From the NCBI GenBank assembly GCA_022072055.1, contig JAJVIK010000023.1, positions 62,001 through 126,000 of the forward strand: 64,000 bases of DNA, read 5' to 3'. The position numbers and the translations under genes were made by a program. The stretch is from a bacterium (lineage in GTDB: Bacteria > Hinthialibacterota > Hinthialibacteria > OLB16). Each line of letters begins with the position of its first letter. The stretch's first letter is position 1. This document shows, piece after piece, positions 1 to 64,000 of the stretch. Under the pieces are notes generated by a model. That model was not told the DNA's origin, made no database searches, and worked only from the letters and a program-made list of their open reading frames with translations.

Positions 1-1573
1 GGAACACTCCCCAATCCGCGATTCGACCGGAATACCAGCCGTCATGGGCATGCCAATCCTCGATCAAAGGCGACCCGGCGCCTCGGTTGTCTGATTCGGG
101 AATCGCGATTCTCCCCAATCCGAACACCGACTTGTGGATGCGACCGGCGAGGTCCGACAGAACCTTTCCCGCCACCTCGTAGGCGTCCACATTCTTCCGA
201 GTGATGACGGTTTGATTGCTCGCGCCGTTTGACCACACGACCAGACTGGGGTGGTTCCTAAGGCTCCTGGCCGCCTCAAGGAGCTCCGTGGCGGCTTGGT
301 TTACAAAGTCGGCGCGCGAGAAGTTGTATGGGCCTTCGTGCGCGAGAAGGGGACCCTCCACCCAGGCGAGCAGCCCGAGTTCATCGCAAAGGCTCAGCCA
401 CTTCGAGGACGGAGGTTCATTCGCGAATCTCACCGCGCGGACTCCGGCCTCCTTAAGCGCCGTAAGGTGCGCGCGCGCCAACTCGTCCGACACATTCTCC
501 TCGTGCGGCGGCGACCCCGCCCCGAACAGAAAATAACGGCGCCCATTCAGCAGGAAAACGCCGCGACCTGACTGGAACGTGCGGAAGCCGAAGTCCACCA
601 CTCGGGAATCCGCCTCCCGCGCGCCGACGAGCAACTTGAGTGTGAGACGGTGCAGGTTAGGGGTCTCGGGCGACCAAGCCTTCACCCCGGGAAGGTTAGG
701 GATGGAGAAGGTTTGATGGCGATACTTTCGGCTGTCGAACTGGACCTTTTCCTTGCGCGGACCGTGGACCACTTTGCCGGTGGCCTTCTCCTCGATCAGC
801 ATCTCCAATGTGCTGTTTCCGATGGCGGCCTCGGAAACAGAGACATCCAGCGATAAGCTTTGCAGCTTGGGATTCACGAAGACATCCAGGATCCGCTCCT
901 TGGAGTGGATCGCGAGGGACACCGAGCGATAGATCCCGCCGGCCTCGGTTTCAAGGCCAAGGGGGATTTCGCTCGCAAGGTTGCCCTTCTCCCCTCCGGC
1001 GCTTCGCTTGAGGACCGACTTGTCCGCCACGCGGACCGCGAGGACATTATCTCCGCCGGTCAAAAGGCTCGCCGCGAACTCCAGTTCAAAAGGATCAAAG
1101 GCGCCGAGATGTTTTCCCACGAAGGTCCCGTTCAGCCAGACCGAGGCGCGCGCGGAGACGGCTTCAAATCGGAGCACCCCAACCAGGCTCTGCTTGAGGG
1201 CATCAGTGGCGCCACCCTCCGGGAATAGAGTCTCTGGAACCTGGAAATGCGCGCGGAGCCAAGCTTCCCCGTTGTGGCCGGGAAAAAGCGCCGGGGAACG
1301 CGAAGGGTCCATCCACGGGGAGTCCTCGGAGGGGGTGTCCCAATAACCCGGGACCTTGATCACCGTCCACGAAGCATCCGGGAGGTCCGCCGCGCTATAC
1401 CGCTCGACCAGCTGGGTGTCTGAGAATCGTGAGGCGATTTCTGGACGGATCGGGTGAATCCGCCAATCCCCATCCAGGGAAATCGAACCGGCGAACACCA
1501 GGTGGGGCAGGCACCCGAGGAGAGGAGCGGCAAGGATCCGCCACCTCCCTTGAAACTTCAGGATTCCGCCCAC
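1..1573 (-). CDS. Glycoside hydrolase family 2-like protein, secreted, 3' end outside window
   Basis: The frame is open from a GTG at 1573 to the window edge (524 codons, C-terminus missing). I chose this GTG because GGAGGAG lies 8 nt upstream; it gives a hydrophobic signal peptide (about residues 10-30) before the mature start SISLDGDW. The jelly-roll sugar-binding domain is seen around WLNGTFVGKHLGAFDPFELE, followed by an Ig-like middle domain and the TIM-barrel part with RNHPSLVVWS. In catalytic GH2 enzymes that last motif continues as LGNE, whose Glu is the acid/base; here it reads NGASN, so the Glu is absent at the usual place. It probably acts on oligosaccharides outside the cytoplasm, or only binds them. 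Substrate cannot be told. The family call is firm; activity is doubtful. Confidence 0.8.
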   Translation of the reverse strand, partial: MGGILKFQGRWRILAAPLLGCLPHLVFAGSISLDGDWRIHPIRPEIASRFSDTQLVERYSAADLPDASWTVIKVPGYWDTPSEDSPWMDPSRSPALFPGHNGEAWLRAHFQVPETLFPEGGATDALKQSLVGVLRFEAVSARASVWLNGTFVGKHLGAFDPFELEFAASLLTGGDNVLAVRVADKSVLKRSAGGEKGNLASEIPLGLETEAGGIYRSVSLAIHSKERILDVFVNPKLQSLSLDVSVSEAAIGNSTLEMLIEEKATGKVVHGPRKEKVQFDSRKYRHQTFSIPNLPGVKAWSPETPNLHRLTLKLLVGAREADSRVVDFGFRTFQSGRGVFLLNGRRYFLFGAGSPPHEENVSDELARAHLTALKEAGVRAVRFANEPPSSKWLSLCDELGLLAWVEGPLLAHEGPYNFSRADFVNQAATELLEAARSLRNHPSLVVWSNGASNQTVITRKNVDAYEVAGKVLSDLAGRIHKSVFGLGRIAIPESDNRGAGSPLIEDWHAHDGWYSGRIADWGVF

Positions 1574-1818
1574 TCGCCGCACTCCTCCACATCAGGTGTT
1601 CCGGGTCTCGCGCAATACTAACAAGGATGCTCTCGGGTTGCACCAGTTATCCCCGGTTTTCTCAACCAGAAACAATGTCAGGCAATGCGGCACAACCCAC
1701 GAAAGTTAAAACGCTTTTGAACCGGGGCGCAACCCCGTCGGGGATCGGAAGATCAAAGTCTCCGGTCAAGCGTCGGTTAGCGACTCCCGATTGGTCAGCA
1801 GGAGGCCGGTCGCCGGAA

Positions 1819-4365
1819 TCATTCACCCAGGAGAATCCGGTTGTACTCCGCCACGGCCTCTTTGTATTCGGGAGGAACTGGCCGCTGGAGGAATTCACGC
1901 GCCTTGTCCTCCGCCAGGGTGCCTGAAAGGGCGTTCTGCATGAGCTGGACCTGCGGGGTCGTTAGCGTGACCGTGTCCGGATCGAGCGTGTACTCGCTGG
2001 GGGCGTACTTGCTCGTTGGGGCGGAGGCGGCGCTTTCCCCCTGACGCTTCTCCTGCTTGTCCTTTTCCTTGTCATTGGAGTCGCCGGTGACACCGGCCGC
2101 GCTGGGGCCATCCTCGCTTTCCTGGTCACCGCCCAAGCGAAGCTGATCCTTGGCCGCTTGTTCCGCCTTGGCCTGCTGCTCCGCTTCTTCTCCTTCGGCC
2201 TTGCGGGTCTCCTCGGCGATGGTGTTTTCCACCCTCTCCGCCGAAATCGGCGGTTCTCGTCCGGTCAGATCCTTGTAAGCCTTGGCAATCTCGCGCGCCG
2301 CCCGCTCTCCTTCCTCCCAGGATCGCCGCAGATAAGACTTGTCCGCGGCGTCGTATTGGCGAGCTTGACGATGAACCACCGCCTCCCCTGTCGCCGGTGG
2401 GGCGGCCAGGAGGTCATCGATGGAGATCTCCACGCCCCCCAGGCGTTGGGTCACCATTTCCAGACGGATGGGAAGGTCAGGGGGACGCTCGGGAAGGGCC
2501 ACTTTCGGTGAAGCTTCCTTGGCTGGAGTCGCCCCGGCGGGAACGCCCGCGGGAGCTCCCGGCCCACGTTTGAGATCCTGCGCCGAATTCCAAGCCGAAA
2601 AGGCGGTCTGCGCCGCCAGCTGCATGGTTCGACGCTGGGTCTTCTTCCAGTCGCCCAGGTCGGGTGACTTGGATTCGTTCTCGGCGACGAAGGAGTTCTG
2701 GGACATCTGCTTCCGCAACAGGAAGAAGAGTCGGATCGCGGTGAGCTCATACGGATCCTCGATCACCTCCTCTTCCGGAGTGGTCGAGTCGATCTCCTCG
2801 AAGGACCCGGGGGGCTGGAAGTACAGGCGCCGCGTTTCGTTCCGTTTGCGTCCCGGGATCTGCGGATGGTTGTCCAGCGCCTCAAGGTACAGGCGGCACA
2901 CGGGGCGATTCATCCAGGGTCGCCAATCGAAGAGGAACGTGCTCTCCAGCGCCTTCGACTTGCCATCCAGCTGCGCTATCTGGTGTGTCTGTGTCACCGC
3001 GCCGGGCGATCCCGAATAGAGGAACACGCTCTGAATGCCGACATCGTCCTCGATCCGAAAGCGCAGCGGGATCTTCCCCTTGGGTTTCTTCTCGCTGAAG
3101 TCGATGTCCTCCTTGGGGAAGATCCACTCCACCGTGGGCGGAAGATCGACCAGCACCTGGAGCGGAAACTCCAGATTGCCGCGCAAGGGGACTCCGTCCA
3201 CGCTCGATCCGCTGAGGATGTATGAACCCGCGCTCTCGATCCGAAAGGCTCCCCGCCAGTAGGGATCGGTCTGTCTGCAGGGAATGGGGGCCTCCCCATT
3301 CACGGCGATGTTCACCTCCTTCATCGGTCGGCTCCAGCGCGTCGTCACCTCCACCGTCGATCCGATCGGCGCCATCGCGGCCCCTTGGCCGGTCGGCTGT
3401 GGTTCATGCCCCCGCGCCATGAACTCGGGGTAATAGTAAGTCAACTGAATCTCGGTGAGCTCGGCGGGCGGTTTGACCTGAACCAGGTATTCCACCGATT
3501 CGAGCGGGCCCGCCTGAACCTTGTAGCGAAGGTCCCCCTGCAGATTCTTGAATTCAAACTCGAAGCTGTTGGGAAGACCCTCCCGGGTCTTCATCTCGGC
3601 TGTCTGCTCGGGAAACATCGCCATGTTGTAGGTGATGCTCGCGGTCCAAAAGCCCGGGCCGAGGAGATTGGCCTGCACGGTGAGCGGGTCCCCCTTAAGG
3701 GCCTCCGAAAAGCCGGGCTTGACCACCAACTGGTGCATGGGGCGATAGGGATTGGACAGGAAGTTTCGTTGATACAGATTCCAGGCGTCCCGAGCGGTGA
3801 AAGGCACAAAATGGTCGATGAACAACCAGAGCAGCAGGCTCACCGCCATCACGATGGAGAGCGGCCAGAAATAGACCGGGACAATCCAACGCCAGCGCTT
3901 CTTGGCGTGAATTCGGAGAGTGGCGTCTTCGTAGAACCCGCTGAGCAATTGGCGCGAGGGCTCCAGACACTGTTCCAGAACCGGGTCGGGGGTGGAAAAC
4001 TGGAGGGTGGAGGTCAGGCACTCGTGTAGGTTCGGATCGGCGGACTCCAGGCGGTGCGCCATCCTCTCCATGGACAGCGGGCGTCGAATCCTCGGCCAAG
4101 CCCAGTAGCGCAGCAGGAGCAGCGCGACAAACGTGAAGACCCCATGAAAAACCAGCACCTTGGAGCCGTACGGCGCCCCCTCGAAGGCCCATCGCGCTCC
4201 GATGAAAACTGTCACCTCGAAAAGGAGCAGAAAGGCGATCAGGACCGATGCCACTCGGACCAGGTAGTTGATTCCGACAGCCTTTCTGAGGAAGTCTCGG
4301 ATGGGAGCAAAGGGGGCTCGATCTCGGCGCATCTCTTTTGATCCTACGGACCCAAGGATCATCAT
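1819..4365 (-). CDS. Large membrane-anchored protein with coiled-coil C-terminus, unknown function
   Basis: 848 residues. Two hydrophobic segments lie near residues 35-55 and 70-90 and a third near 190; then a long, probably extracytoplasmic beta-rich part (about 200-520) with YYPEF and sugar/Ig-like strands, and from about 640 a highly charged helical part (EEGERAAREIAKAYKDL, EEAEQQAKAEQAAKDQ) likely to be a coiled coil. This architecture recalls the large TIGR02302/DUF4175-type membrane proteins, but I cannot claim homology. The start could be either of two adjacent ATGs behind GAGAGG, or an ATG 11 codons in. It lies upstream of the GH2-like gene on the same strand, 245 bp away; that gap shows no convincing terminator. 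Function unknown. Confidence 0.75.
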   Translation of the reverse strand: MMILGSVGSKEMRRDRAPFAPIRDFLRKAVGINYLVRVASVLIAFLLLFEVTVFIGARWAFEGAPYGSKVLVFHGVFTFVALLLLRYWAWPRIRRPLSMERMAHRLESADPNLHECLTSTLQFSTPDPVLEQCLEPSRQLLSGFYEDATLRIHAKKRWRWIVPVYFWPLSIVMAVSLLLWLFIDHFVPFTARDAWNLYQRNFLSNPYRPMHQLVVKPGFSEALKGDPLTVQANLLGPGFWTASITYNMAMFPEQTAEMKTREGLPNSFEFEFKNLQGDLRYKVQAGPLESVEYLVQVKPPAELTEIQLTYYYPEFMARGHEPQPTGQGAAMAPIGSTVEVTTRWSRPMKEVNIAVNGEAPIPCRQTDPYWRGAFRIESAGSYILSGSSVDGVPLRGNLEFPLQVLVDLPPTVEWIFPKEDIDFSEKKPKGKIPLRFRIEDDVGIQSVFLYSGSPGAVTQTHQIAQLDGKSKALESTFLFDWRPWMNRPVCRLYLEALDNHPQIPGRKRNETRRLYFQPPGSFEEIDSTTPEEEVIEDPYELTAIRLFFLLRKQMSQNSFVAENESKSPDLGDWKKTQRRTMQLAAQTAFSAWNSAQDLKRGPGAPAGVPAGATPAKEASPKVALPERPPDLPIRLEMVTQRLGGVEISIDDLLAAPPATGEAVVHRQARQYDAADKSYLRRSWEEGERAAREIAKAYKDLTGREPPISAERVENTIAEETRKAEGEEAEQQAKAEQAAKDQLRLGGDQESEDGPSAAGVTGDSNDKEKDKQEKRQGESAASAPTSKYAPSEYTLDPDTVTLTTPQVQLMQNALSGTLAEDKAREFLQRPVPPEYKEAVAEYNRILLGE

Positions 4366-4514
4366 AGCCTCTCGGGGTGTTTTTTCAATGCGAAACTTAC
4401 CCCCTCGGGCCGAGTCCGGAACCGAGATCCCCCGTTCCCCGAACTTGGGGGAGATGGATTCCCTGGGTTGGGTTATACTGGGAAGGTCTCATCCACAAGG
4501 AAAGCCCTCCACGC

Positions 4515-6296
4515 ATGCCGCCGCGCCTTCGCCGCCTGCTCCCACTCGCCGGATTCATTTGCCTCCAAGCCGTTCCCGGATGCCGGGCGGAGAGGGAATC
4601 CGGGGCCCAATTCGACCTATCCGAGAGGGCGCAAATGATTCGCGCCGCTCAAGCGCTCATTCGTGGGGAAACCATTGGAGCCGACCTGTGTCCGAACCGG
4701 ATCGGACAGCACTTTGTGTTTCTTTACAGGCGTGAGGGGCTAGGAGCCGCGCGGATTGCCTCCGGTTCGGGGGAGGGTCTACTGGGAGCCCTTGAGCAAG
4801 CCGCGCGCCCTTTCCGCGCGGATGGGCCGCCTCCAGTCGGCTCCACCGAAACGGTCAAGGTGGAGGTCTCAGTGGAGATCGGAACCCTGGAGGGGCCTGA
4901 GACGCTCGGTGTACGAGGTCTGGATCCCGGGGTTGAGGGGTTGTGGTTTCCGGATCCGTCTTTGGCGCTCTCCGCGGATGAACTCCTTTCCCAGGGCCTT
5001 CTCGATGACAACGGCAGGCCGCGCCCGAAAGAGGTCTCCGATTACCTGGCCTCCGGGCGCCGCTTGGACTTGCCGAATCGCGTCCCGGCGCTTGCCGGGG
5101 AGTCCTTCCAGCGCCTCAAATTCGAGAGCTTCGCCTCGATTCAGGGAGCAACACCGGTTTCCCTTTATCGGGGCAACCCATTGCCGGAGAGGGTGACGCC
5201 GGAGTCGCTTCTGGCCGCCAGTCGCCGGGGCGGGGATTACTTGATCCGTCATCAGGAGGCCGGCGGGGATTTCGGCTACCGATACCTTCCACAGCTGGAC
5301 TCATACGGCAAGGGGTACAACCTCCTGCGTCACGCGGGAACATGTTACTCCCTCTTGCTTCTCTATCAGGTCACTGAGGATGTCCGCTATCTCCTCGGAG
5401 CAAAGCGAGGCATCGAATCGCTCCTCGCTCGCGCCAAAGGTCCACGCGAGGATGAAGAGGCCAAGGACTTCCTTTGCGTCGCCACGAGTGAGGGGAGGGA
5501 AGGGAATCTCGGAGGCTCCGCTTTAGCCGCGCTCGCGGTGAACGAATATGTCCTTGCCACCGGTGATCAAACCTGGCTCCCCAAGGCTCGCGCGCTGGGG
5601 CGATTCCTTCTCCACCAGCAGGAGGAAAGCGGTCATTTCCTTTCAAAGTATTTCTACACCGACCCTCCGGGCGTCCAGTCCGATTCGATCTACTATCCGG
5701 GAGAAGCTGTCCTCGCCTTGGTTCGTCTGCACCAAACCGATGGCGACAAGCGGTGGCTCCAGGCCGCGGAGGAGGGCGCGCGCTGGTTGATCGAGACCCG
5801 GGATGCCGGAAAGGCGGACTCCGACCTCCCCCACGACCACTGGCTGCTGATGGCTCTCAACGAGCTTTACGCCCTCACGCGCACCGAGCTCTACCTCCGC
5901 CACGGCGGGCGCATCGCGGATGAAATCGTGAAGGCGATGCGCCGCGACCCGGAACCGCCGGATTGGATGGGGTCCTTCTATGTTCCCCCACGCTGCACCC
6001 CGACCTCCACACGCGGGGAGGGTTTGGTCGCGGCGTACTACCTCACCCATGTCGCGGGCGCCGTGGAGAACGACTACCTCGAGTCGCTCAAGAGCATGTC
6101 CCAGTATGTCCTCCGTTGTCAGATCAATGAGCTGAACGGCATGTGTCTGCCGGACCCTGGCCGCGCGCTTGGGGGTTTCCGCGCCTCGCTCACCAACTGG
6201 GAGGTGCGTATCGACTATGTCCAGCACGCCATCTCGATGCTTCTCGGACTCAGGGAAATCCTGATGGAGCCGGAGAATGCAGTGACAGCCCCCTAA
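4515..6296 (+). CDS. Predicted lipoprotein with alpha/alpha-toroid (six-hairpin-like) domain
   Basis: 593 residues from the ATG at 4515, preceded by AAGGAAAG. An in-frame ATG 46 codons earlier gives an implausible N-terminus, whereas this start yields a basic-hydrophobic leader ending in a Cys (LQAVPGC), a lipobox-like site. Residues about 30-180 form a domain I do not recognise. From about 220 to the end are helix-hairpin repeats (GGDYLIRHQEAGGDFGYRY, AGTCYSLLLLYQVT, LGGSALAALAVNEY, DHWLLMALNELY) of the kind found in six-hairpin glycosidases, glucuronyl epimerases and terpenoid-cyclase folds. Envelope-located sugar modification is a guess from the fold. A possible -10 (TATACT, 4474-4479) lies 36 nt before the start. 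Confidence 0.75.
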   Translation: MPPRLRRLLPLAGFICLQAVPGCRAERESGAQFDLSERAQMIRAAQALIRGETIGADLCPNRIGQHFVFLYRREGLGAARIASGSGEGLLGALEQAARPFRADGPPPVGSTETVKVEVSVEIGTLEGPETLGVRGLDPGVEGLWFPDPSLALSADELLSQGLLDDNGRPRPKEVSDYLASGRRLDLPNRVPALAGESFQRLKFESFASIQGATPVSLYRGNPLPERVTPESLLAASRRGGDYLIRHQEAGGDFGYRYLPQLDSYGKGYNLLRHAGTCYSLLLLYQVTEDVRYLLGAKRGIESLLARAKGPREDEEAKDFLCVATSEGREGNLGGSALAALAVNEYVLATGDQTWLPKARALGRFLLHQQEESGHFLSKYFYTDPPGVQSDSIYYPGEAVLALVRLHQTDGDKRWLQAAEEGARWLIETRDAGKADSDLPHDHWLLMALNELYALTRTELYLRHGGRIADEIVKAMRRDPEPPDWMGSFYVPPRCTPTSTRGEGLVAAYYLTHVAGAVENDYLESLKSMSQYVLRCQINELNGMCLPDPGRALGGFRASLTNWEVRIDYVQHAISMLLGLREILMEPENAVTAP

Positions 6297-6359
6297 AGGT
6301 TGGAGTTTCCAAGAAGTCGGATTATCAAACCCGGGACTTGGGACAGTCGGGAAAGCTCA

Positions 6360-6757
6360 AAGCGGCGGGCCGGAAGCTGTAAGCCGGATTCTGTCCGCTC
6401 CCCGCGCGGGGGACCGTGACCATCATTCCTCTAGGCCGACCGTTTCCGGCCGGCTCAAGCGACCAACCCGGGACTCGTAACGGGACAGGCCTCCCATGGT
6501 CCCCTATTTGGTCTTGCTGCGGGTGGGGCTTGCCGAGCCGCCGGGTCACCCCGGCGCTGGTGCGCTCTTACCGACGCCATTTCACCCTTACCGGAAAACC
6601 GGCGGTGTCTTTTCTGTGGCGCTTTCCGTAACGCTGGGCTTTGGCCCAACGTCCCTGGGAGTTACCCAGCACCCGGCCTGTCGCAGTCCGGACTTTCCTC
6701 CCCCCAGCTCACCACGATGGGTGGATGGGCGGCGATGGTCCGCTTCCGGCCCGCCGA
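6360..6757 (-). ncRNA. rnpB: RNase P RNA, bacterial type A
   Basis: Catalytic RNA of RNase P, which trims tRNA 5' leaders. Read on the minus strand, the conserved blocks occur in order: GAGGAAAGTCCGGAC (6686-6700), ACAGAAA, GGTAAGGGTGAAA, GGTAAGAGCGCACCAGC, GGCAAGCCCC, AGAGGAATGATGG and the 3' block GACAGAATCCGGCTTACAG (6377-6395). The ends form helix P1: 13 bases at 6743-6755 pair perfectly with 6364-6376 (GGCGGGCCGGAAG). About 398 nt long; the exact 5' and 3' ends are inferred from P1. It fills most of the gene-free stretch 6297-6925. Protein-like frames crossing it are spurious. Confidence 0.96.
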
Positions 6758-6810
6758 CCTTGATCCTACCATTAACCGGGCGGCCCCGCACCCTTCCGCG
6801 CCCCCCCCTG

Positions 6811-6845
6811 GGACAGGCATCCTTGTCCGTCCGCGATGCCTGTCC
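6811..6845. repeat. GACAGGCAT palindromic hairpin
   Basis: An 11-bp perfect inverted repeat (GGACAGGCATC / GATGCCTGTCC, 6811-6821 and 6835-6845) with a 13-nt loop, lying between rnpB and the divergent DUF2961 gene. Its core GACAGGCAT matches the hairpin between the convergent genes at 18652-18679, which suggests a dispersed short palindrome. It has no T-run, so a role as terminator is uncertain. Confidence 0.55.
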
Positions 6846-6925
6846 GACAACATCCCCCACAAGAGTAAAATCGATTAGAATGCCCCCCTTGGGTCCAGTG
6901 ACTTCACCACGGGAGGTTGGACCGG

Positions 6926-8983
6926 ATGAGCCGTTTCATCTCTTTATTGTGCCTTGCGCTCCTCTATTCGAGCGATGGTCTCTCAGCGGGGGAAGATCCC
7001 ATCAGCGCTCCGTACATCTTACGCGCGGATCGGGATAGTCGATCCATTTCGTTTGAGAATCCAGCAGGCGGGAAGGGAGCGGGTGGAAAGGCCGCGAGCA
7101 ACCTCGGAGTCGGACGCAAGGGCGCGCCCGCGAAAAACCTTGCTCCCGGCGAGATGGTCGAACTCTGCGACATCGAGGGGCCGGGCGTCATTCGCCACAT
7201 CTGGATGACCACGAGAGAGGATCCCGAAAACCTGCGAGGGTTGGTGGTGCGGGCCTACTGGGAGGACCAGGAGCACCCTTCCATCGAGTGCCCGGTAGGG
7301 GACTTGATGGGGTTTGCCCATGGGAGAGTGACGGGCTACGAGTCCGCTGTCCATTCGGTTGGCCCTCGCGCGGGAATGAATCTGTGGCTGCCGATGCCCT
7401 TTTCGAGGCGCGCGCGGATGACCCTCACCAACGAGATGCCGCATCGAGGCAGCCGGCTGTTCTACCAGATCGACTATACGCTGGAGGCGGCTCCCGATGT
7501 GGACTTCGGATGTCTGCATGTCCTCTTCCGCCGCGAGAACCCGACCACACTCAAGCAGGACTTTGAAATCTTGCCCAAGCGGAGCGGAAAGGGGCGCTAT
7601 CTCGGGTGCGTGTTGGGGATTCGATCCTTGAATGTCCACGATTGGTGGGGTGAGGGGGAGGTGAAGATCTATCTGGATGGGGACCGCGAGTTCCCGACGA
7701 TCTGCGGGACCGGCTCGGAGGACTATGTCGGGCTTTCCTGGGGGGTCCAGAACGCGGCCTATCGCCACAACGGTTGTAGCCTCAACGAGGGCGGATACAT
7801 TTCAATGTACCGCTGGCACCTCCCTGATCCCGTTTACTGGAACCAGGATTGTCGGGTGACAATCCAGCAGCTCGCCTGGGTCCCCGAGAGTTACGCGGAC
7901 CGTCAAGACGATTGGAGCACGGCCGCCTTCTGGTACGAGCCGATCCCCAGCCGGCCGCTTCCGGCTTTTCCCTCCTTGGAGGAGAGAACCGCAAACCTGC
8001 CCGAAACTTCTCCACTCGCGCGCAAAGGGGGCTCCATCACGGCGCTTGAAGCGGCTCACCTGATGGAGCGGGTGCTTCCCGGATTTGAGGTCACTTCGGT
8101 GAAGCCCTTGGATGAGTCCGGCATGCCCCTATACGAGGTCGAGGGAAAGACCGAGGCGGGAGAGGCGGGCGGGTATGTCAACGCCGAAACCGGTCGAGTG
8201 CTCATTAAGGTTGAGAAGGGGAAACAGCCGGAACGTCTCGACAGAGTGTTGGTGGCGGCCCATCGCGGAGCCAACCGAGCGGCGCCCGAGAACACTCTGG
8301 CCGCAATTCGCAAGGCGGTGGAATTCGGCGCCGATCTGGTCGAGATCGACATCCGCCAGACCAAGGATGGACGTCTCGTTCTGATGCACAACGCCACCCT
8401 GGAAAAGACCACGAACGGCCAAGGAACTGTCAGGGACAAGACCTTGGAGGAACTCAAGGAATTGGACGCGGGATCCTGGTTCGGTCCCGAGTTCCAGGGA
8501 GAACGGATTCCCACTCTGGAGGAAGTCTTTGATGAACTACGAGGCAATGCCTATCCGGACTTTGATTTGAAGTCCGCTTCGCCCGAGGTGTTTGTCGCCG
8601 CGCTTCGCGCCGAACGGGAAAAGACTCCAGACCTCTTCGAGAATTCGGGGTTGTATTGCAGCAATCTCGAACTGCGGCGCCGAGTCGTCGAACTGGAGCC
8701 ACGATTGCGCGTCCGTCACACGGTCCGCAATGGGGAACTCGGACTCGCCTCGGTCCTATCCGAATTCGACCCACCCCTGGTCAATGTGGAATGGGGGGAT
8801 TTCACGGAGGGCCTGATCCGCAAGATCCACGTGGCTGGAAAGAAGGCGGTGGTCAACACCCATGGCCGCCACGACACCGAGTTCAAGATGAAAGCCGCCA
8901 TCGAGGCGGGAGCGGACATCATCATGACCGACCATGTCGACCTGCTTGCGACCTTGCTGAGGGAAACAAGCCCGCGGGAGTAA
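6926..8983 (+). CDS. Secreted DUF2961 (GH172-like) - PepSY - glycerophosphodiester phosphodiesterase fusion
   Basis: 685 residues from ATG 6926, with GGGAGG 9 nt upstream; the signal peptide (MSRFISLLCLALLYSSDGLSAG) supports this start over an in-frame TTG three codons earlier. Residues about 25-365 are DUF2961, related to GH172 difructose-dianhydride/fructofuranosidase enzymes, with the family signature GTGSEDYVG. Residues about 375-430 look like a PepSY module. Residues about 440-685 are a GDPD domain: AAHRG with catalytic-type His446, PENTLAAI, EIDIRQTKDG, LMHNATLEKTTNG and a late AGADIIMTDH. So one secreted polypeptide joins a sugar-ring hydrolase family with a phosphodiesterase, which could act on glycerophosphoryl-substituted glycans. 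The domains are clear; the joint substrate is inference. Confidence 0.85.
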   Translation: MSRFISLLCLALLYSSDGLSAGEDPISAPYILRADRDSRSISFENPAGGKGAGGKAASNLGVGRKGAPAKNLAPGEMVELCDIEGPGVIRHIWMTTREDPENLRGLVVRAYWEDQEHPSIECPVGDLMGFAHGRVTGYESAVHSVGPRAGMNLWLPMPFSRRARMTLTNEMPHRGSRLFYQIDYTLEAAPDVDFGCLHVLFRRENPTTLKQDFEILPKRSGKGRYLGCVLGIRSLNVHDWWGEGEVKIYLDGDREFPTICGTGSEDYVGLSWGVQNAAYRHNGCSLNEGGYISMYRWHLPDPVYWNQDCRVTIQQLAWVPESYADRQDDWSTAAFWYEPIPSRPLPAFPSLEERTANLPETSPLARKGGSITALEAAHLMERVLPGFEVTSVKPLDESGMPLYEVEGKTEAGEAGGYVNAETGRVLIKVEKGKQPERLDRVLVAAHRGANRAAPENTLAAIRKAVEFGADLVEIDIRQTKDGRLVLMHNATLEKTTNGQGTVRDKTLEELKELDAGSWFGPEFQGERIPTLEEVFDELRGNAYPDFDLKSASPEVFVAALRAEREKTPDLFENSGLYCSNLELRRRVVELEPRLRVRHTVRNGELGLASVLSEFDPPLVNVEWGDFTEGLIRKIHVAGKKAVVNTHGRHDTEFKMKAAIEAGADIIMTDHVDLLATLLRETSPRE

Positions 8984-9014
8984 GCCCGCGTCACAATCGT
9001 TTGAGGAGTCTCCG

Positions 9015-10763
9015 ATGAGCATTTCCCCCGTGTTTCTTGCGCTGGTTTCAGCCAACCTCCTGGTGAACCCGGACTTTGAAAAGGGTCTCGATGGTTGGAG
9101 GACCGAGGGAAACGAGGCGCGCTTTGAAGTGGTGGAAAGGGAGAGCGGCCGCGCCGCGAGGATGATTGTACCGTCAACCGCCACGGTCGGCTGGCCGCAA
9201 TTTTTCCAGGAATTCGAGGTGAACGAGGGGGACATCCTCAAGGCGTCCGGACGTGTTTTGGGGAAGGACATTCGGGATGGCGCGGGGGCGTATTTCTCGT
9301 TCAATTATTTGGGTCCCGATGGCAAGCGTATCTCGTTCAGCCAGGGGGCGATGCTGATCGAACAAGGAACCTGGCGGGAGCTTTCGGTTGAGGGGGTCGC
9401 GCCTCCGGGCGCGGTCCGGGTGCGGTTTTCGTTCAATCTCAACGGCCATGGGGAGTCGTTCTTGGATGACGTGATCCTGGAGAGCGAACCCGGCGAGCCG
9501 CTCCCTCCAATGACTGGCGAGGTGGTTCTGACGGTGACGGACCGCAGATCTTGTGGGCGCTTCCGGGGCTTCGGCGCGGAGGATGACGGTTGGTTCTACA
9601 ATCCGACCAACGCCGAAAAGGGAGTCACCGAGGCGGATTGGAGGATTCGCGAGGACCGGATTCGTTGGATGGACCCGGACTGGCAGCGCATGTTCTTCTG
9701 GCATCGGGACTGGTGTCCTTCCGAGGACTGGAAGACCTTCACCTTTGACAGCCCCAACATGGAGAGCCACTACCGAACCCTCTCGCTCTATCAGGAGCTC
9801 GGAGCCGCCGTGAACGTGGTCGGAGTGGAGTGGGGCATGAAGGACCCCTATGGCGACCCCGCGGGCTTTGTGCACGCACTGGGGGAATTGTTGGAACACC
9901 TGATCAAGATCAAGGGATTCACGTGCATCCGCCAGTGGACCCTCACCAATGAACCGAATGGGTGGTTCGCGGCAACGGGATACTCGTTCGAACGTTTTGT
10001 TGAGATACACAGTCTGGCCCGCGAAGAGTTCAAGCAAAGGGGCATTAACATCGAGATCATCGGGAGCGACGACGCGCAGTCCCTGCCCTGGTTCAAAGCG
10101 TGCGTAGGGAGTCCGGATTATCATGACCTGACGGACCTGTTTGTCTCACACCGGTACTTCCAGTTTCCGGAACGCCCGCTAATTCCTGGCTTTCTCGAAA
10201 GTCGTCTTTCCCCGCTCAACCACATCAAGCCGCTCAAGGACTTTGTGATCGGTGAATTCGGCTTTCAGGACGGAAAGTCGGGCACCATGGAAAACCCGAT
10301 CATGGAGACTTTTCCCTATGCGCTGTGGACCGCCGATTTTGTGATCGAGGGGCTCAATCGGGGTGTTTCCGGGTTTTCGATCTGGTGTCTGCACGAGGTC
10401 TATTATCCGGGAGGCGGGTTCATGAACTACGGTCTCTGGGATTTCAAGGACAGCGACTGGAAGATCCGTCCCGTGTACCACGCCTGGGCGAGCTTCACCC
10501 GTCTCACCGAGCCGGGAGACCCCGTGCATGTTGTCGAGTCCTCCCATCCCCGCCACTTCAAGGCGGCGCGGGTGGGGGGAGCACTGTTCTGGGTCAATCT
10601 TAGCGAGCAACCGGCGCGCGCGCGAATCGATGGATTCCCCGCCAAGGAGGTCCGGATACACACGGAGGCCACCCTGAGCGGGGACCGCGAATCGGGAACC
10701 CTTATCGCGCTTGAATCCGGAGGGTTTGAGGCTCCTCCAATGAGCTTCGGGTATCTGCGGTGA
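9015..10763 (+). CDS. Secreted clan-A glycoside hydrolase-like protein with N-terminal carbohydrate-binding module
   Basis: 582 residues, start behind GAGGAG. A short leader is followed at about 15-160 by a CBM4/9-like jelly roll (NLLVNPDFEKGLDGWR ... SFLDDVILE). The rest is a TIM barrel with the two clan GH-A glutamates in expected spacing: acid/base Glu313 in TLTNEPNG and nucleophile Glu414 in FVIGEFGF. A small beta domain follows (about 500-582). The barrel resembles GH30/GH39/GH5-type enzymes, but I cannot fix the family. It begins 31 bp after the DUF2961-GDPD fusion on the same strand, so the two are probably co-transcribed and work on the same polymer. Substrate unknown. Confidence 0.82.
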   Translation: MSISPVFLALVSANLLVNPDFEKGLDGWRTEGNEARFEVVERESGRAARMIVPSTATVGWPQFFQEFEVNEGDILKASGRVLGKDIRDGAGAYFSFNYLGPDGKRISFSQGAMLIEQGTWRELSVEGVAPPGAVRVRFSFNLNGHGESFLDDVILESEPGEPLPPMTGEVVLTVTDRRSCGRFRGFGAEDDGWFYNPTNAEKGVTEADWRIREDRIRWMDPDWQRMFFWHRDWCPSEDWKTFTFDSPNMESHYRTLSLYQELGAAVNVVGVEWGMKDPYGDPAGFVHALGELLEHLIKIKGFTCIRQWTLTNEPNGWFAATGYSFERFVEIHSLAREEFKQRGINIEIIGSDDAQSLPWFKACVGSPDYHDLTDLFVSHRYFQFPERPLIPGFLESRLSPLNHIKPLKDFVIGEFGFQDGKSGTMENPIMETFPYALWTADFVIEGLNRGVSGFSIWCLHEVYYPGGGFMNYGLWDFKDSDWKIRPVYHAWASFTRLTEPGDPVHVVESSHPRHFKAARVGGALFWVNLSEQPARARIDGFPAKEVRIHTEATLSGDRESGTLIALESGGFEAPPMSFGYLR

Positions 10764-10773
10764 CGACCCGGAT

Positions 10774-11598
10774 TTACAGCTCGGACACCTTCACCAAGGA
10801 TGTCTCGGTGGGGCGCTGGAAGAAGCGTGAGACCACGATTGATAGTTCATAGAGGAGGATCAAGGGAACCGCCAGGAGGGTCTGCGTGACCGGGTCGGGA
10901 GGGGTCAAGATCGCCGCCACGATGAAGACCGCCACGATGGCGTGACGCCGGTACTTGGACAGGAGCTGAGGGGTCACAATCCCCAGCATCGAGAGCAGGG
11001 CCGACAGCACCGGCAGCTCGAAGGTGACCCCGAACACCAGCATCATCATCAGAGTGAAACTCACATAGCTCGAAACCGACCACATGTTCGAGGCGATGTC
11101 TTGCCCGAAGCTCGCCAAGAACGGGACCGCGATCTTGAGCATCACCGTGTAGGCGAAAAGCCCTCCGAGGATGAAGGTGAACCAGGAGGACAGGATGAAG
11201 GGTACGAGGAACTTCTTCTCGTTTTCCTTGAGTCCCGGCTCCACAAAGCGCCAGAGCTGATACATCACAAACGGGAACACCCCGAAAATGGCGGCCACGA
11301 AGGCCACCTTCATGTAGCTCATGACCAATTCGGTGGGGGAAAGGCCCACCAAGATGGAGGTCGCCTCCCTGGGATCAAACAGGATGAACGGGCCGATGAC
11401 GGGGCTGAAACCGATCTTGAGGCCCGCGGCGGATTTCCCATGTGGGACCGCCCGCGCGTGCATCGTGAGAAGTTCGAGCAGCGGCTCGGCGAACATGAAG
11501 GCGATCATGACCGCCGGGAAGATGGCGTAGATGCAGTAGAGAAGCCTGCGACGCAGCTCCTCGAGGTGTTCCAGGAAGGTCATCTCGACGTCTGGCAT
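10774..11598 (-). CDS. tatC: Twin-arginine translocase subunit TatC
   Basis: 274 residues. Inner-membrane receptor of the Tat pathway, which exports folded proteins. The N-terminal family signature is present (MTFLEHLEELRRRLL), as are the conserved cytoplasmic loop (YQLWRFVEPGLKENEKK) and six hydrophobic segments, with a Pro-rich late segment ILTPPDPVTQ. Its ATG overlaps the stop of the upstream tatB-like gene by one base (TGATG), so the two are translationally coupled. It is tail to tail with the glycosidase gene, only 10 bp apart. Confidence 0.97.
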   Translation of the reverse strand: MPDVEMTFLEHLEELRRRLLYCIYAIFPAVMIAFMFAEPLLELLTMHARAVPHGKSAAGLKIGFSPVIGPFILFDPREATSILVGLSPTELVMSYMKVAFVAAIFGVFPFVMYQLWRFVEPGLKENEKKFLVPFILSSWFTFILGGLFAYTVMLKIAVPFLASFGQDIASNMWSVSSYVSFTLMMMLVFGVTFELPVLSALLSMLGIVTPQLLSKYRRHAIVAVFIVAAILTPPDPVTQTLLAVPLILLYELSIVVSRFFQRPTETSLVKVSEL

Positions 11599-11951
11599 CA
11601 GTCTTCGCCGTCGGTTTCATACCGAGGGATGGTGGGTTCCTTGGTGGCCGCGACCGGCTCGGGTTCTTGCGCGGCTGCGGAAGGTTGCTCAACCGCGGCA
11701 GGGCCGGAATCGGTTGTTTCCGTCGTTGAGGTCGCAACGGCGGGCGCGGGAGGCTCAATTTTTCGGGGAGGAGTGTAAGGACGGTAGTCCTCCTCGAAAT
11801 ATAGCCCCCGCCGCATCTCATCGGCGGCCTCCCGGAACATCTTCATCCAGCGTCCAACCTGACGGCCCATCTCCGGAAGGCCCTTTGGGCCGAGCACCAG
11901 GAGCGCCACAACCCCGATGACCACCATTTCAAACGGACTCATGTTGAACAT
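11598..11951 (-). CDS. Sec-independent translocase protein TatA/TatB family, TatB-like hinge
   Basis: 117 residues from the ATG at 11951 (MFNMSPFE); longer frames upstream lack sense. One N-terminal membrane helix (about 5-22) is followed by the hinge LGPKGLP and an amphipathic helix (EMGRQVGRWMKMFREAADEM), then an acidic, Pro/Ala-rich tail of about 60 residues. The Gly-Pro hinge is typical of TatB, while TatA usually has Phe-Gly, so a separate TatA may lie elsewhere in the genome. It is coupled to tatC. Confidence 0.9.
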   Translation of the reverse strand: MFNMSPFEMVVIGVVALLVLGPKGLPEMGRQVGRWMKMFREAADEMRRGLYFEEDYRPYTPPRKIEPPAPAVATSTTETTDSGPAAVEQPSAAAQEPEPVAATKEPTIPRYETDGED

Positions 11952-12076
11952 GAAATCTGTGCCCCGCCTTTGACCTTTCAGTATCCAAGGATGATCGTAC
12001 AACGGGAGTGATCGGTTACGAAGGGGAGTGAACCCGCGCCCGTTCGAGGCGCCTTTCAGGCCATCGTTGTTGCGGA

Positions 12077-13165
12077 TTACTCAGGTTTCCCCGGATCCCA
12101 GATTGTGCAGGCGATGTACCTTTCAACCTGTTTGGAGTCGTGGAAGTAGTAGGCGGTCACACACTTGCCATCCGCGCGTTGGACCGTGCGCGGATACCCG
12201 AGGTCCCAGGAAGCCCCATCATCCCGGAGGTGGATCTCCTCGCCCCAGGTGACTCCCCGGTCGGCGCTGATCCGCGCCCGGATTCCGTAGGGTTCTTCCC
12301 GAAAGCCATAGACGAGGGCGATGCGGCCATCCTTGAGCCGGATCATGTGAGCCGGGTTGCCGTGGGTCTCGATGGTTGGCTCGGCCAGCTTGTACCAAGT
12401 GCGCCCATCGTCCGGGGAGAGGTGCCCCTCGATCCAGAACTTCTTTTCTCCGTCAATGAGATCCCGTCGGCGAATGATCGAGAGCAGGGCGTTTTCCGAG
12501 AGTCGAAGGGTTGAGGGCATGATCGAGTACCCCCCTTGGCCGGGTTGCTCTCCAATCCAGCCGAGAAACTCCCAGGTCAGCCCGCCATCCCTGGTCCGGA
12601 TCGAGCAGGGCCACCCCTCCCCGCCACTGTCCTTCTCGGTGGCGATGAAGGCGTGGAGATCCTGCTTGCCGTTGACAATGTAATCGGTCCGAGCAAGCAA
12701 TCCCTTGCGCCCGAAGTCGGGGAGCTTGAAAGGACCCCGCCAGGTCTTGCAGCGGTCGAGCGAGTAATAGAACCGGTCCTGGCGGAAACGGAGCGCGAAG
12801 TCCGGGTGGGTGAAATCGATGGGCGCGGAGAGGGTTTCAAAGGGTCTCTCCTCGCCATCCGAATCCAGGAACGAGGGGTGCTCGATGGTCCAGGTCTCGC
12901 CGCCATCCAGGCTCCGCGCCTGTTGGGGGAAGGAAGGGCGGTTGCGATCGATCGGGTGCCCCTCCCCGCCGGTGTCCTTGAAGTAGCCGCGAGTGAATCC
13001 GACCACGATCTCATCTCCCCACGACCAGATCCCATTGTTGGCGGGCCAACCCCCGAACCGACCGGGCTCGAGGTAGATGGTGACATTCTTGATGGGACCG
13101 ACTTCGCCCCATCCGGGAATCAGCCCAAGGGGGATCAGCAAGAGGAAGAGGATCAGGTTTTTCAT
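12077..13165 (-). CDS. Secreted Asp-box (BNR) sialidase-fold protein
   Basis: 362 residues with a clear signal peptide (MKNLILFLLLIPLGLIPGWG). Four Asp-boxes of the S-x-D-x-G-x-T-W type are seen: SLDGGETW, RTRDGGLTW, SPDDGRTW and SADRGVTW, marking a six-bladed beta-propeller like exo-sialidases. A sialidase arginine triad cannot be assigned with certainty, so it may be a non-sialidase propeller hydrolase. It sits 126 bp from tatB on the same strand and would act in the periplasm or outside the cell, in keeping with the other glycan genes. Confidence 0.82.
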   Translation of the reverse strand: MKNLILFLLLIPLGLIPGWGEVGPIKNVTIYLEPGRFGGWPANNGIWSWGDEIVVGFTRGYFKDTGGEGHPIDRNRPSFPQQARSLDGGETWTIEHPSFLDSDGEERPFETLSAPIDFTHPDFALRFRQDRFYYSLDRCKTWRGPFKLPDFGRKGLLARTDYIVNGKQDLHAFIATEKDSGGEGWPCSIRTRDGGLTWEFLGWIGEQPGQGGYSIMPSTLRLSENALLSIIRRRDLIDGEKKFWIEGHLSPDDGRTWYKLAEPTIETHGNPAHMIRLKDGRIALVYGFREEPYGIRARISADRGVTWGEEIHLRDDGASWDLGYPRTVQRADGKCVTAYYFHDSKQVERYIACTIWDPGKPE

Positions 13166-13248
13166 GAGAGACAGTGGCTTGAAATCTCCAGGAAGTAAAG
13201 GCGGTCTAAAGGGAATGACGGGCTTGGGGGAGGCTTAGCGCCATTACG

Positions 13249-14991
13249 CTAGCTGACTCTCGGTGTGGCCCTCCTCGCGGTTGTGACAATTAAATCCAGC
13301 TTCTCCACCACTTCCGAATCAATCCCTCTCTTCGGTAAGAGACGAGCAAGGTTGTGATAGTCGGATTTCCGGAAAGCCAGCGGCAACCTCAGCTTCGCGA
13401 AGAACTTCTTGAACAGCGGATCAAGAAATTCATCGGAAGCCTTAATCTTCGGGTCCCATGGAGAGGGGTGACCAAGAGTCGCGAGGGCAACACTCACCTC
13501 CCGGATCGTCTCTCTCATGACCCGTTCGCGATGGCCCTTTTCGGCCAGACCGAAGAGGTCCGTGGGGAGGTCATTTCGGGCGAACGCCATCAACACCTCC
13601 TCAGTGCAAAAATAGTTTTCGATTTCACGGCGTGACCACATGGTCTCCAGTAACCATTCGTTATTCTGGAGCACCTTATCCAGGTTATCGAAAATGCCGA
13701 TGCCCACGAGGTCTCGCTTTGCTTCCTGCAGTCCGAAAAAGTGGTCCCGAGCGCGCTGCGGAAGGTTTGTTGACACATAATGAACGAATGGATTCCGTAG
13801 TATCTCTTTGGCTGGATGGTTGAGGGATTCCGCGAATGCCTGGAGGATCGCCAAGTCGCCGGCACTCTCCACATACAGCACCCATCCGGTTTGTTCAGCC
13901 TGAAGGTACTGATCAAACCCAATCTCAGAGAGCGCCTTCATCAACTGGCTGCCCTTGTCGTTGATCCGGTGGGGCTTTCCAACAAAGGCCACGACCGTGC
14001 CACAGCCCGCCGCCTCGTTGAGCACAATCTCGGAGTGACTGGCCGCGATAATCTGCGAGCCTTGGGTTTCTGCCAGGTCGGAAATCAACCGAAAAGTCTG
14101 CCTCTGACGCAGGATTTCAAGATGCGCGTCCGGTTCATCCAACAAGAGAACCGAACCTGGATTCGCGTGAAGATGAGACAAGAGCAGCAAGGTTTGGAGT
14201 AGCCCTCTTCCGGCTGACGCGAGATCGAGGGTCGATCCGCTTGCGTCCTTGTACTCCATGGTGATTTCACCTCGCTCGGCGATGTACTTGGGTGGGAGCA
14301 GACGGACTCGAAACAGGGAATCCATGTGGCCACAGATCCTCTCCCAATTCGAGGGCATGGCCTCGTGGACATGAAAACAAAGGTTGCGAATGACCTGGGC
14401 GGTCTGTCCCTCGCCGATGAGGACTCTTATCCGTCCCAGCTCCCACTTGGGTTCGGAGGTTGTAAGCCCCGACATCGGGGGGAGATACGCCAACTGAACC
14501 CTGAGTGCCTCATCGGGGATCTCGCTAAATTTGGCCTCTTGGACCTTCTTGTCTTCAAATCCGGGGAGGCGCGCCGGGCGACAAACAAAGGACTCTTCGT
14601 TACTGAAGTCGAACTCCAACCCACAAGCCCAAGCCCTATCCGTCGAGATTCCCTCCACTTTGATTTCAATACGGATGTTCTGCGTCTTGTTCTCCCCGAT
14701 TCCCCGAAGCCCCCTACGCACTTCTGTCCTTCGCCACAGCAAGTTGGCGGAGGGCACGGGGATCGAGGTTAGGTCCCTCCGATTGATGGTCACCCCCGGT
14801 CGCTTTTCGGGAGAGGCCTTGCCTCCTCGCTTCGCTTGCCACTGATCGAGTCCGATTTTCCAGAGGGCGAGCGCCTGGAGCGCCGTGGTCTTGCCGGAAT
14901 TGTTGGGACCGATAAACACAACGGGGCTTCCCAGCTCCACCTCGGCTTCACCAAACATCTTCAGATTGCGGATGAATAGGCGCGTCAGCAT
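13249..14991 (-). CDS. OLD-like AAA ATPase with TOPRIM/DUF4435-like C-terminus, putative defence protein
   Basis: 580 residues from ATG 14991 (MLTRLFIRNLKMFGE); the frame extends 27 codons upstream without support. It has an ABC-type ATPase fold: Walker A GPNNSGKTT at residues 28-36, signature-like SAGRGLLQ, Walker B VLLLDEPDAHLE near 280, and switch His in AASHSE. From about 365 comes a TOPRIM-like nuclease region with an acidic VLYVESAGD, GIFDNLD near 432 and WSRREIENYF near 455. OLD-family nucleases and the PARIS system combine such ATPase and TOPRIM parts, the latter as separate or fused proteins. The canonical DxD of the second TOPRIM motif reads DNLD here. The gene stands alone beside tRNA-Leu; horizontal arrival and an antiphage role are inference. 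Confidence 0.85.
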   Translation of the reverse strand: MLTRLFIRNLKMFGEAEVELGSPVVFIGPNNSGKTTALQALALWKIGLDQWQAKRGGKASPEKRPGVTINRRDLTSIPVPSANLLWRRTEVRRGLRGIGENKTQNIRIEIKVEGISTDRAWACGLEFDFSNEESFVCRPARLPGFEDKKVQEAKFSEIPDEALRVQLAYLPPMSGLTTSEPKWELGRIRVLIGEGQTAQVIRNLCFHVHEAMPSNWERICGHMDSLFRVRLLPPKYIAERGEITMEYKDASGSTLDLASAGRGLLQTLLLLSHLHANPGSVLLLDEPDAHLEILRQRQTFRLISDLAETQGSQIIAASHSEIVLNEAAGCGTVVAFVGKPHRINDKGSQLMKALSEIGFDQYLQAEQTGWVLYVESAGDLAILQAFAESLNHPAKEILRNPFVHYVSTNLPQRARDHFFGLQEAKRDLVGIGIFDNLDKVLQNNEWLLETMWSRREIENYFCTEEVLMAFARNDLPTDLFGLAEKGHRERVMRETIREVSVALATLGHPSPWDPKIKASDEFLDPLFKKFFAKLRLPLAFRKSDYHNLARLLPKRGIDSEVVEKLDLIVTTARRATPRVS

Positions 14992-15085
14992 GTTCAAACT
15001 CTTGTCCCGAAGGGGGCACGCCTCTTGAGCGGATTCAAGGCGGTTAAATCCAGCATTGCCTGGAGACCACAAAGGGGGTCAAGAA

Positions 15086-15171
15086 TGGTAGCGGAGGGGG
15101 ACTCGAACCCCCACCCTGTTGCCAGGACCGGATTTTGAGTCCGGCGCGTCTACCAGTTCCACCACTCCGCC
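15086..15171 (-). tRNA. tRNA-Leu (anticodon CAA)
   Basis: Minus-strand cloverleaf of about 86 nt with a leucine-type D arm (TGGTGGAACTGGTAGACGC), anticodon loop CTCAAAA flanked by the stem CCGGA/TCCGG, a long variable arm (CCTGGCAACAGG) as in class II tRNAs, T arm GGGGG-TTCGAGT-CCCCC, and an encoded 3' CCA. The acceptor stem is one base irregular whichever way it is aligned, so the 5' end may shift by one base. It reads UUG codons. Confidence 0.92.
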
Positions 15172-15280
15172 ACTGGGAAAACCCTATAGGCTCCGCCACA
15201 AACATTCAAGGCTCCTCCACTCCTTGTGACCCCTCCCCAAGACCGGTACGCTTCCCCGATTCTGAAGAGGGGGCTTCGGT

Positions 15281-16267
15281 TTGGCTGATCCGCTCTGGCT
15301 TCTCGCGGGCTTGGTGGGGACCTGGATGCTGGCTCCCCCGGCCATCCTTGTTGGCGCGGACCTGGTTCGTTCCGGGAGGCGGCGCCTCTCGCTCCGTCAC
15401 CAACAATGGTTCTGGGCCTATGTTTTCCTGGCCGTTTCGTTGGCGTGGTCCAGCCTGTTCCTGTTCTATCCACTCGCGCAGGCCATCCTTCAAAGCCTCA
15501 CCGATTTCAGCCTCACCCATGTCACCCAGACCCACTGGGTCGGCTTGCGAAACTACTCCGAAACCCTTTCCGACCCGTTCTGGTGGCATACGGTCTGGAT
15601 CACTCTGGCGTACATGGCCGCCACCGTGCCGGCGGGGGTCTTGATCAGCCTGTTTCTCGCGCTTCAAATCCTCAAGCAGCCGCCCGGGCTGCAGACCTTC
15701 TTCAAGGCCGCCCTTTACCTCCCTGGAGTGATCAGCTTCGTGGTGGGGGCGACCGTGATGAAATGGATCTTTCACAGCGGGGATGGCTTCGCCAACGGGG
15801 TCCTGCAGTCCCTGGGCATGGCGCCGAGGAACTGGTTTGGGGACCCTTCGCTGGCGATGCCGGTGCTCGTGGCGATGAGCTGGCTTTCCGCCAACGGAGT
15901 GGGAGTGATTGTGTATGCCGCCGCGCTCGGCAACATCCCCTCCACCTATTACGAGGTGGCGCGCATCGATGGGGCCACAAGCCTTCAGACCTTCCGAGCG
16001 GTCACCTGGCCCCTGGTCAAGCCGACCACCGTGTTTGTTTCGATCACCAGTTTGATCGCCGGTTTTCAAGTCTTCGCCCCCGCGCTCCTCATCACCGGAG
16101 GGGGACCTCTGCGCTCAACTTACTTCCTCAATTACCACATCTACAGGACCTTCTACTATGAGAACCATTTCGGGCTGGCTTCGGCCATGGCGGTGATGCT
16201 CATGCTGATGATCGTGGCGCTTTCATTGGTCAACTACCGTTGGCTCGCCACGGATGTGGAGTACTGA
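15281..16267 (+). CDS. ABC sugar transporter permease, MalF/UgpA type
   Basis: 328 residues from a TTG behind GAAGAGGGGG. Seven to eight hydrophobic helices are visible, with the cytoplasmic EAA loop YYEVARIDGATSLQTFRAVTWPL that contacts the ATPase. It is first of three co-directional genes (permease, permease, solute-binding protein) separated by 3 bp each. No ATPase gene is present in the cluster, so a shared MsmX/MalK-like ATPase elsewhere must energise it. Likely substrate is an oligosaccharide or polyol; nothing in the sequence specifies it. Confidence 0.92.
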   Translation: MADPLWLLAGLVGTWMLAPPAILVGADLVRSGRRRLSLRHQQWFWAYVFLAVSLAWSSLFLFYPLAQAILQSLTDFSLTHVTQTHWVGLRNYSETLSDPFWWHTVWITLAYMAATVPAGVLISLFLALQILKQPPGLQTFFKAALYLPGVISFVVGATVMKWIFHSGDGFANGVLQSLGMAPRNWFGDPSLAMPVLVAMSWLSANGVGVIVYAAALGNIPSTYYEVARIDGATSLQTFRAVTWPLVKPTTVFVSITSLIAGFQVFAPALLITGGGPLRSTYFLNYHIYRTFYYENHFGLASAMAVMLMLMIVALSLVNYRWLATDVEY

Positions 16268-16270
16268 AGG

Positions 16271-17137
16271 ATGAGCGCGCGTGAAAGCCGGGGAGTCGCC
16301 TTTTGGGGGCGGACCTTCAGCTTCATGGTCCTGGCTTTTTACACCGCGATGTCGCTGCTTTCGCTCTACCTCCTGGTCGTGGGAAGCCTTTCCCGAATCG
16401 GGACCACCCTCGAGCTCTCGGACCTCCACTGGTACCCCAAGGACTGGGCTTGGGAGAACTTCGCCACCTTCCTCGAGATCACCGGGGGCGCGGCCCCGAT
16501 CTGGTTCCGGAACAGCTTCCTGGTCGCGTTCCTTCCGACCGTGTTCAACCTGTTTTTCTCGGCGATGGCCGGGTACGCCCTGGCCAAGCTCGATTTCCCG
16601 GGCCGGCAATTCATCTTCTGGACCATCATCGCGGTGATGGCGATCCCCGCCTTTGTCACCCTGATTCCGATGTATCAGATGATGTTTCGGTTCGGATGGT
16701 TCGACACCTATTTCGCGCTGCTGGTGCCCAGGATGGCGGGGTTGGGCGGGATCTTCCTGTTCAAACAGTTCACCCAGACCCTGCCGGGTGATTTGATGGA
16801 GGCGGCGCGGATGGATGGTGCCTCGGAGGCGACCATCTTCCTACGGATTGTCCTGCCGCTCGCGACTCCGGTGCTGGCGGTGATGTTCCTGCTCGATTTC
16901 GTGGCGGGTTGGAGCGATTACTTCTGGCCATACCTGGTGACCAACTCCCGCGGTCTGCTGACCCTCCAGGTCGGACTGATTTCCCTGATCGGGGTCGATC
17001 AGGGATTCATCCTGCCGCACGACATGGGCGCGATCCTCGCCGGGGCCTTGATCGCCAGTCTACCGGTGATCGTGCTGTTTGTGTCGCTTCAGAAATACTT
17101 CGTGCGCGGGTTGACCCTCGGCGCGGTGAAAGGGTGA
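16271..17137 (+). CDS. ABC sugar transporter permease, MalG/UgpE type
   Basis: 288 residues, ATG three bases after the preceding stop with GAAGG just upstream. Six membrane segments and a typical EAA loop (LMEAARMDGASEATIFLRIVLPL) and the C-terminal motif GLTLGAVKG mark the second membrane subunit of CUT1-type sugar importers. It pairs with the upstream permease to form the translocation channel. Confidence 0.93.
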   Translation: MSARESRGVAFWGRTFSFMVLAFYTAMSLLSLYLLVVGSLSRIGTTLELSDLHWYPKDWAWENFATFLEITGGAAPIWFRNSFLVAFLPTVFNLFFSAMAGYALAKLDFPGRQFIFWTIIAVMAIPAFVTLIPMYQMMFRFGWFDTYFALLVPRMAGLGGIFLFKQFTQTLPGDLMEAARMDGASEATIFLRIVLPLATPVLAVMFLLDFVAGWSDYFWPYLVTNSRGLLTLQVGLISLIGVDQGFILPHDMGAILAGALIASLPVIVLFVSLQKYFVRGLTLGAVKG

Positions 17138-17140
17138 GCC

Positions 17141-18655
17141 ATGAAAAACCTCCTCATCGCCACCCTCTCGCTCGCCCTTGCCCTCACTCTCTTGGTCCAC
17201 TGGTTGCACCTGAAGGAGCCGGCTGGAGGGTCGGCCCGCGAGGCGGGCGGAGAACACTCGGACCTTGTTCAGGTCTGGGTGGATGAACTCATCGGTTCGC
17301 CGGAGGAATCCTACTACTACGAGCTCGCCGACCTGTGGAACCAGACCCATCCGGGTGTCAAAGTGAAGATGACGGTCATGGCGCACTCCGGCTACGAGAG
17401 CAAGCTGCGGATTGCTCTGGCTTCCGGTCAACCGCCGGATGTCTGCCTGGGGGGACTCGAAAGCCTGGAGAACCTGCGTTACACCGGCAAGGCTGAAGAC
17501 CTAGCTGTGACCATCCCCGAGGAGTTCTTTCCAAGGTCTCGTGTCAAGGAACTGGGTCCGGTGGTCGAAACCCTGATCCTCCGCGATGGCCGCCCAACCA
17601 CGTTCCCGGTCTACCGCTACTCCTATGGCGGTTTCATCCTGGCCAACCGAGCGATGCTCCTTGAAGCGGGGTGCGATGATGAGGAGATCCGACGGAACGG
17701 CTGGACCTTTGAGCAGTTCCGGGATGCCTGCCGGAAGATGACGCGCGACACGAACGGGGATGGGACCCCGGACATCTGGGCTTTCGGCGCGGCGCTGGTC
17801 CACCTCAACCAGCTCTTCCTCCATGAATTCGGCCCGGCGGTGTGGGGCAAGGAGGTTCACCGGCGTTCACTGATGGCTTGGGATCAAGCGAAACAGCGCT
17901 GGGATGTCCACTCCGCGCTCACCGAGGAGCAGATCCGGATTGTGTTCGCCCTCTTCGATGACCTGATCAACGAGGACAAGGTTTGGAACCCGGCCTACTT
18001 CGGGATGAACTGGAACGAGATCAACGAGGAGCTGATCGGCAAGCGCAGGTTGGCCATGGCCTTCGGGGAAATGCCTTGGGTTCCGAAGACCCGCCTCGAT
18101 ATGTGGGACCTGGAGGAGAAGCAGGGCGTGGTGCATGAGAACCCGCGCCCAGACCTGACCGTGGTGTGGATGCCGACTCTCAAGGCCGGGGACCGTCCCG
18201 TCCCAAGGTCGGGCCTGTATGGCTTCAATGTCATGAGGCAGACCCCCTACAAGGGAGATGAACACACCCACAACGCCATCCGGGTGGCGCTCTTCATCAC
18301 CCACCCGGTGCATCTGGTCCGTTCCCAATTCCGCAGATTCCGCCATCTCCCCGCCGACCCGGTTCGTTTCAGCCGGATGTTTCCGGAGATGGTGGACCCG
18401 GAGGACAAGTGGGTGCGCTTTTATGAAGAGGTTTTCAACTCGGACATTCCACTGGCCGAACCGCCGCTCGGCTCCGAAACCCCCGATCTGGAGAACTACC
18501 TGAAGCTGCGTGTCGAATTCACACGCTGGATGGAAAAGAGCGGGATCACCTACCTCCAAGAGGTCATCTTCCGGCGAATGACCCCCGAAGAGGGGGCGCG
18601 CAAATTCATGGAGGATCTCCGGGCCCTGCCGAGGAGTGTGTATTCAGCCCCGTAA
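17141..18655 (+). CDS. ABC transporter sugar-binding protein, family 1, membrane-anchored
   Basis: 504 residues. The N-terminus (MKNLLIATLSLALALTLLVHWL) is hydrophobic but has no lipobox Cys, so it is likely held by an uncleaved helix or cleaved by signal peptidase I. The mature part has the two-lobed family 1 pattern: VQVWVDEL, ELADLWNQTHPGVKVKM, SGQPPDVCLGG, and a central YGGFILANRAML. Closely packed with the two permeases (3 bp). The gene order, with binding protein last, is reversed relative to the second importer at 31.7-35 kb. Its stop codon lies in the hairpin shared with the convergent gene. Confidence 0.9.
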   Translation: MKNLLIATLSLALALTLLVHWLHLKEPAGGSAREAGGEHSDLVQVWVDELIGSPEESYYYELADLWNQTHPGVKVKMTVMAHSGYESKLRIALASGQPPDVCLGGLESLENLRYTGKAEDLAVTIPEEFFPRSRVKELGPVVETLILRDGRPTTFPVYRYSYGGFILANRAMLLEAGCDDEEIRRNGWTFEQFRDACRKMTRDTNGDGTPDIWAFGAALVHLNQLFLHEFGPAVWGKEVHRRSLMAWDQAKQRWDVHSALTEEQIRIVFALFDDLINEDKVWNPAYFGMNWNEINEELIGKRRLAMAFGEMPWVPKTRLDMWDLEEKQGVVHENPRPDLTVVWMPTLKAGDRPVPRSGLYGFNVMRQTPYKGDEHTHNAIRVALFITHPVHLVRSQFRRFRHLPADPVRFSRMFPEMVDPEDKWVRFYEEVFNSDIPLAEPPLGSETPDLENYLKLRVEFTRWMEKSGITYLQEVIFRRMTPEEGARKFMEDLRALPRSVYSAP

Positions 18656-18679
18656 GACAGGCATCGCTGCCTGTCTTAC
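18652..18679. terminator. Bidirectional hairpin holding both stop codons
   Basis: A 12-bp perfect stem (GTAAGACAGGCA / TGCCTGTCTTAC) with loop TCGC lies between convergent genes. The TAA of the plus-strand binding-protein gene and the TAA of the minus-strand FG-GAP gene are both inside the stem, mirror images of one another. No T-tract follows, so it may stop transcription weakly or protect 3' ends. It shares the GACAGGCA core with the hairpin at 6811-6845. Confidence 0.65.
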
Positions 18680-21288
18680 TGCTCGCTCAGCACATTCAGG
18701 AACCCATCCGTGGTCGGCGCGAGGATCTCGCATCGCCCATCCCCGGTGACATCCGCCGCGATCAGGTTTCCTACTCCGGCGGAAAGCTCGGCTTTCCATA
18801 CAACCCTCGATACGCTTCCACCCTCTCCCACCGCATACAGCGCTTTGTGACTGGTTCCGAACACAAACTCCTGGATGCCGTCGCCATCGACATCGAGTGT
18901 CGCGGGATCCGAACAGGTTCCTTGAACATCGAGTTCCCAGCGCCGGCTTCCATCCTTCACATTGAGGCAGACGAACTTTCCGTCCTGACGCCCGAAACCC
19001 ATCAACCATTCACCCGAGGGCAATTGAAGAAAGGTTTCAACAGCCGAAGGGGCCTCTCCACACAGCGGCAGTTTGTACCAATACGGCGCGGCGCGCAGGG
19101 ACATCGCGGCCTGGAAGTAGTGCCCGGAGACCAGGGCGACCGTCGGGTCGCCGGAAGGCGAATCAAGAATCGCGGGGAAGGTGTACAGCCCCTGGCTCGG
19201 TTGCTTGAAGATGTTCGGTGGATAGAGCGGGCCGAGCAGCGATCCCCCAGTGGGGCCATCGGCCACACAGTAATAGTCCGGATTGGTGAAGATCAGGTCC
19301 TCGTTCCCATCCCGGTTGAAATCAAACGCAGAGGCCAGGTCCACGCTGGCCCCCCAATAGCGCTCGATGCCCTCCGCCTCGCCCTTGTCCCAAAGCAACT
19401 TGCCGGAGAGTCCATCCACCCCCACGCTCCGAACAATCGGGGTGGAGGCCCAAACATACAGGTCGGGCGTGGGCTTGCCCGTGAAGTGGACGGATCGCAT
19501 GTAGAGCTTCCTGGGGGCGGGTAGCCCGGGACGGTCGGGGGATGGGAACACCGAGCGCCAGAGCAGGCGGTTCCCCTTCGAGGGCGTGCGCGCCACGAGG
19601 ATCGGGGTGGCAACCGGGTCCACCTGCCCGGTGACCAGTTCCTGAGCGCCATCCCCATCCAGATCGACAATCAGCGGCAGGCCGCTCGAAACCCCGCCGG
19701 TGACCGAAACAATCTCACCGGATGGGGTCACGCTGAGAATCTCGTAGTTCGGATCGCGGAAGATCAGAATTTCGTTGCGATCATCCCCGATAAGGTCCCC
19801 GGCAAGAAGTTCGGGAACGGGCCCTCCCGCGATAGCCGGACGCGCGCTGAAGGCATCCTTGGGTTTGGGCTGCCTCTCCGGCTCCGCCCCGACGACATAC
19901 CCTTGTCCGCTCCGCCAGGTCACCTGCAATCGAGACCCTTCGCGCTGGAGCGGAAAAGCATCTTCGGAAGCCGGTTTGTTGAGCGCGGCCTGTTTCCCGC
20001 GCTTCCCTCGACCGGTGGTCTCCGGAAACACGGCGTGGGTGTCTTCCCAGAGAAGGCGAAACTCCGGGGTGGCCGCCTCCAGGACAACCGCGCCTTCAAG
20101 ATCGGTGCGTGTGGGGTCGGCGCAGCGATTGGCGGCGATCTCGGCTTTCCCGTTGCCATCCAAGTCCTCAAGCCCGGTGGCCAACATCCCCGGCCGGCGA
20201 TATTTCATCCTCCCTGACTCCGCGTCATAGACCCGAATGAGCCAGGCCGATTCCCCCTCCGAGTTGAACATCGAAACCACCACTTCGAGGTTCCCGTCTC
20301 CATCCACATCGGCGTAGGGCGGATCGGGCCAGAGGCTCGCCACCTTGCCGATGGTGACACTCTCATCCCAACCGTAATGCCAGGCCTTTTCCAACAAACC
20401 TCCCCGATTCAGGAGGACCTCATGGTGTTGCGCGAAGGTTGCGATGCATAAAAAGTCCTCGCGCCCATCGCCGTTCAGATCGACAAACTCCACATGGCCG
20501 TAGCTGCGAACATTGGCCGGGCTGACATCCCATTCCAAAAATTGCTTCACCTTCCCCGTGGGAGCGTCAAACACCCACATCTTGCTGTGAGTCTCGACCA
20601 CCACCTCCCGTCTGCCGTCGCCGTCAAGGTCGGTTCGGAGCAGGGACGGGAAGCAGGTGTAAGAGTCAAAGTCATACCGCCACACCTGCTCCGGGGGCGC
20701 TCCCGGCTTGGGGAAGTCGAACAACACAATGTAGCCGTTCTTTTCATCCGGGGGGTAAGCGTGCATGAGCACAATGAGCTGTTTACGCCCCGCGGTTTCA
20801 AGGTAATCGTCGGCGGAGACATTCCAGGAGTAGGACATCGGCTCGACATCATAGCGCCAGAGCAAATGCCCATCCGCGATGGAAACCAGCGCCGCGGCCC
20901 CATAGGGTTGGGTGGGGCGCCCGGCGCTTAGCAGGGCCTCGAAGGTCCCATCCCCGTCGAGGTCTTCAATGGTCACCACCTGAGTGAAATTCAATCCCGG
21001 CGGGTGTGTTTTCCAGAGGCTGGTCCCGGAGTCGTCGTGGCAAAGCAACTCGCCGGCCACCACCGAGAGGGCGAGCGGCGACTGACCCTCTCGTTCCGGG
21101 ACAACATGGATCGAGGGCTGGGTTCGCCCAAGGTCAAATCGACCCAGGATCCTGGGTGGGGACTTCATCCCCGCGGGAACCGGCTGGATCCCGGTAAGAT
21201 GAGGGTTTTGTCTCGGTTCGGGCCAGTCTCCGGGGGCGGCGAGAGAAGTGACAGAAAGGAGGACCAGGAAACCGGGGATGAATTTCAC
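18676..21288 (-). CDS. Secreted FG-GAP/VCBS repeat beta-propeller protein
   Basis: 870 residues from the GTG at 21288, which overlaps the upstream stop as GTGA and gives a proper signal peptide (KFIPGFLVLLSVTSLAA). At least nine calcium-type loops of the D-x-D-G-D-G form are seen, e.g. DLDGDGTFEALL, DLDGDGRREVVV, DLNGDGREDF, DVDGDGNLEVVV, DLDGDGAQELV and DVDGDGIQEFVFG, so the chain should form one or two integrin-like propellers mixed with PQQ-like stretches (GHLLWRYDVE, LLWDKGEAEG). Such proteins bind glycans or other proteins at the surface; no enzyme motif is evident. It ends the minus-strand operon that starts at 26156. Confidence 0.85.
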   Translation of the reverse strand: MKFIPGFLVLLSVTSLAAPGDWPEPRQNPHLTGIQPVPAGMKSPPRILGRFDLGRTQPSIHVVPEREGQSPLALSVVAGELLCHDDSGTSLWKTHPPGLNFTQVVTIEDLDGDGTFEALLSAGRPTQPYGAAALVSIADGHLLWRYDVEPMSYSWNVSADDYLETAGRKQLIVLMHAYPPDEKNGYIVLFDFPKPGAPPEQVWRYDFDSYTCFPSLLRTDLDGDGRREVVVETHSKMWVFDAPTGKVKQFLEWDVSPANVRSYGHVEFVDLNGDGREDFLCIATFAQHHEVLLNRGGLLEKAWHYGWDESVTIGKVASLWPDPPYADVDGDGNLEVVVSMFNSEGESAWLIRVYDAESGRMKYRRPGMLATGLEDLDGNGKAEIAANRCADPTRTDLEGAVVLEAATPEFRLLWEDTHAVFPETTGRGKRGKQAALNKPASEDAFPLQREGSRLQVTWRSGQGYVVGAEPERQPKPKDAFSARPAIAGGPVPELLAGDLIGDDRNEILIFRDPNYEILSVTPSGEIVSVTGGVSSGLPLIVDLDGDGAQELVTGQVDPVATPILVARTPSKGNRLLWRSVFPSPDRPGLPAPRKLYMRSVHFTGKPTPDLYVWASTPIVRSVGVDGLSGKLLWDKGEAEGIERYWGASVDLASAFDFNRDGNEDLIFTNPDYYCVADGPTGGSLLGPLYPPNIFKQPSQGLYTFPAILDSPSGDPTVALVSGHYFQAAMSLRAAPYWYKLPLCGEAPSAVETFLQLPSGEWLMGFGRQDGKFVCLNVKDGSRRWELDVQGTCSDPATLDVDGDGIQEFVFGTSHKALYAVGEGGSVSRVVWKAELSAGVGNLIAADVTGDGRCEILAPTTDGFLNVLSEQ

Positions 21289-22532
21289 ACCCGGTTCCTC
21301 TCCGCCACCTCGGCCACAATCTCGGCGGCCAGATGGCAGTGCTCCTCGGTGTATTTCTCGCAGAAGGTGGACCAGCGAATGAAATGCTCCAGGAACGCCT
21401 TGGCGTTGGGACATGAGTCGGGACCGTAGCGATACTCGCGCGAGGCCGGGGGTGTCGAGTAGGGGTAAGCCTTCCGTTCCGCGTTCTCGGCAAGGAAGGT
21501 GAGGGCTTCGGGCATGAGGTAATACTTCCCTTGTCCCGCGCCGGGGATGCCCGCCTCGGCGAGTTGCCGCGCGAACTCCTCGGCATCACAGCGGAAGGCG
21601 CTCGGGTCGATCCTGAATCCGGTCATCCAGCAGGAATAGACATTCACGAATTCGGGAATCCCGAGCGGGGTGACTCCGGGGATTTCGTCGAGGAGCTCGG
21701 TGAGCAACCGAATCATGCGGTCGCGTCGGACAACCTGTTCGCGGATGATCTCGAGTTGCGCCAGCGAGATCGCGGCGGTGCAAAGCGGCATCCGGTAGGC
21801 GTACCCCGGTTCGGCGTGGAGCCTCCCGTAATGGGGTTTCATCACCCCGCCGCGGCTTTGCCCGATGAAGCGGACCCGCTCCGCGAGCTCATCATCTTGG
21901 GTCACCACGCACCCGCCCACATCCGAGCCCATGGTTTTTTCCGAATCGAAGGAGAACCCCGCCGCGAACCCGAGGGTTCCCGCGAGCCTCCCCTGGTACT
22001 CGCTGAAGACCGCCTGGCAGGCATCCTCATACACAATCAAGTTGTGTTTGGCCGCGAGCGCGTTGATCGGGGCCATGTCGCACACCAGACCGGTGAAGTG
22101 GACCACCAGGACCGCGCGGGTGCGGTCGGTGATGCACGGCTCAATCGTGCGCGCGCTCAAGTTGACATCGCCCGGCTCGGTGTCGGCGAAAACCGGGATG
22201 TAATTCTCGCGGATCAGCCCCTGCAGGGTGCCGTAATCGGTGATCGGGCTGACAATGATTTCGTCTCCCGGCTCGAAGGGAAAGGCGGCGGCGAGCGCGG
22301 CCAACGCCGGAGTGCAACCGGGAGTCGCGATGCAGTGTTTGACCCCCAGTTCCTCGGCGAAAGCGCTCTCGAAGCGGTGGGTCATATCGGCCAGGAGACC
22401 GCTTTGGACCACCTCCTCCAGGTACTTGAGGGCGTTCGGACCCAAGGTTCTCGGGAAGGGGGTGGGGAGAACCCCGACCTCATCCCGATGGGCCGCCGCA
22501 CCGAACTTTGCGCGCTGAATGGCCACAATCAT
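21285..22532 (-). CDS. DegT/DnrJ/EryC1/StrS-family PLP aminotransferase
   Basis: 415 residues from ATG 22532, which overlaps the deacetylase stop (ATGA) behind AGAGG. Members of this family put amino groups on keto-sugars or cyclitols. Family marks: TPGCTPALAALAAAF at the cofactor end, GDEIIVSPITDYGT, DTEPGDVNLS, YEDACQAVFSEYQG with the PLP-facing Asp, and FSFDSEKTMGSDVGG, where the Lys should carry PLP. With a Gfo/Idh dehydrogenase upstream in the operon it forms an oxidation-transamination pair as known for kanosamine-, dideoxy-sugar- and aminocyclitol pathways; the substrate here is unknown. Confidence 0.9.
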   Translation of the reverse strand: MIVAIQRAKFGAAAHRDEVGVLPTPFPRTLGPNALKYLEEVVQSGLLADMTHRFESAFAEELGVKHCIATPGCTPALAALAAAFPFEPGDEIIVSPITDYGTLQGLIRENYIPVFADTEPGDVNLSARTIEPCITDRTRAVLVVHFTGLVCDMAPINALAAKHNLIVYEDACQAVFSEYQGRLAGTLGFAAGFSFDSEKTMGSDVGGCVVTQDDELAERVRFIGQSRGGVMKPHYGRLHAEPGYAYRMPLCTAAISLAQLEIIREQVVRRDRMIRLLTELLDEIPGVTPLGIPEFVNVYSCWMTGFRIDPSAFRCDAEEFARQLAEAGIPGAGQGKYYLMPEALTFLAENAERKAYPYSTPPASREYRYGPDSCPNAKAFLEHFIRWSTFCEKYTEEHCHLAAEIVAEVAERNRV

Positions 22533-23266
22533 TTCCTCTTTTCCGTGAGCAGAAAGTCCACCACCTCGTTCGGTTCGGCCAACCAGACATCGTCGCCGCC
22601 GACTCGGCACACCGTGGCGAAACGTTCCTCCAGCTCCTCGACCGTGCAATCCTTGGCGGGGTGGATCGGCTTTCCGGGCATGGGGCAGTGACAGTAGTCG
22701 ATGATCCAGCCGCCCTGGTCGATGGCTTGGTGGATGCGCTTGTAGGGGTCGAAGACCGAATAGAACGGGGGCGGATACTCGGTGTGCAGGGGGCAGCGCC
22801 CCAACCGCAGCAGGTCGGTGTGGATCGTGTTCACTTGGTCGTAGATGGTGAGGATCGAGGTGTACCCGGCCTCTCCCGCCAGCGCGAGCGTATGCGGGTA
22901 GTTGGTGTTGTCGCCGGGCACACAGAACAGGGTGACCGGCATGTCAATCGCCGCCTCCAGGACACGCCTGCTCTCAACCACCTCGCGATGGGCGTTCTCA
23001 TCGGTGAAAGTGGCGTGGGTCAGGCTGTGACAGGAAACCCCCCAGCCCTCCTTGGCCAGGGCATGAATCTGCTGCTTGGTGAGGATCATCATCCCATCGT
23101 AGCTGCTGCCGGGGACATTCCGGGGGACCCCGATCTGGCTCGCCACCAGCGCCAGGTGGCCGGGGATGCCGTATTTCCGATGAACCGGAAGGGCGTGATC
23201 GAGCAGCGCCGCGCAGCCCTCATCGTACGTGATCGAGTACACCCAACGTTTCCCGTTCTTCCACAT
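22529..23266 (-). CDS. Polysaccharide deacetylase (NodB) family protein
   Basis: 245 residues, cytoplasmic (no leader). NodB-fold metal-site motifs are visible: TYDEG (motif 1, one Asp rather than the usual TFDDG), H-x3-H in SCHSLTHATF (motif 2) and FCVPGDNTN as motif 3. Later residues include DYCHCPMPG near the end of the barrel. Intracellular members deacylate small N-acylated sugars. Coupled by ATGA to the aminotransferase and 3 bp after the nitrilase-like gene. Confidence 0.85.
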   Translation of the reverse strand: MWKNGKRWVYSITYDEGCAALLDHALPVHRKYGIPGHLALVASQIGVPRNVPGSSYDGMMILTKQQIHALAKEGWGVSCHSLTHATFTDENAHREVVESRRVLEAAIDMPVTLFCVPGDNTNYPHTLALAGEAGYTSILTIYDQVNTIHTDLLRLGRCPLHTEYPPPFYSVFDPYKRIHQAIDQGGWIIDYCHCPMPGKPIHPAKDCTVEELEERFATVCRVGGDDVWLAEPNEVVDFLLTEKRK

Positions 23267-23269
23267 GGA

Positions 23270-24088
23270 TCAGGGTTTCTCCTCCACAAGCGCCGCATAG
23301 TAGCGCGGCTTGCGCCTGCCGTCGAACATCTCGCGCAGGGTCGCTTCGTATCCTTCGTTCCAGAAGGGCATCCGCCATTTGGGGTCAAACTCAGCGATGG
23401 CCACCCCGGCTTGGTGGCCGGTGGAGGCGATCACTCGACCATCCGGGGCGATCACCTTGGCGTACCCCATGTTCTTGCCCGCGAGAAAGGGGGCATCGAA
23501 ATAGCGCGACAGGGCGAAATACATCTGGCTGTCGACGGCGCGCGCCTTTTCGAGGCTTTCGAGCATGTCCCCGGTGTAATCCAGGTACATCGTCGGCACA
23601 CACACCAGGTCCGCCCCCTTGAGACCGTAGATGCGGAACATCTCAGGGAAGTGAATGTCCATGCAGATCGCGATTCCGAGTTTGACCCCTTCAAAGTCGA
23701 AGAGCGGAAAGGGGTCGCCGTTGGGCTCCTCGGTGATGATTGCCTCCTCGGAGGGCGCGGGGTGTTTCTTAAAATAGGTCCCGACCAGCTCCCCCTTGCG
23801 ATTCAACAGGAACCCCGTGTTGGCATAGCCTCCACCCGCTTTGGCCGAGACGGACCCAACCACCCCGACGCGGGATTGCCGTGACGCCTCCTGGTAAGAA
23901 ACAAACAGAGGGTGCTCCTCCAGGCAGTGCTCCCCGGCGGTCTTTCCCGCCACCACCTCCGGCTCCTCCGGAAGGAGCACCAGGTCCGCGCCGCGCTCCC
24001 CGGCTTCATGGATGGCCGCGACCGCGGCTTCCTCACACCCTTGGCGGGGAACAGACGTAACGGCGAGACGGAAGAGGTTAATGGTCAT
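23270..24088 (-). CDS. Carbon-nitrogen hydrolase (nitrilase superfamily), first copy
   Basis: 272 residues from ATG 24088 (MTINLFRLAVTSVPR). A longer open frame reaches upstream through a palindromic repeat, but the homologous part starts here. Catalytic triad of the superfamily: Glu in LLPEEPE, Lys in TYFKKHPAPSEE, Cys in IAICMDIHFPEMFR. It should hydrolyse an amide or N-carbamoyl bond. It shares the operon with a second, different nitrilase-family enzyme, separated from it by a 113-bp inverted-repeat element. Confidence 0.87.
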   Translation of the reverse strand: MTINLFRLAVTSVPRQGCEEAAVAAIHEAGERGADLVLLPEEPEVVAGKTAGEHCLEEHPLFVSYQEASRQSRVGVVGSVSAKAGGGYANTGFLLNRKGELVGTYFKKHPAPSEEAIITEEPNGDPFPLFDFEGVKLGIAICMDIHFPEMFRIYGLKGADLVCVPTMYLDYTGDMLESLEKARAVDSQMYFALSRYFDAPFLAGKNMGYAKVIAPDGRVIASTGHQAGVAIAEFDPKWRMPFWNEGYEATLREMFDGRRKPRYYAALVEEKP

Positions 24089-24134
24089 TACGTTTGTTCT
24101 CTGTGCTCGTCCAGAAATTGCACTCCGGTCCCTT

Positions 24135-24247
24135 CTTTTGAACCACGGAAATCTCGGAACAGTTGGAAGGATCGGAATCCGACGTGGAGCGGAACATTCC
24201 GATTTCCGAACTTTCCGTGCGCTTCCGAATCTTCCGTGGTTCAAAAG
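24135..24247. repeat. Inverted-repeat element (MITE-like, ACCACGGAA family)
   Basis: A 113-bp element whose ends are 16-bp perfect inverted repeats, CTTTTGAACCACGGAA (24135-24150) and its complement (24232-24247); the inner halves remain partly symmetrical with repeated CGGAA/TTCCG units. It sits between two operon genes and forms no gene. Similar ACCACGGAA-type palindromes are dispersed in many bacterial genomes. I see no other copy in the window. Confidence 0.8.
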
Positions 24248-24267
24248 CCGACAATCAGGGCACTGTC

Positions 24268-25185
24268 CTACACGCCGCCATGCTCCTTCCTCACGCGGCG
24301 GCTGCGCTTGAAGTAATCGTACAGCGTCTCGACTCCGAATTCCCGGATAAGGTCCTTCACCTCCAGACCCTTCTTCAAGCTGGTGATGACCACCACTGCC
24401 TCGTCGCGCATGTCCTCCACGATCACATCCCCGGCGTACTTCGTTCGCATCCGATCGAGCGCGCCCATGTTTCCATCCATGTGCACCACGCGCCGATTCA
24501 GGTTGAGAACCCCGGTTGTGTAGGGGCAATAGTCGCTGGTGCGCGCAAGGACCGCGCCGGTGCAATCGAGAATCCGGTTGTGGTCATACCAGGTGCTCGC
24601 CGCGAGGGCAAAGCCATAACGCACCACCCAGGAATCCAGCAAACGTCCCGCGGGAAAGGCGGAAGGGAAGAGAAGCAGCTCGATATCCTGCTTGAACCAC
24701 ATCTCCGCCAACTCGTTGAAGTTGATATCGAAACAGATCGCCGCGCCCAGACGTCCGAAGTCGGCATCGAACGCCATAGGCTCCCCGCCCGGAATGACCC
24801 CGCACTGCTCCATCTCATAGGGCACCGGGGTGAACTTATCGTAGATCCAGACCGGCTTTCCCCCGCGATCCAGCAGCGCCATGCTGTTATGAGCCTTGTC
24901 GCCATCCTTCCGCAGCAACCCATAGGCGATATAGCAGCCATGCTTGCGAGCCAGCGCAGAAAGCTCCTCGGTAATCGGACCCTTGAAGTCCTCCGCGGTC
25001 TTCTGAGTCCCGCACTCGTTGTTGTCGGTCGGACAATTGGCGAACTGTTCGGTGAGAAGAATCACATCGGGCCGGTCCCGCGAGACCAGATCGATCCGCT
25101 CACGAGCCCGCGCGAGGAGGGTGTCACGATCCTCGCGGAGGGCGACCTTCGCGGTGTTGACTATGGAAACTCGCGCTTCCCTCAC
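24268..25185 (-). CDS. Carbon-nitrogen hydrolase (nitrilase superfamily), second copy
   Basis: 305 residues from a GTG overlapping the upstream stop (GTGA). Triad: Glu in LLTEQFANCP, Lys in YDKFTPVPYEMEQ, Cys in AAICFDINFNE. The second acidic residue (EM/EQ after the Lys) fits amidase/N-carbamoylase branches. It is clearly diverged from the neighbouring copy at 23270-24088, so the two probably act on different bonds or form a hetero-oligomer. Translation is coupled to the Gfo/Idh gene. Confidence 0.88.
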   Translation of the reverse strand: MREARVSIVNTAKVALREDRDTLLARARERIDLVSRDRPDVILLTEQFANCPTDNNECGTQKTAEDFKGPITEELSALARKHGCYIAYGLLRKDGDKAHNSMALLDRGGKPVWIYDKFTPVPYEMEQCGVIPGGEPMAFDADFGRLGAAICFDINFNELAEMWFKQDIELLLFPSAFPAGRLLDSWVVRYGFALAASTWYDHNRILDCTGAVLARTSDYCPYTTGVLNLNRRVVHMDGNMGALDRMRTKYAGDVIVEDMRDEAVVVITSLKKGLEVKDLIREFGVETLYDYFKRSRRVRKEHGGV

Positions 25186-26156
25186 AAGCGTTGAACCTCC
25201 CCTGTTCGGATGGCCCGATCCGACGCCAGCACCATCCGGGTGGCCTGGATTCCATCCCTCGCGTTCAGCTCCGGCTCGCGATCCTCCAGCAGCGCCCGAA
25301 CGAACTCCACATTCTCCAGATGGAAACCCTCCTCCTCCGGGCGCTCCTCGGTCCAGGTTCGCTCGCCATCGGAGAAGGTCGCCTTCTTGAGCCGATCATA
25401 CAGCTGCACCGACCTTCCGCCATTCCCAAACAGCTCAAAGTAGAACTTGCCGGTGAAAGGCGGCAGACCGGCATCCCCCTGGATCCAGGCCGCCACATGA
25501 CCATTCGCGAAACGGATCGAGGCCACGCACTGGTCGATGCATGCATGCCGCGGATGGGTGAAGGTTCCGCCTGCCGCCCAGATCGCCTCCGGTTCACTGC
25601 CTGAGAAATACCTCAGAATATCGGTCGTGTGGCACCCCTGGCTATGAACATTGGCGCCGCCGGTCACCGGGTCCTGCGCCCAACTGTCATCCGCCCAGCG
25701 CCTGTCCATCATCTGCCCGACCATCACCAACGGCTCGGGGATGAACTCGCGCGCCATGCGGACCAGCGGGTAGTAGCGCATCTTGAAGGCGGGCATGAGG
25801 TGGACTCCGGCTTTCTCCACCTCGCGCGCGACCGTCTCGCAGTCTTCGATCCCAAGCGCGAGCGGCTTCTCGATCAGGATATGTTTTCCCGCGCGCGCGG
25901 CGTCGATGGCGAGCGGGGCATGGGAGTCATGGCGGGTCACAATATAGACCGCCTGGAGGGACCGGTCCTCAAGCACGCGGCCAGGCTCCGTGGTGGCATA
26001 CTCCCCGCCGAAGTCCTCCAGCAATTCTTTCGCGGCATCCTCCACGATATCGCAGTAGGCCACGAAGTGGGCCTCCGGAATGCGCTTCAGGCACTCGGCG
26101 TGGACTCGACCGAGGCCGCCGCAACCGATCAAACCGAAGCGAAGCGGGGCGGGCAT
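25182..26156 (-). CDS. Gfo/Idh/MocA-family NAD(P)-dependent dehydrogenase
   Basis: 324 residues. The N-terminal Rossmann motif GLIGCGGLGRVH binds NAD(P); EKPLAL is the family's conserved Lys-Pro motif, and GCHTTDILRYFSG carries the catalytic His region. Members oxidise ring hydroxyls of sugars or inositols. As first gene of the minus-strand operon it could supply the keto-sugar used by the DegT aminotransferase. No promoter is obvious in the 9 bp to the prepilin gene, so transcription may begin upstream of that gene. Confidence 0.92.
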   Translation of the reverse strand: MPAPLRFGLIGCGGLGRVHAECLKRIPEAHFVAYCDIVEDAAKELLEDFGGEYATTEPGRVLEDRSLQAVYIVTRHDSHAPLAIDAARAGKHILIEKPLALGIEDCETVAREVEKAGVHLMPAFKMRYYPLVRMAREFIPEPLVMVGQMMDRRWADDSWAQDPVTGGANVHSQGCHTTDILRYFSGSEPEAIWAAGGTFTHPRHACIDQCVASIRFANGHVAAWIQGDAGLPPFTGKFYFELFGNGGRSVQLYDRLKKATFSDGERTWTEERPEEEGFHLENVEFVRALLEDREPELNARDGIQATRMVLASDRAIRTGEVQRL

Positions 26157-26165
26157 GGACCCGAA

Positions 26166-26873
26166 TCAGTAATTGAAGTCCTCCCGATGGAGGTTCATCG
26201 GGGGAGGTTTCGAGGGATCGTAGATCGGACTTCCCGATCCGAACTCGTAGATGTCGCCGAACGACACCGTCCCGTTGGTCGGGCTGTAAAATTGTGGGGT
26301 CCCCCAAACCGTGGAATCGACGCGGTCAGCGCCGGAGCTGTAGTAAATGAAGGCCGAGTGCTTGGCGGAGGTGTTCCAGAGCTCGCTGATCGGCACCGGC
26401 CCGCCCGCTTTTTGCTGGACCTCGGGGTTGTTGGTGACCACCGAGCCGATGGGCCAAGAGGCCGCGATGGCGGTGTTGCGGATCACCGTGTAGGGCGGAT
26501 CGGACTCGGCCCCGGAAAGCGCCCGCCAGAACCCGATGGTGTAGTCATCGGTAAACGGCTCGAAGGGGAGCTCGGTGAGGAAGCGGATCGGGGTGGTGAG
26601 AAGGTGGCTGGCGAATCCCCACCACTCGGAATAGGTCCCCGCGATGGAAAGCCCCGGCATGTCGGTCTTGGGTTCGCGCATATTCCACTGGACCCGGTAG
26701 GATTCGGTGGCGGTGGTCAGCGTCCTCATCTCCTGGCGCACATGCGCGATCTTCGAGCGAATTTGCGCTTCCAGGAAATTGGGCAGCGCAATGGCGATCA
26801 GGATCAGGATGATGGCGATGACAATCAGAAGCTCGATCAAAGTGAAGCCGCGGGCCATGTGTTGCTTAAACAT
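26166..26873 (-). CDS. Type IV prepilin-like / pseudopilin protein
   Basis: 235 residues from ATG 26873, chosen because GAGGTGA lies 5-6 nt upstream; a second ATG at MARGF is possible. The prepilin peptidase site G-FTLIE is at residues 9-14, followed by the hydrophobic helix LLIVIAIILILIAIALP and the NFLEAQ motif common in single prepilin-like proteins of uncultured PVC-like and candidate phyla. The C-terminal part (about 50-235) is beta-rich and not recognised. No secretion ATPase or peptidase gene is nearby. Nine base pairs downstream starts the Gfo/Idh operon. Confidence 0.88.
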   Translation of the reverse strand: MFKQHMARGFTLIELLIVIAIILILIAIALPNFLEAQIRSKIAHVRQEMRTLTTATESYRVQWNMREPKTDMPGLSIAGTYSEWWGFASHLLTTPIRFLTELPFEPFTDDYTIGFWRALSGAESDPPYTVIRNTAIAASWPIGSVVTNNPEVQQKAGGPVPISELWNTSAKHSAFIYYSSGADRVDSTVWGTPQFYSPTNGTVSFGDIYEFGSGSPIYDPSKPPPMNLHREDFNY

Positions 26874-27060
26874 CAGGGTCACCTCGCGCATAAAGATAAA
26901 GAGGTTCGGAACGGAGCACGGGTGCCATGCTCGCGCCGGGCTCCATGGTAGAACGAACCGGGCGGCGGATGAACTGCCGTCTTTTTCGCTGGTCCACGGA
27001 GTTCGGAGGCGGCCCGGCGGGGGGGGATTGCGCCCTCCGCGCGGACATTCCCCGGTGGAC

Positions 27061-27088
27061 TTGTCCGGGGCCGAACTTGGAATAGAAT
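27061..27088 (+). promoter_or_regulatory. Sigma-70-like promoter for hisI
   Basis: A -35 TTGTCC (27061-27066) and -10 TAGAAT (27083-27088) are separated by 16 bp, 30 bp before the hisI start. By pattern only. Confidence 0.55.
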
Positions 27089-27118
27089 CCCTCGTCATTA
27101 CTCAAGGAATGGAATCCG

Positions 27119-27511
27119 ATGTCCGCCTCATTGACCGACAAAGTGAAATTCGACTCGCATGGCCTGGTCCCGGCGATAGTTCAGGACTGGGACACCGGCG
27201 AGGTGCTCATGATGGGCTACATGAACGCCGAATCGCTGCGGCTCACCGAGGAGACCGGCAAGACCCACTTCTATTCCCGCTCGCGCAACAAGCTGTGGCT
27301 CAAGGGGGAGTCCAGCGGGCATGTCCAGCATGTCAAGGCGATCCACATCGACTGCGATGCCGATACCGTGCTTATCCGCGCCACCCAGAGCGTGGCGGCC
27401 TGCCACACCGGATACAAGTCCTGCTTTTACCGCCGATGGCGTCCCGAAACCCAGGAATGGGTGGAGGAAGGGGAAAAAGTCTTTGACCCAAGCGAGGTCT
27501 ATTCCCAATAA
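27119..27511 (+). CDS. hisI: Phosphoribosyl-AMP cyclohydrolase
   Basis: 130 residues, monofunctional HisI without the HisE pyrophosphohydrolase domain. It opens the purine ring of phosphoribosyl-AMP in histidine biosynthesis. Motifs: [42 protein letters not shown] (Mg site) and [12 protein letters not shown] (Zn cysteines). Unlinked to other his genes in the window; trpE follows after 63 bp, which holds a short GGGAGC-GCTCCC hairpin (27529-27543 region). Confidence 0.97.
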
Positions 27512-27574
27512 CCCTTCCTCCCAGATCGGGAGCGAAGCTCCCCCGGCACGCCATTCGCGAAAGGACTCCCGTCC

Positions 27575-29056
27575 ATGATTGCGCCCGATTACGAGGAATT
27601 TCTCCGCCGCGCGGAACGCGGCAACTTGATCCCTGTCTACAAGGAAATCCTGGCGGACCTTGAAACCCCGGTGTCCGCCTACTGCAAGGTCAAGCGCGGC
27701 TCCCGCGCGTTTCTGCTGGAGAGCGTGGAAGGGGGCGAAACCCTCGGTCGCTTCTCCTTCATCGGGACCGAGCCGCGCTGGGTGTTGGTGACTTCCGGCA
27801 AGGAAGCGACGCTCCTTGAGGACGGGCGGGCCACGCCGCTTGCGTTGGGCGCCGGCCTGGACCCGCTGGAGCTGATCCGCGCCGCGATGGCCCGCTACAA
27901 GCCGGTTGGTGACCGGGACCTCCCTCCTTTCTATGGCGGTTTCGTGGGGTACATCGGGCATGACGTGGTTGGGTTTTTCGAGGACCTGGACCTGCGGAAT
28001 CCGGATGACATGGGGGTTCCGGACTGCGTCTTTGTCCTCGCCGATTCGCTGGTGGTTTTCGATCAGGTCAAGCACACCATCCTGTTGGTGGCGAACGCCT
28101 TCGTGGAGGGGGATCCCAAGTCGGCGTATGAGCGGGCTGTCGCGCGCATCGAGGAGCTGGAGACTCGGCTCCGCGCCCCCTTCGAGCCGCCTCCGTTCGG
28201 CGCCGGTCGAACGCGGCCGCTCGCGGTGACACTCAATCGCACCAAGGAGGACTACTGCGCGGCGGTGGAGAAGGCGCTGGAATACATCCGCGCCGGGGAT
28301 GCCTTTCAGATTGTCCTCTCGTTGCGTCGTCAGACCGAGGTGAACAGCACCGCGCTGGACCTCTACCGCGCATTGCGGCGGCTGAACCCATCGCCCTACA
28401 TGTTCCTGCTTGAGAATGAGGAATGCACCCTGATCGGCAGCTCCCCGGAGACCCTGGTCAAGCTGGTCGGGGACAAGGTTCAGTATCGCCCCATCGCGGG
28501 AACCCGTCCGCGCGGCGCGACCCCTGAGGAGGATTCACGCCTGGAGGAGGAGCTCTTGGCCGATCCGAAGGAGCGGGCCGAACACATCATGCTTGTGGAT
28601 CTGGGGCGGAATGATGTGGGCAGAGTCTGCGTGTTCAATAGCGTGCGGGTGACCGATCTCATGGTGGTCGAGCGCTACTCGCATGTCATGCACATAGTCT
28701 CGAAGGTGGTTGGGACCCTTTCTCCCGGCAAGACCCCCTTCGACCTTCTCCGCGCGGTGTTCCCGGCGGGGACCCTCTCCGGCGCGCCGAAGATCCGGGC
28801 GATGGAGATTATCGAGGAGTTGGAGCCGACCAAGCGCGGTCCCTATGGGGGCTGTGTGGGGTATCTGGGCTTCGGGGGAAATCTGGACACCTGCATCACC
28901 ATTCGGACCATCGTGATGAAAGGGCGAATGGCCTATATCCAGGCGGGTGGCGGCTTGGTTTATGATAGCCTTCCGGAGAATGAGTTCCAGGAAGCCCTAA
29001 ACAAGAGCCGAGCGATGCTCCGCGCGGTGGAAATCGCGGAACGCGGGGAGTTCTAG
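27575..29056 (+). CDS. trpE: Anthranilate synthase component I
   Basis: 493 residues. Converts chorismate plus ammonia/glutamine to anthranilate, the first step of tryptophan synthesis. The N-terminal part begins IPVYKEILADLETPVSAYCK with the family feedback-site element LLESVEGGE. The chorismate-binding domain has GDAFQIVLS, SPSPYMF-type NPSPYMFLL, IGSSPETL, PIAGTRPRG, LVDLGRNDVGRV and FPAGTLSGAPKIRAMEIIEELEP. No trpG neighbour. No leader peptide or attenuator is apparent. Confidence 0.97.
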   Translation: MIAPDYEEFLRRAERGNLIPVYKEILADLETPVSAYCKVKRGSRAFLLESVEGGETLGRFSFIGTEPRWVLVTSGKEATLLEDGRATPLALGAGLDPLELIRAAMARYKPVGDRDLPPFYGGFVGYIGHDVVGFFEDLDLRNPDDMGVPDCVFVLADSLVVFDQVKHTILLVANAFVEGDPKSAYERAVARIEELETRLRAPFEPPPFGAGRTRPLAVTLNRTKEDYCAAVEKALEYIRAGDAFQIVLSLRRQTEVNSTALDLYRALRRLNPSPYMFLLENEECTLIGSSPETLVKLVGDKVQYRPIAGTRPRGATPEEDSRLEEELLADPKERAEHIMLVDLGRNDVGRVCVFNSVRVTDLMVVERYSHVMHIVSKVVGTLSPGKTPFDLLRAVFPAGTLSGAPKIRAMEIIEELEPTKRGPYGGCVGYLGFGGNLDTCITIRTIVMKGRMAYIQAGGGLVYDSLPENEFQEALNKSRAMLRAVEIAERGEF

Positions 29057-29076
29057 ACCCCGATAGGGCAACCGAG

Positions 29077-29096
29077 CCGCGACCGTAGGGGAGCGG
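29077..29096. repeat. Short GC-rich palindrome CCGCGACCG...GAGCGG
   Basis: A 20-bp imperfect inverted repeat in the 101-bp gap after trpE. It resembles a CCGCGACCGT-AGGGAGCGG sequence that I recall as a dispersed intergenic repeat in some environmental genomes. Only one copy is seen here. Confidence 0.3.
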
Positions 29097-29157
29097 TTTG
29101 AGGCAATAGCGCGCGCTGCAACTCGGCTCCGGCTGGATTTACAGGAGGTTTTCAAAA

Positions 29158-30024
29158 GTGACAACTGCGTTTGGCCGTCCCTCTATTCTTCGGTCGTTTG
29201 CGGTCCTTTCGGTCCTTCTATTTTTTGCCGCGTTTCAGAGCGCCGCCCTCCCCATTTCCGAAAGCCCGCCCAAGGAAGGGGTCACCCCCATATCGATCCT
29301 CCTGCTTGGAGACAGCACCGTCGAAGGCTCCGTCACCCGCGAGGTCGAACCCGAAGCGGACCAGCTCGAGGATGTGGTGCGGAAGCTTCTGGACTCCGAG
29401 GGGGACCTGCCACCGGTCCGCGTCGTTAACGCCGGGCGCGGCGGGGAGTTTGTTCAGGGGCTGGTCGAAAAACGGTACGAGTCACTCCTCGAGGAAATCA
29501 AGAAGGCCGATTTCATCACCATCCGCTACGGTCTCAACGATTACGGCAAACGCGAAGGTTTTATGGACAACTTCACCTCCGATCTGGTCGGCCTGATCGA
29601 CCGTCTCCGCAAGGATAACCCCAAGGCCGACATCATCCTGGAGACCGTGTGCGTGTATTTCGAGGCCACGAAGAGCGAGGAAGTGAACTCGCGGATTCGC
29701 AAGGCCGCCGAGCAAGCGGGGGTTCCGCTGCTCGACATCTACGCCCGCATGGCCCGCGAAATCGAGACCGGGAACAGCTGCCTGACCTACCGTCGGATCG
29801 CGCTGGACAAGATTCCCGGCAAGTTTCACGCGCTCTTGCCGAAACCTTGGAAGGAAGGGGAGATTGTGGTGATGGACAACCGACTGGATGCCCACCTCAT
29901 GGATGTCCCGGGCTGGACCGCCGACCGTCACCCCAACCTCGCCGGTTACCACATCATCGGGGATGAGGAGGCGAAGTTTCTCGCCCCGAGGATTCGGGCC
30001 TGCCAAGATGGAGCTTCCAAATGA
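29158..30024 (+). CDS. Secreted SGNH/GDSL-family hydrolase
   Basis: 288 residues from a GTG with AGGAGGT about 10 nt upstream. Signal peptide at about 8-32 (FAVLSVLLFFAAFQSAALP). The four SGNH blocks are visible: catalytic Ser in LLGDSTVEG, Gly in NAGRGGEF, Asn in RYGLNDYGK, and Asp-x-x-His in TADRHPNLAGYH. Such esterases remove acetyl or acyl groups from glycans. First gene of a run of overlapping genes ending with an ABC sugar importer, suggesting work on the imported sugar. Confidence 0.88.
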   Translation: MTTAFGRPSILRSFAVLSVLLFFAAFQSAALPISESPPKEGVTPISILLLGDSTVEGSVTREVEPEADQLEDVVRKLLDSEGDLPPVRVVNAGRGGEFVQGLVEKRYESLLEEIKKADFITIRYGLNDYGKREGFMDNFTSDLVGLIDRLRKDNPKADIILETVCVYFEATKSEEVNSRIRKAAEQAGVPLLDIYARMAREIETGNSCLTYRRIALDKIPGKFHALLPKPWKEGEIVVMDNRLDAHLMDVPGWTADRHPNLAGYHIIGDEEAKFLAPRIRACQDGASK

Positions 30025-30230
30025 TTCGATATGGCGTTTACCTATACTGGATCCCCGCGGATGAGGCTTTCATTGCGGAAGCGCCTGAGCTTCCTGGCTG
30101 TGCCGCGGATGGGGCGACCTACCAGGAGGCGCTTGCAAATCTCGAGGTTGTAATCGGCGAATGGATTGAAACAGCCCGAGACCTGGGCCGTTCGATCCCC
30201 GCTCCCAAAGGGCGACTGATGTTCGCCTGA
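30021..30230 (+). CDS. HicB-like antitoxin-fold protein, orphan
   Basis: 69 residues, ATG overlapping the esterase stop (ATGA). The partial RNase H fold of HicB is recognisable in YLYWIPADEAFIAEAPELPGC, AADGATYQEALANLEVVIGEWIE and the Arg-Pro-like end RSIPAPKGRL. HicB normally neutralises HicA, but no HicA-like frame lies on either side: only 28 bp separate it from the next gene. It also lacks an obvious C-terminal DNA-binding domain. It may be a remnant or have a regulatory job within this operon. Confidence 0.85.
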   Translation: MIRYGVYLYWIPADEAFIAEAPELPGCAADGATYQEALANLEVVIGEWIETARDLGRSIPAPKGRLMFA

Positions 30231-30258
30231 TCGATCCCTCGCGAGACGAGGTCTTCCA

Positions 30259-31677
30259 ATGCCCAAAACCAAAACCACCCATGCCGTCATCCTCGCCGCC
30301 GGGCGCGGCACTCGCCTTTGGCCCTATGGCGACACCAACGCCAAGGCCGCGCTCCCGATTGCGAATCGACCGCTGATCCACTGGCAGCTCGACGCCCTGG
30401 CGGAAGCCGGGATCAAGTCGGTGAGCGTGGTTGTCGGATTTCTGGACGGCATGGTCCGGAACGCCTGCGCGGCATGGCTTGGCTCCCACACAGGCGGATT
30501 GAATATCGAGTACATTCTTCAGCCCTCCAAGGCGGGCTCCGCCCCCGCCGCGTTTGCCGCCATTTCCCGACTGAAAGACCCACAAGCCCCCGTGGCAATC
30601 CTTCCGGGAGACCTATTCGTTCACAAAGCGGATCTGCATAGCCTGCTTACGAGAGCCGGCGGCGATGCGCTCGCGTCCTTGGTTGCTCCAATCCCCGAAG
30701 GGTATTCCCAGGACTTTGTCCTGGCCGAGACCGCCGATGGGAAACTGGTTTCGATCCATGCCCACAGCCGTTGGGCCAGCCCCTCGCGCCGAGTGCTGAC
30801 CGGGGCGCACGTCCTCCCCGCGGGTTTCATCCGCCACCTGGAGACGATCCCGGAGATTCCCACCTGTGTCGAGATCGGCGGCATGCCCCCGGCGGAGACC
30901 GAGATCTTCGAGGCTGTCCATCAGCACCTCCGCGCCGGGGGGAAATCCGCGTGTGTGGAGGCCTCCGAACAGGTGGTGGACATCGACCGACCGTGGGATT
31001 TCCTCGAGGCGAACATGATCGCGGCGGTCCGCGAGACCTCCACCCTGAAAAGGAATGAGCTCGCCAAGGGAGCCTCCATCGATCCGACCGCGCGGATCGA
31101 TGGCCATGTCCGGCTCGGTTCGGGCAGTCGTATCGGAACCGGCGTGATCGTCTATGGGAACCTGGTGGTGGGGAGCAACACGACGATCACGGATGGGGCG
31201 TTTATCGGCGAGAACTCGATCATCGGGGATGACTGTAAGATTTGGCGGGGGGGATTGGTCGGGTCGAGGACCGTGATCGGGCGCCGCTGCGTGGTGGGGC
31301 ACGGCGCGGAGGTGGAGGGGCTGATCTTGGATGAGGCGTACAGCTACCACTATGGCGAGTACTGGGGGATACTTGGGAAATGCTGCGACCTGGGCGCCGC
31401 CACGGTGTGCGGGACGCTCCGGTTTGACGATGGCGAGACTGTCCATCGGGTCAAAGGCCGCAAGGAAATCCCTCGATGCAACTCCAACGCCACTTATTTG
31501 GGCGATTATGTTCGGACCGGAGTGAACGCGATCCTCATGCCGGGGGTCAAGGTCGGCCCTTATTCCCTGGTCGGATCCGGCGTGGTCCTGAACGAAGACA
31601 TTCCCAACAACACCTCCGTTTTTGTCGAGCAGACCTTGCGCAAGGGGACCTGGGGACCGGAGCGGTACGGCTGGTGA
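30259..31677 (+). CDS. Sugar-1-phosphate nucleotidyltransferase with left-handed beta-helix
   Basis: 472 residues. N-terminal nucleotidyltransferase domain with ILAAGRGTRLWP and KAALPIANRPLIHWQL, and LPGDLFVH as the metal-binding region; C-terminal hexapeptide beta-helix from about 270 (GASIDPTARIDGHVRLGSGSRIGTGVIVYG, IGENSIIGDDCKIW). This bifunctional shape is that of GlmU/GlgC-like enzymes, but I cannot say which sugar or whether the helix is an acyltransferase. It lies in the importer operon: its stop TGA overlaps the GTG of the binding protein. Confidence 0.87.
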   Translation: MPKTKTTHAVILAAGRGTRLWPYGDTNAKAALPIANRPLIHWQLDALAEAGIKSVSVVVGFLDGMVRNACAAWLGSHTGGLNIEYILQPSKAGSAPAAFAAISRLKDPQAPVAILPGDLFVHKADLHSLLTRAGGDALASLVAPIPEGYSQDFVLAETADGKLVSIHAHSRWASPSRRVLTGAHVLPAGFIRHLETIPEIPTCVEIGGMPPAETEIFEAVHQHLRAGGKSACVEASEQVVDIDRPWDFLEANMIAAVRETSTLKRNELAKGASIDPTARIDGHVRLGSGSRIGTGVIVYGNLVVGSNTTITDGAFIGENSIIGDDCKIWRGGLVGSRTVIGRRCVVGHGAEVEGLILDEAYSYHYGEYWGILGKCCDLGAATVCGTLRFDDGETVHRVKGRKEIPRCNSNATYLGDYVRTGVNAILMPGVKVGPYSLVGSGVVLNEDIPNNTSVFVEQTLRKGTWGPERYGW

Positions 31678-33041
31678 GATTGGTTGTTCCGGTTCTCCTC
31701 CTCGCGCTTACCGTCCCGCTGTCGGGCTGCTCAAAGGCCCCGGCCACCGACGGCAAAATCCACCTGAAGTATTGGGCGGTGTGGAACGGCTTTGAGCTGG
31801 AGGCCATGCGCTCGGTGGTGGACCTCTTCAATCGCTCGCAAGACAGAATTCATGTCGATCTGCTGTCCATCAGCTTCCTTGAACGCAAGCTGCTGGTCGC
31901 CACCGCCGGAGGCAATCCTCCCGATATCTTCAGCCTCGGATATGAGTGGGTTGTCGATTACGCGCAGAAAAACGCCATTCTTCCCCTGGATGGCTACTTG
32001 GAGCGCGCGGGGATTAAGCGCGAGGATTACATCCCTGTGTTTTGGGATCAATGCCTCTTTGACAACCGTGTGTGGGGGCTCCCGATTAACGGCTCCTGCA
32101 TCGCCTTCCATTACAACAAGGCCCATTTCCGCGAGGCGGGTCTCGATCCGGGAAATCCTCCCAAAACCCTGGCCGAGCTGGAGGCCATTGAGCCCAAGCT
32201 CAACCGCTTCAGCGGCAACCGGATCGAACGGCTGGCGTTCATTCCAAGTTCCCAGGACCCGGATTGGTGGCCCTACTGTTGGCCCTGGTTCTTCGGCGGG
32301 GAGCTCTGGGACGGGAAAGACAAGCTGACCCTGACCAGCCCGGAATGCGTGGAAGCCTACGAGTGGGTCGCGAGCTTCCCCAAACGATTGGGGGCCGCGC
32401 GAATCCAACCCCTGCGCGCAAGCTTCGGGAACCTGTTCGCGTCATCCCAGAACCCCTTCCTTTCCGGGAAGCTTTCGTGTCTCTTCCAAGGGTCCTGGAT
32501 GGCGAGTTTCGTGGAGAAGTACGCTCCCGGATTGGAATTCGGAGTCGCTCCCATGCCGACTAAGACTCAGGACTTGTACGGAACCACGGTGGTGGAAGGA
32601 GATGTCATCTTCATCCCCGCCGGGACCAAGGACCCGGACGCGAGTTTCGAGTTCATCAAGTTTGTCGCCTCGCAAAGGGGGACCGAGCTGTTCTGCACCG
32701 GGATGCGCTCGGTGAACCCGCGCGCGGTTCGCAGCGAGGAGTTCATGCGGAATCACCCCAACCCGAACATAGAACAGTTTGACGCCCTCGCGCGCGGCGA
32801 CAAGGCCCACTATGCGCCCAAGGTCTCGATCTGGTACGAAATGCTGGATGAGATGCAGGTGGTTCTCTCCCAGGCGTGGCTCCATCAGATTCCCCCCGCC
32901 AGGGCGCTGGCGAAGGCTCAGGATCGCCTTCAGGCCCGGCTGGAGCAGGAGCTGGAGCGTTGGCGGCTGGTGTCGCGGGCGCGACATGCCGAGTGGGACG
33001 CTTTCATCGAGAAGAGCCGCAAGGGGGTGCCCCTCCAATGA
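31674..33041 (+). CDS. ABC transporter sugar-binding lipoprotein, family 1
   Basis: 455 residues from GTG 31674, overlapping the preceding stop (GTGA); a longer frame runs back into the nucleotidyltransferase gene but only this start gives a lipoprotein leader ending in LSGC. Mature part: LKYWAVWNGFELEAMRSVVDLFN, GGNPPDIFSLGYEWV, YNKAHFREAGLD and WMASFVEKYAPG, as in CUT1 sugar-binding proteins. Its stop overlaps the next ATG (ATGA). Confidence 0.92.
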   Translation: MRLVVPVLLLALTVPLSGCSKAPATDGKIHLKYWAVWNGFELEAMRSVVDLFNRSQDRIHVDLLSISFLERKLLVATAGGNPPDIFSLGYEWVVDYAQKNAILPLDGYLERAGIKREDYIPVFWDQCLFDNRVWGLPINGSCIAFHYNKAHFREAGLDPGNPPKTLAELEAIEPKLNRFSGNRIERLAFIPSSQDPDWWPYCWPWFFGGELWDGKDKLTLTSPECVEAYEWVASFPKRLGAARIQPLRASFGNLFASSQNPFLSGKLSCLFQGSWMASFVEKYAPGLEFGVAPMPTKTQDLYGTTVVEGDVIFIPAGTKDPDASFEFIKFVASQRGTELFCTGMRSVNPRAVRSEEFMRNHPNPNIEQFDALARGDKAHYAPKVSIWYEMLDEMQVVLSQAWLHQIPPARALAKAQDRLQARLEQELERWRLVSRARHAEWDAFIEKSRKGVPLQ

Positions 33042-33922
33042 CCCCGGTGGAACGCCGCGACCTCCGGGTGGGTCTGCTGTTCATCAGCCCCTGGATCATG
33101 GGTTTCGGGGCGTTCATGCTCTATCCCCTGGGCGCCTCGCTCTACTACTCGCTGTGCGATTACTCGGTTCTCTCGACCCCGGTGTTCACCGGGCTTCACA
33201 ACTACACAACCCTGGCGCGAGATGATGTCTTCCTGCAGGCCCTCTCCAACACCCTGATCTATGGCGCGATGGCGTTGCCGGTGACCATGGTCCTGTCGCT
33301 CGCGCTCGCGCTCCTGTTGCACGCTCCCTTTCCGGGCAGAGGGGTTTTTCGCACGGTCTTTTTCCTGCCCTCGCTGGTGCCCCTGGTGGCCATGGCGATC
33401 CTTTGGAAGTGGCTCCTCAATGTCGATCATGGCCTGATCAACCACTTCCTCGGTTGGTTCGAGATTCCACCCGTGGATTGGCTGGGGAGCGTGCGCTGGT
33501 CGAAGGTTTCGATGGTCCTGCCCGCGGCGTGGGGAATCGGCGGGGCGATGGTGATTTATCTCGCCAGCCTTCAGGATGTTCCCGTTCACCTCTATGAGGC
33601 GGCGAAGCTGGATGGGGCCTCCTATTGGCGTCAGTTCTGGCATGTCACCCTGCCGGTCATCTCCCCTGTCATTTACTTCAACCTGATCATGACCATCATC
33701 GGCCTACTGCAGGTCTTCGTGGTTCCCTACATCATGACCGAGGGGGGTCCCTCGCGCTCCACACTGTTCTATGTCCAATACCTCTATGACACGGCGTTCC
33801 GCTACTTGCGGATGGGGTACGCCTGCGCGATGGCCTGGATTCTCTTTGTGATCATCTTGGGACTGACCCTGTTGGCCACATGGGCCACCGCCAAACGCAT
33901 CTACTACATGGCGGAAGAGTGA
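33038..33922 (+). CDS. ABC sugar transporter permease, MalF/UgpA type
   Basis: 294 residues, ATG overlapping the binding-protein stop. Six membrane helices, starting LLFISPWIMGFGAFMLYPLGASLYYS; EAA loop LYEAAKLDGASYWRQFWHVTLPV. As with the other importer, no ATPase is encoded nearby. Confidence 0.93.
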   Translation: MTPVERRDLRVGLLFISPWIMGFGAFMLYPLGASLYYSLCDYSVLSTPVFTGLHNYTTLARDDVFLQALSNTLIYGAMALPVTMVLSLALALLLHAPFPGRGVFRTVFFLPSLVPLVAMAILWKWLLNVDHGLINHFLGWFEIPPVDWLGSVRWSKVSMVLPAAWGIGGAMVIYLASLQDVPVHLYEAAKLDGASYWRQFWHVTLPVISPVIYFNLIMTIIGLLQVFVVPYIMTEGGPSRSTLFYVQYLYDTAFRYLRMGYACAMAWILFVIILGLTLLATWATAKRIYYMAEE

Positions 33923-33932
33923 GGTGGCGAGG

Positions 33933-34976
33933 ATGACCACAAGGGGCCCGCGCCCGATCAACTCCGGCGCCGTGTGGCGGGGAATCGCCCTGGTGCTCCT
34001 GTCCGTGGTCTTCGGCGCGCCCTTTGCCTGGACCGTGTCCACGAGCCTCAAGGAGCTTTCCGAGACCATCCGCCCCACCCCCGAGTGGATTCCCCGCACC
34101 ACGATTTATTCCGCGGTGGTGGATGGGCGCAAGATCGCCAACGCCGAGGTGTCCTGGAGCACTCCGAGTCAGATTGCTCCCCTGGGGGCAAGCCTGCCGA
34201 GAGGGTTGGAGGTCGCTTGGGTCCGTCCACGCGGCTCCTCCACCGCCTTTCGACCCGTTCCGAAGTCGGCCGTGCAGCCCGAAGGGCGCGCGATTCATTT
34301 CCGCTGGCGCAACTACGCCGAGGCGGTGAGCAAGATTCCCTTCTGGCTGTATGCCCGCAACACCCTTTGGTTGTGCGCCCTGTGCGTGATTGGGGTGACA
34401 ACCAGCAGCGCGATCGTGGCCTATGGCTTCTCTCGGATCCAGTGGCCGGGGCGCGACATTGTGTTTCTCATTGTGCTGGCCACCATGATGATCCCATTTC
34501 CGGTCACCATGGTTCCGCTCTATTCCCTTTTCAAGCAACTCGGCCTGATCGGCACGATGGCTCCGCTTTGGCTCCCCGCCTTCTTCGGCAACGCGTTTTT
34601 CATCTTTCTGCTGCGCCAGTTCTTCCGCTCGATCCCACAGGACCTCACCGACGCCGCCCGGATTGACGGCTGCAGGGAGTTGAGGATCTTCTGGAGCGTG
34701 ATCTGTCCGCTCTCCACATCGGCGCTCACCGTGGTCGCCATCTTCCAGTTCATCGAAACCTGGAACGACTTTCTGGGACCCTTCATCTACCTCATGGACC
34801 AAAAGCAGTTTACCCTAGCGTTGGGGCTTCAGTTCTTTCAGAGTCAGCATGGGGGAACCGATTGGCACCAACTGATGGCCGCCTCGACACTGGTCGCCAC
34901 CCCGGTGATCGTTCTGTTTTTCCTCGCCCAGAAGACCTTCATCGAGGGGATCTCGATGACAGGGATGAAAAGCTAA
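33933..34976 (+). CDS. ABC sugar transporter permease, MalG type, with large external insertion
   Basis: 347 residues from ATG 33933, preferred over a GTG three codons earlier because GAGGTGG lies 5 nt upstream. After the first helix there is an unusual extracytoplasmic stretch of about 90 residues (SETIRPTPEWIP ... AIHFRWRNYAEAVSKIPFW) instead of the usual 40 or so. The remaining helices and the EAA loop (LTDAARIDGCRELRIFWSVICPL) are normal. The extra part could contact the binding protein. Ends the operon begun at 29158. Confidence 0.92.
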   Translation: MTTRGPRPINSGAVWRGIALVLLSVVFGAPFAWTVSTSLKELSETIRPTPEWIPRTTIYSAVVDGRKIANAEVSWSTPSQIAPLGASLPRGLEVAWVRPRGSSTAFRPVPKSAVQPEGRAIHFRWRNYAEAVSKIPFWLYARNTLWLCALCVIGVTTSSAIVAYGFSRIQWPGRDIVFLIVLATMMIPFPVTMVPLYSLFKQLGLIGTMAPLWLPAFFGNAFFIFLLRQFFRSIPQDLTDAARIDGCRELRIFWSVICPLSTSALTVVAIFQFIETWNDFLGPFIYLMDQKQFTLALGLQFFQSQHGGTDWHQLMAASTLVATPVIVLFFLAQKTFIEGISMTGMKS

Positions 34977-34990
34977 GAATCCGCCCCCCC

Positions 34991-35019
34991 TTGACTTCTC
35001 CGCTGGGATTGTATACATT
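34991..35019 (+). promoter_or_regulatory. Sigma-70-like promoter of the sulfate-activation operon
   Basis: -35 TTGACT (34991-34996) and -10 TACATT (35014-35019), spaced 17 bp; TATACA two bases earlier is an alternative -10. The AT-rich tract that follows (GAAAAACAATC) lies between the promoter and the Rrf2 start and is a likely place for autoregulatory binding. Confidence 0.7.
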
Positions 35020-35051
35020 AGAAAAACAATCAGGATTATGAGGAATGGGCC

Positions 35052-35492
35052 ATGAAGATCACACTCCGGGGTTATTACGCGATGCTGGCTCTGGCCAGCA
35101 TGGCCGGAAAAGACCAGAACGGAGGTTTGGTGAGGCTGGAGGAGATGACCGAGCGGCATTCGATTCCGGAGAATTTCCTCCTCCAAATCTTTCAGGCCCT
35201 TAAACGCGCGGGTCTGGTTCGGTCGAAGCGGGGGGTGCACGGGGGATTCCAGCTCACGCGTCCGCCTCATCGGATCACGCTGGCGGAGATCATCGAGAGT
35301 GTCGAGGGACGGATTCTTCCTGGGCCTCTGGAGGAGCGCCCCGAACCGACACACCGTCCGGAGAGCTGGCGGGCGCTGGATGGATTCTGGGAGGAACTTC
35401 GGGAACGGGTGCGCGGCGAGGTGGACGCTTACACTCTCGCCGACCTCGCCGATAGGATTCACGCGCCGGAATCGGAGATGTATCACATCTAA
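35052..35492 (+). CDS. Rrf2-family transcriptional regulator, cysteine-free
   Basis: 146 residues with a winged helix: [75 protein letters not shown]. IscR/NsrR use three cysteines at about residues 90-106 for an iron-sulfur cluster; this protein has no cysteine, so it should sense by another means, as CymR does through a cysteine-synthase partner. It starts behind GAGGA and is followed by cysC after 11 bp, so it probably controls sulfate assimilation and its own gene. Confidence 0.9.
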
Positions 35493-35503
35493 AGGAACGG
35501 AAG

Positions 35504-36094
35504 ATGTCGAAGACGCCTGTTCGCAAGGGATTCACAATCTGGTTCACCGGGCTTTCCGGGGCTGGGAAGAGCACGCTCGCGCACGAGCTGGATCGTCAAC
35601 TGAGGGCCAGAGGGGTTCCCAACGTGGAAATCCTCGATGGGGATGTGGTCCGTGAAAACCTGAGCAAGGGCCTCACCTTCAGCAAGGAGGACCGCGACAT
35701 CAATATCCGCCGCATCGCCTTTGTGTGCCACCTTCTCACCCGCAACGGCGTTCCGACCATCGCGGCGGCCATTTCTCCTTACCGGGAGACCCGTGATTAC
35801 GCCCGCCGCCTGATCGGAGATTTCATCGAGGTCCATGTGGCCACCCCGCTGGACACCTGCATCGAGCGCGATGTGAAAGGGCTTTACCGAAAGGCCCTCG
35901 CGGGAGAGATCGGCGAATTCACCGGGGTTTCCGATCCCTACGAGCCGCCCCTCGACCCGGAGGTGGTCTGTCACACCCAGGAGGAAACCCTTGAGGAGAG
36001 CGCGGGGAAGATCCTCGCCTATCTGGAAGAGCGGGGATACCTGGCGCCCTTACGCGAGCGGACCGCGGAGACCGTGGTCATGAGAGGAAACTAG
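35504..36094 (+). CDS. cysC: Adenylyl-sulfate (APS) kinase
   Basis: 196 residues. Phosphorylates APS to PAPS. Intact P-loop GLSGAGKST at 17-25, [28 protein letters not shown] for APS binding, and [27 protein letters not shown] in the lid. Complete and apparently active. Precedes cysD by 6 bp. Confidence 0.97.
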
Positions 36095-36100
36095 AACATC

Positions 36101-36982
36101 ATGGATCAGATTCAGCAGCTCGAGAACAAGAGCATCCACATCCTTCGCGAGGCGTACCGTGAGTTCAAGAGCCTCTGCATGCTCTGGTCGATCGGCAAGG
36201 ATTCCACGGTCCTGCTGTGGCTGACCCGCAAGGCGTTCTTCGGGCATGTCCCCTTCCCGCTGGTGCATATCGACACGAGCTACAAGATTCCGGAGATGAT
36301 CGCTTACCGGGATCGCCTCGCGCTGGAATGGCGCCTGAACATGGTGGTGGGACAAAATGTCGAGGCCATCCGCGCCAAACGGACCTTTCCGGATGGCGCG
36401 CTGAGCCGGATCGAGTGCTGCCGGGCGCTTAAGAGCGAGGCCCTCAAACACACCCTTTCGGGCGAGTGGCCGCGCATGCGCCTCAATCACTCGACCGGCA
36501 AGTATGAGGTGGACGAAAACCGCGAACCCTTCACCGGGGTGATTGTGGGGGTGCGCGCGGACGAGGAGGGGAGCCGCTCCAAGGAGCGCTATTTCTCCCC
36601 ACGGGATAAGCAGAACGACTGGGATGTGGATGACCAGCCGCCTGAGCTTTGGAACTACTACAAGACCGACTTTGCCCCCGGCACTCACTTGCGGGTGCAC
36701 CCGCTCCTCGACTGGACCGAGCTCAATCTGTGGGAGTACATCGAGCGGGAAAACATTCCGATCGTCGGTCTGTATTTCGACCGGGGCGAGGGCAAGCGCT
36801 ATCGCTCGCTCGGCTGCGAGCCTTGCACCAATCCGGTGGAGTCGAACGCCATTTCGGTATCGCAGATCGTCGCCGAGCTCCGCTCCGGGAAATTCGCGAA
36901 CATCGCGGAGCGCTCGGGGCGCGCGCAAGACGCCGAAGACGGAAACACCCTCGAAACGCTTCGCCGTGACGGATACATGTGA
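36101..36982 (+). CDS. cysD: Sulfate adenylyltransferase subunit 2
   Basis: 293 residues. ATP sulfurylase catalytic subunit of the PP-loop superfamily: [52 protein letters not shown] and the C-terminal [16 protein letters not shown]. Works as heterodimer with CysN, whose gene begins 9 bp on. Confidence 0.98.
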
Positions 36983-36991
36983 GGAACGTTC

Positions 36992-38806
36992 ATGACAGTC
37001 GCCACGCCCGTGTTGGAAGAGCGCATGAATCTGGTCGTCGTGGGCCATGTGGACCACGGCAAGAGCACGGTCATCGGGAGGCTCCTGGCCGACACCGGAA
37101 GCCTGCCCCAAGGCAAGCTCGCCCAGGTCAAGGCCATGTGCGAGCGCAACGCCCGCCCCTTTGAGTACGCGTTCCTGCTCGACGCCCTCAAGAACGAGCA
37201 GGCCCAGGGAATCACCATCGACACCGCCCGCTGCTTCTTCAAGACCCGCAAGCGGCATTACATCATCAATGACGCCCCCGGGCATGTGGAGTTCCTTAAG
37301 AACATGATCACCGGAGCGGCACGCGCGGAGGCGGCCCTGCTCGTGATCGACGCCCACGAGGGGATTCAGGAGAACAGCAAGCGGCACGGTTACATGGTCT
37401 CCATGGTCGGGATCAAGCAGCTTGTGGTCCTGGTCAACAAGATGGACCTTGTTCAATACAACCGGGAAGTGTTCGAGAGAACCGCCGAGGAATACACCAC
37501 GTTCCTCGAGAACCTCGGGGTCCACCCGCTTCGGTTCATCCCGGTGGCCGCGCGCGAGGGTGACAATATCGCCACTCGCTCTCGGAACATGGATTGGTAT
37601 GACGGGCCCACGGTTCTGGAACAGATCGACTCCTTCGAGAAGGCCGAGGAGGACTTCGAGCTTTCCTTCCGGATGCCGGTCCAGGACATCTACAAGTTCA
37701 CCGCCGAAAACGATGACCGCAGAATTGTCGCGGGAACCGTCGAATCGGGACGCGTTCGAGTGGGGGATGAGGTCGTGTTCCACCCATCGGGGAAGCGCTC
37801 GACGATCAGGACCATTGAAGGTTTCATGATCGAGCCGCGCGATGAGGTCCGTCCCGGCGAGGCCACCGGCTTCACTCTCTCCACCGAAATCTACATCAAA
37901 GCCGGCGAACTCATGTGCAAGGCCGGGGATCCGCCTCCGCACGTGGGGCGGCGACTGCGGGCCAACCTGTTCTGGATGGGGCGCGCCCCCATGATCAAGG
38001 GCAAGCAGTACATTCTGCGGATCGGGGCCATGAAGGTCGGCGCGGTCTTGGCGGAGATCCAACGAGTCCTGGATGCCTCCGAGTTGCGCACGGAGGAGCA
38101 CAAGCAGCAGATCGACCGGCATGATGTGGGCGAGGTGGTCCTCGAGACTCTCCGTCCCGTCGCCTTCGACCGACGCAACGACAACGAGCCGACCGGGCGC
38201 TTTGTGATCGTCGATGACTACGAAATCGCGGGCGCGGGGATTGTGCTGGAACCCGCCACCGACCGGAACTCGGTCATCGACAACGAGATTCGCGAGCGCG
38301 AGTATTCCTGGGAAAAGGGGGATGTGGCCCCCATCGAACGCGAGCGGCGCTTCAGTCACGCCGGCAAGTTCATCCTCTTCAACGGCTCCCCGGGGAGCGG
38401 TAAGCGGGCCCTTGCAAAGCAGGTTGAAAGGGTCCTGTTCGAGCGAGGCTGTAACACCTACTACTTTGGGATCGCCAACCACTTCGAGGACCTTGATTCG
38501 GAGGGCGGGGCGGGGGCGCTCACCCATGACCAACATATCGACATGCTCGGGAAACTCACCCGGATTCTCACCGACGCCGGGCTCTTGATCATCACCACCA
38601 TCGCCAACATCGATGACTTTGACCTCGAAAAACTCCGGAAGCTGAACCACCCCAACGAGGTTTTCCTTGTGAATATCGGGGAAACAGGCCTCAGCAAGGT
38701 GTGGGCGGATGTTCAACTCGACCCGCAGCCGGACATCCCTTCCGCGGTCAGGCGGGTCGTGGAGGCGCTGACCAGCCAGCATGTCCTGGTGGACTACTCG
38801 ATCTAG
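36992..38806 (+). CDS. cysN: Sulfate adenylyltransferase subunit 1 fused to degenerate APS-kinase-like domain
   Basis: 604 residues. The GTPase part (about 10-440) has [17 protein letters not shown] and VNKMDL; GTP hydrolysis drives APS formation by CysD. From about 449 a P-loop kinase-like domain follows: the loop reads [13 protein letters not shown], where active kinases have SGAGKST, so the Mg-binding Ser/Thr is replaced by Arg; the LDGD-x-x-R element and the DPKGLYKKA-like lid are missing. CysNC fusions are common, but here an intact free CysC is encoded in the same operon, so the fused part is probably structural or regulatory. Confidence 0.95.
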
Positions 38807-38864
38807 ACCACCCCTTTTGCGGGCCGGAGGGCTATGATTTAATGCAGGTATAGGGGATTTCCAC

Positions 38865-39656
38865 ATGAGGAGGGGTCGAGTGTTCGGAAAAGCCGCCACC
38901 ATAACCTGCTGTTTACTGGCCCTTGTCGCCCCGGCCTTCGGGGATGTGCTTTATTTCGGGGGGGACCGTCGCCTGGATGGACACGTTGTCCGCAGAGGCC
39001 GCGACGCCACCAATCTCAAGCTTCTGACCGGAAGCACGCTCACGGTTGAAAACCAGGACATCCGAGGCACCAAGGCCGAGCCGTTCGTGGCCTACGTGGT
39101 CAAGCGCGGGGACTATTTCCTGGAGGAGCGCAAAGAGCCTGGTCGCGCCTTGGAGATTTACCAAGAGGCGCTGAGGCTTAAGCCCGGCGATCCGGACATC
39201 CAAGCCCGCATTGACCTCGTGCTCCTTTCGGAGCGGATCACCCGCTGCCAGGAGGGAATCGATTCCGCCCGGCAACTCGCCCGCGATGGCGACCTGGGAG
39301 AGTCGGTTCGCGTGTATGAAGAACTCCTTCCCACAGCGCCCAAGGAGGAGCTCAAGCGCACGATCACCCGCGAGCTCGCCGAGACCTACGCGCAACTCGC
39401 CTTCAAATATTACGACCACTCCTACTTTGTGGGGGCCGAGGAGATGCTCCGTAAGGCTGAGCAGTTCAACCCCAACAGCCCGACCCTGCACTTCGTCCTG
39501 GGGCGCATCCACCATGTGAACCGAGATTGGGAGGCCGCCGACCGCTCCTATGCCGCCGCCGAGGCCCTCGATCCGAACATCCCCAAGCTCAGCATCTATC
39601 GCGCGGAGGTCCGTCGCCAGCTGCAGTACGAGAGCCGACCGATCGGCAGCCAATAG
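38865..39656 (+). CDS. Secreted TPR protein
   Basis: 263 residues with signal peptide (ATITCCLLALVAPAFG). A beta-strand part (residues 28-60, LYFGGDRRLDGHVVRRGRD) is followed by TPR-like helical repeats from about 75: EPGRALEIYQEALRLKPGDPDIQ, DLGESVRVYEELLPTAPK, YFVGAEEMLRKAEQFNPNSP and NRDWEAADRSYAAAEALDPN. Likely a periplasmic scaffold. First of three genes with two more membrane/TPR proteins. Confidence 0.82.
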   Translation: MRRGRVFGKAATITCCLLALVAPAFGDVLYFGGDRRLDGHVVRRGRDATNLKLLTGSTLTVENQDIRGTKAEPFVAYVVKRGDYFLEERKEPGRALEIYQEALRLKPGDPDIQARIDLVLLSERITRCQEGIDSARQLARDGDLGESVRVYEELLPTAPKEELKRTITRELAETYAQLAFKYYDHSYFVGAEEMLRKAEQFNPNSPTLHFVLGRIHHVNRDWEAADRSYAAAEALDPNIPKLSIYRAEVRRQLQYESRPIGSQ

Positions 39657-39686
39657 ATTGGCTCGCCGACGCGCCGGAGGGAACCC

Positions 39687-40085
39687 ATGAACTTTGGTCG
39701 TTTGATCACCGGCGCCATCATCCTCTTTGTGCTGTATGCCCTTTTCAGGGGCTTCTTCAAGGATGTGAAGGAAAACACCCCGCCACCGATCAAGTACGAC
39801 ATCCGCTTCGATGCCCGGATAATCCCCGAACCCAGCGGGCAGCCGGGGCCGAGCAGTCCGGGAATGACTGTTTTGAACACCAACAACTTCGACTGGCCGC
39901 AACCCACGTTTTCGATCAACGCCGCATACCGCTACAACTACCCGGGCGTGGTGAAGGGCGGGGAGACCCTCACCCTCGACTTCAAAAGTTTCAAGAACGA
40001 CAAGGGCGAGGTGTTTCCCGGACAACCGATGTTTCGGGACTTCGATGTCCGCACCGCCACCATGGCATCCAGCGGGAAACGATGA
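39687..40085 (+). CDS. Small single-span membrane protein, unknown
   Basis: 132 residues. One membrane helix (LITGAIILFVLYALFRGFF) and a beta-rich outer part (YDIRFDARIIPEP, DWPQPTFSINAAYRYNYPG, TLTLDFKSFKND). No known family recognised. Its stop overlaps the next start (ATGA), so it works with the TMTC-like protein or at least is made with it. Confidence 0.7.
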   Translation: MNFGRLITGAIILFVLYALFRGFFKDVKENTPPPIKYDIRFDARIIPEPSGQPGPSSPGMTVLNTNNFDWPQPTFSINAAYRYNYPGVVKGGETLTLDFKSFKNDKGEVFPGQPMFRDFDVRTATMASSGKR

Positions 40086-41806
40086 AATCCCAAGCAGTTC
40101 TGGGATTGCTCCTGCTCGCCGCCACTCTTGCCGCATATTCGCCGGCACTCACCAACGGGTTCATCTGGGATGACGACCACCACCTGACCGAAAACCCCTT
40201 GGTCACAGGCCCGGACGGTCTCCGGAAGATCTGGACCAGTCCCGAAGCCTTTTACTACCCGCTGGTTCTCACCACCTTCTGGGGGATGAATCAGATTTGG
40301 GGGTTGGCGCCATATCCATACCACCTGACCAACATCCTCCTGCATGCCGCGAATGCGCTGCTTCTCTGGGGGCTGCTCGCCCGCTTCGGTCTTCGGGGGG
40401 GATTCCTTGCGGCGCTGATCTTCGCCTTGCACCCAGTGCAGGTGGAATCGGTGGCCTGGGTCACCGAACTCAAGAACACCCTATCCGGTCTGTTTTATCT
40501 CCTCGCCTTGCACGCCTTTCTTTCGTTTCAACGCTCCAAGGGCAATCACCCAGGGGATGAAGGGATCGATGGACGGAATGAAACGGCGTGGTACGGGGTG
40601 GCCTTGGTCCTATCCACTCTGGCGCTCCTGAGCAAGCCCTCGACCGTGATGCTTCCCGTCATCCTCCTCGCGTATCTCCTTTGGAGCGAAGGCCGAATCT
40701 CCTTGCGACCCTTCCTTCAGACCGCGCCGTTCTTTCTCCTCTCCCTCGCGGCCTCGCTGTGGACTATCTGGGAGCAAAAACACCACTCCATGGCCCAAGG
40801 CGCGCCTTGGGACGAGACCTTCCTGGAGCGCCTCCTCAACGCGCCCAGGATAGTCCTTTTCTACCTGGGGAAACTCCTCTGGCCGCATCCCCTCAGTTTC
40901 ATTTATCCCAAATGGACAGTTGATCCGGGTGTTTGGTCGTCTTACCTCGCGCCGTTTGCTTGCCTTGTTCTTGTGGGCATCCTGATGCGGTGGAGGCGCT
41001 CCTGGGGGGGGCCGTGTCTCATCGCCTTGGGTTACTTCGCGGTCACCCTCTTTCCGGTCCTTGGTTTTTTCAACATTTACTTCACCGTGTACTCGTATGT
41101 GGCCGACCATTTTCAATACTTGGCCTGCATCGGGCCAATGGCCCTGCTTGCCCATGGGTGCGCCAGGTTTTGGCCCGGGAGCGGCCTTGGGAGGTTCGTC
41201 GGTCCGGTGGGGGTTGGGATTCTGGCCCTGGTCCTGGGCGCCAAGACTTGGAGCCAGTGCCCCATCTATCGTAACGAGGAGACCCTCTGGCTCGATGTCA
41301 TCGCCAAGAACCCAAGCGCCTCAATGGCTTACAACAACCTTGGGATCTGGCTGAGCAAACAGGGGCGGCCGCGGGAGGCGATTCCGAACTTCGAGCGCGC
41401 GCTGGAACTTACGCCGGAGGATCCTGAATACCATTACAATCTGGCGCTCGCGTTGGGTCGCCAGGCCGAGGTGGCGCGCTCAGTCGAACACTTTGAGAAA
41501 GCCATCGCCGCAAGACCCGGCGAGGCGCGCTTCCACAACAGCTACGCCAGCTTGCTTGCCGCGGTGGGGCGCATCGAGGAAGCGGTCGGGCAATATGAAC
41601 GGTCGTTGGAGGTTGCGCCGCTGGCCCCGGATGCCGCGACCAACCGTGAGGCGCTCGCCGATCTCCTGGTCCGCGCGGGACGCGCCAAGGAAGCTTTGGT
41701 TCAACTCCGTGAAGCCGGGAAGATTAAACCCGGGGACCCCGCGCTTCACTCCCGCATCGCTCAACTCGAATCCGCGCTCGGTTTGGCTTCTACCCCTTCC
41801 CCTTAA
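40082..41806 (+). CDS. TMTC-like multi-pass membrane protein with C-terminal TPRs
   Basis: 574 residues from the ATG at 40082, overlapping the upstream stop (ATGA); a far longer in-frame extension belongs to other genes' shadow. The first part shows about ten membrane helices and the acidic first loop typical of GT-C O-mannosyltransferase-like proteins (FIWDDDHHLTENPLV); then TPRs from about 430 (NNLGIWLSKQGRPREAIPNFERALEL, YHYNLALALGR, YASLLAAVGRIEEAVGQYERSLEV). Such proteins glycosylate or organise envelope components. Its last 17 bp overlap the 3' end of nth. Confidence 0.85.
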   Translation: MKSQAVLGLLLLAATLAAYSPALTNGFIWDDDHHLTENPLVTGPDGLRKIWTSPEAFYYPLVLTTFWGMNQIWGLAPYPYHLTNILLHAANALLLWGLLARFGLRGGFLAALIFALHPVQVESVAWVTELKNTLSGLFYLLALHAFLSFQRSKGNHPGDEGIDGRNETAWYGVALVLSTLALLSKPSTVMLPVILLAYLLWSEGRISLRPFLQTAPFFLLSLAASLWTIWEQKHHSMAQGAPWDETFLERLLNAPRIVLFYLGKLLWPHPLSFIYPKWTVDPGVWSSYLAPFACLVLVGILMRWRRSWGGPCLIALGYFAVTLFPVLGFFNIYFTVYSYVADHFQYLACIGPMALLAHGCARFWPGSGLGRFVGPVGVGILALVLGAKTWSQCPIYRNEETLWLDVIAKNPSASMAYNNLGIWLSKQGRPREAIPNFERALELTPEDPEYHYNLALALGRQAEVARSVEHFEKAIAARPGEARFHNSYASLLAAVGRIEEAVGQYERSLEVAPLAPDAATNREALADLLVRAGRAKEALVQLREAGKIKPGDPALHSRIAQLESALGLASTPSP

Positions 41807-42437
41807 CCCCCTTCTGGGGACACACCCGCTCCAGACCGCAGATCGAGCACAGCGGCTTTCGGGCGGCGCATACTTGTCTGCCGTGCTCGATCATCCGGTG
41901 GCAGAAATTCACCTGCTCCTCGGCGGGGATGAGCGCCGTCAAATCCATTTCGATCTTCTCCGGCGTGGTGTTCCGAGTGAGTGCAAGACGCTGGGAGAGG
42001 CGCTGAACATGGGTGTCCACCACAATCCCAGGGATTCCGAAACAGTTTCCGAGAATCACATTGGCGGTCTTGCGTCCCACACCCGCGAGCCGGGTGAGCT
42101 CCTCCATTCCGGCGGGGACACTCCCCCGGTGTCCCTCAACCAAGGCGCGGCAGCAAGCCTGGATGTTCTTGGCTTTGTTGCGGAAAAACCCCGTGGGGCG
42201 GATGTCCTCCTCGATCTCCTCCAGGCTTGCCTCCGCGAGGCTCCCCGGATCGGGGTATTTCTTGAATAGGGTCCGGGTGACTTCGTTCACCCGCGCGTCC
42301 GTGCATTGGGCGGAAAGGATCGTGGCGATCAGCAATTGAAAGGGATTTCGGTGGCGGAGCGCGCACTTCGCGTCGGGATACAGATCCGCGAGGAGGCGGA
42401 CAATCTCGAGCGCCCGCTGCTTTTCGGCCTTCGCCAT
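41790..42437 (-). CDS. nth: Endonuclease III
   Basis: 215 residues. Base-excision repair glycosylase/AP lyase for oxidised pyrimidines. Helix-hairpin-helix LAGVGRKTANVIL with the catalytic Lys, catalytic Asp in VVDTHVQRLSQRL, and the C-terminal iron-sulfur cluster C-x6-C-x2-C-x5-C (CAARKPLCSICGLERVC). Overlaps the TMTC-like gene by 17 bp tail to tail. Confidence 0.98.
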   Translation of the reverse strand: MAKAEKQRALEIVRLLADLYPDAKCALRHRNPFQLLIATILSAQCTDARVNEVTRTLFKKYPDPGSLAEASLEEIEEDIRPTGFFRNKAKNIQACCRALVEGHRGSVPAGMEELTRLAGVGRKTANVILGNCFGIPGIVVDTHVQRLSQRLALTRNTTPEKIEMDLTALIPAEEQVNFCHRMIEHGRQVCAARKPLCSICGLERVCPQKGVKGKG

Positions 42438-42450
42438 CGGCGGCGATCCC

Positions 42451-44388
42451 CTATTCGACGTCCCTGGCGCAGCGGAAACCGATCACCAGGCCGCTGATTC
42501 GAGTCTTGGGATCGCAATAGTACCGGCAGCAGGTTCGCAGGCGCGCCATCTCGTTGAAGTCGGCCCCACCGCGAATGACCTTGCACTTCTCGCCGTAGGC
42601 CTCACTGGGGATCGTGTTTCCGGGATAGGGCTGGTACCAATCCTCCACCCATTCCCACACATTCGCGGCCATTTGGAGAGCCCCGTAGGGGCTGGCCCCC
42701 TGCGGAAAATCATCCGCCGGGCCCGCCCCATAATTGGGAATCATCCCCGGAAGCCAGCGGTTGCCCCATGGGAAGATGCGCCCATCATTTCCACGCGCGG
42801 CCTTCTCCCATTCGGCTTCGGTGGGAAGGCGCTTGCCGACTGATTTCGCGTACTCCCGCGCCTCCTCCCAGGTCACACCCGAAACCGAGTGGTGATCCTC
42901 TCCCTCCGGGTAGGAATGGCTCGGCTTGAACTTCTTGAACTGGGCGTTGGTCACTTCGCAACGGTCGATATAGAAGGCGGGGAGTTGGATGCGCCGCTCC
43001 GGGCGCTCGTCATCCTCGCCGGTCGCGGAACCCATGATGAACTCCCCCGCCGGAACCAGGACCATTTCCGGTTGGGTCGGCTTGATCGGAGCGAGCTCGT
43101 CGTCCCGGACCGTTCCATCCGCGATGGCCTTAACGAGCGGGGGGTCCTCCGCCGGGAGATAGCCGTAGTAGCGGCCCATCCAGTAGGTTTTTGGAAAATT
43201 CTCCCCACACTCCTGCCAGACCCCCTTGACCACAACCGGGCCGCCCTCCTCGCGGAGCTCCTCCTCCCGAAACTCCTTCCAGGCGCGGCGCATGTTCACC
43301 AGACCGTGGAGCGTGGCCGGCTCGGCGGGAGTCCTGTCCTTCACACACGCCTTCCAAATGAAATCGTAGTAGGGAAACCGGGTCGGGCGGGCAAGATCGG
43401 TCCGATGAAACCGCTCCAACGCGGCGCGATAGAACCCCAGCAGCCACGGATCGGTTTCATATTCGAAGAGGTGAAACAGTCCGAGCATCCCCAGGTCATG
43501 ATCCCAGGGAACCGGCGGGTCGCAATTGTTGGTCGAGTCCGCGATGATCGAGTCCTCGTGGTAACCGTGCTCGCGGATCAGCCGCCAGTACGCTTTCTCA
43601 AACTTTGGGTCCTCGGTGATGTGCGAGGCGATCTTGAGGGCCGCGAGGCATAGCAGGGAATTGAGCGGTTGATGCGGCAGGTCTGGGCAGTAGTTCCCCC
43701 ACAGAGTCATCTTGCCGTCCGCGTCCACGATCTGAAAGTTGTGGTCCACGAAGCGGGTCACGACTCGGTCCACGAGCGCGCTTACACGGACCTTTTCAGT
43801 GGCGTCCGCAATCAAGTCGTAATACAGGGCGTTGCCGTACAGAAAGCGGGTTAAGGAATCCGAGCTTGGGTCTCCCACCCAGCGCGTGTTCTCGAATCGG
43901 GGCGACCAGCGCCACTCGGCGGGAAAGAAGAACCACTGTTCGTGACGCTGGGGTTTGTCGGTGAGGTTGAAGGAGCGCGCGATGCAGCCATCCACGCCCG
44001 TGACCCGCTCCAGCTTCTCCATCGTGTGCGCGGTCCGGATGGCGCGCTCCAAAGCCACTGGGTCTCCGGTTGCCTTGTAACGGTAGCAATACAGGGCCAT
44101 CAGCGGCCCGATCCGGTTGGTTCCATCCTCCTGGTGCGCGGTGGAGTTGTCCGCGTTGCCTTCCGGTGGGAGCAGGACCCTCGGCATGGGGATGCCGTGA
44201 CTGATGTTCCCGGTCTCGATGCCCTCCTCGATCAAGCGCGCGCGTTTCTCCAGCGGCAAGACTTCGTGATAGGGATAATCGTCGGCGCCTCCCGTGGGCT
44301 TGCGAACCAGGGTCTTTTCCTGAGCAATTGCGGGAGGGGCAAGAGCGACAACGGCGAGGGTGAGGCTGAGGAGGATGCGCTTTCTCAT
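42451..44388 (-). CDS. Secreted alpha/alpha-toroid fused to FGE-sulfatase domain
   Basis: 645 residues from ATG 44388; signal peptide MRKRILLSLTLAVVALAPPAIAQ. Residues about 40-430 are helical hairpins resembling six-hairpin glycosidase-like repeats (TNRIGPLMALYCYRYKATGD, DHDLGMLGLFHLFEYETDPW). From about 440 an FGE-sulfatase (SUMF1) domain: MVLVPAGEFIMGS, IDRCEVTNAQFKKF, SVSGVTWEEAREYAK, RLPTEAEWEKAARG, ANVWEWVEDW, VIRGGADF, IGFRC. The first catalytic Cys of true formylglycine-generating enzymes (after RGGS-x-L) is absent: the site reads RGGADFNE. So it is unlikely to mature sulfatases; the lectin-like FGE fold may bind glycan. No sulfatase gene in the window. Confidence 0.85.
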   Translation of the reverse strand: MRKRILLSLTLAVVALAPPAIAQEKTLVRKPTGGADDYPYHEVLPLEKRARLIEEGIETGNISHGIPMPRVLLPPEGNADNSTAHQEDGTNRIGPLMALYCYRYKATGDPVALERAIRTAHTMEKLERVTGVDGCIARSFNLTDKPQRHEQWFFFPAEWRWSPRFENTRWVGDPSSDSLTRFLYGNALYYDLIADATEKVRVSALVDRVVTRFVDHNFQIVDADGKMTLWGNYCPDLPHQPLNSLLCLAALKIASHITEDPKFEKAYWRLIREHGYHEDSIIADSTNNCDPPVPWDHDLGMLGLFHLFEYETDPWLLGFYRAALERFHRTDLARPTRFPYYDFIWKACVKDRTPAEPATLHGLVNMRRAWKEFREEELREEGGPVVVKGVWQECGENFPKTYWMGRYYGYLPAEDPPLVKAIADGTVRDDELAPIKPTQPEMVLVPAGEFIMGSATGEDDERPERRIQLPAFYIDRCEVTNAQFKKFKPSHSYPEGEDHHSVSGVTWEEAREYAKSVGKRLPTEAEWEKAARGNDGRIFPWGNRWLPGMIPNYGAGPADDFPQGASPYGALQMAANVWEWVEDWYQPYPGNTIPSEAYGEKCKVIRGGADFNEMARLRTCCRYYCDPKTRISGLVIGFRCARDVE

Positions 44389-44631
44389 GGTGCGGAGAGG
44401 GTAGAGCATCGTTTCGGGGGGTCAAGGCGGTATTCACCGGCGCCTGGGGATTCTTTCATGGGCGGGGGAAACCGCGGGAGCGTGGGTGATGGAAGACCAA
44501 TAGAACCGCCATCCGAATCGACTCCAAAAGGGACCTCCTCTCCTGCGAGGGGGTCGGCTTTGATGCGTGGATGGCCTATAAGTCTACCCCAAGGGAATCC
44601 ATCCAGTCGGGGATCCCGAAGGGAGAGTCGC

Positions 44632-45633
44632 ATGAACTATTTGTCTCTCGGACTGTCTGTGTCGGCTGTTCTCCTCCTTTCCACAATGACACCTGTTCAG
44701 GGCGAGGATCCGCGGGAGCGCGGCGCTTTGGCCGGGGAACGGTATCGCGTGATCGTTTCAACAGACATCGGCGGCTCCGACAACGATGACTTCCAATCGA
44801 TGGTCCACTTCCTTCTGTATGCCGATCTGTTTGACATCGAGGGGCTTCTTTCCTCACCTCCCGGCGCCGGGCGCGCGGGGCACATCCACGAGGTCATCGA
44901 CGCCTACGCGATAGACCATCCGAAGCTGATCCGTCACTCGGAGAACTTCCCCCACCCGGACAGACTTCGGGCGTTGGTGAAGCAAGGGGCCGTCGAGCCC
45001 GCGCCGGAGCAGGGCTTCTCCGAACCCACGGAGGGGTCCCGCTGGATTGTGGAGAGAGCGCGAGCGGATGATCCTCGACCGCTGTATGCGCTCGTGTGGG
45101 GCAGCATTACGGATGTGGCCCAGGCGGTCCACGATGCTCCTGACATAAAGGCCAAGCTGAGAGTCCATTTCATCAGCTCCTGGAATCGGGCCATGGACCG
45201 CGCTTCGCGCGATTACCTCCACGGGTGCCACTCGGACCTGTGGTGGATCGAATCGGACACCACCTTCCGCGGGATGTATGTGGGCGGGAACCAGGAGGGT
45301 GACCTGGGGAACAAGACCTTTCTCGATGAGCATGTCCGAGGGCATGGCGCGCTCGGCGATCTACTTGTGGAGAAGCTCCCCGCGATCAAGATGGGCGACA
45401 CCCCATCCGTTCTCTATCTCCTCGCCGGCGATCCGGACAACCCCGAGAGCGACCACTGGGGGGGCCGATTTGTTCCCAGCGGACATGGCCCGCGTTACTG
45501 GACCGACAGTCAGGATCCGGCGTTGAGGGAAGGGAAGTACCCCGGCGCAAAGACGGTCAACCGATGGCGCGAGGCATACCTCCGCGACTGGCGGACCCGG
45601 ATGGATTGGCTTGCCCCGGAGAACTCGCGCTAG
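44632..45633 (+). CDS. Secreted DUF1593-like / nucleoside-hydrolase-like protein
   Basis: 333 residues from ATG 44632 behind GAAGGGAGA. Leader MNYLSLGLSVSAVLLLSTMTPVQG. The N-terminal VSTDIGGSDNDDFQSMVHFLLYADLFDIEGLLSSP matches the calcium-site start of nucleoside hydrolases and DUF1593, where catalytic Asp residues sit. Later come LYALVWGSITDVAQAV and DTPSVLYLLAGDPDNPESDHWGG. It is shorter than usual DUF1593 proteins and lacks the C-terminal beta domain. Probably glycoside hydrolysis outside the cytoplasm. A GC hairpin with 8 bp stem (44533-44554) lies in its 243-bp upstream gap. Confidence 0.85.
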   Translation: MNYLSLGLSVSAVLLLSTMTPVQGEDPRERGALAGERYRVIVSTDIGGSDNDDFQSMVHFLLYADLFDIEGLLSSPPGAGRAGHIHEVIDAYAIDHPKLIRHSENFPHPDRLRALVKQGAVEPAPEQGFSEPTEGSRWIVERARADDPRPLYALVWGSITDVAQAVHDAPDIKAKLRVHFISSWNRAMDRASRDYLHGCHSDLWWIESDTTFRGMYVGGNQEGDLGNKTFLDEHVRGHGALGDLLVEKLPAIKMGDTPSVLYLLAGDPDNPESDHWGGRFVPSGHGPRYWTDSQDPALREGKYPGAKTVNRWREAYLRDWRTRMDWLAPENSR

Positions 45634-45637
45634 CAAT

Positions 45638-45717
45638 GTGCGAGTCGGCCCCCGCTTGAAAGGCGCACCCGCTTGGGGGACTATCGCCCGTCGCACTTTG
45701 GAATCAGTGGGCCGACT
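45638..45717 (+). promoter_or_regulatory. Structured leader before symporter gene, pseudoknot-like
   Basis: In the 119-bp gap two inverted repeats interleave: GTGCGA (45638-45643) with TCGCAC (45691-45696), and AGTCGGCCC (45643-45651) with GGGCCGACT (45709-45717), giving the order A B A' B' of an H-type pseudoknot. A third C5/G5 pairing (about 45649-45653 with 45675-45679) is an alternative. It could be an RNA regulator of the symporter or a terminator for the upstream gene. Confidence 0.35.
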
Positions 45718-45752
45718 GGCCCCATGACCCATCGCCGGGGGCGGTATCCGCT

Positions 45753-47528
45753 ATGGTTCTCACGCCGATTGATTGGGCGAGCATTGTTGTCTTCTTCGTG
45801 GTCTCTCTGCTGGTTGGGCTTTCGGTCGCCCGGAAGTCAGGAATCGATTCGGTCGAATATTTCGCGGCGGGGCGGAAGATGCCCTGGTGGTTGCTCGGCA
45901 CCTCGATGGTGGCCACCACCTTCTCGACCGACACCCCGAACCTGGTCACCAGCATTGTCCGGAACGAAGGGGTCGCGGGAAACTGGGCCTGGTGGGCCTT
46001 CCTGCTCACCGGAATGCTGACAGTCTTCGTGTACGCCGCCCTGTGGCAGCGCTCCGGGGTCCTCACCGACATCGAGTTTTATGAGCTTCGCTATAGCGGC
46101 AAGGCCGCCGCGTTCCTCCGCGGCTTTCGCGCGATCTATCTGGGGGTGATCTTTAATGTTCTGATCATGGCCTCGGTGACCCTCGCCGCGATCAAGATCG
46201 GAGCGGTGATGCTCAATCTCACCCCGATTCAGACCATTCTCATCGCCGGAGTGGTGACCGCCGTCTACAGCTCGCTCGGGGGCCTTCGGGGGGTCCTGAT
46301 CACGGATTTCTTCCAGTTCATTCTGGCCATGATCGGCTCGGTCGGGGCCGCTTATGTGGCGCTCAATCACCCCTCGGTGGGGGGTCTTTCGGGCCTCCTC
46401 TCCCACGAGTCGGTTCGCGACCGCCTGAACCTGTTTCCGGATTTCAGCAACACGGATCAGGCTCTTGCCGTGTTCATCATCCCGATCGCCGTGCAATGGT
46501 GGAGCGTCTGGTATCCCGGCTCGGAGCCGGGAGGAGGGGCCTTCATCGCTCAACGGATGCTCGCGGCCAAGGATCACCGCAACGCCATCGGCGCGACCTT
46601 CCTGTTCAACGCCGCCCACTATGCGCTACGCCCCTGGCCCTGGATCCTGGTTGCGCTCTGCTCCATCGTGGTCTTCCCCGATCTGGATTCCCTGAGGGCC
46701 GCTTTCCCAAACGCGGCGAATGTCGTGGACCATGACATGGGCTACTCCGCGATGCTCACCTTCCTGCCCCCCGGTTTGATGGGCTTGGTGGTGGCCTCTC
46801 TCATCGCGGCTTACATGTCCACGATCTCCACTCTGCTGAATCTCGGCTCCTCGTATGTAACCCATGATTTCTACCAGCGCTTCATCCACCCCGAGAGCAC
46901 GGAAAAGCATCTCGTTCAGGTCGGCAGAATCACCACCGTGCTGCTCATGGCGGCCTCGGGGTTCATCGCGCTTTTCTTGGTGGACGCCTACAAGACCTTT
47001 CAGATTATCCTCCAGGTGGGAGCGGGCACGGGACTGCTCTTCATTCTGCGCTGGTTCTGGTGGCGGATAAACGCCGTGAGCGAAATCGCGGCGATGCTGA
47101 TCTCGTTCGCGATTGCCTATTACTTTGCCCAGATTAACCCCGAGAGCGGCCTACGCCCGTGGGAGCAGCTCTTGGTGGGGGTTGCCGTTTCCACCGTGGG
47201 ATGGGTCTTGGTGGCGTTCATCTCCCCAGCCACGGATGAGGCGAAACTGATCAGCTTCTACCGCAAGGTCACCCCCGGAGGGCCAGGCTGGAGGCGGATT
47301 CGCGCAAAGGTTGAGCTGGAGGGGCCGGCTGGGGATGATCCGGCAACCGCCTGGAAGGTTCCCCAGGGGATCCTCTGCATGGTTCTCGGCTGCGCGGGGG
47401 TCTACAGCGCCCTGTTCGCCACCGGGTACTGGATTTATGGAATGGTCCCGCTTGCAACGGGCATGACCCTCATCGCGGTGGCCTCGAGCTTCGCGCTGTT
47501 TAAGGCGTGGAACGCGCTGCTCGAGTAG
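45753..47528 (+). CDS. Sodium:solute symporter family transporter
   Basis: 591 residues with about 14 hydrophobic segments in LeuT-fold order: DWASIVVFFVVSLLVGLSVARKS, DSVEYFAAGRKMPWW and a conserved first-helix region VATTFSTDTPNLVTSIV. EFYELRYSGKAAAFLRGFRAIYLG and YSSLGGLRGVLITDFFQFIL are typical of the SSS family. Substrate probably a sugar or polyol. Adjacent genes are a nucleoside-hydrolase-like enzyme and a large secreted protein of unknown role, which may deliver its substrate. Confidence 0.92.
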   Translation: MVLTPIDWASIVVFFVVSLLVGLSVARKSGIDSVEYFAAGRKMPWWLLGTSMVATTFSTDTPNLVTSIVRNEGVAGNWAWWAFLLTGMLTVFVYAALWQRSGVLTDIEFYELRYSGKAAAFLRGFRAIYLGVIFNVLIMASVTLAAIKIGAVMLNLTPIQTILIAGVVTAVYSSLGGLRGVLITDFFQFILAMIGSVGAAYVALNHPSVGGLSGLLSHESVRDRLNLFPDFSNTDQALAVFIIPIAVQWWSVWYPGSEPGGGAFIAQRMLAAKDHRNAIGATFLFNAAHYALRPWPWILVALCSIVVFPDLDSLRAAFPNAANVVDHDMGYSAMLTFLPPGLMGLVVASLIAAYMSTISTLLNLGSSYVTHDFYQRFIHPESTEKHLVQVGRITTVLLMAASGFIALFLVDAYKTFQIILQVGAGTGLLFILRWFWWRINAVSEIAAMLISFAIAYYFAQINPESGLRPWEQLLVGVAVSTVGWVLVAFISPATDEAKLISFYRKVTPGGPGWRRIRAKVELEGPAGDDPATAWKVPQGILCMVLGCAGVYSALFATGYWIYGMVPLATGMTLIAVASSFALFKAWNALLE

Positions 47529-47536
47529 AGTGGTGG

Positions 47537-47555
47537 CATGGACGGCTCGTCCATG
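47537..47555. terminator. Short hairpin after symporter gene
   Basis: Perfect 8-bp stem CATGGACG / CGTCCATG with loop GCT, 9 bp after the stop, followed by an A-rich run (AAAGAAG). It could end transcription, or sit within the leader of the next gene. Confidence 0.4.
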
Positions 47556-47596
47556 AAAGAAGCGATTCGGTGATTTAACGGATGGAGGATGGAGCC

Positions 47597-49810
47597 ATGA
47601 AGTTGCGCGCGGGCTTGATCGGAAGCTTGATTCTCTTGCTGGGACTAACCTTGGCTAGCGCCGCCGAAAGGGGCCCGAAAGGCGGTTTCGACTTCCGTCA
47701 CCCACGACCCGCCGGGAATGTGGAGCCGGGCGCCCATGGCGACAAACGCGTCGATTTCAGCCGCCCCCAGGAACAGGCCGGAATGGTCTATGACACGGTC
47801 CTCCATTTCCCCGGAAGCGAGGTCCCCGCCTTCGAGGTCCGGACCGTGGAAGTCAACGGCCAGGCTCGTTCGCAATTCCTGGTCTCCAACGGGAGTGTCT
47901 ATAACCTGAATCGGCGTGCGCACGGCTCCGAGGACCTCGCTCTCTCGGTGAACTCTGGCTGGAAACCGGGAGAGAAATACGAGTTTCGGGTGGCGGGGGA
48001 GACCCCCTCCGGTGATTCCGTGCTCCTTGTTGCCCAAGCGGATTCGCCCGCCAAGACCGGCCCTGGGGTCTCGCTCTCGTTTGGAAAGCCGCTGGTGGAG
48101 TTTCCCTACCATCATGCGATTGTGAATGTGGCCGGGGAGGATGTGGAAGCGGGCACGGTGACCCTTGTCGAGGTGGATGGAGTCCGCAACCGGGATATCC
48201 GGGTCTTCAATCTGGGCCCCACCGACAAGCTCCTCGAGCATGGGGCGCTTTCCACCGAATTTGAGAGTTACTCGCGGCGCTCGATTGGCGGGGGCAAGGA
48301 CCTGCGGGTGTATGTCCCCTGCAATTGGACCAACGGCGGGAAGCACCGGGTCGCGGTGACCCTCACCACCGATTCGGGCGCCACGAAGGTCTTTGAATCC
48401 GATTCGGGCGCCCCGGGATCCGGCGGTTACTGGAACGCGGAATGGCCGAAGTCTGTCTCGATCACCCTGCGCGAAACCGCCGGGGTGATTCGACAGGGGG
48501 AGCCGGTTCACCTGATGCTCGGCCTATTCGCGGATGATGTGGCCAACCCCACCGATGAAATCCGGGTGGTGACCTACGACCACCGCTCCCCCAAGGCAGG
48601 GGCCGATGGCTATGTCGTCGCGCCTCACCAGATTCTCTCCACCACGCTCTGGCGCGACGAAAAGGTCCTCGCCATCGAGGAGAAAGACTCCCACACCGGC
48701 GAGAAGGTCCATCGCTATGACCCCACGGTCACCGTGGAGCTGGTTTTCCTCGCGGATGTCCTCCCGTATGAAGAGAAGATCTATCAGGTACTGTATGGGA
48801 ACCCGAATGCCAAACGGGAGACCTTAGAGACCGACCTCAAGGTCTCCCCGACCAAGGGGCTGGGCGAGGTGATCGAGACCGCGAACTATCGGATCGGGAC
48901 TTCCACCAACAGCGGGGCGATTGAGGGGGTCACCATCCTGGGCAAGGGCGATCCGGTCCTTCTGGAGCACAAACTCGAAACCAACGGCGCGGTCCACTGG
49001 AATCCGGACTGCTACTCCCCCCCGACCCCTTGGGTGCATGTGAGCGATTGGGAAGGGGCCGACAAGCGGGCTGTTTCTGGGCCAATCCTCCACCGTAACC
49101 GAGTGCATGCCCTGCTCCCCCACATGAACAATGTCTCCGCGCATGTGTCGTACTCATTCTACGCCGGGCAGCCGTATATCCTCATGTCCTCCCTGATGAA
49201 GGTCCATGAAAACATTTTTGTGCAGGCTTCCCGCAATTCCGAGATTGTTTTCAATCACGCCGTGCTCAACGAGTTTGTGTGGCATGATCCGTCCGGCGTG
49301 GTGAAGAGCCTGCCCATCGAGAGCGCGCGGAAGCACCCCACCCACGGGCTTGAAATCCCTCCCGACACCCCCTGGATGGCGTTCATCAACCGTGAACGGA
49401 AGGTCGGGTTCGCCTCGATCCAGTTGGAATATCTCAACACCAACGAATTCGGGGACATCGCCAGCGAGGCCCAGCCCTACATTTATGTTCAAAACGGGCC
49501 GTGGATTTACTGGTCGCGGGGTCTTGTCTATCCGTTCGGCGGGTTGAACTTCACGCGCATGATGCCGGTGCGGGCGGGCAGCCTCTACTATGAGAGGAAC
49601 GCCTGGGTTCCGTTCCGCTTCGCGGAGGAAAACGATCCCTTCGCCGAGATCGTGACCTTGCGCAAGGAGCTCACCGAGCCGCTTCTCGTTCACGAGTGGA
49701 TGGGAACGGACGCGCGCACTCCGGAAACCTGGGTGATGCCGATCCTCACCATGCCCTTCGATGAGGGGGTCTCCGGCGCGGTCAGCGGGCACAAGGAGCC
49801 GAAGAAATAG
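47597..49810 (+). CDS. Large secreted protein, unknown function
   Basis: 737 residues from ATG 47597 (GGAG close upstream); five codons earlier is another ATG. Signal peptide MKLRAGLIGSLILLLGLTLASA. The chain is rich in beta strands: FPGSEVPAFEVRTVEVNG, VSLSFGKPLVEFPYHHAIVNVAGEDVEAGTVTL, EPVHLMLGLFADDVANP; the last 300 residues, with NYRIGTSTNSGAIEGV and WMAFINRERKVGFASIQLEY, recall the super-sandwich folds of glycan lyases and mutarotase-like domains. No catalytic motif is recognised. Probably acts on polysaccharide, together with the symporter upstream. Confidence 0.75.
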   Translation: MKLRAGLIGSLILLLGLTLASAAERGPKGGFDFRHPRPAGNVEPGAHGDKRVDFSRPQEQAGMVYDTVLHFPGSEVPAFEVRTVEVNGQARSQFLVSNGSVYNLNRRAHGSEDLALSVNSGWKPGEKYEFRVAGETPSGDSVLLVAQADSPAKTGPGVSLSFGKPLVEFPYHHAIVNVAGEDVEAGTVTLVEVDGVRNRDIRVFNLGPTDKLLEHGALSTEFESYSRRSIGGGKDLRVYVPCNWTNGGKHRVAVTLTTDSGATKVFESDSGAPGSGGYWNAEWPKSVSITLRETAGVIRQGEPVHLMLGLFADDVANPTDEIRVVTYDHRSPKAGADGYVVAPHQILSTTLWRDEKVLAIEEKDSHTGEKVHRYDPTVTVELVFLADVLPYEEKIYQVLYGNPNAKRETLETDLKVSPTKGLGEVIETANYRIGTSTNSGAIEGVTILGKGDPVLLEHKLETNGAVHWNPDCYSPPTPWVHVSDWEGADKRAVSGPILHRNRVHALLPHMNNVSAHVSYSFYAGQPYILMSSLMKVHENIFVQASRNSEIVFNHAVLNEFVWHDPSGVVKSLPIESARKHPTHGLEIPPDTPWMAFINRERKVGFASIQLEYLNTNEFGDIASEAQPYIYVQNGPWIYWSRGLVYPFGGLNFTRMMPVRAGSLYYERNAWVPFRFAEENDPFAEIVTLRKELTEPLLVHEWMGTDARTPETWVMPILTMPFDEGVSGAVSGHKEPKK

Positions 49811-49815
49811 GGATC

Positions 49816-50811
49816 TCAGGCGAAGTGCACAAACCCTTTTGAGCGAATCCGCTTCTGCTTCCCGTGGAGGTGGGTTTCGACACCCTTCGCGGAGGATGTG
49901 ACCTTGCCGATTCGGGTGAGTGGGACCCCATCGAGGTCGATCCTGTCGGCCGACTGGCTATCTCCGGCTTCGACCACCAAGAGCTCAAAGTCCTCCCCGC
50001 CGAGGAAGGCATATTCATGGGGCTTAAGGTCAAGCTCCTTGGCCTGCTCGATCACGAATGGGTCAATCGGCAATCGGTCCAGGTGAATCACCGCGCCGAG
50101 GCCGGAGCGCCGGAGGACCTTGGTCAAGTCCACCGCAAGCCCATCTGAAAGATCAGTCAAGGCTCGAACCGGAAGCGCCTTCCGCAGGGCGGGGAGCAGC
50201 GGCCAGCGCGCGCGTGGATTCCACAGCGGGTGGTCGAGATTGGGAAATCCACGTGGTCTTGCCGATTTGAGCTCCACCAGCGCTTGGCAGCGCCCGAGCG
50301 CCGCGCTTACCCAGAGCGCATCCCCGGGAGAGGCCCCTGTCTGAAGGAGGACCTCCTCTCGTTTAACCTCGCCGACGACCATGACATCGAGCATGACACG
50401 CGGGCTTCGGACCGTGTCGCCTCCCAGCGGGATCAGACCGAACTCGGTGGACACCTCGACCAACCCATCCGTGAAGGCCTCCAAGTGATCGATGCGGACC
50501 CGCGAGGGGATTCCGATGCTGACCAGGAACCCAACCGGGCGCCCCCCCATGGCGGTGACATCGCTCGCGGCGGCAAGCACCGCGCGGCGCGCCAGCCCGC
50601 TCCAACCCAGCCAGGAGCGCCTGAAGTGCGTTCCCTCGATGAAGGCGTCCGAGGTCAACACCAGCGATTTCCCTTGGGGTGGCGCCAGCACGGCGGCGTC
50701 ATCGCCGATCGGCACTTGGAGACAATCTCTCGGAGCCCCTGAAAGCCGCTCGGCCAGATGTTCCAGCCAGCCGCGCTCGCCGATGTCCGCAAGAACCCGC
50801 TTTCTCTGCAT
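49816..50811 (-). CDS. thiL: Thiamine-monophosphate kinase
   Basis: 331 residues from ATG 50811 (MQRKRVLADIGERGWLE). Makes thiamine diphosphate from thiamine phosphate. Family marks: VPIGDDAAVLAPP, TSDAFIEGTHF, AVLAAASDVTAMGG, LIPLGGDTVRS, LTDLSDGLAVDL and FLGGEDFELLVV. Shares the head region with the divergent Gfo/Idh gene: 91 bp lie between starts, including a GATAAT-like -10 element. Confidence 0.95.
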   Translation of the reverse strand: MQRKRVLADIGERGWLEHLAERLSGAPRDCLQVPIGDDAAVLAPPQGKSLVLTSDAFIEGTHFRRSWLGWSGLARRAVLAAASDVTAMGGRPVGFLVSIGIPSRVRIDHLEAFTDGLVEVSTEFGLIPLGGDTVRSPRVMLDVMVVGEVKREEVLLQTGASPGDALWVSAALGRCQALVELKSARPRGFPNLDHPLWNPRARWPLLPALRKALPVRALTDLSDGLAVDLTKVLRRSGLGAVIHLDRLPIDPFVIEQAKELDLKPHEYAFLGGEDFELLVVEAGDSQSADRIDLDGVPLTRIGKVTSSAKGVETHLHGKQKRIRSKGFVHFA

Positions 50812-50902
50812 GCGCCCAGTATGAAAACCCGGAGGGGGAGCGGCAAGAGGCCAGTTCCATGGGATAATCCCCACGGTGGCTCCAACGCCAACGGAGGTGC
50901 GG

Positions 50903-51934
50903 ATGATGGGATCGAAACTGCGCGCGGTGATGGTCGGCTGTGGTGGGATGAGCCGGGAATGGCTGAAGTTCCTTCAGCCGATGGAGGATGTCGAAATTGT
51001 CGGCCTGGTGGACATTGTCGAGGCCAGCGCGCGCGCGCGCGCCGAGGAGTCGGGGCTTGAGGGAGTCTTTGTCGGTTCGAACCTCTCCAAGGCGCTCGAT
51101 TCCACCAAGCCTGATGTCGTTTTCGACATCACGGTCCCCGAGGCCCACGCCGATGTGACAATCACCGCGCTCGAACACGGCTGCCATGTCCTTGGCGAGA
51201 AACCGATGGCGGACAGCCTTGAAAACGCCCGACGGATGATCGAAGCCGCTAGGCGCGCGGGGAGAATCTACGCGGTGACCCAGAATCGCCGCTATGATTC
51301 ACGCATCCGTCGCCTGCGCGCTTACCTCCAATCCGGGGAACTTGGCGACATCACCACGGTCAACAACGACTTCTATATCGGCGCGCACTTCGGCGGGTTC
51401 CGCGACCGCATGGAGCATGTCCTCTTGCTCGACATGGCGATACACACCTTTGATGCCGCCCGCTTCCTGATGGGGGCCGATCCGCTCGCGGTGTACTGCA
51501 AGGATTGGAACCCGCGCGGGTCTTGGTACGACCACGATGCCTCCGCCGTGGCCATCTTCGAGATGAGCAACGGGATCATCTACACCTACCGCGGGAGCTG
51601 GTGTTGCGAAGGGCTGAACACCACCTGGGAATCCGATTGGAGGATTCAAACTTCAAAGGGCTGCGCGCGCTGGGATGGGGGCGACCTCCTGGTCATGCAG
51701 CGGGTTCTGTCCGCGAACGGATTTCATTCGGAACTGGAGCAGGTTCAGATGCCCGAAACCCTCATCGCGGACAAGGCGGGTGGGCACATTGGGGTTGTCC
51801 GGGAGTTTCTCGACTGTGTTCGCGCGGGAGCAACGCCGGAAACGACTTGTGAGGACAACATCTGGAGCCTGGCGATGGTTCTGGCGGCGGTGGAGAGCAG
51901 CGAGAGGGGGGAACGAGTTGAGATTTCGGTGTGA
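50903..51934 (+). CDS. Gfo/Idh/MocA-family dehydrogenase
   Basis: 343 residues from ATG 50903, with GGAGGT upstream. Rossmann MVGCGGMSREWLKF; GEKPMADSLENARRMIEAA; catalytic-region MAIHTFDAARFLMG. Distinct from the copy at 25182. Sugar oxidoreductase of unknown substrate. Stands alone between thiL and a minus-strand membrane-protein gene. Confidence 0.93.
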   Translation: MMGSKLRAVMVGCGGMSREWLKFLQPMEDVEIVGLVDIVEASARARAEESGLEGVFVGSNLSKALDSTKPDVVFDITVPEAHADVTITALEHGCHVLGEKPMADSLENARRMIEAARRAGRIYAVTQNRRYDSRIRRLRAYLQSGELGDITTVNNDFYIGAHFGGFRDRMEHVLLLDMAIHTFDAARFLMGADPLAVYCKDWNPRGSWYDHDASAVAIFEMSNGIIYTYRGSWCCEGLNTTWESDWRIQTSKGCARWDGGDLLVMQRVLSANGFHSELEQVQMPETLIADKAGGHIGVVREFLDCVRAGATPETTCEDNIWSLAMVLAAVESSERGERVEISV

Positions 51935-51949
51935 GAGATCGCAAACCGC

Positions 51950-52333
51950 TCAGGGATTCTCCCCCTTGCGCTTTTCCAGGTACGCGAAGAACACCGAGAT
52001 CAGAATGTACTCAAACCACGCCACGATCAGCGCGGGCAGCCACGACCCGGACTGAACCAGACCCACCAGCATCCGCGCGAGCATCAGGATCGGCGCCCAG
52101 AGCAGCAGAACCATCCCGAAGTCTTGCAGCCCGGCCTTGATCCCTTGAGACCGAAGCCGCGATGAGACCACCTCCAGCAAGAAGAAGGTGAGCATCCCCA
52201 CCGCAAGCAGCACCACCAGCACGGAGTCGACGAGTGTCTCCTCCGTGGTTCGGACCAGCGCCAAACCCACCGAGAGCCCGACCACCAAGAGCCAAACCCC
52301 ATACAGAAGAAATCGCCACTCCTTGCGCTTCAT
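51950..52333 (-). CDS. Small four-helix membrane protein, unknown
   Basis: 127 residues with four hydrophobic segments (LLYGVWLLVVGLSVGLALV, LVVLLAVGMLTFFLLEV, MVLLLWAPILMLARMLVG, LPALIVAWFEYILISVFFAYL). No known family recognised. It ends 15 bp from the Gfo/Idh stop (convergent). Confidence 0.7.
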   Translation of the reverse strand: MKRKEWRFLLYGVWLLVVGLSVGLALVRTTEETLVDSVLVVLLAVGMLTFFLLEVVSSRLRSQGIKAGLQDFGMVLLLWAPILMLARMLVGLVQSGSWLPALIVAWFEYILISVFFAYLEKRKGENP

Positions 52334-52414
52334 GAGGCCCCCATTCTAGGCTTGGGGGGCTGGCGCTGGAATCTACCCCAGGCCGCAAACACCGCGAGTG
52401 AGTCCCGCTCTAGA

Positions 52415-53542
52415 ATGAAAAGACGCCGTTTCGGGAAAACCGAACTAGAACTTCCGATCCTCACCTTTGGGGCCATGCAGGTTCCGGTTCCGGAGGATGA
52501 GGCCGTGGCCGCCGAGACCACCCGGCGCGCCATCCAATCTGGGATCAACCATATCGAGACCGCCCAGGGCTACGGAACCAGCGAGGAGCGCCTGGGACGA
52601 ATCCTCAAGGACTACCGCCGCGAGGATCTGATCATCACCACCAAGATCGGACCCACCGCCACCCGCGAGGAGATGTGGAAGAGGATCGAGAAATCCCTGA
52701 AGCGGCTCCAAATGACCTATGTGGAGAACCTGGACATCCACGGGATCAACACCTGGGAAGCGCTCGATCTGACCATGCGCAAGGGCGGGTGCCTTGCGGC
52801 GATCCGCGAGGCCATCGACCAAAAGGTGATCGGCCACATCGGGTTCTCGGGGCATGCCCCCTGCGAGGTGATCCTCGCCACGATTAACACGGGCGAGTTC
52901 GAATCGGTCAATCTGCACTACTACACTCTGTTCCAGCGCAACCTCCCGGCGATCAAGCGCGCCGCCGAACTCGACATGGGCATTCTGATCATCTCCCCAA
53001 GCGACAAGGGCGGCCTGCTCTATCGTCCCTCGGACACGCTGCGCGAACTCAGCAGGCCGTTCACCGCCATCGAGCTCAACCACCGCTGGCTGCTTGCGCA
53101 TCCGGAAATCACCACCCTGACCGTGGGGTGCACCTATCCCAACGAATGGGATGACCACTTGGTGGTGGGCGAGCGGGATGGGCCGCTCACCGAGGAGGAG
53201 GCCGCGGCGGTGGAACGCTGGATGGCGCAATACAATCTTCTCGGCGACACCTACTGCTCGGTGTGCGGCGACTGCCTCCCCTGTCCGGAGGAAATCAACA
53301 TCCCTGAGATGCTGCGCCTGCGGAACCTCACCAAGGCGCTGGACATGGTCGAATACGGAAGGTATCGCTACAAGATGTTTGAGAACGCGGGTGACTGGTA
53401 TCCGGGCAGGCGCGCCACCGCTTGCACCGACTGCGGGGATTGTCTTCCGCGCTGCCCCCTTCACCTTCCGATCCCAACCCTTCTCCGCGAAGCCCACGAT
53501 CTCCTTTGGGAAGGGAAACAGGGCAGGCGCAGATGGGCGTGA
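52415..53542 (+). CDS. Aldo/keto reductase with two C-terminal ferredoxin-type cysteine clusters
   Basis: 375 residues from ATG 52415. N-terminal (about 1-280) AKR barrel: RRFGKTELELPILTFGAMQV, INHIETAQGYGTSEERLG with catalytic-region Tyr, DLIITTKIG, NLDIHGIN. From about 285 come two cysteine-rich segments, YCSVCGDCLPCPEEINIP and ACTDCGDCLPRCPLHLPIP, of the type that binds 4Fe-4S. The gene overlaps rnhA by 10 bp, so both are probably translated from one message. Confidence 0.9.
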   Translation: MKRRRFGKTELELPILTFGAMQVPVPEDEAVAAETTRRAIQSGINHIETAQGYGTSEERLGRILKDYRREDLIITTKIGPTATREEMWKRIEKSLKRLQMTYVENLDIHGINTWEALDLTMRKGGCLAAIREAIDQKVIGHIGFSGHAPCEVILATINTGEFESVNLHYYTLFQRNLPAIKRAAELDMGILIISPSDKGGLLYRPSDTLRELSRPFTAIELNHRWLLAHPEITTLTVGCTYPNEWDDHLVVGERDGPLTEEEAAAVERWMAQYNLLGDTYCSVCGDCLPCPEEINIPEMLRLRNLTKALDMVEYGRYRYKMFENAGDWYPGRRATACTDCGDCLPRCPLHLPIPTLLREAHDLLWEGKQGRRRWA

Positions 53543-53982
53543 AGGGCGAGATTGTCATTTACACCGATGGGGCCTGCTCCGGGAATCCCGGCCCTGGGGG
53601 GTGGGCCGCGATTCTCCGCTGGAACCACCACACCAAGGAGATCTCCGGCTTCGAGGCCCACTCCACCAACAATCGGATGGAGCTCCGCGCCGTGATCGAG
53701 GCGCTCAAGTGCCTCAAGAAGAAGTCGATCCCGGTGCGCGTGGTGACCGACTCAAAGTACATCCAGCACGCCTTCACCAAGAAGTGGATAGACAACTGGA
53801 TTCGCAAGGGGTGGCTGACCGCCTCCAAGGAGCCGGTCAAGAACCGGGAGCTCTGGGAGGAGCTTCTGGCGCTTTCGAAGTCCCACAAGATCGAATGGGC
53901 CTGGACTCGCGGTCACGCCGAGGACGAGATGAACAACCGCTGCGATGAACTCGCCCGCGAGCAGATCGAAAGGCATCGTTGA
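53533..53982 (+). CDS. rnhA: Ribonuclease HI
   Basis: 149 residues from ATG 53533, inside the last codons of the AKR gene. Hydrolyses RNA in RNA-DNA hybrids. Acidic site residues: Asp in IYTDGACSGNPGPGGWAA, Glu in NNRMELRAVIEAL, Asp in VVTDSKYIQHA and the late Asp in RCDELAREQI; the His loop is RGHAEDEMNNRCD. Length is normal for the family. Confidence 0.97.
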   Translation: MGVKGEIVIYTDGACSGNPGPGGWAAILRWNHHTKEISGFEAHSTNNRMELRAVIEALKCLKKKSIPVRVVTDSKYIQHAFTKKWIDNWIRKGWLTASKEPVKNRELWEELLALSKSHKIEWAWTRGHAEDEMNNRCDELAREQIERHR

Positions 53983-54026
53983 CCCTGGGAGCGCGGACCT
54001 CCGGTCCGCTCTCCCTCACCATTTCG

Positions 54027-54899
54027 ATGAGCTCCCTTCGGAATCGTCCCATTGACCTTCTGACCACTCCAAGTCGGGTCTATGAAGAGCTCGCCGCCCT
54101 GGGGCAGACCCCGAAACAACACCTGGGCCAGAGTTTTCTGCTGGACCGTCAACTGCTGGACTCCTTCGCGCGCGACCTGGGAATTGGGGAAGGGGACAGG
54201 GTGGTCGAGATCGGGCCGGGGCTGGGCCACCTGACAAGAGCTCTCCTGGATGCCGGAGCCGAGGTTCTCGCCGTGGAGAAGGACCCGGTGTTGGGCGAGA
54301 CTCTTTTCGCGCGGTTGGGAAGCCCAGACCGGCTGACTCCACGGACAGGTGACATCCTGGAACTTGGGCGCGAGGACCTGGAGACTTGGTCGCGGGGCGG
54401 CGAGGTCGTTCCGTGCGGCAACCTGCCCTACTACTGCTCCAGCCAGATTCTCGCGCGCTTCTTTGAATCCTGGTGGGGCCTTTGGAAGCGAGCCGGGATT
54501 CTCTTGCAGGAGGAGGTCGCGGATCGTTTGGTCGCGCGTCCCTCCACCCCGGCCTATGGTCGTCTTTCCATCCTGACGCAACTCTTTGCGACACCGAAAA
54601 AGGCGCGCAAGGTCCGCGCGCACCTCTTCGTCCCGCGCCCTGAAGTGATATCCGCCTGGTGCACACTCATCGTCAAATCACCCCCCGAGGGGGTCACGCC
54701 CGAGGCGGTCTCCCGCCTTACCGCGATCTGCTTCGGGGAGCGGCGGAAGACGTTGGCGAACAATTTGGCGCGGGTGTGGGGAAGGGAGCCGACTCGCGAA
54801 GTTCTCGAGCGGGCCGGCATCTCAGGAGCCAAACGGGCGGAGGAACTTAGACTGGAGGAGTTTGTGCGTCTATCCATCAACGCTCCAACGTACGAGTGA
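54027..54899 (+). CDS. rsmA: 16S rRNA (adenine1518/1519-N6)-dimethyltransferase
   Basis: 290 residues from ATG 54027; a TTG 48 bp earlier overlapping the rnhA stop is possible but adds no conserved sequence. Family marks: KQHLGQSFLLDRQLLDSF, VVEIGPGLGHLTRALL for SAM binding, VEKDPVLGE, NLPYYCSSQILARF (the catalytic N-L-P-Y), and FVPRPEVISAWCTL near the end. A ribosome-assembly enzyme. Confidence 0.95.
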   Translation: MSSLRNRPIDLLTTPSRVYEELAALGQTPKQHLGQSFLLDRQLLDSFARDLGIGEGDRVVEIGPGLGHLTRALLDAGAEVLAVEKDPVLGETLFARLGSPDRLTPRTGDILELGREDLETWSRGGEVVPCGNLPYYCSSQILARFFESWWGLWKRAGILLQEEVADRLVARPSTPAYGRLSILTQLFATPKKARKVRAHLFVPRPEVISAWCTLIVKSPPEGVTPEAVSRLTAICFGERRKTLANNLARVWGREPTREVLERAGISGAKRAEELRLEEFVRLSINAPTYE

Positions 54900-54905
54900 G
54901 CGTTC

Positions 54906-57707
54906 TCACAAACGCCCGGTGGGTGATGCTCTCCTTTTGCGCCGCCCCCCTTCTTGGGTGGGAAGCAGCGGGGTTGTGAGTTGCTGGTAGAGGGCAAACA
55001 GATACTCGACCCGCGAGCGCTCGCCGTTAAAGGGAGCGGAGCGATAGCACCGGTCCACCGCGCGGTCGAGACGTTTGTGGGCGTCGCGGAGGGGTTTGGG
55101 CATGGTCTCGGGATCATAGAGGTCCGCAAGGGTGTTCCCCTTGAATTGTGCGCGGACATCCAGCACGCGCTGCGCCGCCTTCTCGACATCCGCCACTTGC
55201 TTCGGAGTCGGGTCTTGCGGCCAGGGAAAATTGTTGTAGACCAGCTTGGCCGAGTAGCGAAAATCAGACTTGAGTCGTCCACAAACCTGACGAGTCCAAG
55301 CCATGTGCATGGCGCTGGTGAGGACCCCGAAATGGTATTGGGTGGCGCCGGGGATTAGGAGAGCCAAGTTGCTGGCAATGGTGTTTCTCCGCATGAAGGC
55401 CATCGGGATGATGTCCCGGCGTTCGGAGGACACAGAGGGAATGAAGAGGTAGGGTCGCTCCGGGTGGCTGACAAAGGCGAAGCGTGCCGGTGTTCCCGCC
55501 AACTCGCGCGTGGCGGGGCGCTTGCTCGCAAGGCGGAACGCTTTGACCGCCTTAAGGCGCGCCATCACCGCCGGCATTTGTCGGAGCTCCTTTGGCGAAG
55601 CATCTTGGAGCCATAGACAGTACCGGGGAATCCCGTTGATGAACTCATCGGATCCGAGATAGGGGCGCACAAACGGAGCCGCTTGGGGGCATTCCTTTAG
55701 AAGCGCCTTGCGTTCTTCCTTGCTGAGTATGAGGTGGCCCCCATCAATGGGTTGATTCCCAAAGCGAATCTCCGGAACCTTGCAGAGCGGAGTGGACCGG
55801 TTGGTGACTGCCAAGTCCGGACCGGCCACGAGATACGGCCCGATGTTGGTCGCGGCCACCGGGATCGGCTCGCCATTTGCCTTGGAATAGTCATAAATGA
55901 CCTTATCCGCGCGGTCGAAGGCCCCGAAGCCGATGATGACCACATGTACATGCGCCTTGCCGCGCGCCTCGCTCATCCAACTGAACGTGCGGTGCGCGAA
56001 ATGGATCTTGATCCCGCGGCGAAACAGCTCCGGCCAGAGGACCCCCACCTGCTCCCCTTGCGTGATGGAGTTGGTCGAGACAAAGGCCGCGCGGATTTCG
56101 GTCCCGTGGAGGTACTCGGAGGCCCGCAGGTACCATCCGCTAACATAATCCAGGAGTCCCGCGTTCTTGATCTCCTTGCATACAAGACCCAAGTCGTCGC
56201 GTTGCGCCTCGGTCTGGAACTTGCCTCCCACAAACGGCGGGTTCCCCATCACATAGCTGCACATCGCGGCGGGAAGCACTTCGTTCCAATCGATCCGGAG
56301 GGCGTTGCCGATCACAATCTTCGCGCTCTTCTTGAGCGGCAGACGAAGCACCGGCGAGCCAAAGACCTCCCCCACACGCTCGTTCATCTGGTGGTCGATC
56401 AGCCACATCGCCACCTCGGCGATCCGCGCGGGCCACTCCTCGATCTCAATCCCGTACATCTGGTCCACATCCACCTTGAGTAGGGTGTCGAGGACCAGAC
56501 GTTCCTGATGATGGTTGCCGTTGTAGAGCGCCCTGAGGACCTCCAGTTCAAGCAGGCGCAGTTCCCGGTATGCCACCACCAGGAAGTTTCCGCAGCCACA
56601 GGCCGGATCGAGGAACCGGAGCGAGGCGAGCCTTTCATGGAAGGCTTTGAGCCTTCGCTCACTACTTCCGCAACGCGCCAATTCGGTCTTGAGGTTGTCC
56701 AAGAACAGACTCCGGACCAGCTTCAGAATGTCCCGTTCGCTGGTGTAATGCGCGCCGATCTGGCGACGTTTCCGCCTGCCCTCCTCGGTGGCCATGATCG
56801 ACTGGAAGAGCGAACCGAAAACCGCCGGACTGATCCGCGCCCAGTTGAAGTCGCAGCACTTGACCAGCGCGGCGCGCATCTCGGCGTTGAACTCGGCGAA
56901 CCCGAGTTCCTCGTGAAACAACTCGCCGTTGACATAAGGGAGCTCCCGGAGCTCCTCCGGAAGCATCGGCGAACGCTCGATCTCCTCGGTGTCCAGCACG
57001 CTGAACAAGCGCGCGAGCAACGGCCCGAGGTCGCTTCCATCCGAGCGCGTGGATTTAACTAAAGTCTTGAAGGAGTCCAGCTCGAAAATGCCGGTGTCAT
57101 CCGCAAAGAGGCAGAACAGCACTCGGACCAGGAAGCGCTCCAATCTGTGTCCGGAGTACCCGCCGCGCTCAAGCGCGTCATGGAGCTCTCCCAGGATTTC
57201 CACCGCGCGGATGTTGACCGGATCCTCAGGGTCCACCGGCTGGACCTGGTAGCCGGACAAGAATCCGAAATGGCGGATGTTCTCGTGGAGTTTGGCTGTG
57301 GGGAACGAAGCGATGGGGATGGATGAATCTTCGGATTCGAGGTCGTACAGCACAATTCGGGCAAAATCGGAGACCACGATGTAACGGGGAGCCTCGTCGA
57401 TTCTCCCCTCGCGCGTGAGCGACTGGACATAGTCGAAGGCCTGAGAAGCGGCCTTGGAGAGGTCCGCGTCCAACGACTTGTGTTCGCCGAGCATCACCCC
57501 GCTGTAGAAGACGTCGATGCGGTCGTAAGTTCCCTTGAGGTTCCGAACCTTTTCCTCGAAGCTCGCCACGCTTCGCCTGCGAATGCCGAAGACCCCGAAG
57601 AACTCGGTCCAGAAACTCTGCGCCTCCGCGCGCTCGCTGGACACCTCCCGCCACTCCGCCGCGAAGGCCGTGGCGTTCTGACGTATCTCGGAAAGCGTCA
57701 GCCTCAT
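54906..57707 (-). CDS. MmeI-type (type IIL/IIG) restriction-modification enzyme
   Basis: 933 residues from ATG 57707 with GGGGAG upstream. One chain combines nuclease, methylase and target recognition. The nuclease site is D65-x9-E75-x-K77 (D, then VFYSGVMLG, then EHK), the same spacing as MmeI's D-x9-ExK. Helical linker about 150-330; N6-adenine methyltransferase motif I FLDPACGCGNF near 365-375, and NPPF near 487; recognition domain about 620-820; C-terminal part after. No separate specificity or methylase gene is present. It is convergent with rsmA, 6 bp apart, and lies next to the gap promoter. All catalytic residues appear intact, so it should cut and modify DNA. Confidence 0.92.
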   Translation of the reverse strand: MRLTLSEIRQNATAFAAEWREVSSERAEAQSFWTEFFGVFGIRRRSVASFEEKVRNLKGTYDRIDVFYSGVMLGEHKSLDADLSKAASQAFDYVQSLTREGRIDEAPRYIVVSDFARIVLYDLESEDSSIPIASFPTAKLHENIRHFGFLSGYQVQPVDPEDPVNIRAVEILGELHDALERGGYSGHRLERFLVRVLFCLFADDTGIFELDSFKTLVKSTRSDGSDLGPLLARLFSVLDTEEIERSPMLPEELRELPYVNGELFHEELGFAEFNAEMRAALVKCCDFNWARISPAVFGSLFQSIMATEEGRRKRRQIGAHYTSERDILKLVRSLFLDNLKTELARCGSSERRLKAFHERLASLRFLDPACGCGNFLVVAYRELRLLELEVLRALYNGNHHQERLVLDTLLKVDVDQMYGIEIEEWPARIAEVAMWLIDHQMNERVGEVFGSPVLRLPLKKSAKIVIGNALRIDWNEVLPAAMCSYVMGNPPFVGGKFQTEAQRDDLGLVCKEIKNAGLLDYVSGWYLRASEYLHGTEIRAAFVSTNSITQGEQVGVLWPELFRRGIKIHFAHRTFSWMSEARGKAHVHVVIIGFGAFDRADKVIYDYSKANGEPIPVAATNIGPYLVAGPDLAVTNRSTPLCKVPEIRFGNQPIDGGHLILSKEERKALLKECPQAAPFVRPYLGSDEFINGIPRYCLWLQDASPKELRQMPAVMARLKAVKAFRLASKRPATRELAGTPARFAFVSHPERPYLFIPSVSSERRDIIPMAFMRRNTIASNLALLIPGATQYHFGVLTSAMHMAWTRQVCGRLKSDFRYSAKLVYNNFPWPQDPTPKQVADVEKAAQRVLDVRAQFKGNTLADLYDPETMPKPLRDAHKRLDRAVDRCYRSAPFNGERSRVEYLFALYQQLTTPLLPTQEGGRRKRRASPTGRL

Positions 57708-57830
57708 GGAATCTCCCCAACAGGTCCCCGAAAACCCGGCATTGAAAGAGGATACCCTCAATCGATCCCGTCAGGAACCTGCCAATCGACTTGAACTGCC
57801 CTGGATGGGACCCCGGTGAACCGGCGCATA

Positions 57831-57860
57831 TTGACGCCGTGCGAAGCGAAAAAGTATAAT
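57831..57860 (+). promoter_or_regulatory. Sigma-70-like promoter of the gap operon
   Basis: -35 TTGACG (57831-57836) and consensus -10 TATAAT (57855-57860), spaced 18 bp, in the 294-bp gap before gap. The leader of about 135 nt ends with a strong AGGAGG before the start. Confidence 0.8.
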
Positions 57861-57989
57861 TCTACTCTATTTGTTGGTTCCTGAACCTCGGCAGCGCTCC
57901 CGCCCCATCCGGCGTGGTCGGCCCGGTGTCACTTCAGGCAGTCGCGAAATCTCCGGTCCCCTCTCACCGAGCGGGGAACCGAATTCTAG

Positions 57990-59018
<1,029 letters not shown>

Positions 59019-59059
59019 GAGGCGAGTGAGCCGGCCCCGCGCTCGACCGGACCATTCCC

Positions 59060-59674
59060 ATGGAAAGGCGGCGGCACTGGGAGAACATCTACACAACCAA
59101 ACAGCCCGATCAGGTCAGCTGGCACCAGTCGAGTCCTCGGGTGTCCCTCGATCTGATTGGGCGCATGGGTTTGGGTTGTGAGGCACAGGTGATTGATGTC
59201 GGGGGCGGCGCCTCCACACTGGTGGATGCGCTCCTCGGGAGAGGGTTTTCGAGGATGACCGTCCTGGACATATCCGCCGCGGCGCTTGACTGCTCGAGGA
59301 AGCGGCTGGGTCCCCTTGGCGAAAGAGTGACATGGGTCCAGGGGGACATCACGGACGTCAGCCTGCCGAAGGGTGGGTTTGACCTGTGGCATGATCGCGC
59401 GGTGTTCCATTTCCTGACCGATCCCGCGGATCGACGCAAGTATGTCAAAGTGCTGAAGGACTCGGTATGCCCGGGAGGGCATGTTCTCATTTCGACATTT
59501 GCGACGGACGGTCCGCTACGATGCAGCGGACTGGAAGTTGTCAGGTACAGCCCGGAATCGCTGTGGAGCGAGTTGGGTTCCGAGGTGGAACTGGTTGAAA
59601 CCGAATGGGAGGCGCATCAGACCCCATTTGGCACAACCCAGAGTTTTGTCTACTGTCATTTTCGGAGGAAATAG
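59060..59674 (+). CDS. Class I SAM-dependent methyltransferase
   Basis: 204 residues. Motif I VIDVGGGAS, later VTVLDIS-like TVLDISAAALDCSRKRL, VQGDITDVSLP and FDLWHDRAVFHFLTD. Resembles small thiopurine/tellurite-type methylases (ERRRHWENIYTTK at the N-terminus). Substrate unknown. Lies between gap and pgk, 41 bp after gap and 50 bp before pgk, an unusual insertion in a glycolysis block. Confidence 0.88.
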   Translation: MERRRHWENIYTTKQPDQVSWHQSSPRVSLDLIGRMGLGCEAQVIDVGGGASTLVDALLGRGFSRMTVLDISAAALDCSRKRLGPLGERVTWVQGDITDVSLPKGGFDLWHDRAVFHFLTDPADRRKYVKVLKDSVCPGGHVLISTFATDGPLRCSGLEVVRYSPESLWSELGSEVELVETEWEAHQTPFGTTQSFVYCHFRRK

Positions 59675-59724
59675 CGGCCCTCCGAAGAAAGCGATGAGAG
59701 AGCCCCATTGGGGGGAACAAGAAC

Positions 59725-60924
59725 ATGAAAAAGAAAACCATCCGCGATGTCTCGTTCAAAGGCAAACGCGCTCTCGTGCGCGTGGATTTCAATGTTCCGC
59801 TCAAGGGCGGCGCGGTTGCGGACGACACCCGCATCCGCGCCGCGCTGCCGACCCTCAACCACATCCTGGAGGATGGAGGCTCGCTTGTCTTGATGTCCCA
59901 CTTGGGGCGCCCGGATGGGCAGCGGGATCCGGCCGCGAGCCTCCGCCCGGTGGCCGCCGAGCTCTCCAAGCTCATCGGGAGACCGGTTCGGTTCTCCGAG
60001 GATTGCGTGGGAGAGGAGACCCGAAAACAGGTGAACGCGCTCAAGCCGGGAGAAATCCTGCTGCTCGAGAATGTCCGCTTTCACAAGGCGGAGACCTCCA
60101 AGGACAAGGCGGTCTGCGCCGAGTTCGCCAAACAGTTGTCCGAGTGGGGCGACCTGTTTGTCAATGACGCCTTCGGCTCCGCGCATCGCCCGCACGCCTC
60201 GGTCTCGGGGGTGACCGAGTTTCTCCAACCAGCCGTGGCCGGGTTTCTCCTGGAAAAGGAAATCGAGTACCTGGTCAACAAGACCGCAAAGCCCGAGCGG
60301 CCCTTTGTCGCGATCCTGGGAGGCGCCAAGGTCTCGGACAAGATCGGCGTGATCCAGAGCCTGCTCAAGCGGGTGGACACCCTCCTGATCGGCGGCGCGA
60401 TGGCCTACACCCTGCTCAAGAGCAAGGGGATCAAGGTGGGCAGCTCGCGGGTGGAGGATGACAAGCTCGACCTGGCCTCGGAGATCCTGATCGACGCCGA
60501 AGAGTCCCGTTCCTGCGAGCTGCTTCTGCCCAAGGACCATGTTGTGGCGGAGAAATGCGAGGCGGGCGCGCCCCACGAGGTGGCCCGGATCGAGATTCCG
60601 GATGGCAAGATGGGCCTTGACATCGGGCCGGAAACCACGAAAACCTACTGTGATCGGATTGCTTCGGCGAAAACCGTGCTTTGGAACGGGCCGATGGGGG
60701 TGTTCGAGATGCCCCCCTTCGATGCCGGAACGCGGGCCGTGGCGGATGCCATCGCGGCCTCGGACTCCGTCAGCATTATCGGCGGCGGGGACTCGGTGGC
60801 CGCCATCCAACAGTTTGAGTTGGCCGATCAGGTGGCCCACATCTCAACCGGAGGCGGCGCCTCCCTGGAACTTCTTGAAGGAAAGGTCCTTCCCGGGCTT
60901 TCGTCTCTGACCGACCGGGACTGA
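59725..60924 (+). CDS. pgk: Phosphoglycerate kinase
   Basis: 399 residues. Transfers phosphate from 1,3-bisphosphoglycerate to [77 protein letters not shown] and [12 protein letters not shown] are all present. SecG follows by 6 bp. Confidence 0.99.
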
Positions 60925-60930
60925 TGAACC

Positions 60931-61371
60931 ATGCAGATTCTTCTCTCGCTGATCTTCTGGGCGATTTGCATTCTTCTCATCATCGTGGTGCTGGTCCAGC
61001 GCGCGCGCGGCGGCGGCCTTGCGGGCGCCTTCGGGATGGGAGGGAGCGACACCTTCCTGGGGGCCATCCAGAACAAAGAGATTGTCCGCTGGACCACTTG
61101 GCTCGCCATTGCCTTCATTCTGCTGGCCGTGGTGCGCGACTTTATCCCTCCGGCGCGCAGGGGCGCGGATGTCTCCACGGTGAGTGTGGATGCCCCGCTT
61201 GCCCCGCAAGGTGGAACCGCCGAGCAGTCCGGCGGCGCGGCCACTGGGGGAACGAGCCCCGGCGGCGAGGGCGCTGGAGCAAGCGCTCCTTCGATTGAGC
61301 GGGATGAAGCCATTCCCTCGGGAGGGGAAGCTCCGCCGGCGGCCCCCAGCTCTTCCGGAGGTGGCCAGTAA
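60931..61371 (+). CDS. secG: Preprotein translocase subunit SecG
   Basis: 146 residues. Two membrane helices (LIFWAICILLIIVVLVQRA and WTTWLAIAFILLAVVR) around the GGGLAGAFGMGGSDTFLG loop, as usual for SecG. The C-terminal 85 residues form an unusually long Gly/Ala/Ser/Pro-rich tail. A common neighbour of pgk. Confidence 0.93.
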   Translation: MQILLSLIFWAICILLIIVVLVQRARGGGLAGAFGMGGSDTFLGAIQNKEIVRWTTWLAIAFILLAVVRDFIPPARRGADVSTVSVDAPLAPQGGTAEQSGGAATGGTSPGGEGAGASAPSIERDEAIPSGGEAPPAAPSSSGGGQ

Positions 61372-61386
61372 GGCCCCACTTCCGGC

Positions 61387-62655
61387 GTGATTCGCCCGAA
61401 GCAGTCCCCCTTGCTTCCATTCCACAGGGAGACCCTTCCCTGTGGAGCCACTCTCCTGCTCAAGGAGAACCACTCCGTTCCACTCGCGGCGGTTGACTTG
61501 TGGGTGGCCGCCGGAGCGGCCCTTGAGCGAGAGGACGAGGGTGGGATCTCCCATTTCCTCGAGCACCTGTTTTTCAAGGGCACCCCGACCCGCCCGGTGG
61601 GAGTCATGGATCGCCAGGTCAAGGCGCTCGGCGGGTACAACAACGCCGCCACCTCCTACGACTTCACCCACTATTATGTGGTTCTCCCCTCCGAGCATGT
61701 GAATCTGGCTCTGGAGATTCTCACCGATGCTCTCCTCAACATGTCGTTGCCGACCGAGGAGATCGAGCGCGAACGGCACGTAATCCTCGAGGAGATCGCG
61801 CGCAAGGATGACTCTCCGCTCGGGAAGCTCTATGACGAGTTCCTCAAACTGGCCTTTGCCGGAACCCCCTATGAGCGCCCGATTCTGGGGACCCCCGAGA
61901 GTCTCGCCGGGATCGACCGGGACCGATTCGTGGACTATCGGAATCGTTTCTATGGTCCCGGGAACCTCCATGTGGCCGTGGCCGGGGACATTCACCCGAA
62001 GAGCGTTTCGGATCGCCTGGCGGAACTGCTTGGGGATCTTTCGCCGTCCGAGCCCTCCAGACCCGAATCGTTGGATGGCGCCGAGGAACTGAAGCGCGCG
62101 GAGTTTGAGATCGCCAAGGATGTCCAGCAAACTTACCTCTGTCTTGGGGTCCGCACCCCGGCGGTCCTCGGAACCCCCGAGGAGATCGGTCTTGACCTGA
62201 TTGCCGCTCTGCTTGGGGAGGGGCGCAGCAGCCGTTTGGTCTATCGCCTGATGGAGCGCGAGGGGCTTTGCTCCAGCGTTTCGGCCTTTGCCTGGACACT
62301 GGACCGGATCGGCCTCTTTGGAGTGGAGGCGTGCTACCAAGGCGAGGATGAGCATGAAGTCCTGAGCATCCTGGAGGAGGAGTTTCAACGGGTCCGGACC
62401 GAAGCGATCCCCGATGAGGAGATCGAAAAGGCAAAGACCCAGCTGCTGACCGGGCATGCCCTGGGGCTTGAGAAGAATTCCTCCATGGCGGGGGTGCTCG
62501 GAAGGAATTCGATGACCGACCGTTTGGAGGAGGTGGTGGCTTACGAGGAGCGAGTGCGGTCTCTATCCGGGGAGGAAGCCCAAGAGATCGTCAACCGTCT
62601 TTGCCCCCCGGATGGGTTTGTGACCGGGTATGTTCGTCCGGAGAAGACCCGATGA
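61387..62655 (+). CDS. M16-family zinc peptidase, active subunit
   Basis: 422 residues from a GTG 15 bp after secG. Zinc motif HFLEH (H-x-x-E-H) at residue about 57 and downstream Glu in EEIARKDD, plus the ALGGYNNAATSYDFTHYYV segment. Makes a hetero-dimer with the next gene, ending in an ATGA overlap. Degrades peptides. Confidence 0.94.
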   Translation: MIRPKQSPLLPFHRETLPCGATLLLKENHSVPLAAVDLWVAAGAALEREDEGGISHFLEHLFFKGTPTRPVGVMDRQVKALGGYNNAATSYDFTHYYVVLPSEHVNLALEILTDALLNMSLPTEEIERERHVILEEIARKDDSPLGKLYDEFLKLAFAGTPYERPILGTPESLAGIDRDRFVDYRNRFYGPGNLHVAVAGDIHPKSVSDRLAELLGDLSPSEPSRPESLDGAEELKRAEFEIAKDVQQTYLCLGVRTPAVLGTPEEIGLDLIAALLGEGRSSRLVYRLMEREGLCSSVSAFAWTLDRIGLFGVEACYQGEDEHEVLSILEEEFQRVRTEAIPDEEIEKAKTQLLTGHALGLEKNSSMAGVLGRNSMTDRLEEVVAYEERVRSLSGEEAQEIVNRLCPPDGFVTGYVRPEKTR

Positions 62656-63911
62656 GCGTGGCCGAGGCCTCCACGCGCTTGGTTTCGGAGACCCGGAACT
62701 ATCCCCTTCCGCGAGCGGGTTCGCTTCTGTTCCGGGGCGGATGCCCGAACGACATTGTCTCGCTGGTGATCGCCGCGCCGATGGGGTCGCGCGAGGAGCC
62801 GCCGGAGAAGGCGGGCCTTTCCACCCTCGCGCTGCGGATGCTCTCGCGGGGCGCCGCGCGCCATTCGGATTACGATTTGGCGGTGGCGCTCGAATCGATT
62901 GGGGCCTCAGTGGGGACCGATGTCCAAAAAGACCGCGCGTTTGTCACGGTCCAAACCACGACCCTCCAGTGGGAGCGAACCCTTGATCTCGCGCGCGAGA
63001 TGCTGGTGGAACCGACCTTCCCGGAACAGGAGTTCGAGGTTGAGAAGGAGATTCTACGGAGCGAAATCCGCGAGGATCTGGATTCCCCATACACCGCCGC
63101 GTTTCGCCTCTTCCAGAAGACCATCTTCGCGGGCCGTCCGTACGCGCACTCCGCCCAGGGAACCGAGGAGACCCTCGCCGGCATCCACCTCTCGGAAGCC
63201 CGCGACTACTACCGGAGGCGGTTTTCATCCGCCCCGCTTACCTTGGGGCTCGTCGGGAATGTCGATCCCGACCGGGCCCTCGCCGGGCTTTCTCGCTTGG
63301 TGGAGGACCTCCCCGATGGAGAGCCGTTTGAGACTCGGAACCCGGGCCCGCCCGCGGATACCGCTAAGGGGGTGGCGGTGCATGAACCGCGCGCGACCGA
63401 AGCAGAATGCCTGATCCAAGGTTTTCACGCTCCCGGATTTCGCGATCCGGACTACGCAACCTGGAAGGTCTTGGATTCGATCACCGGTGGATCGATGGAC
63501 TCCCGCCTCTTCGCCGAGATTCGCGAAAAGCTCGGCTTGGTTTACCAGATCGGGTCGAGCTACCCCGCGCTGGAATGGTCCAGCTTTTTCGCCATCAGCC
63601 TGATCTCCACCCGCCAGAACCATGATCGCATTCTGGGACAACTTGAAGTTGAGATCCGGAAACTGCGCGAGGTCCTCCCGGAAGAGGAGGAGCTCGCCCG
63701 CGCCAAGACTTATCTTAAGGGGACCTTCTTGATGTCCCAGGAGCGCAATGCCGATCAGGCTCACCTGCTTGCGCGCTACCATTCGCTCGGTTTGGGGATT
63801 GATTTCATTGACCGTTACCCCCGCATGCTCGATGCCGTGACCGTCGAGCGAGTGCGTGAAGTGGCCGAGCAGTCGCTTCATTCCCCCGTTATCGCGGTGG
63901 TCGGACCCTAA
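62652..63911 (+). CDS. M16-family peptidase, non-catalytic subunit
   Basis: 419 residues from ATG 62652 (overlap ATGA). M16 fold but without H-x-x-E-H at the zinc site (LSTLALRMLSRG instead). It keeps the partner-site R/Y pair region RLFAEIREKLGLVYQIGSSY. Active/inactive M16 pairs of this kind are well known. Confidence 0.93.
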   Translation: MSVAEASTRLVSETRNYPLPRAGSLLFRGGCPNDIVSLVIAAPMGSREEPPEKAGLSTLALRMLSRGAARHSDYDLAVALESIGASVGTDVQKDRAFVTVQTTTLQWERTLDLAREMLVEPTFPEQEFEVEKEILRSEIREDLDSPYTAAFRLFQKTIFAGRPYAHSAQGTEETLAGIHLSEARDYYRRRFSSAPLTLGLVGNVDPDRALAGLSRLVEDLPDGEPFETRNPGPPADTAKGVAVHEPRATEAECLIQGFHAPGFRDPDYATWKVLDSITGGSMDSRLFAEIREKLGLVYQIGSSYPALEWSSFFAISLISTRQNHDRILGQLEVEIRKLREVLPEEEELARAKTYLKGTFLMSQERNADQAHLLARYHSLGLGIDFIDRYPRMLDAVTVERVREVAEQSLHSPVIAVVGP

Positions 63912-63990
63912 GCGGACCAATCCTCCAAAAATTTCGATTCCCTCCTTTGCCGGACAGCGCTAACATGAGGACATCCGAGGAGGATGCCGA

Positions 63991-64000
63991 ATGTTCACTC
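63991..64000 (+). CDS. Start of a further gene, partial
   Basis: ATG TTC ACT with GAGGAGG 7 nt upstream, running off the right edge. Only ten bases are visible, so nothing can be said of the product. Confidence 0.4.

Follow-up and report, generated by a model that had tools for sequence, protein, structure and literature searches.

A conserved nit2–NodB–DegT gene core in several bacterial phyla, with a possible role in the use of a nitrogen-bearing sugar-like compound

RESULTS

A conserved three-gene core within a composite row

The row of six minus-strand genes in the window (the whole 64,000-nucleotide stretch of contig JAJVIK010000023.1 that was analysed) is composite, and nit2, NodB and DegT form its conserved core. 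The sequence-only reading had treated all six genes as one unit. The comparisons supported one functional unit of nit2, NodB, DegT and the FG-GAP gene, to which Gfo/Idh and nit1 do not belong as conserved partners. Among the genomes compared, no other had the exact six-gene order; only sub-blocks recurred.

The gene positions, families and strands first read from the letters agreed with open reading frames and Pfam profiles. On the minus strand, the row consists of a Gfo/Idh/MocA dehydrogenase gene (25182..26156; PF01408, 80 bits), a variable partner outside the conserved core; nit1, a second carbon-nitrogen hydrolase gene with a GTG start, also a variable partner (24268..25185; PF00795 CN_hydrolase, 72 bits); nit2, encoding the core amidase, a carbon-nitrogen hydrolase (23270..24088; CN_hydrolase, 100 bits); the core NodB-fold hydrolase gene (22529..23266; PF01522 Polysacc_deac_1, 42 bits); the core DegT/DnrJ/EryC1/StrS aminotransferase gene (PF01041, 225 bits), extending from 21285 to 22526 with a GTG start or to 22532 with an ATG start; and an accessory gene for an FG-GAP multi-propeller protein with a signal-like segment at its N-terminus (18676..21288; FG-GAP_3, 88 bits). 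Nit2, NodB and DegT are three soluble proteins of 245–413 aa. On the plus strand, a putative CUT1-type ABC importer is encoded by permease 1 (15281..16267), permease 2 (16271..17137; both PF00528 BPD_transp_1) and, as its third gene, a solute-binding protein (17141..18655; PF01547 SBP_bac_1), convergent with the FG-GAP gene across a 20-bp gap.

The description of the six genes as overlapping or nearly touching held for four junctions read from the sequence, namely GTGA overlaps at Gfo/nit1 and DegT/FG-GAP, an ATGA overlap at NodB/DegT and 3 bp at nit2/NodB. It failed for nit1/nit2, the only non-tight junction among the five, where 179 bp (24089..24267) part Gfo-nit1 from the core. A search of the source genome showed that this gap carries an imperfect palindromic inverted repeat with about six genomic copies.

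Distribution of the core across genomes

The order nit2-NodB-DegT recurred in the class of the window genome (L073, L074, L089), in Hydrogenedentota (L182, L185, L186, L188), in the phylum of genome G103 (L208) and in Phycisphaerae (L075), with tight spacing in most of these loci. The core was found in Hydrogenedentota, Armatimonadota, a phylum titled Latescibacterota/Gemmatimonadota, Planctomycetota, Marinimicrobia and others. All DegT-positive genomes also carried NodB in Hydrogenedentota (12/12) and in a second phylum (36/36), and the idea that the grouping goes beyond chance is thus borne out for the core. NodB and DegT lay on separate contigs in four genomes (G100, G105, G108 and G161).

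DegT orthologues were 59–78% identical across about seven phyla. Their tree mostly tracks phyla, with some mixing between them; Hydrogenedentota form one clade, and the class of the window genome adjoins it with 81% support. Horizontal transfer was rejected as the main driver because of this tree, and a plasmid search detected no plasmid-borne DegT.

The surroundings of the core elsewhere include catabolic neighbours, such as importers, LacI regulators, a NagA-like deacetylase and APH kinases. Creatininase-family proteins adjoin DegT in L079–L081. By eye, L073 and L088 adjoin glycosyltransferase/exopolysaccharide-type genes.

Gfo/Idh and nit1 as variable partners

The best NCBIfam match of Gfo/Idh was IolG at 144 bits, below the cut-off of 355, and the source genome contained 69 Gfo/Idh matches. 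No close orthologue of the window Gfo/Idh stood beside another core in the compared loci, where Gfo/Idh genes near the core belonged to different subfamilies or were absent. Likewise, no close nit1 orthologue lay beside any core in these loci. The nearest relative of nit1 was 36% identical and not linked to the core, and nit1 was rejected as a core gene on these grounds. A Glu-Lys-Cys triad was visible by eye in the single Nit1 sequence. A Gfo-nit1-like pair without NodB or DegT was found in L232. Judged from these comparisons, a separate module made up of Gfo/Idh and nit1 seems to have been attached to the core.

Two unrelated amidase families in the same slot

The Nit2 triad E41-K107-C142 was invariant in 15 orthologues, and in 14 loci besides that of the window a Nit2 orthologue immediately preceded NodB. 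Nit2 belongs to PF00795 and shares the E-K-C triad with nitrilase-superfamily amidases such as N-carbamoylputrescine amidase and Nit2/omega-amidase, but it falls far under every NCBIfam equivalog cut-off; its nearest models matched weakly, at about 50 bits for aguB (N-carbamoylputrescine amidase; cut-off 410) and 65 bits for deaminated-glutathione amidase (cut-off 355). The subfamily has motifs of its own, for example KxHPAPSEE and YxDYTGDMLE.

Among 54 loci, 15 carried a Nit2-type amidase, 29 an isochorismatase-family protein, none both and 10 neither nearby, the last partly owing to contig ends. The mutual exclusion was significant (Fisher 4e-7, uncorrected for phylogeny). The nearest NCBIfam models of the isochorismatase-family partner, RutB and biuret amidohydrolase, matched weakly. 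This partner has His at the position expected to hold the family's Asp, so its hydrolase activity is uncertain. Hydrolysis of primary amide or carbamoyl groups is known in nitrilase- and isochorismatase-family amidases alike.

A distinct NodB-fold subfamily

By its sequence features, the NodB-fold core enzyme is assigned to a distinct subfamily. With the CE4 metal motifs MT1 and MT2 taken as defined in PMC10967932, it resembles CE4/NodB polysaccharide deacetylases (PF01522) in fold and in the Asp-His-His metal triad, D15/H80/H84 being invariant in a 56-member alignment. Unlike those enzymes, the subfamily lacks the tandem Asp of MT1, with Glu as the second residue (TYDE in place of TFDD), and the R-P-P-Y-G of MT3 is replaced by FCVPG without Arg. 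Since the motif-3 Arg is missing, deacetylation is not assured. The subfamily has its own conserved motifs, DYCHCP and KDC.

The AF2 model of NodB reached a pLDDT of 96, and Foldseek placed deacetylase-type NodB structures on top (best 3rxz, E 7e-10); the matches to 3rxz and CE4 enzymes had probability 1.00, yet their TM scores were only 0.5–0.6. A single-sequence search returned no solved relative, and a profile search gave only weak matches. PuuE allantoinase shares the NodB fold and would pair with a carbamoyl amidase, but it lacks the motif-1 Asps and the second motif-2 His, whereas D15, H80 and H84 are present in every member here. The retained triad indicates that the protein is not PuuE-type, and this assignment was rejected.

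The window NodB has no signal peptide. Judged by eye, NodB has a Tat-type leader and the isochorismatase-family partner (c7) an export signal in L187, L190 and L192; a Tat-type NodB was also recognised in L191, L193 and L194. These exported NodB/amidase pairs, defined by predicted signals, belong to one Hydrogenedentota clade.

DegT, the FG-GAP protein and the importer

DegT-family enzymes use a catalytic Lys, and the dehydratase subgroup has His instead. In the window DegT, K197 aligns with the catalytic Lys of perosamine synthetase and is invariant in 44 orthologues. By profile and Lys, the protein is placed in the family, as a putative keto-sugar aminotransferase. Its nearest solved relatives include perosamine synthetase and BtrR-type enzymes.

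FG-GAP proteins 58% and 49% identical to that of the window stand after DegT in L182 and L185 (Hydrogenedentota), respectively. The AF2 model consists of beta-propellers, and fold search gave generic propeller matches and nothing specific for function.

The suggestion that the importer is tied to the cluster was supported. Its orthologues lie beside, and divergent from, Gfo-Nit2-NodB in two Hydrogenedentota loci (L183 and L111), in the same permease 1-permease 2-solute-binding protein order as in the window; permease 1 is 73%, permease 2 69–70% and the solute-binding protein 52–53% identical. In a Marinimicrobia locus (L087), the importer is in line with the core (SBP-perm-perm-FGGAP-nitrilase-NodB-DegT), with 51–58% identity to permease 2 and 32% to the solute-binding protein. 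The window importer resembles CUT1 carbohydrate importers of the UgpAE/MalFG type in having two permeases and an SBP_bac_1 protein. Unlike them, it has no ATPase gene beside these genes within the window, and the L087 importer is accompanied by a MalK-type ATPase. In CUT1 systems, one ATPase is often shared.

DISCUSSION

Conservation of the core is demonstrated; from it and from the gene families we infer a substrate, an order of steps and a direction. We lean towards regarding the cluster as one for nutrient utilisation, in which uptake, amide or carbamoyl hydrolysis, N-deacylation and transamination would yield a keto compound. The substrate may be a sugar-like compound that carries an N-acylated amine as well as an amide or carbamoyl group; the N-acylated amino-sugar or aminocyclitol suggested earlier is one possibility. 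The secreted FG-GAP protein might assist in binding the compound before its import. Nit2 would then cleave the primary amide or carbamoyl group, NodB would take off the N-acyl group, and DegT would use a 2-oxo acid as acceptor for the released amino group. The keto-sugar or keto-cyclitol so formed might be channelled into central metabolism by Gfo/Idh, or also by an APH-type kinase in relatives. Gfo/Idh and Nit1 would be local add-ons. Chemistry on N-linked groups, as read earlier from the families, is supported. The earlier view that DegT aminates a ketone fared less well: given the importer, and given that relatives have LacI regulators and hydrolases with export signals, amino-group removal looks more likely.

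That direction has to be weighed against a biosynthetic one, in which Gfo/Idh would supply a keto-sugar for DegT to aminate, and acyl groups would be trimmed by NodB and the amidase on the way to a surface sugar or a secreted aminoglycoside-like compound. A sugar dehydrogenase and a PLP-dependent sugar aminotransferase form just such a pair, NtdC-NtdA, in kanosamine synthesis (PMC8788734), and NtdA is a distant homologue of the window DegT (E 1.9e-15). The solved relatives of DegT and the surroundings of L073 point the same way. However, the NtdABC/KabABC operon of Bacillus, which is biosynthetic, has no NodB, amidase or importer, and its dehydrogenase, DegT and phosphatase trio has no equivalent in this cluster, which lacks a phosphatase and whose Gfo/Idh is not conserved beside DegT. 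Nucleotide-sugar pathway genes were not recognised near most cores, and the importers, LacI regulators and exported NodB/amidase pairs indicate uptake and breakdown. We consider biosynthesis unlikely.

A ureide- or hydantoin-type route appears somewhat less probable still. Ring opening of a cyclic amide would be the task of NodB, by analogy with PuuE and allantoin, and the N-carbamoyl group would then be removed by Nit2 or the isochorismatase-family protein in the manner of carbamoylases; N-carbamoyl hydrolases occur in both amidase families, PuuE belongs to the NodB fold, and the creatininase-family neighbours of DegT fit. The triad kept throughout the subfamily and the deacetylase-type structures heading the fold search speak against it. 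The chance adjoining of unrelated genes in a genome rich in sugar genes, as its many Gfo/Idh matches attest, is highly improbable. It is contradicted for the core by the same gene order with a linked importer in other phyla and by the near-perfect co-occurrence of NodB and DegT, and is possible for Gfo-nit1, which are not conserved with the core.

Returning to nutrient utilisation, we tentatively propose, at slightly less than even confidence, that the core enables about seven phyla of mostly uncultivated bacteria to break down a nitrogen-rich, sugar-like compound by a catabolic pathway not described before; two unrelated amidase families would serve one step of it, and in some lineages the hydrolytic enzymes would be exported. 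Several observations run against the nutrient-utilisation reading: DegT enzymes of known function are mostly biosynthetic, no neighbouring gene names the substrate, L073 and L088 have exopolysaccharide-type surroundings, and NodB and DegT are split in the four genomes mentioned above. The His of the isochorismatase-family partner, the missing motif-3 Arg of NodB and the ten loci with neither amidase nearby also count against it.

All the enzyme families are already known, and their combination is new relative to the papers searched; in agreement with the earlier statement that no such pathway was described, a limited literature search found no published account of it. The core is retained across several phyla that are known mainly through metagenomes. 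Were the proposed pathway real, it would assign functions to three uncharacterised enzyme subfamilies and would point to a widespread nitrogen-bearing sugar-like nutrient not yet linked to genes.

Gene content and junctions of the window locus

All cluster genes proposed by the sequence-only reading, which described six minus-strand genes facing a sugar importer, were present where it had placed them. Pfam assigned Gfo/Idh (80 bits), two CN_hydrolases (nit1, 72 bits; nit2, 100 bits), NodB (42 bits), DegT (225 bits), FG-GAP, two BPD_transp_1 permeases and SBP_bac_1. The four tight junctions also held, reading GTGA, 3 bp, ATGA and GTGA. At the fifth junction, nit1 and nit2 are 179 bp apart (window 24089-24267). 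This gap contains the imperfect palindrome TTGAACCACGGAA...TTCCGTGGTTCAA, for which a search of its own genome gave about six copies, the rest being partial and 70-83% identical; the six-gene run is therefore interrupted there. Three palindrome copies lie within 2 kb on contig C1. The importer genes and the FG-GAP gene converge, their stops lying 20 bp apart. The genome (5.86 Mb) contains 69 Gfo/Idh matches. Adjoining the importer is an AAA_21 ATPase gene (13249-14991) resembling, by eye, an OLD-type nuclease, and a pseudopilin-like protein with a prepilin leader (26166-26891) is encoded immediately ahead of Gfo/Idh, likewise on the minus strand.

A recurring Nit2-NodB-DegT core

Gene order was read around 54 NodB loci. 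The order Nit2-NodB-DegT was found in L073, L074, L089, L075, L182, L185, L186, L188 and L208, and NodB-DegT without Nit2 in L078, L086, L184, L187, L189, L190, L195, L196, L205 and L206. Loci L079-L081, L211-L221 and L224 had DegT-isochorismatase-...-NodB, with NodB of a separate class (42-47% identical). B-type NodB genes were tandem or multicopy in L220 and genomes G804, G805 and G808-G812. All 12 DegT-bearing Hydrogenedentota genomes also carried NodB (adjacent in 8, on separate contigs in 4), as did 36/36 in the phylum of G103; Fisher tests of co-occurrence, which ignore shared ancestry, gave p = 8e-10 and 6e-16.

Nit1 had best relatives of at most 36% identity, none of them beside any core, and a Gfo-...-Nit1-like pair occurred in L232 without NodB or DegT. 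Since Nit1 is unlinked to cores and the Gfo/Idh genes close to other cores belong to different subfamilies, the window's six-gene run is composite: of the proposed unit, Nit2-NodB-DegT recurs and FG-GAP follows DegT in L182 (58% identical, one gene between) and L185 (49%), while Gfo/Idh and nit1 are not constant partners of it. The FG-GAP model is a multi-propeller, for which a fold search found no specific relative.

Importer orthologues in L183 and L111 kept their order (permeases PERM1 73%, PERM2 69-70%; solute-binding protein 52-53%), divergent from Gfo-Nit2-NodB, and L087 reads ATPase-SBP-perm1-perm2-FGGAP-nitrilase-NodB-DegT in one direction. A second CUT1 importer lies at window 31680-34976. 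Against the importers flanking NodB or DegT cores in Hydrogenedentota loci L077, L182, L186 and L188, its permeases show 39-50% identity, a closer match than the first importer gives. A BNR/Asp-box (sialidase-like) protein (12077-13165) is 61% identical to one encoded in L182 near the core and its FG-GAP gene, and is possibly one more accessory.

Distribution

Among 98 relatives, DegT orthologues (~75%) were found only in G008, G012 and G013, of another family in the class, and neither of the two remaining genomes in the window's family has one. Scanning genome contigs with the DegT alignment gave 17 loci (65-78% identity), all in MAGs titled Omnitrophota, Phycisphaerae, Planctomycetota, Armatimonadota, Hydrogenedentota, Latescibacterota, Gemmatimonadota, Desantisbacteria, Zipacnadia and Marinimicrobia. 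The phylum grouping used unites the Latescibacterota- and Gemmatimonadota-titled genomes (G102-G104) and places the Zipacnadia genome (G109) with Armatimonadota, so the loci span about seven phyla. The DegT tree mostly tracks phyla, with some mixing. Whole-genome searches detected the NodB subfamily in 17/68 Hydrogenedentota, 26/251 sampled Armatimonadota and 38/64 genomes of the G103 phylum, and in 1/343 and 1/199 sampled genomes of the phyla of the Phycisphaerae and Marinimicrobia genomes, respectively.

Enzymes of the core

Across 56 NodB sequences, invariant or nearly invariant residues included Asp15, Glu16, His80, His84, Asp143, Arg157, Asp190, His193 and Cys207. By published NodB/CE4/PuuE motif definitions (PMC10967932), a PuuE-like identity was ruled out because the metal triad is intact; the subfamily nevertheless departs from CE4 motifs in lacking the motif-3 Arg. 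The AF2 model (pLDDT 96) best matched 3rxz. DegT Lys197, invariant in 44 sequences, occupies the perosamine synthetase Lys position.

The amidase slot near NodB held a Nit2-type nitrilase at 15 of the 54 loci, an isochorismatase-family protein (groups c2/c7, homologous at E 2e-11) at 29 and neither at 10; none held both. The nitrilase and isochorismatase amidase families both include enzymes splitting primary amides and N-carbamoyl groups. The nearest NCBIfam models, all far below cut-off, were N-carbamoylputrescine/deaminated-glutathione amidase for Nit2 and RutB/biuret amidohydrolase for the isochorismatase protein. We infer that their common step is amide or carbamoyl hydrolysis. The Nit2 triad E41-K107-C142 is invariant; in c2 and c7 the position at which their family is expected to have Asp is an invariant His, which makes hydrolysis by them less certain.

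In one Hydrogenedentota clade, inspection by eye found a Tat-type leader on NodB in L187 (MNRRHFLELGGAALVAP) and L190-L194, and an export signal on c7 wherever its start is intact (L187, L189, L190, L192). That both carry export signals suggests that these hydrolases act on one compound, ahead of DegT. In L193 (10243-14319), a 1358-aa protein is an apparent fusion of a ~1000-aa neighbour and the isochorismatase, which are separate in L187, L189, L191 and L192.

Neighbours of other cores and proposed role

Other cores neighboured an APH-type kinase (c8), class III aminotransferase, enolase-superfamily protein, NagA-like deacetylase (201 bits vs cut-off 226), creatininase, AAT, penicillin amidase, M55 D-aminopeptidase, LacI regulators and CUT1 importers, mostly pointing to C-N bond hydrolysis and sugar uptake. 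A longer block of DUF5069, creatininase, DegT, AAT (acyl-CoA:6-APA acyltransferase family), esterase-like protein, isochorismatase and NodB recurs in L079-L081, L216 and L224. The open-access literature searched yielded no description of a Nit2-NodB-DegT module. We lean slightly towards reading this conserved core as a utilisation module, its substrate, step order and direction being inferred.
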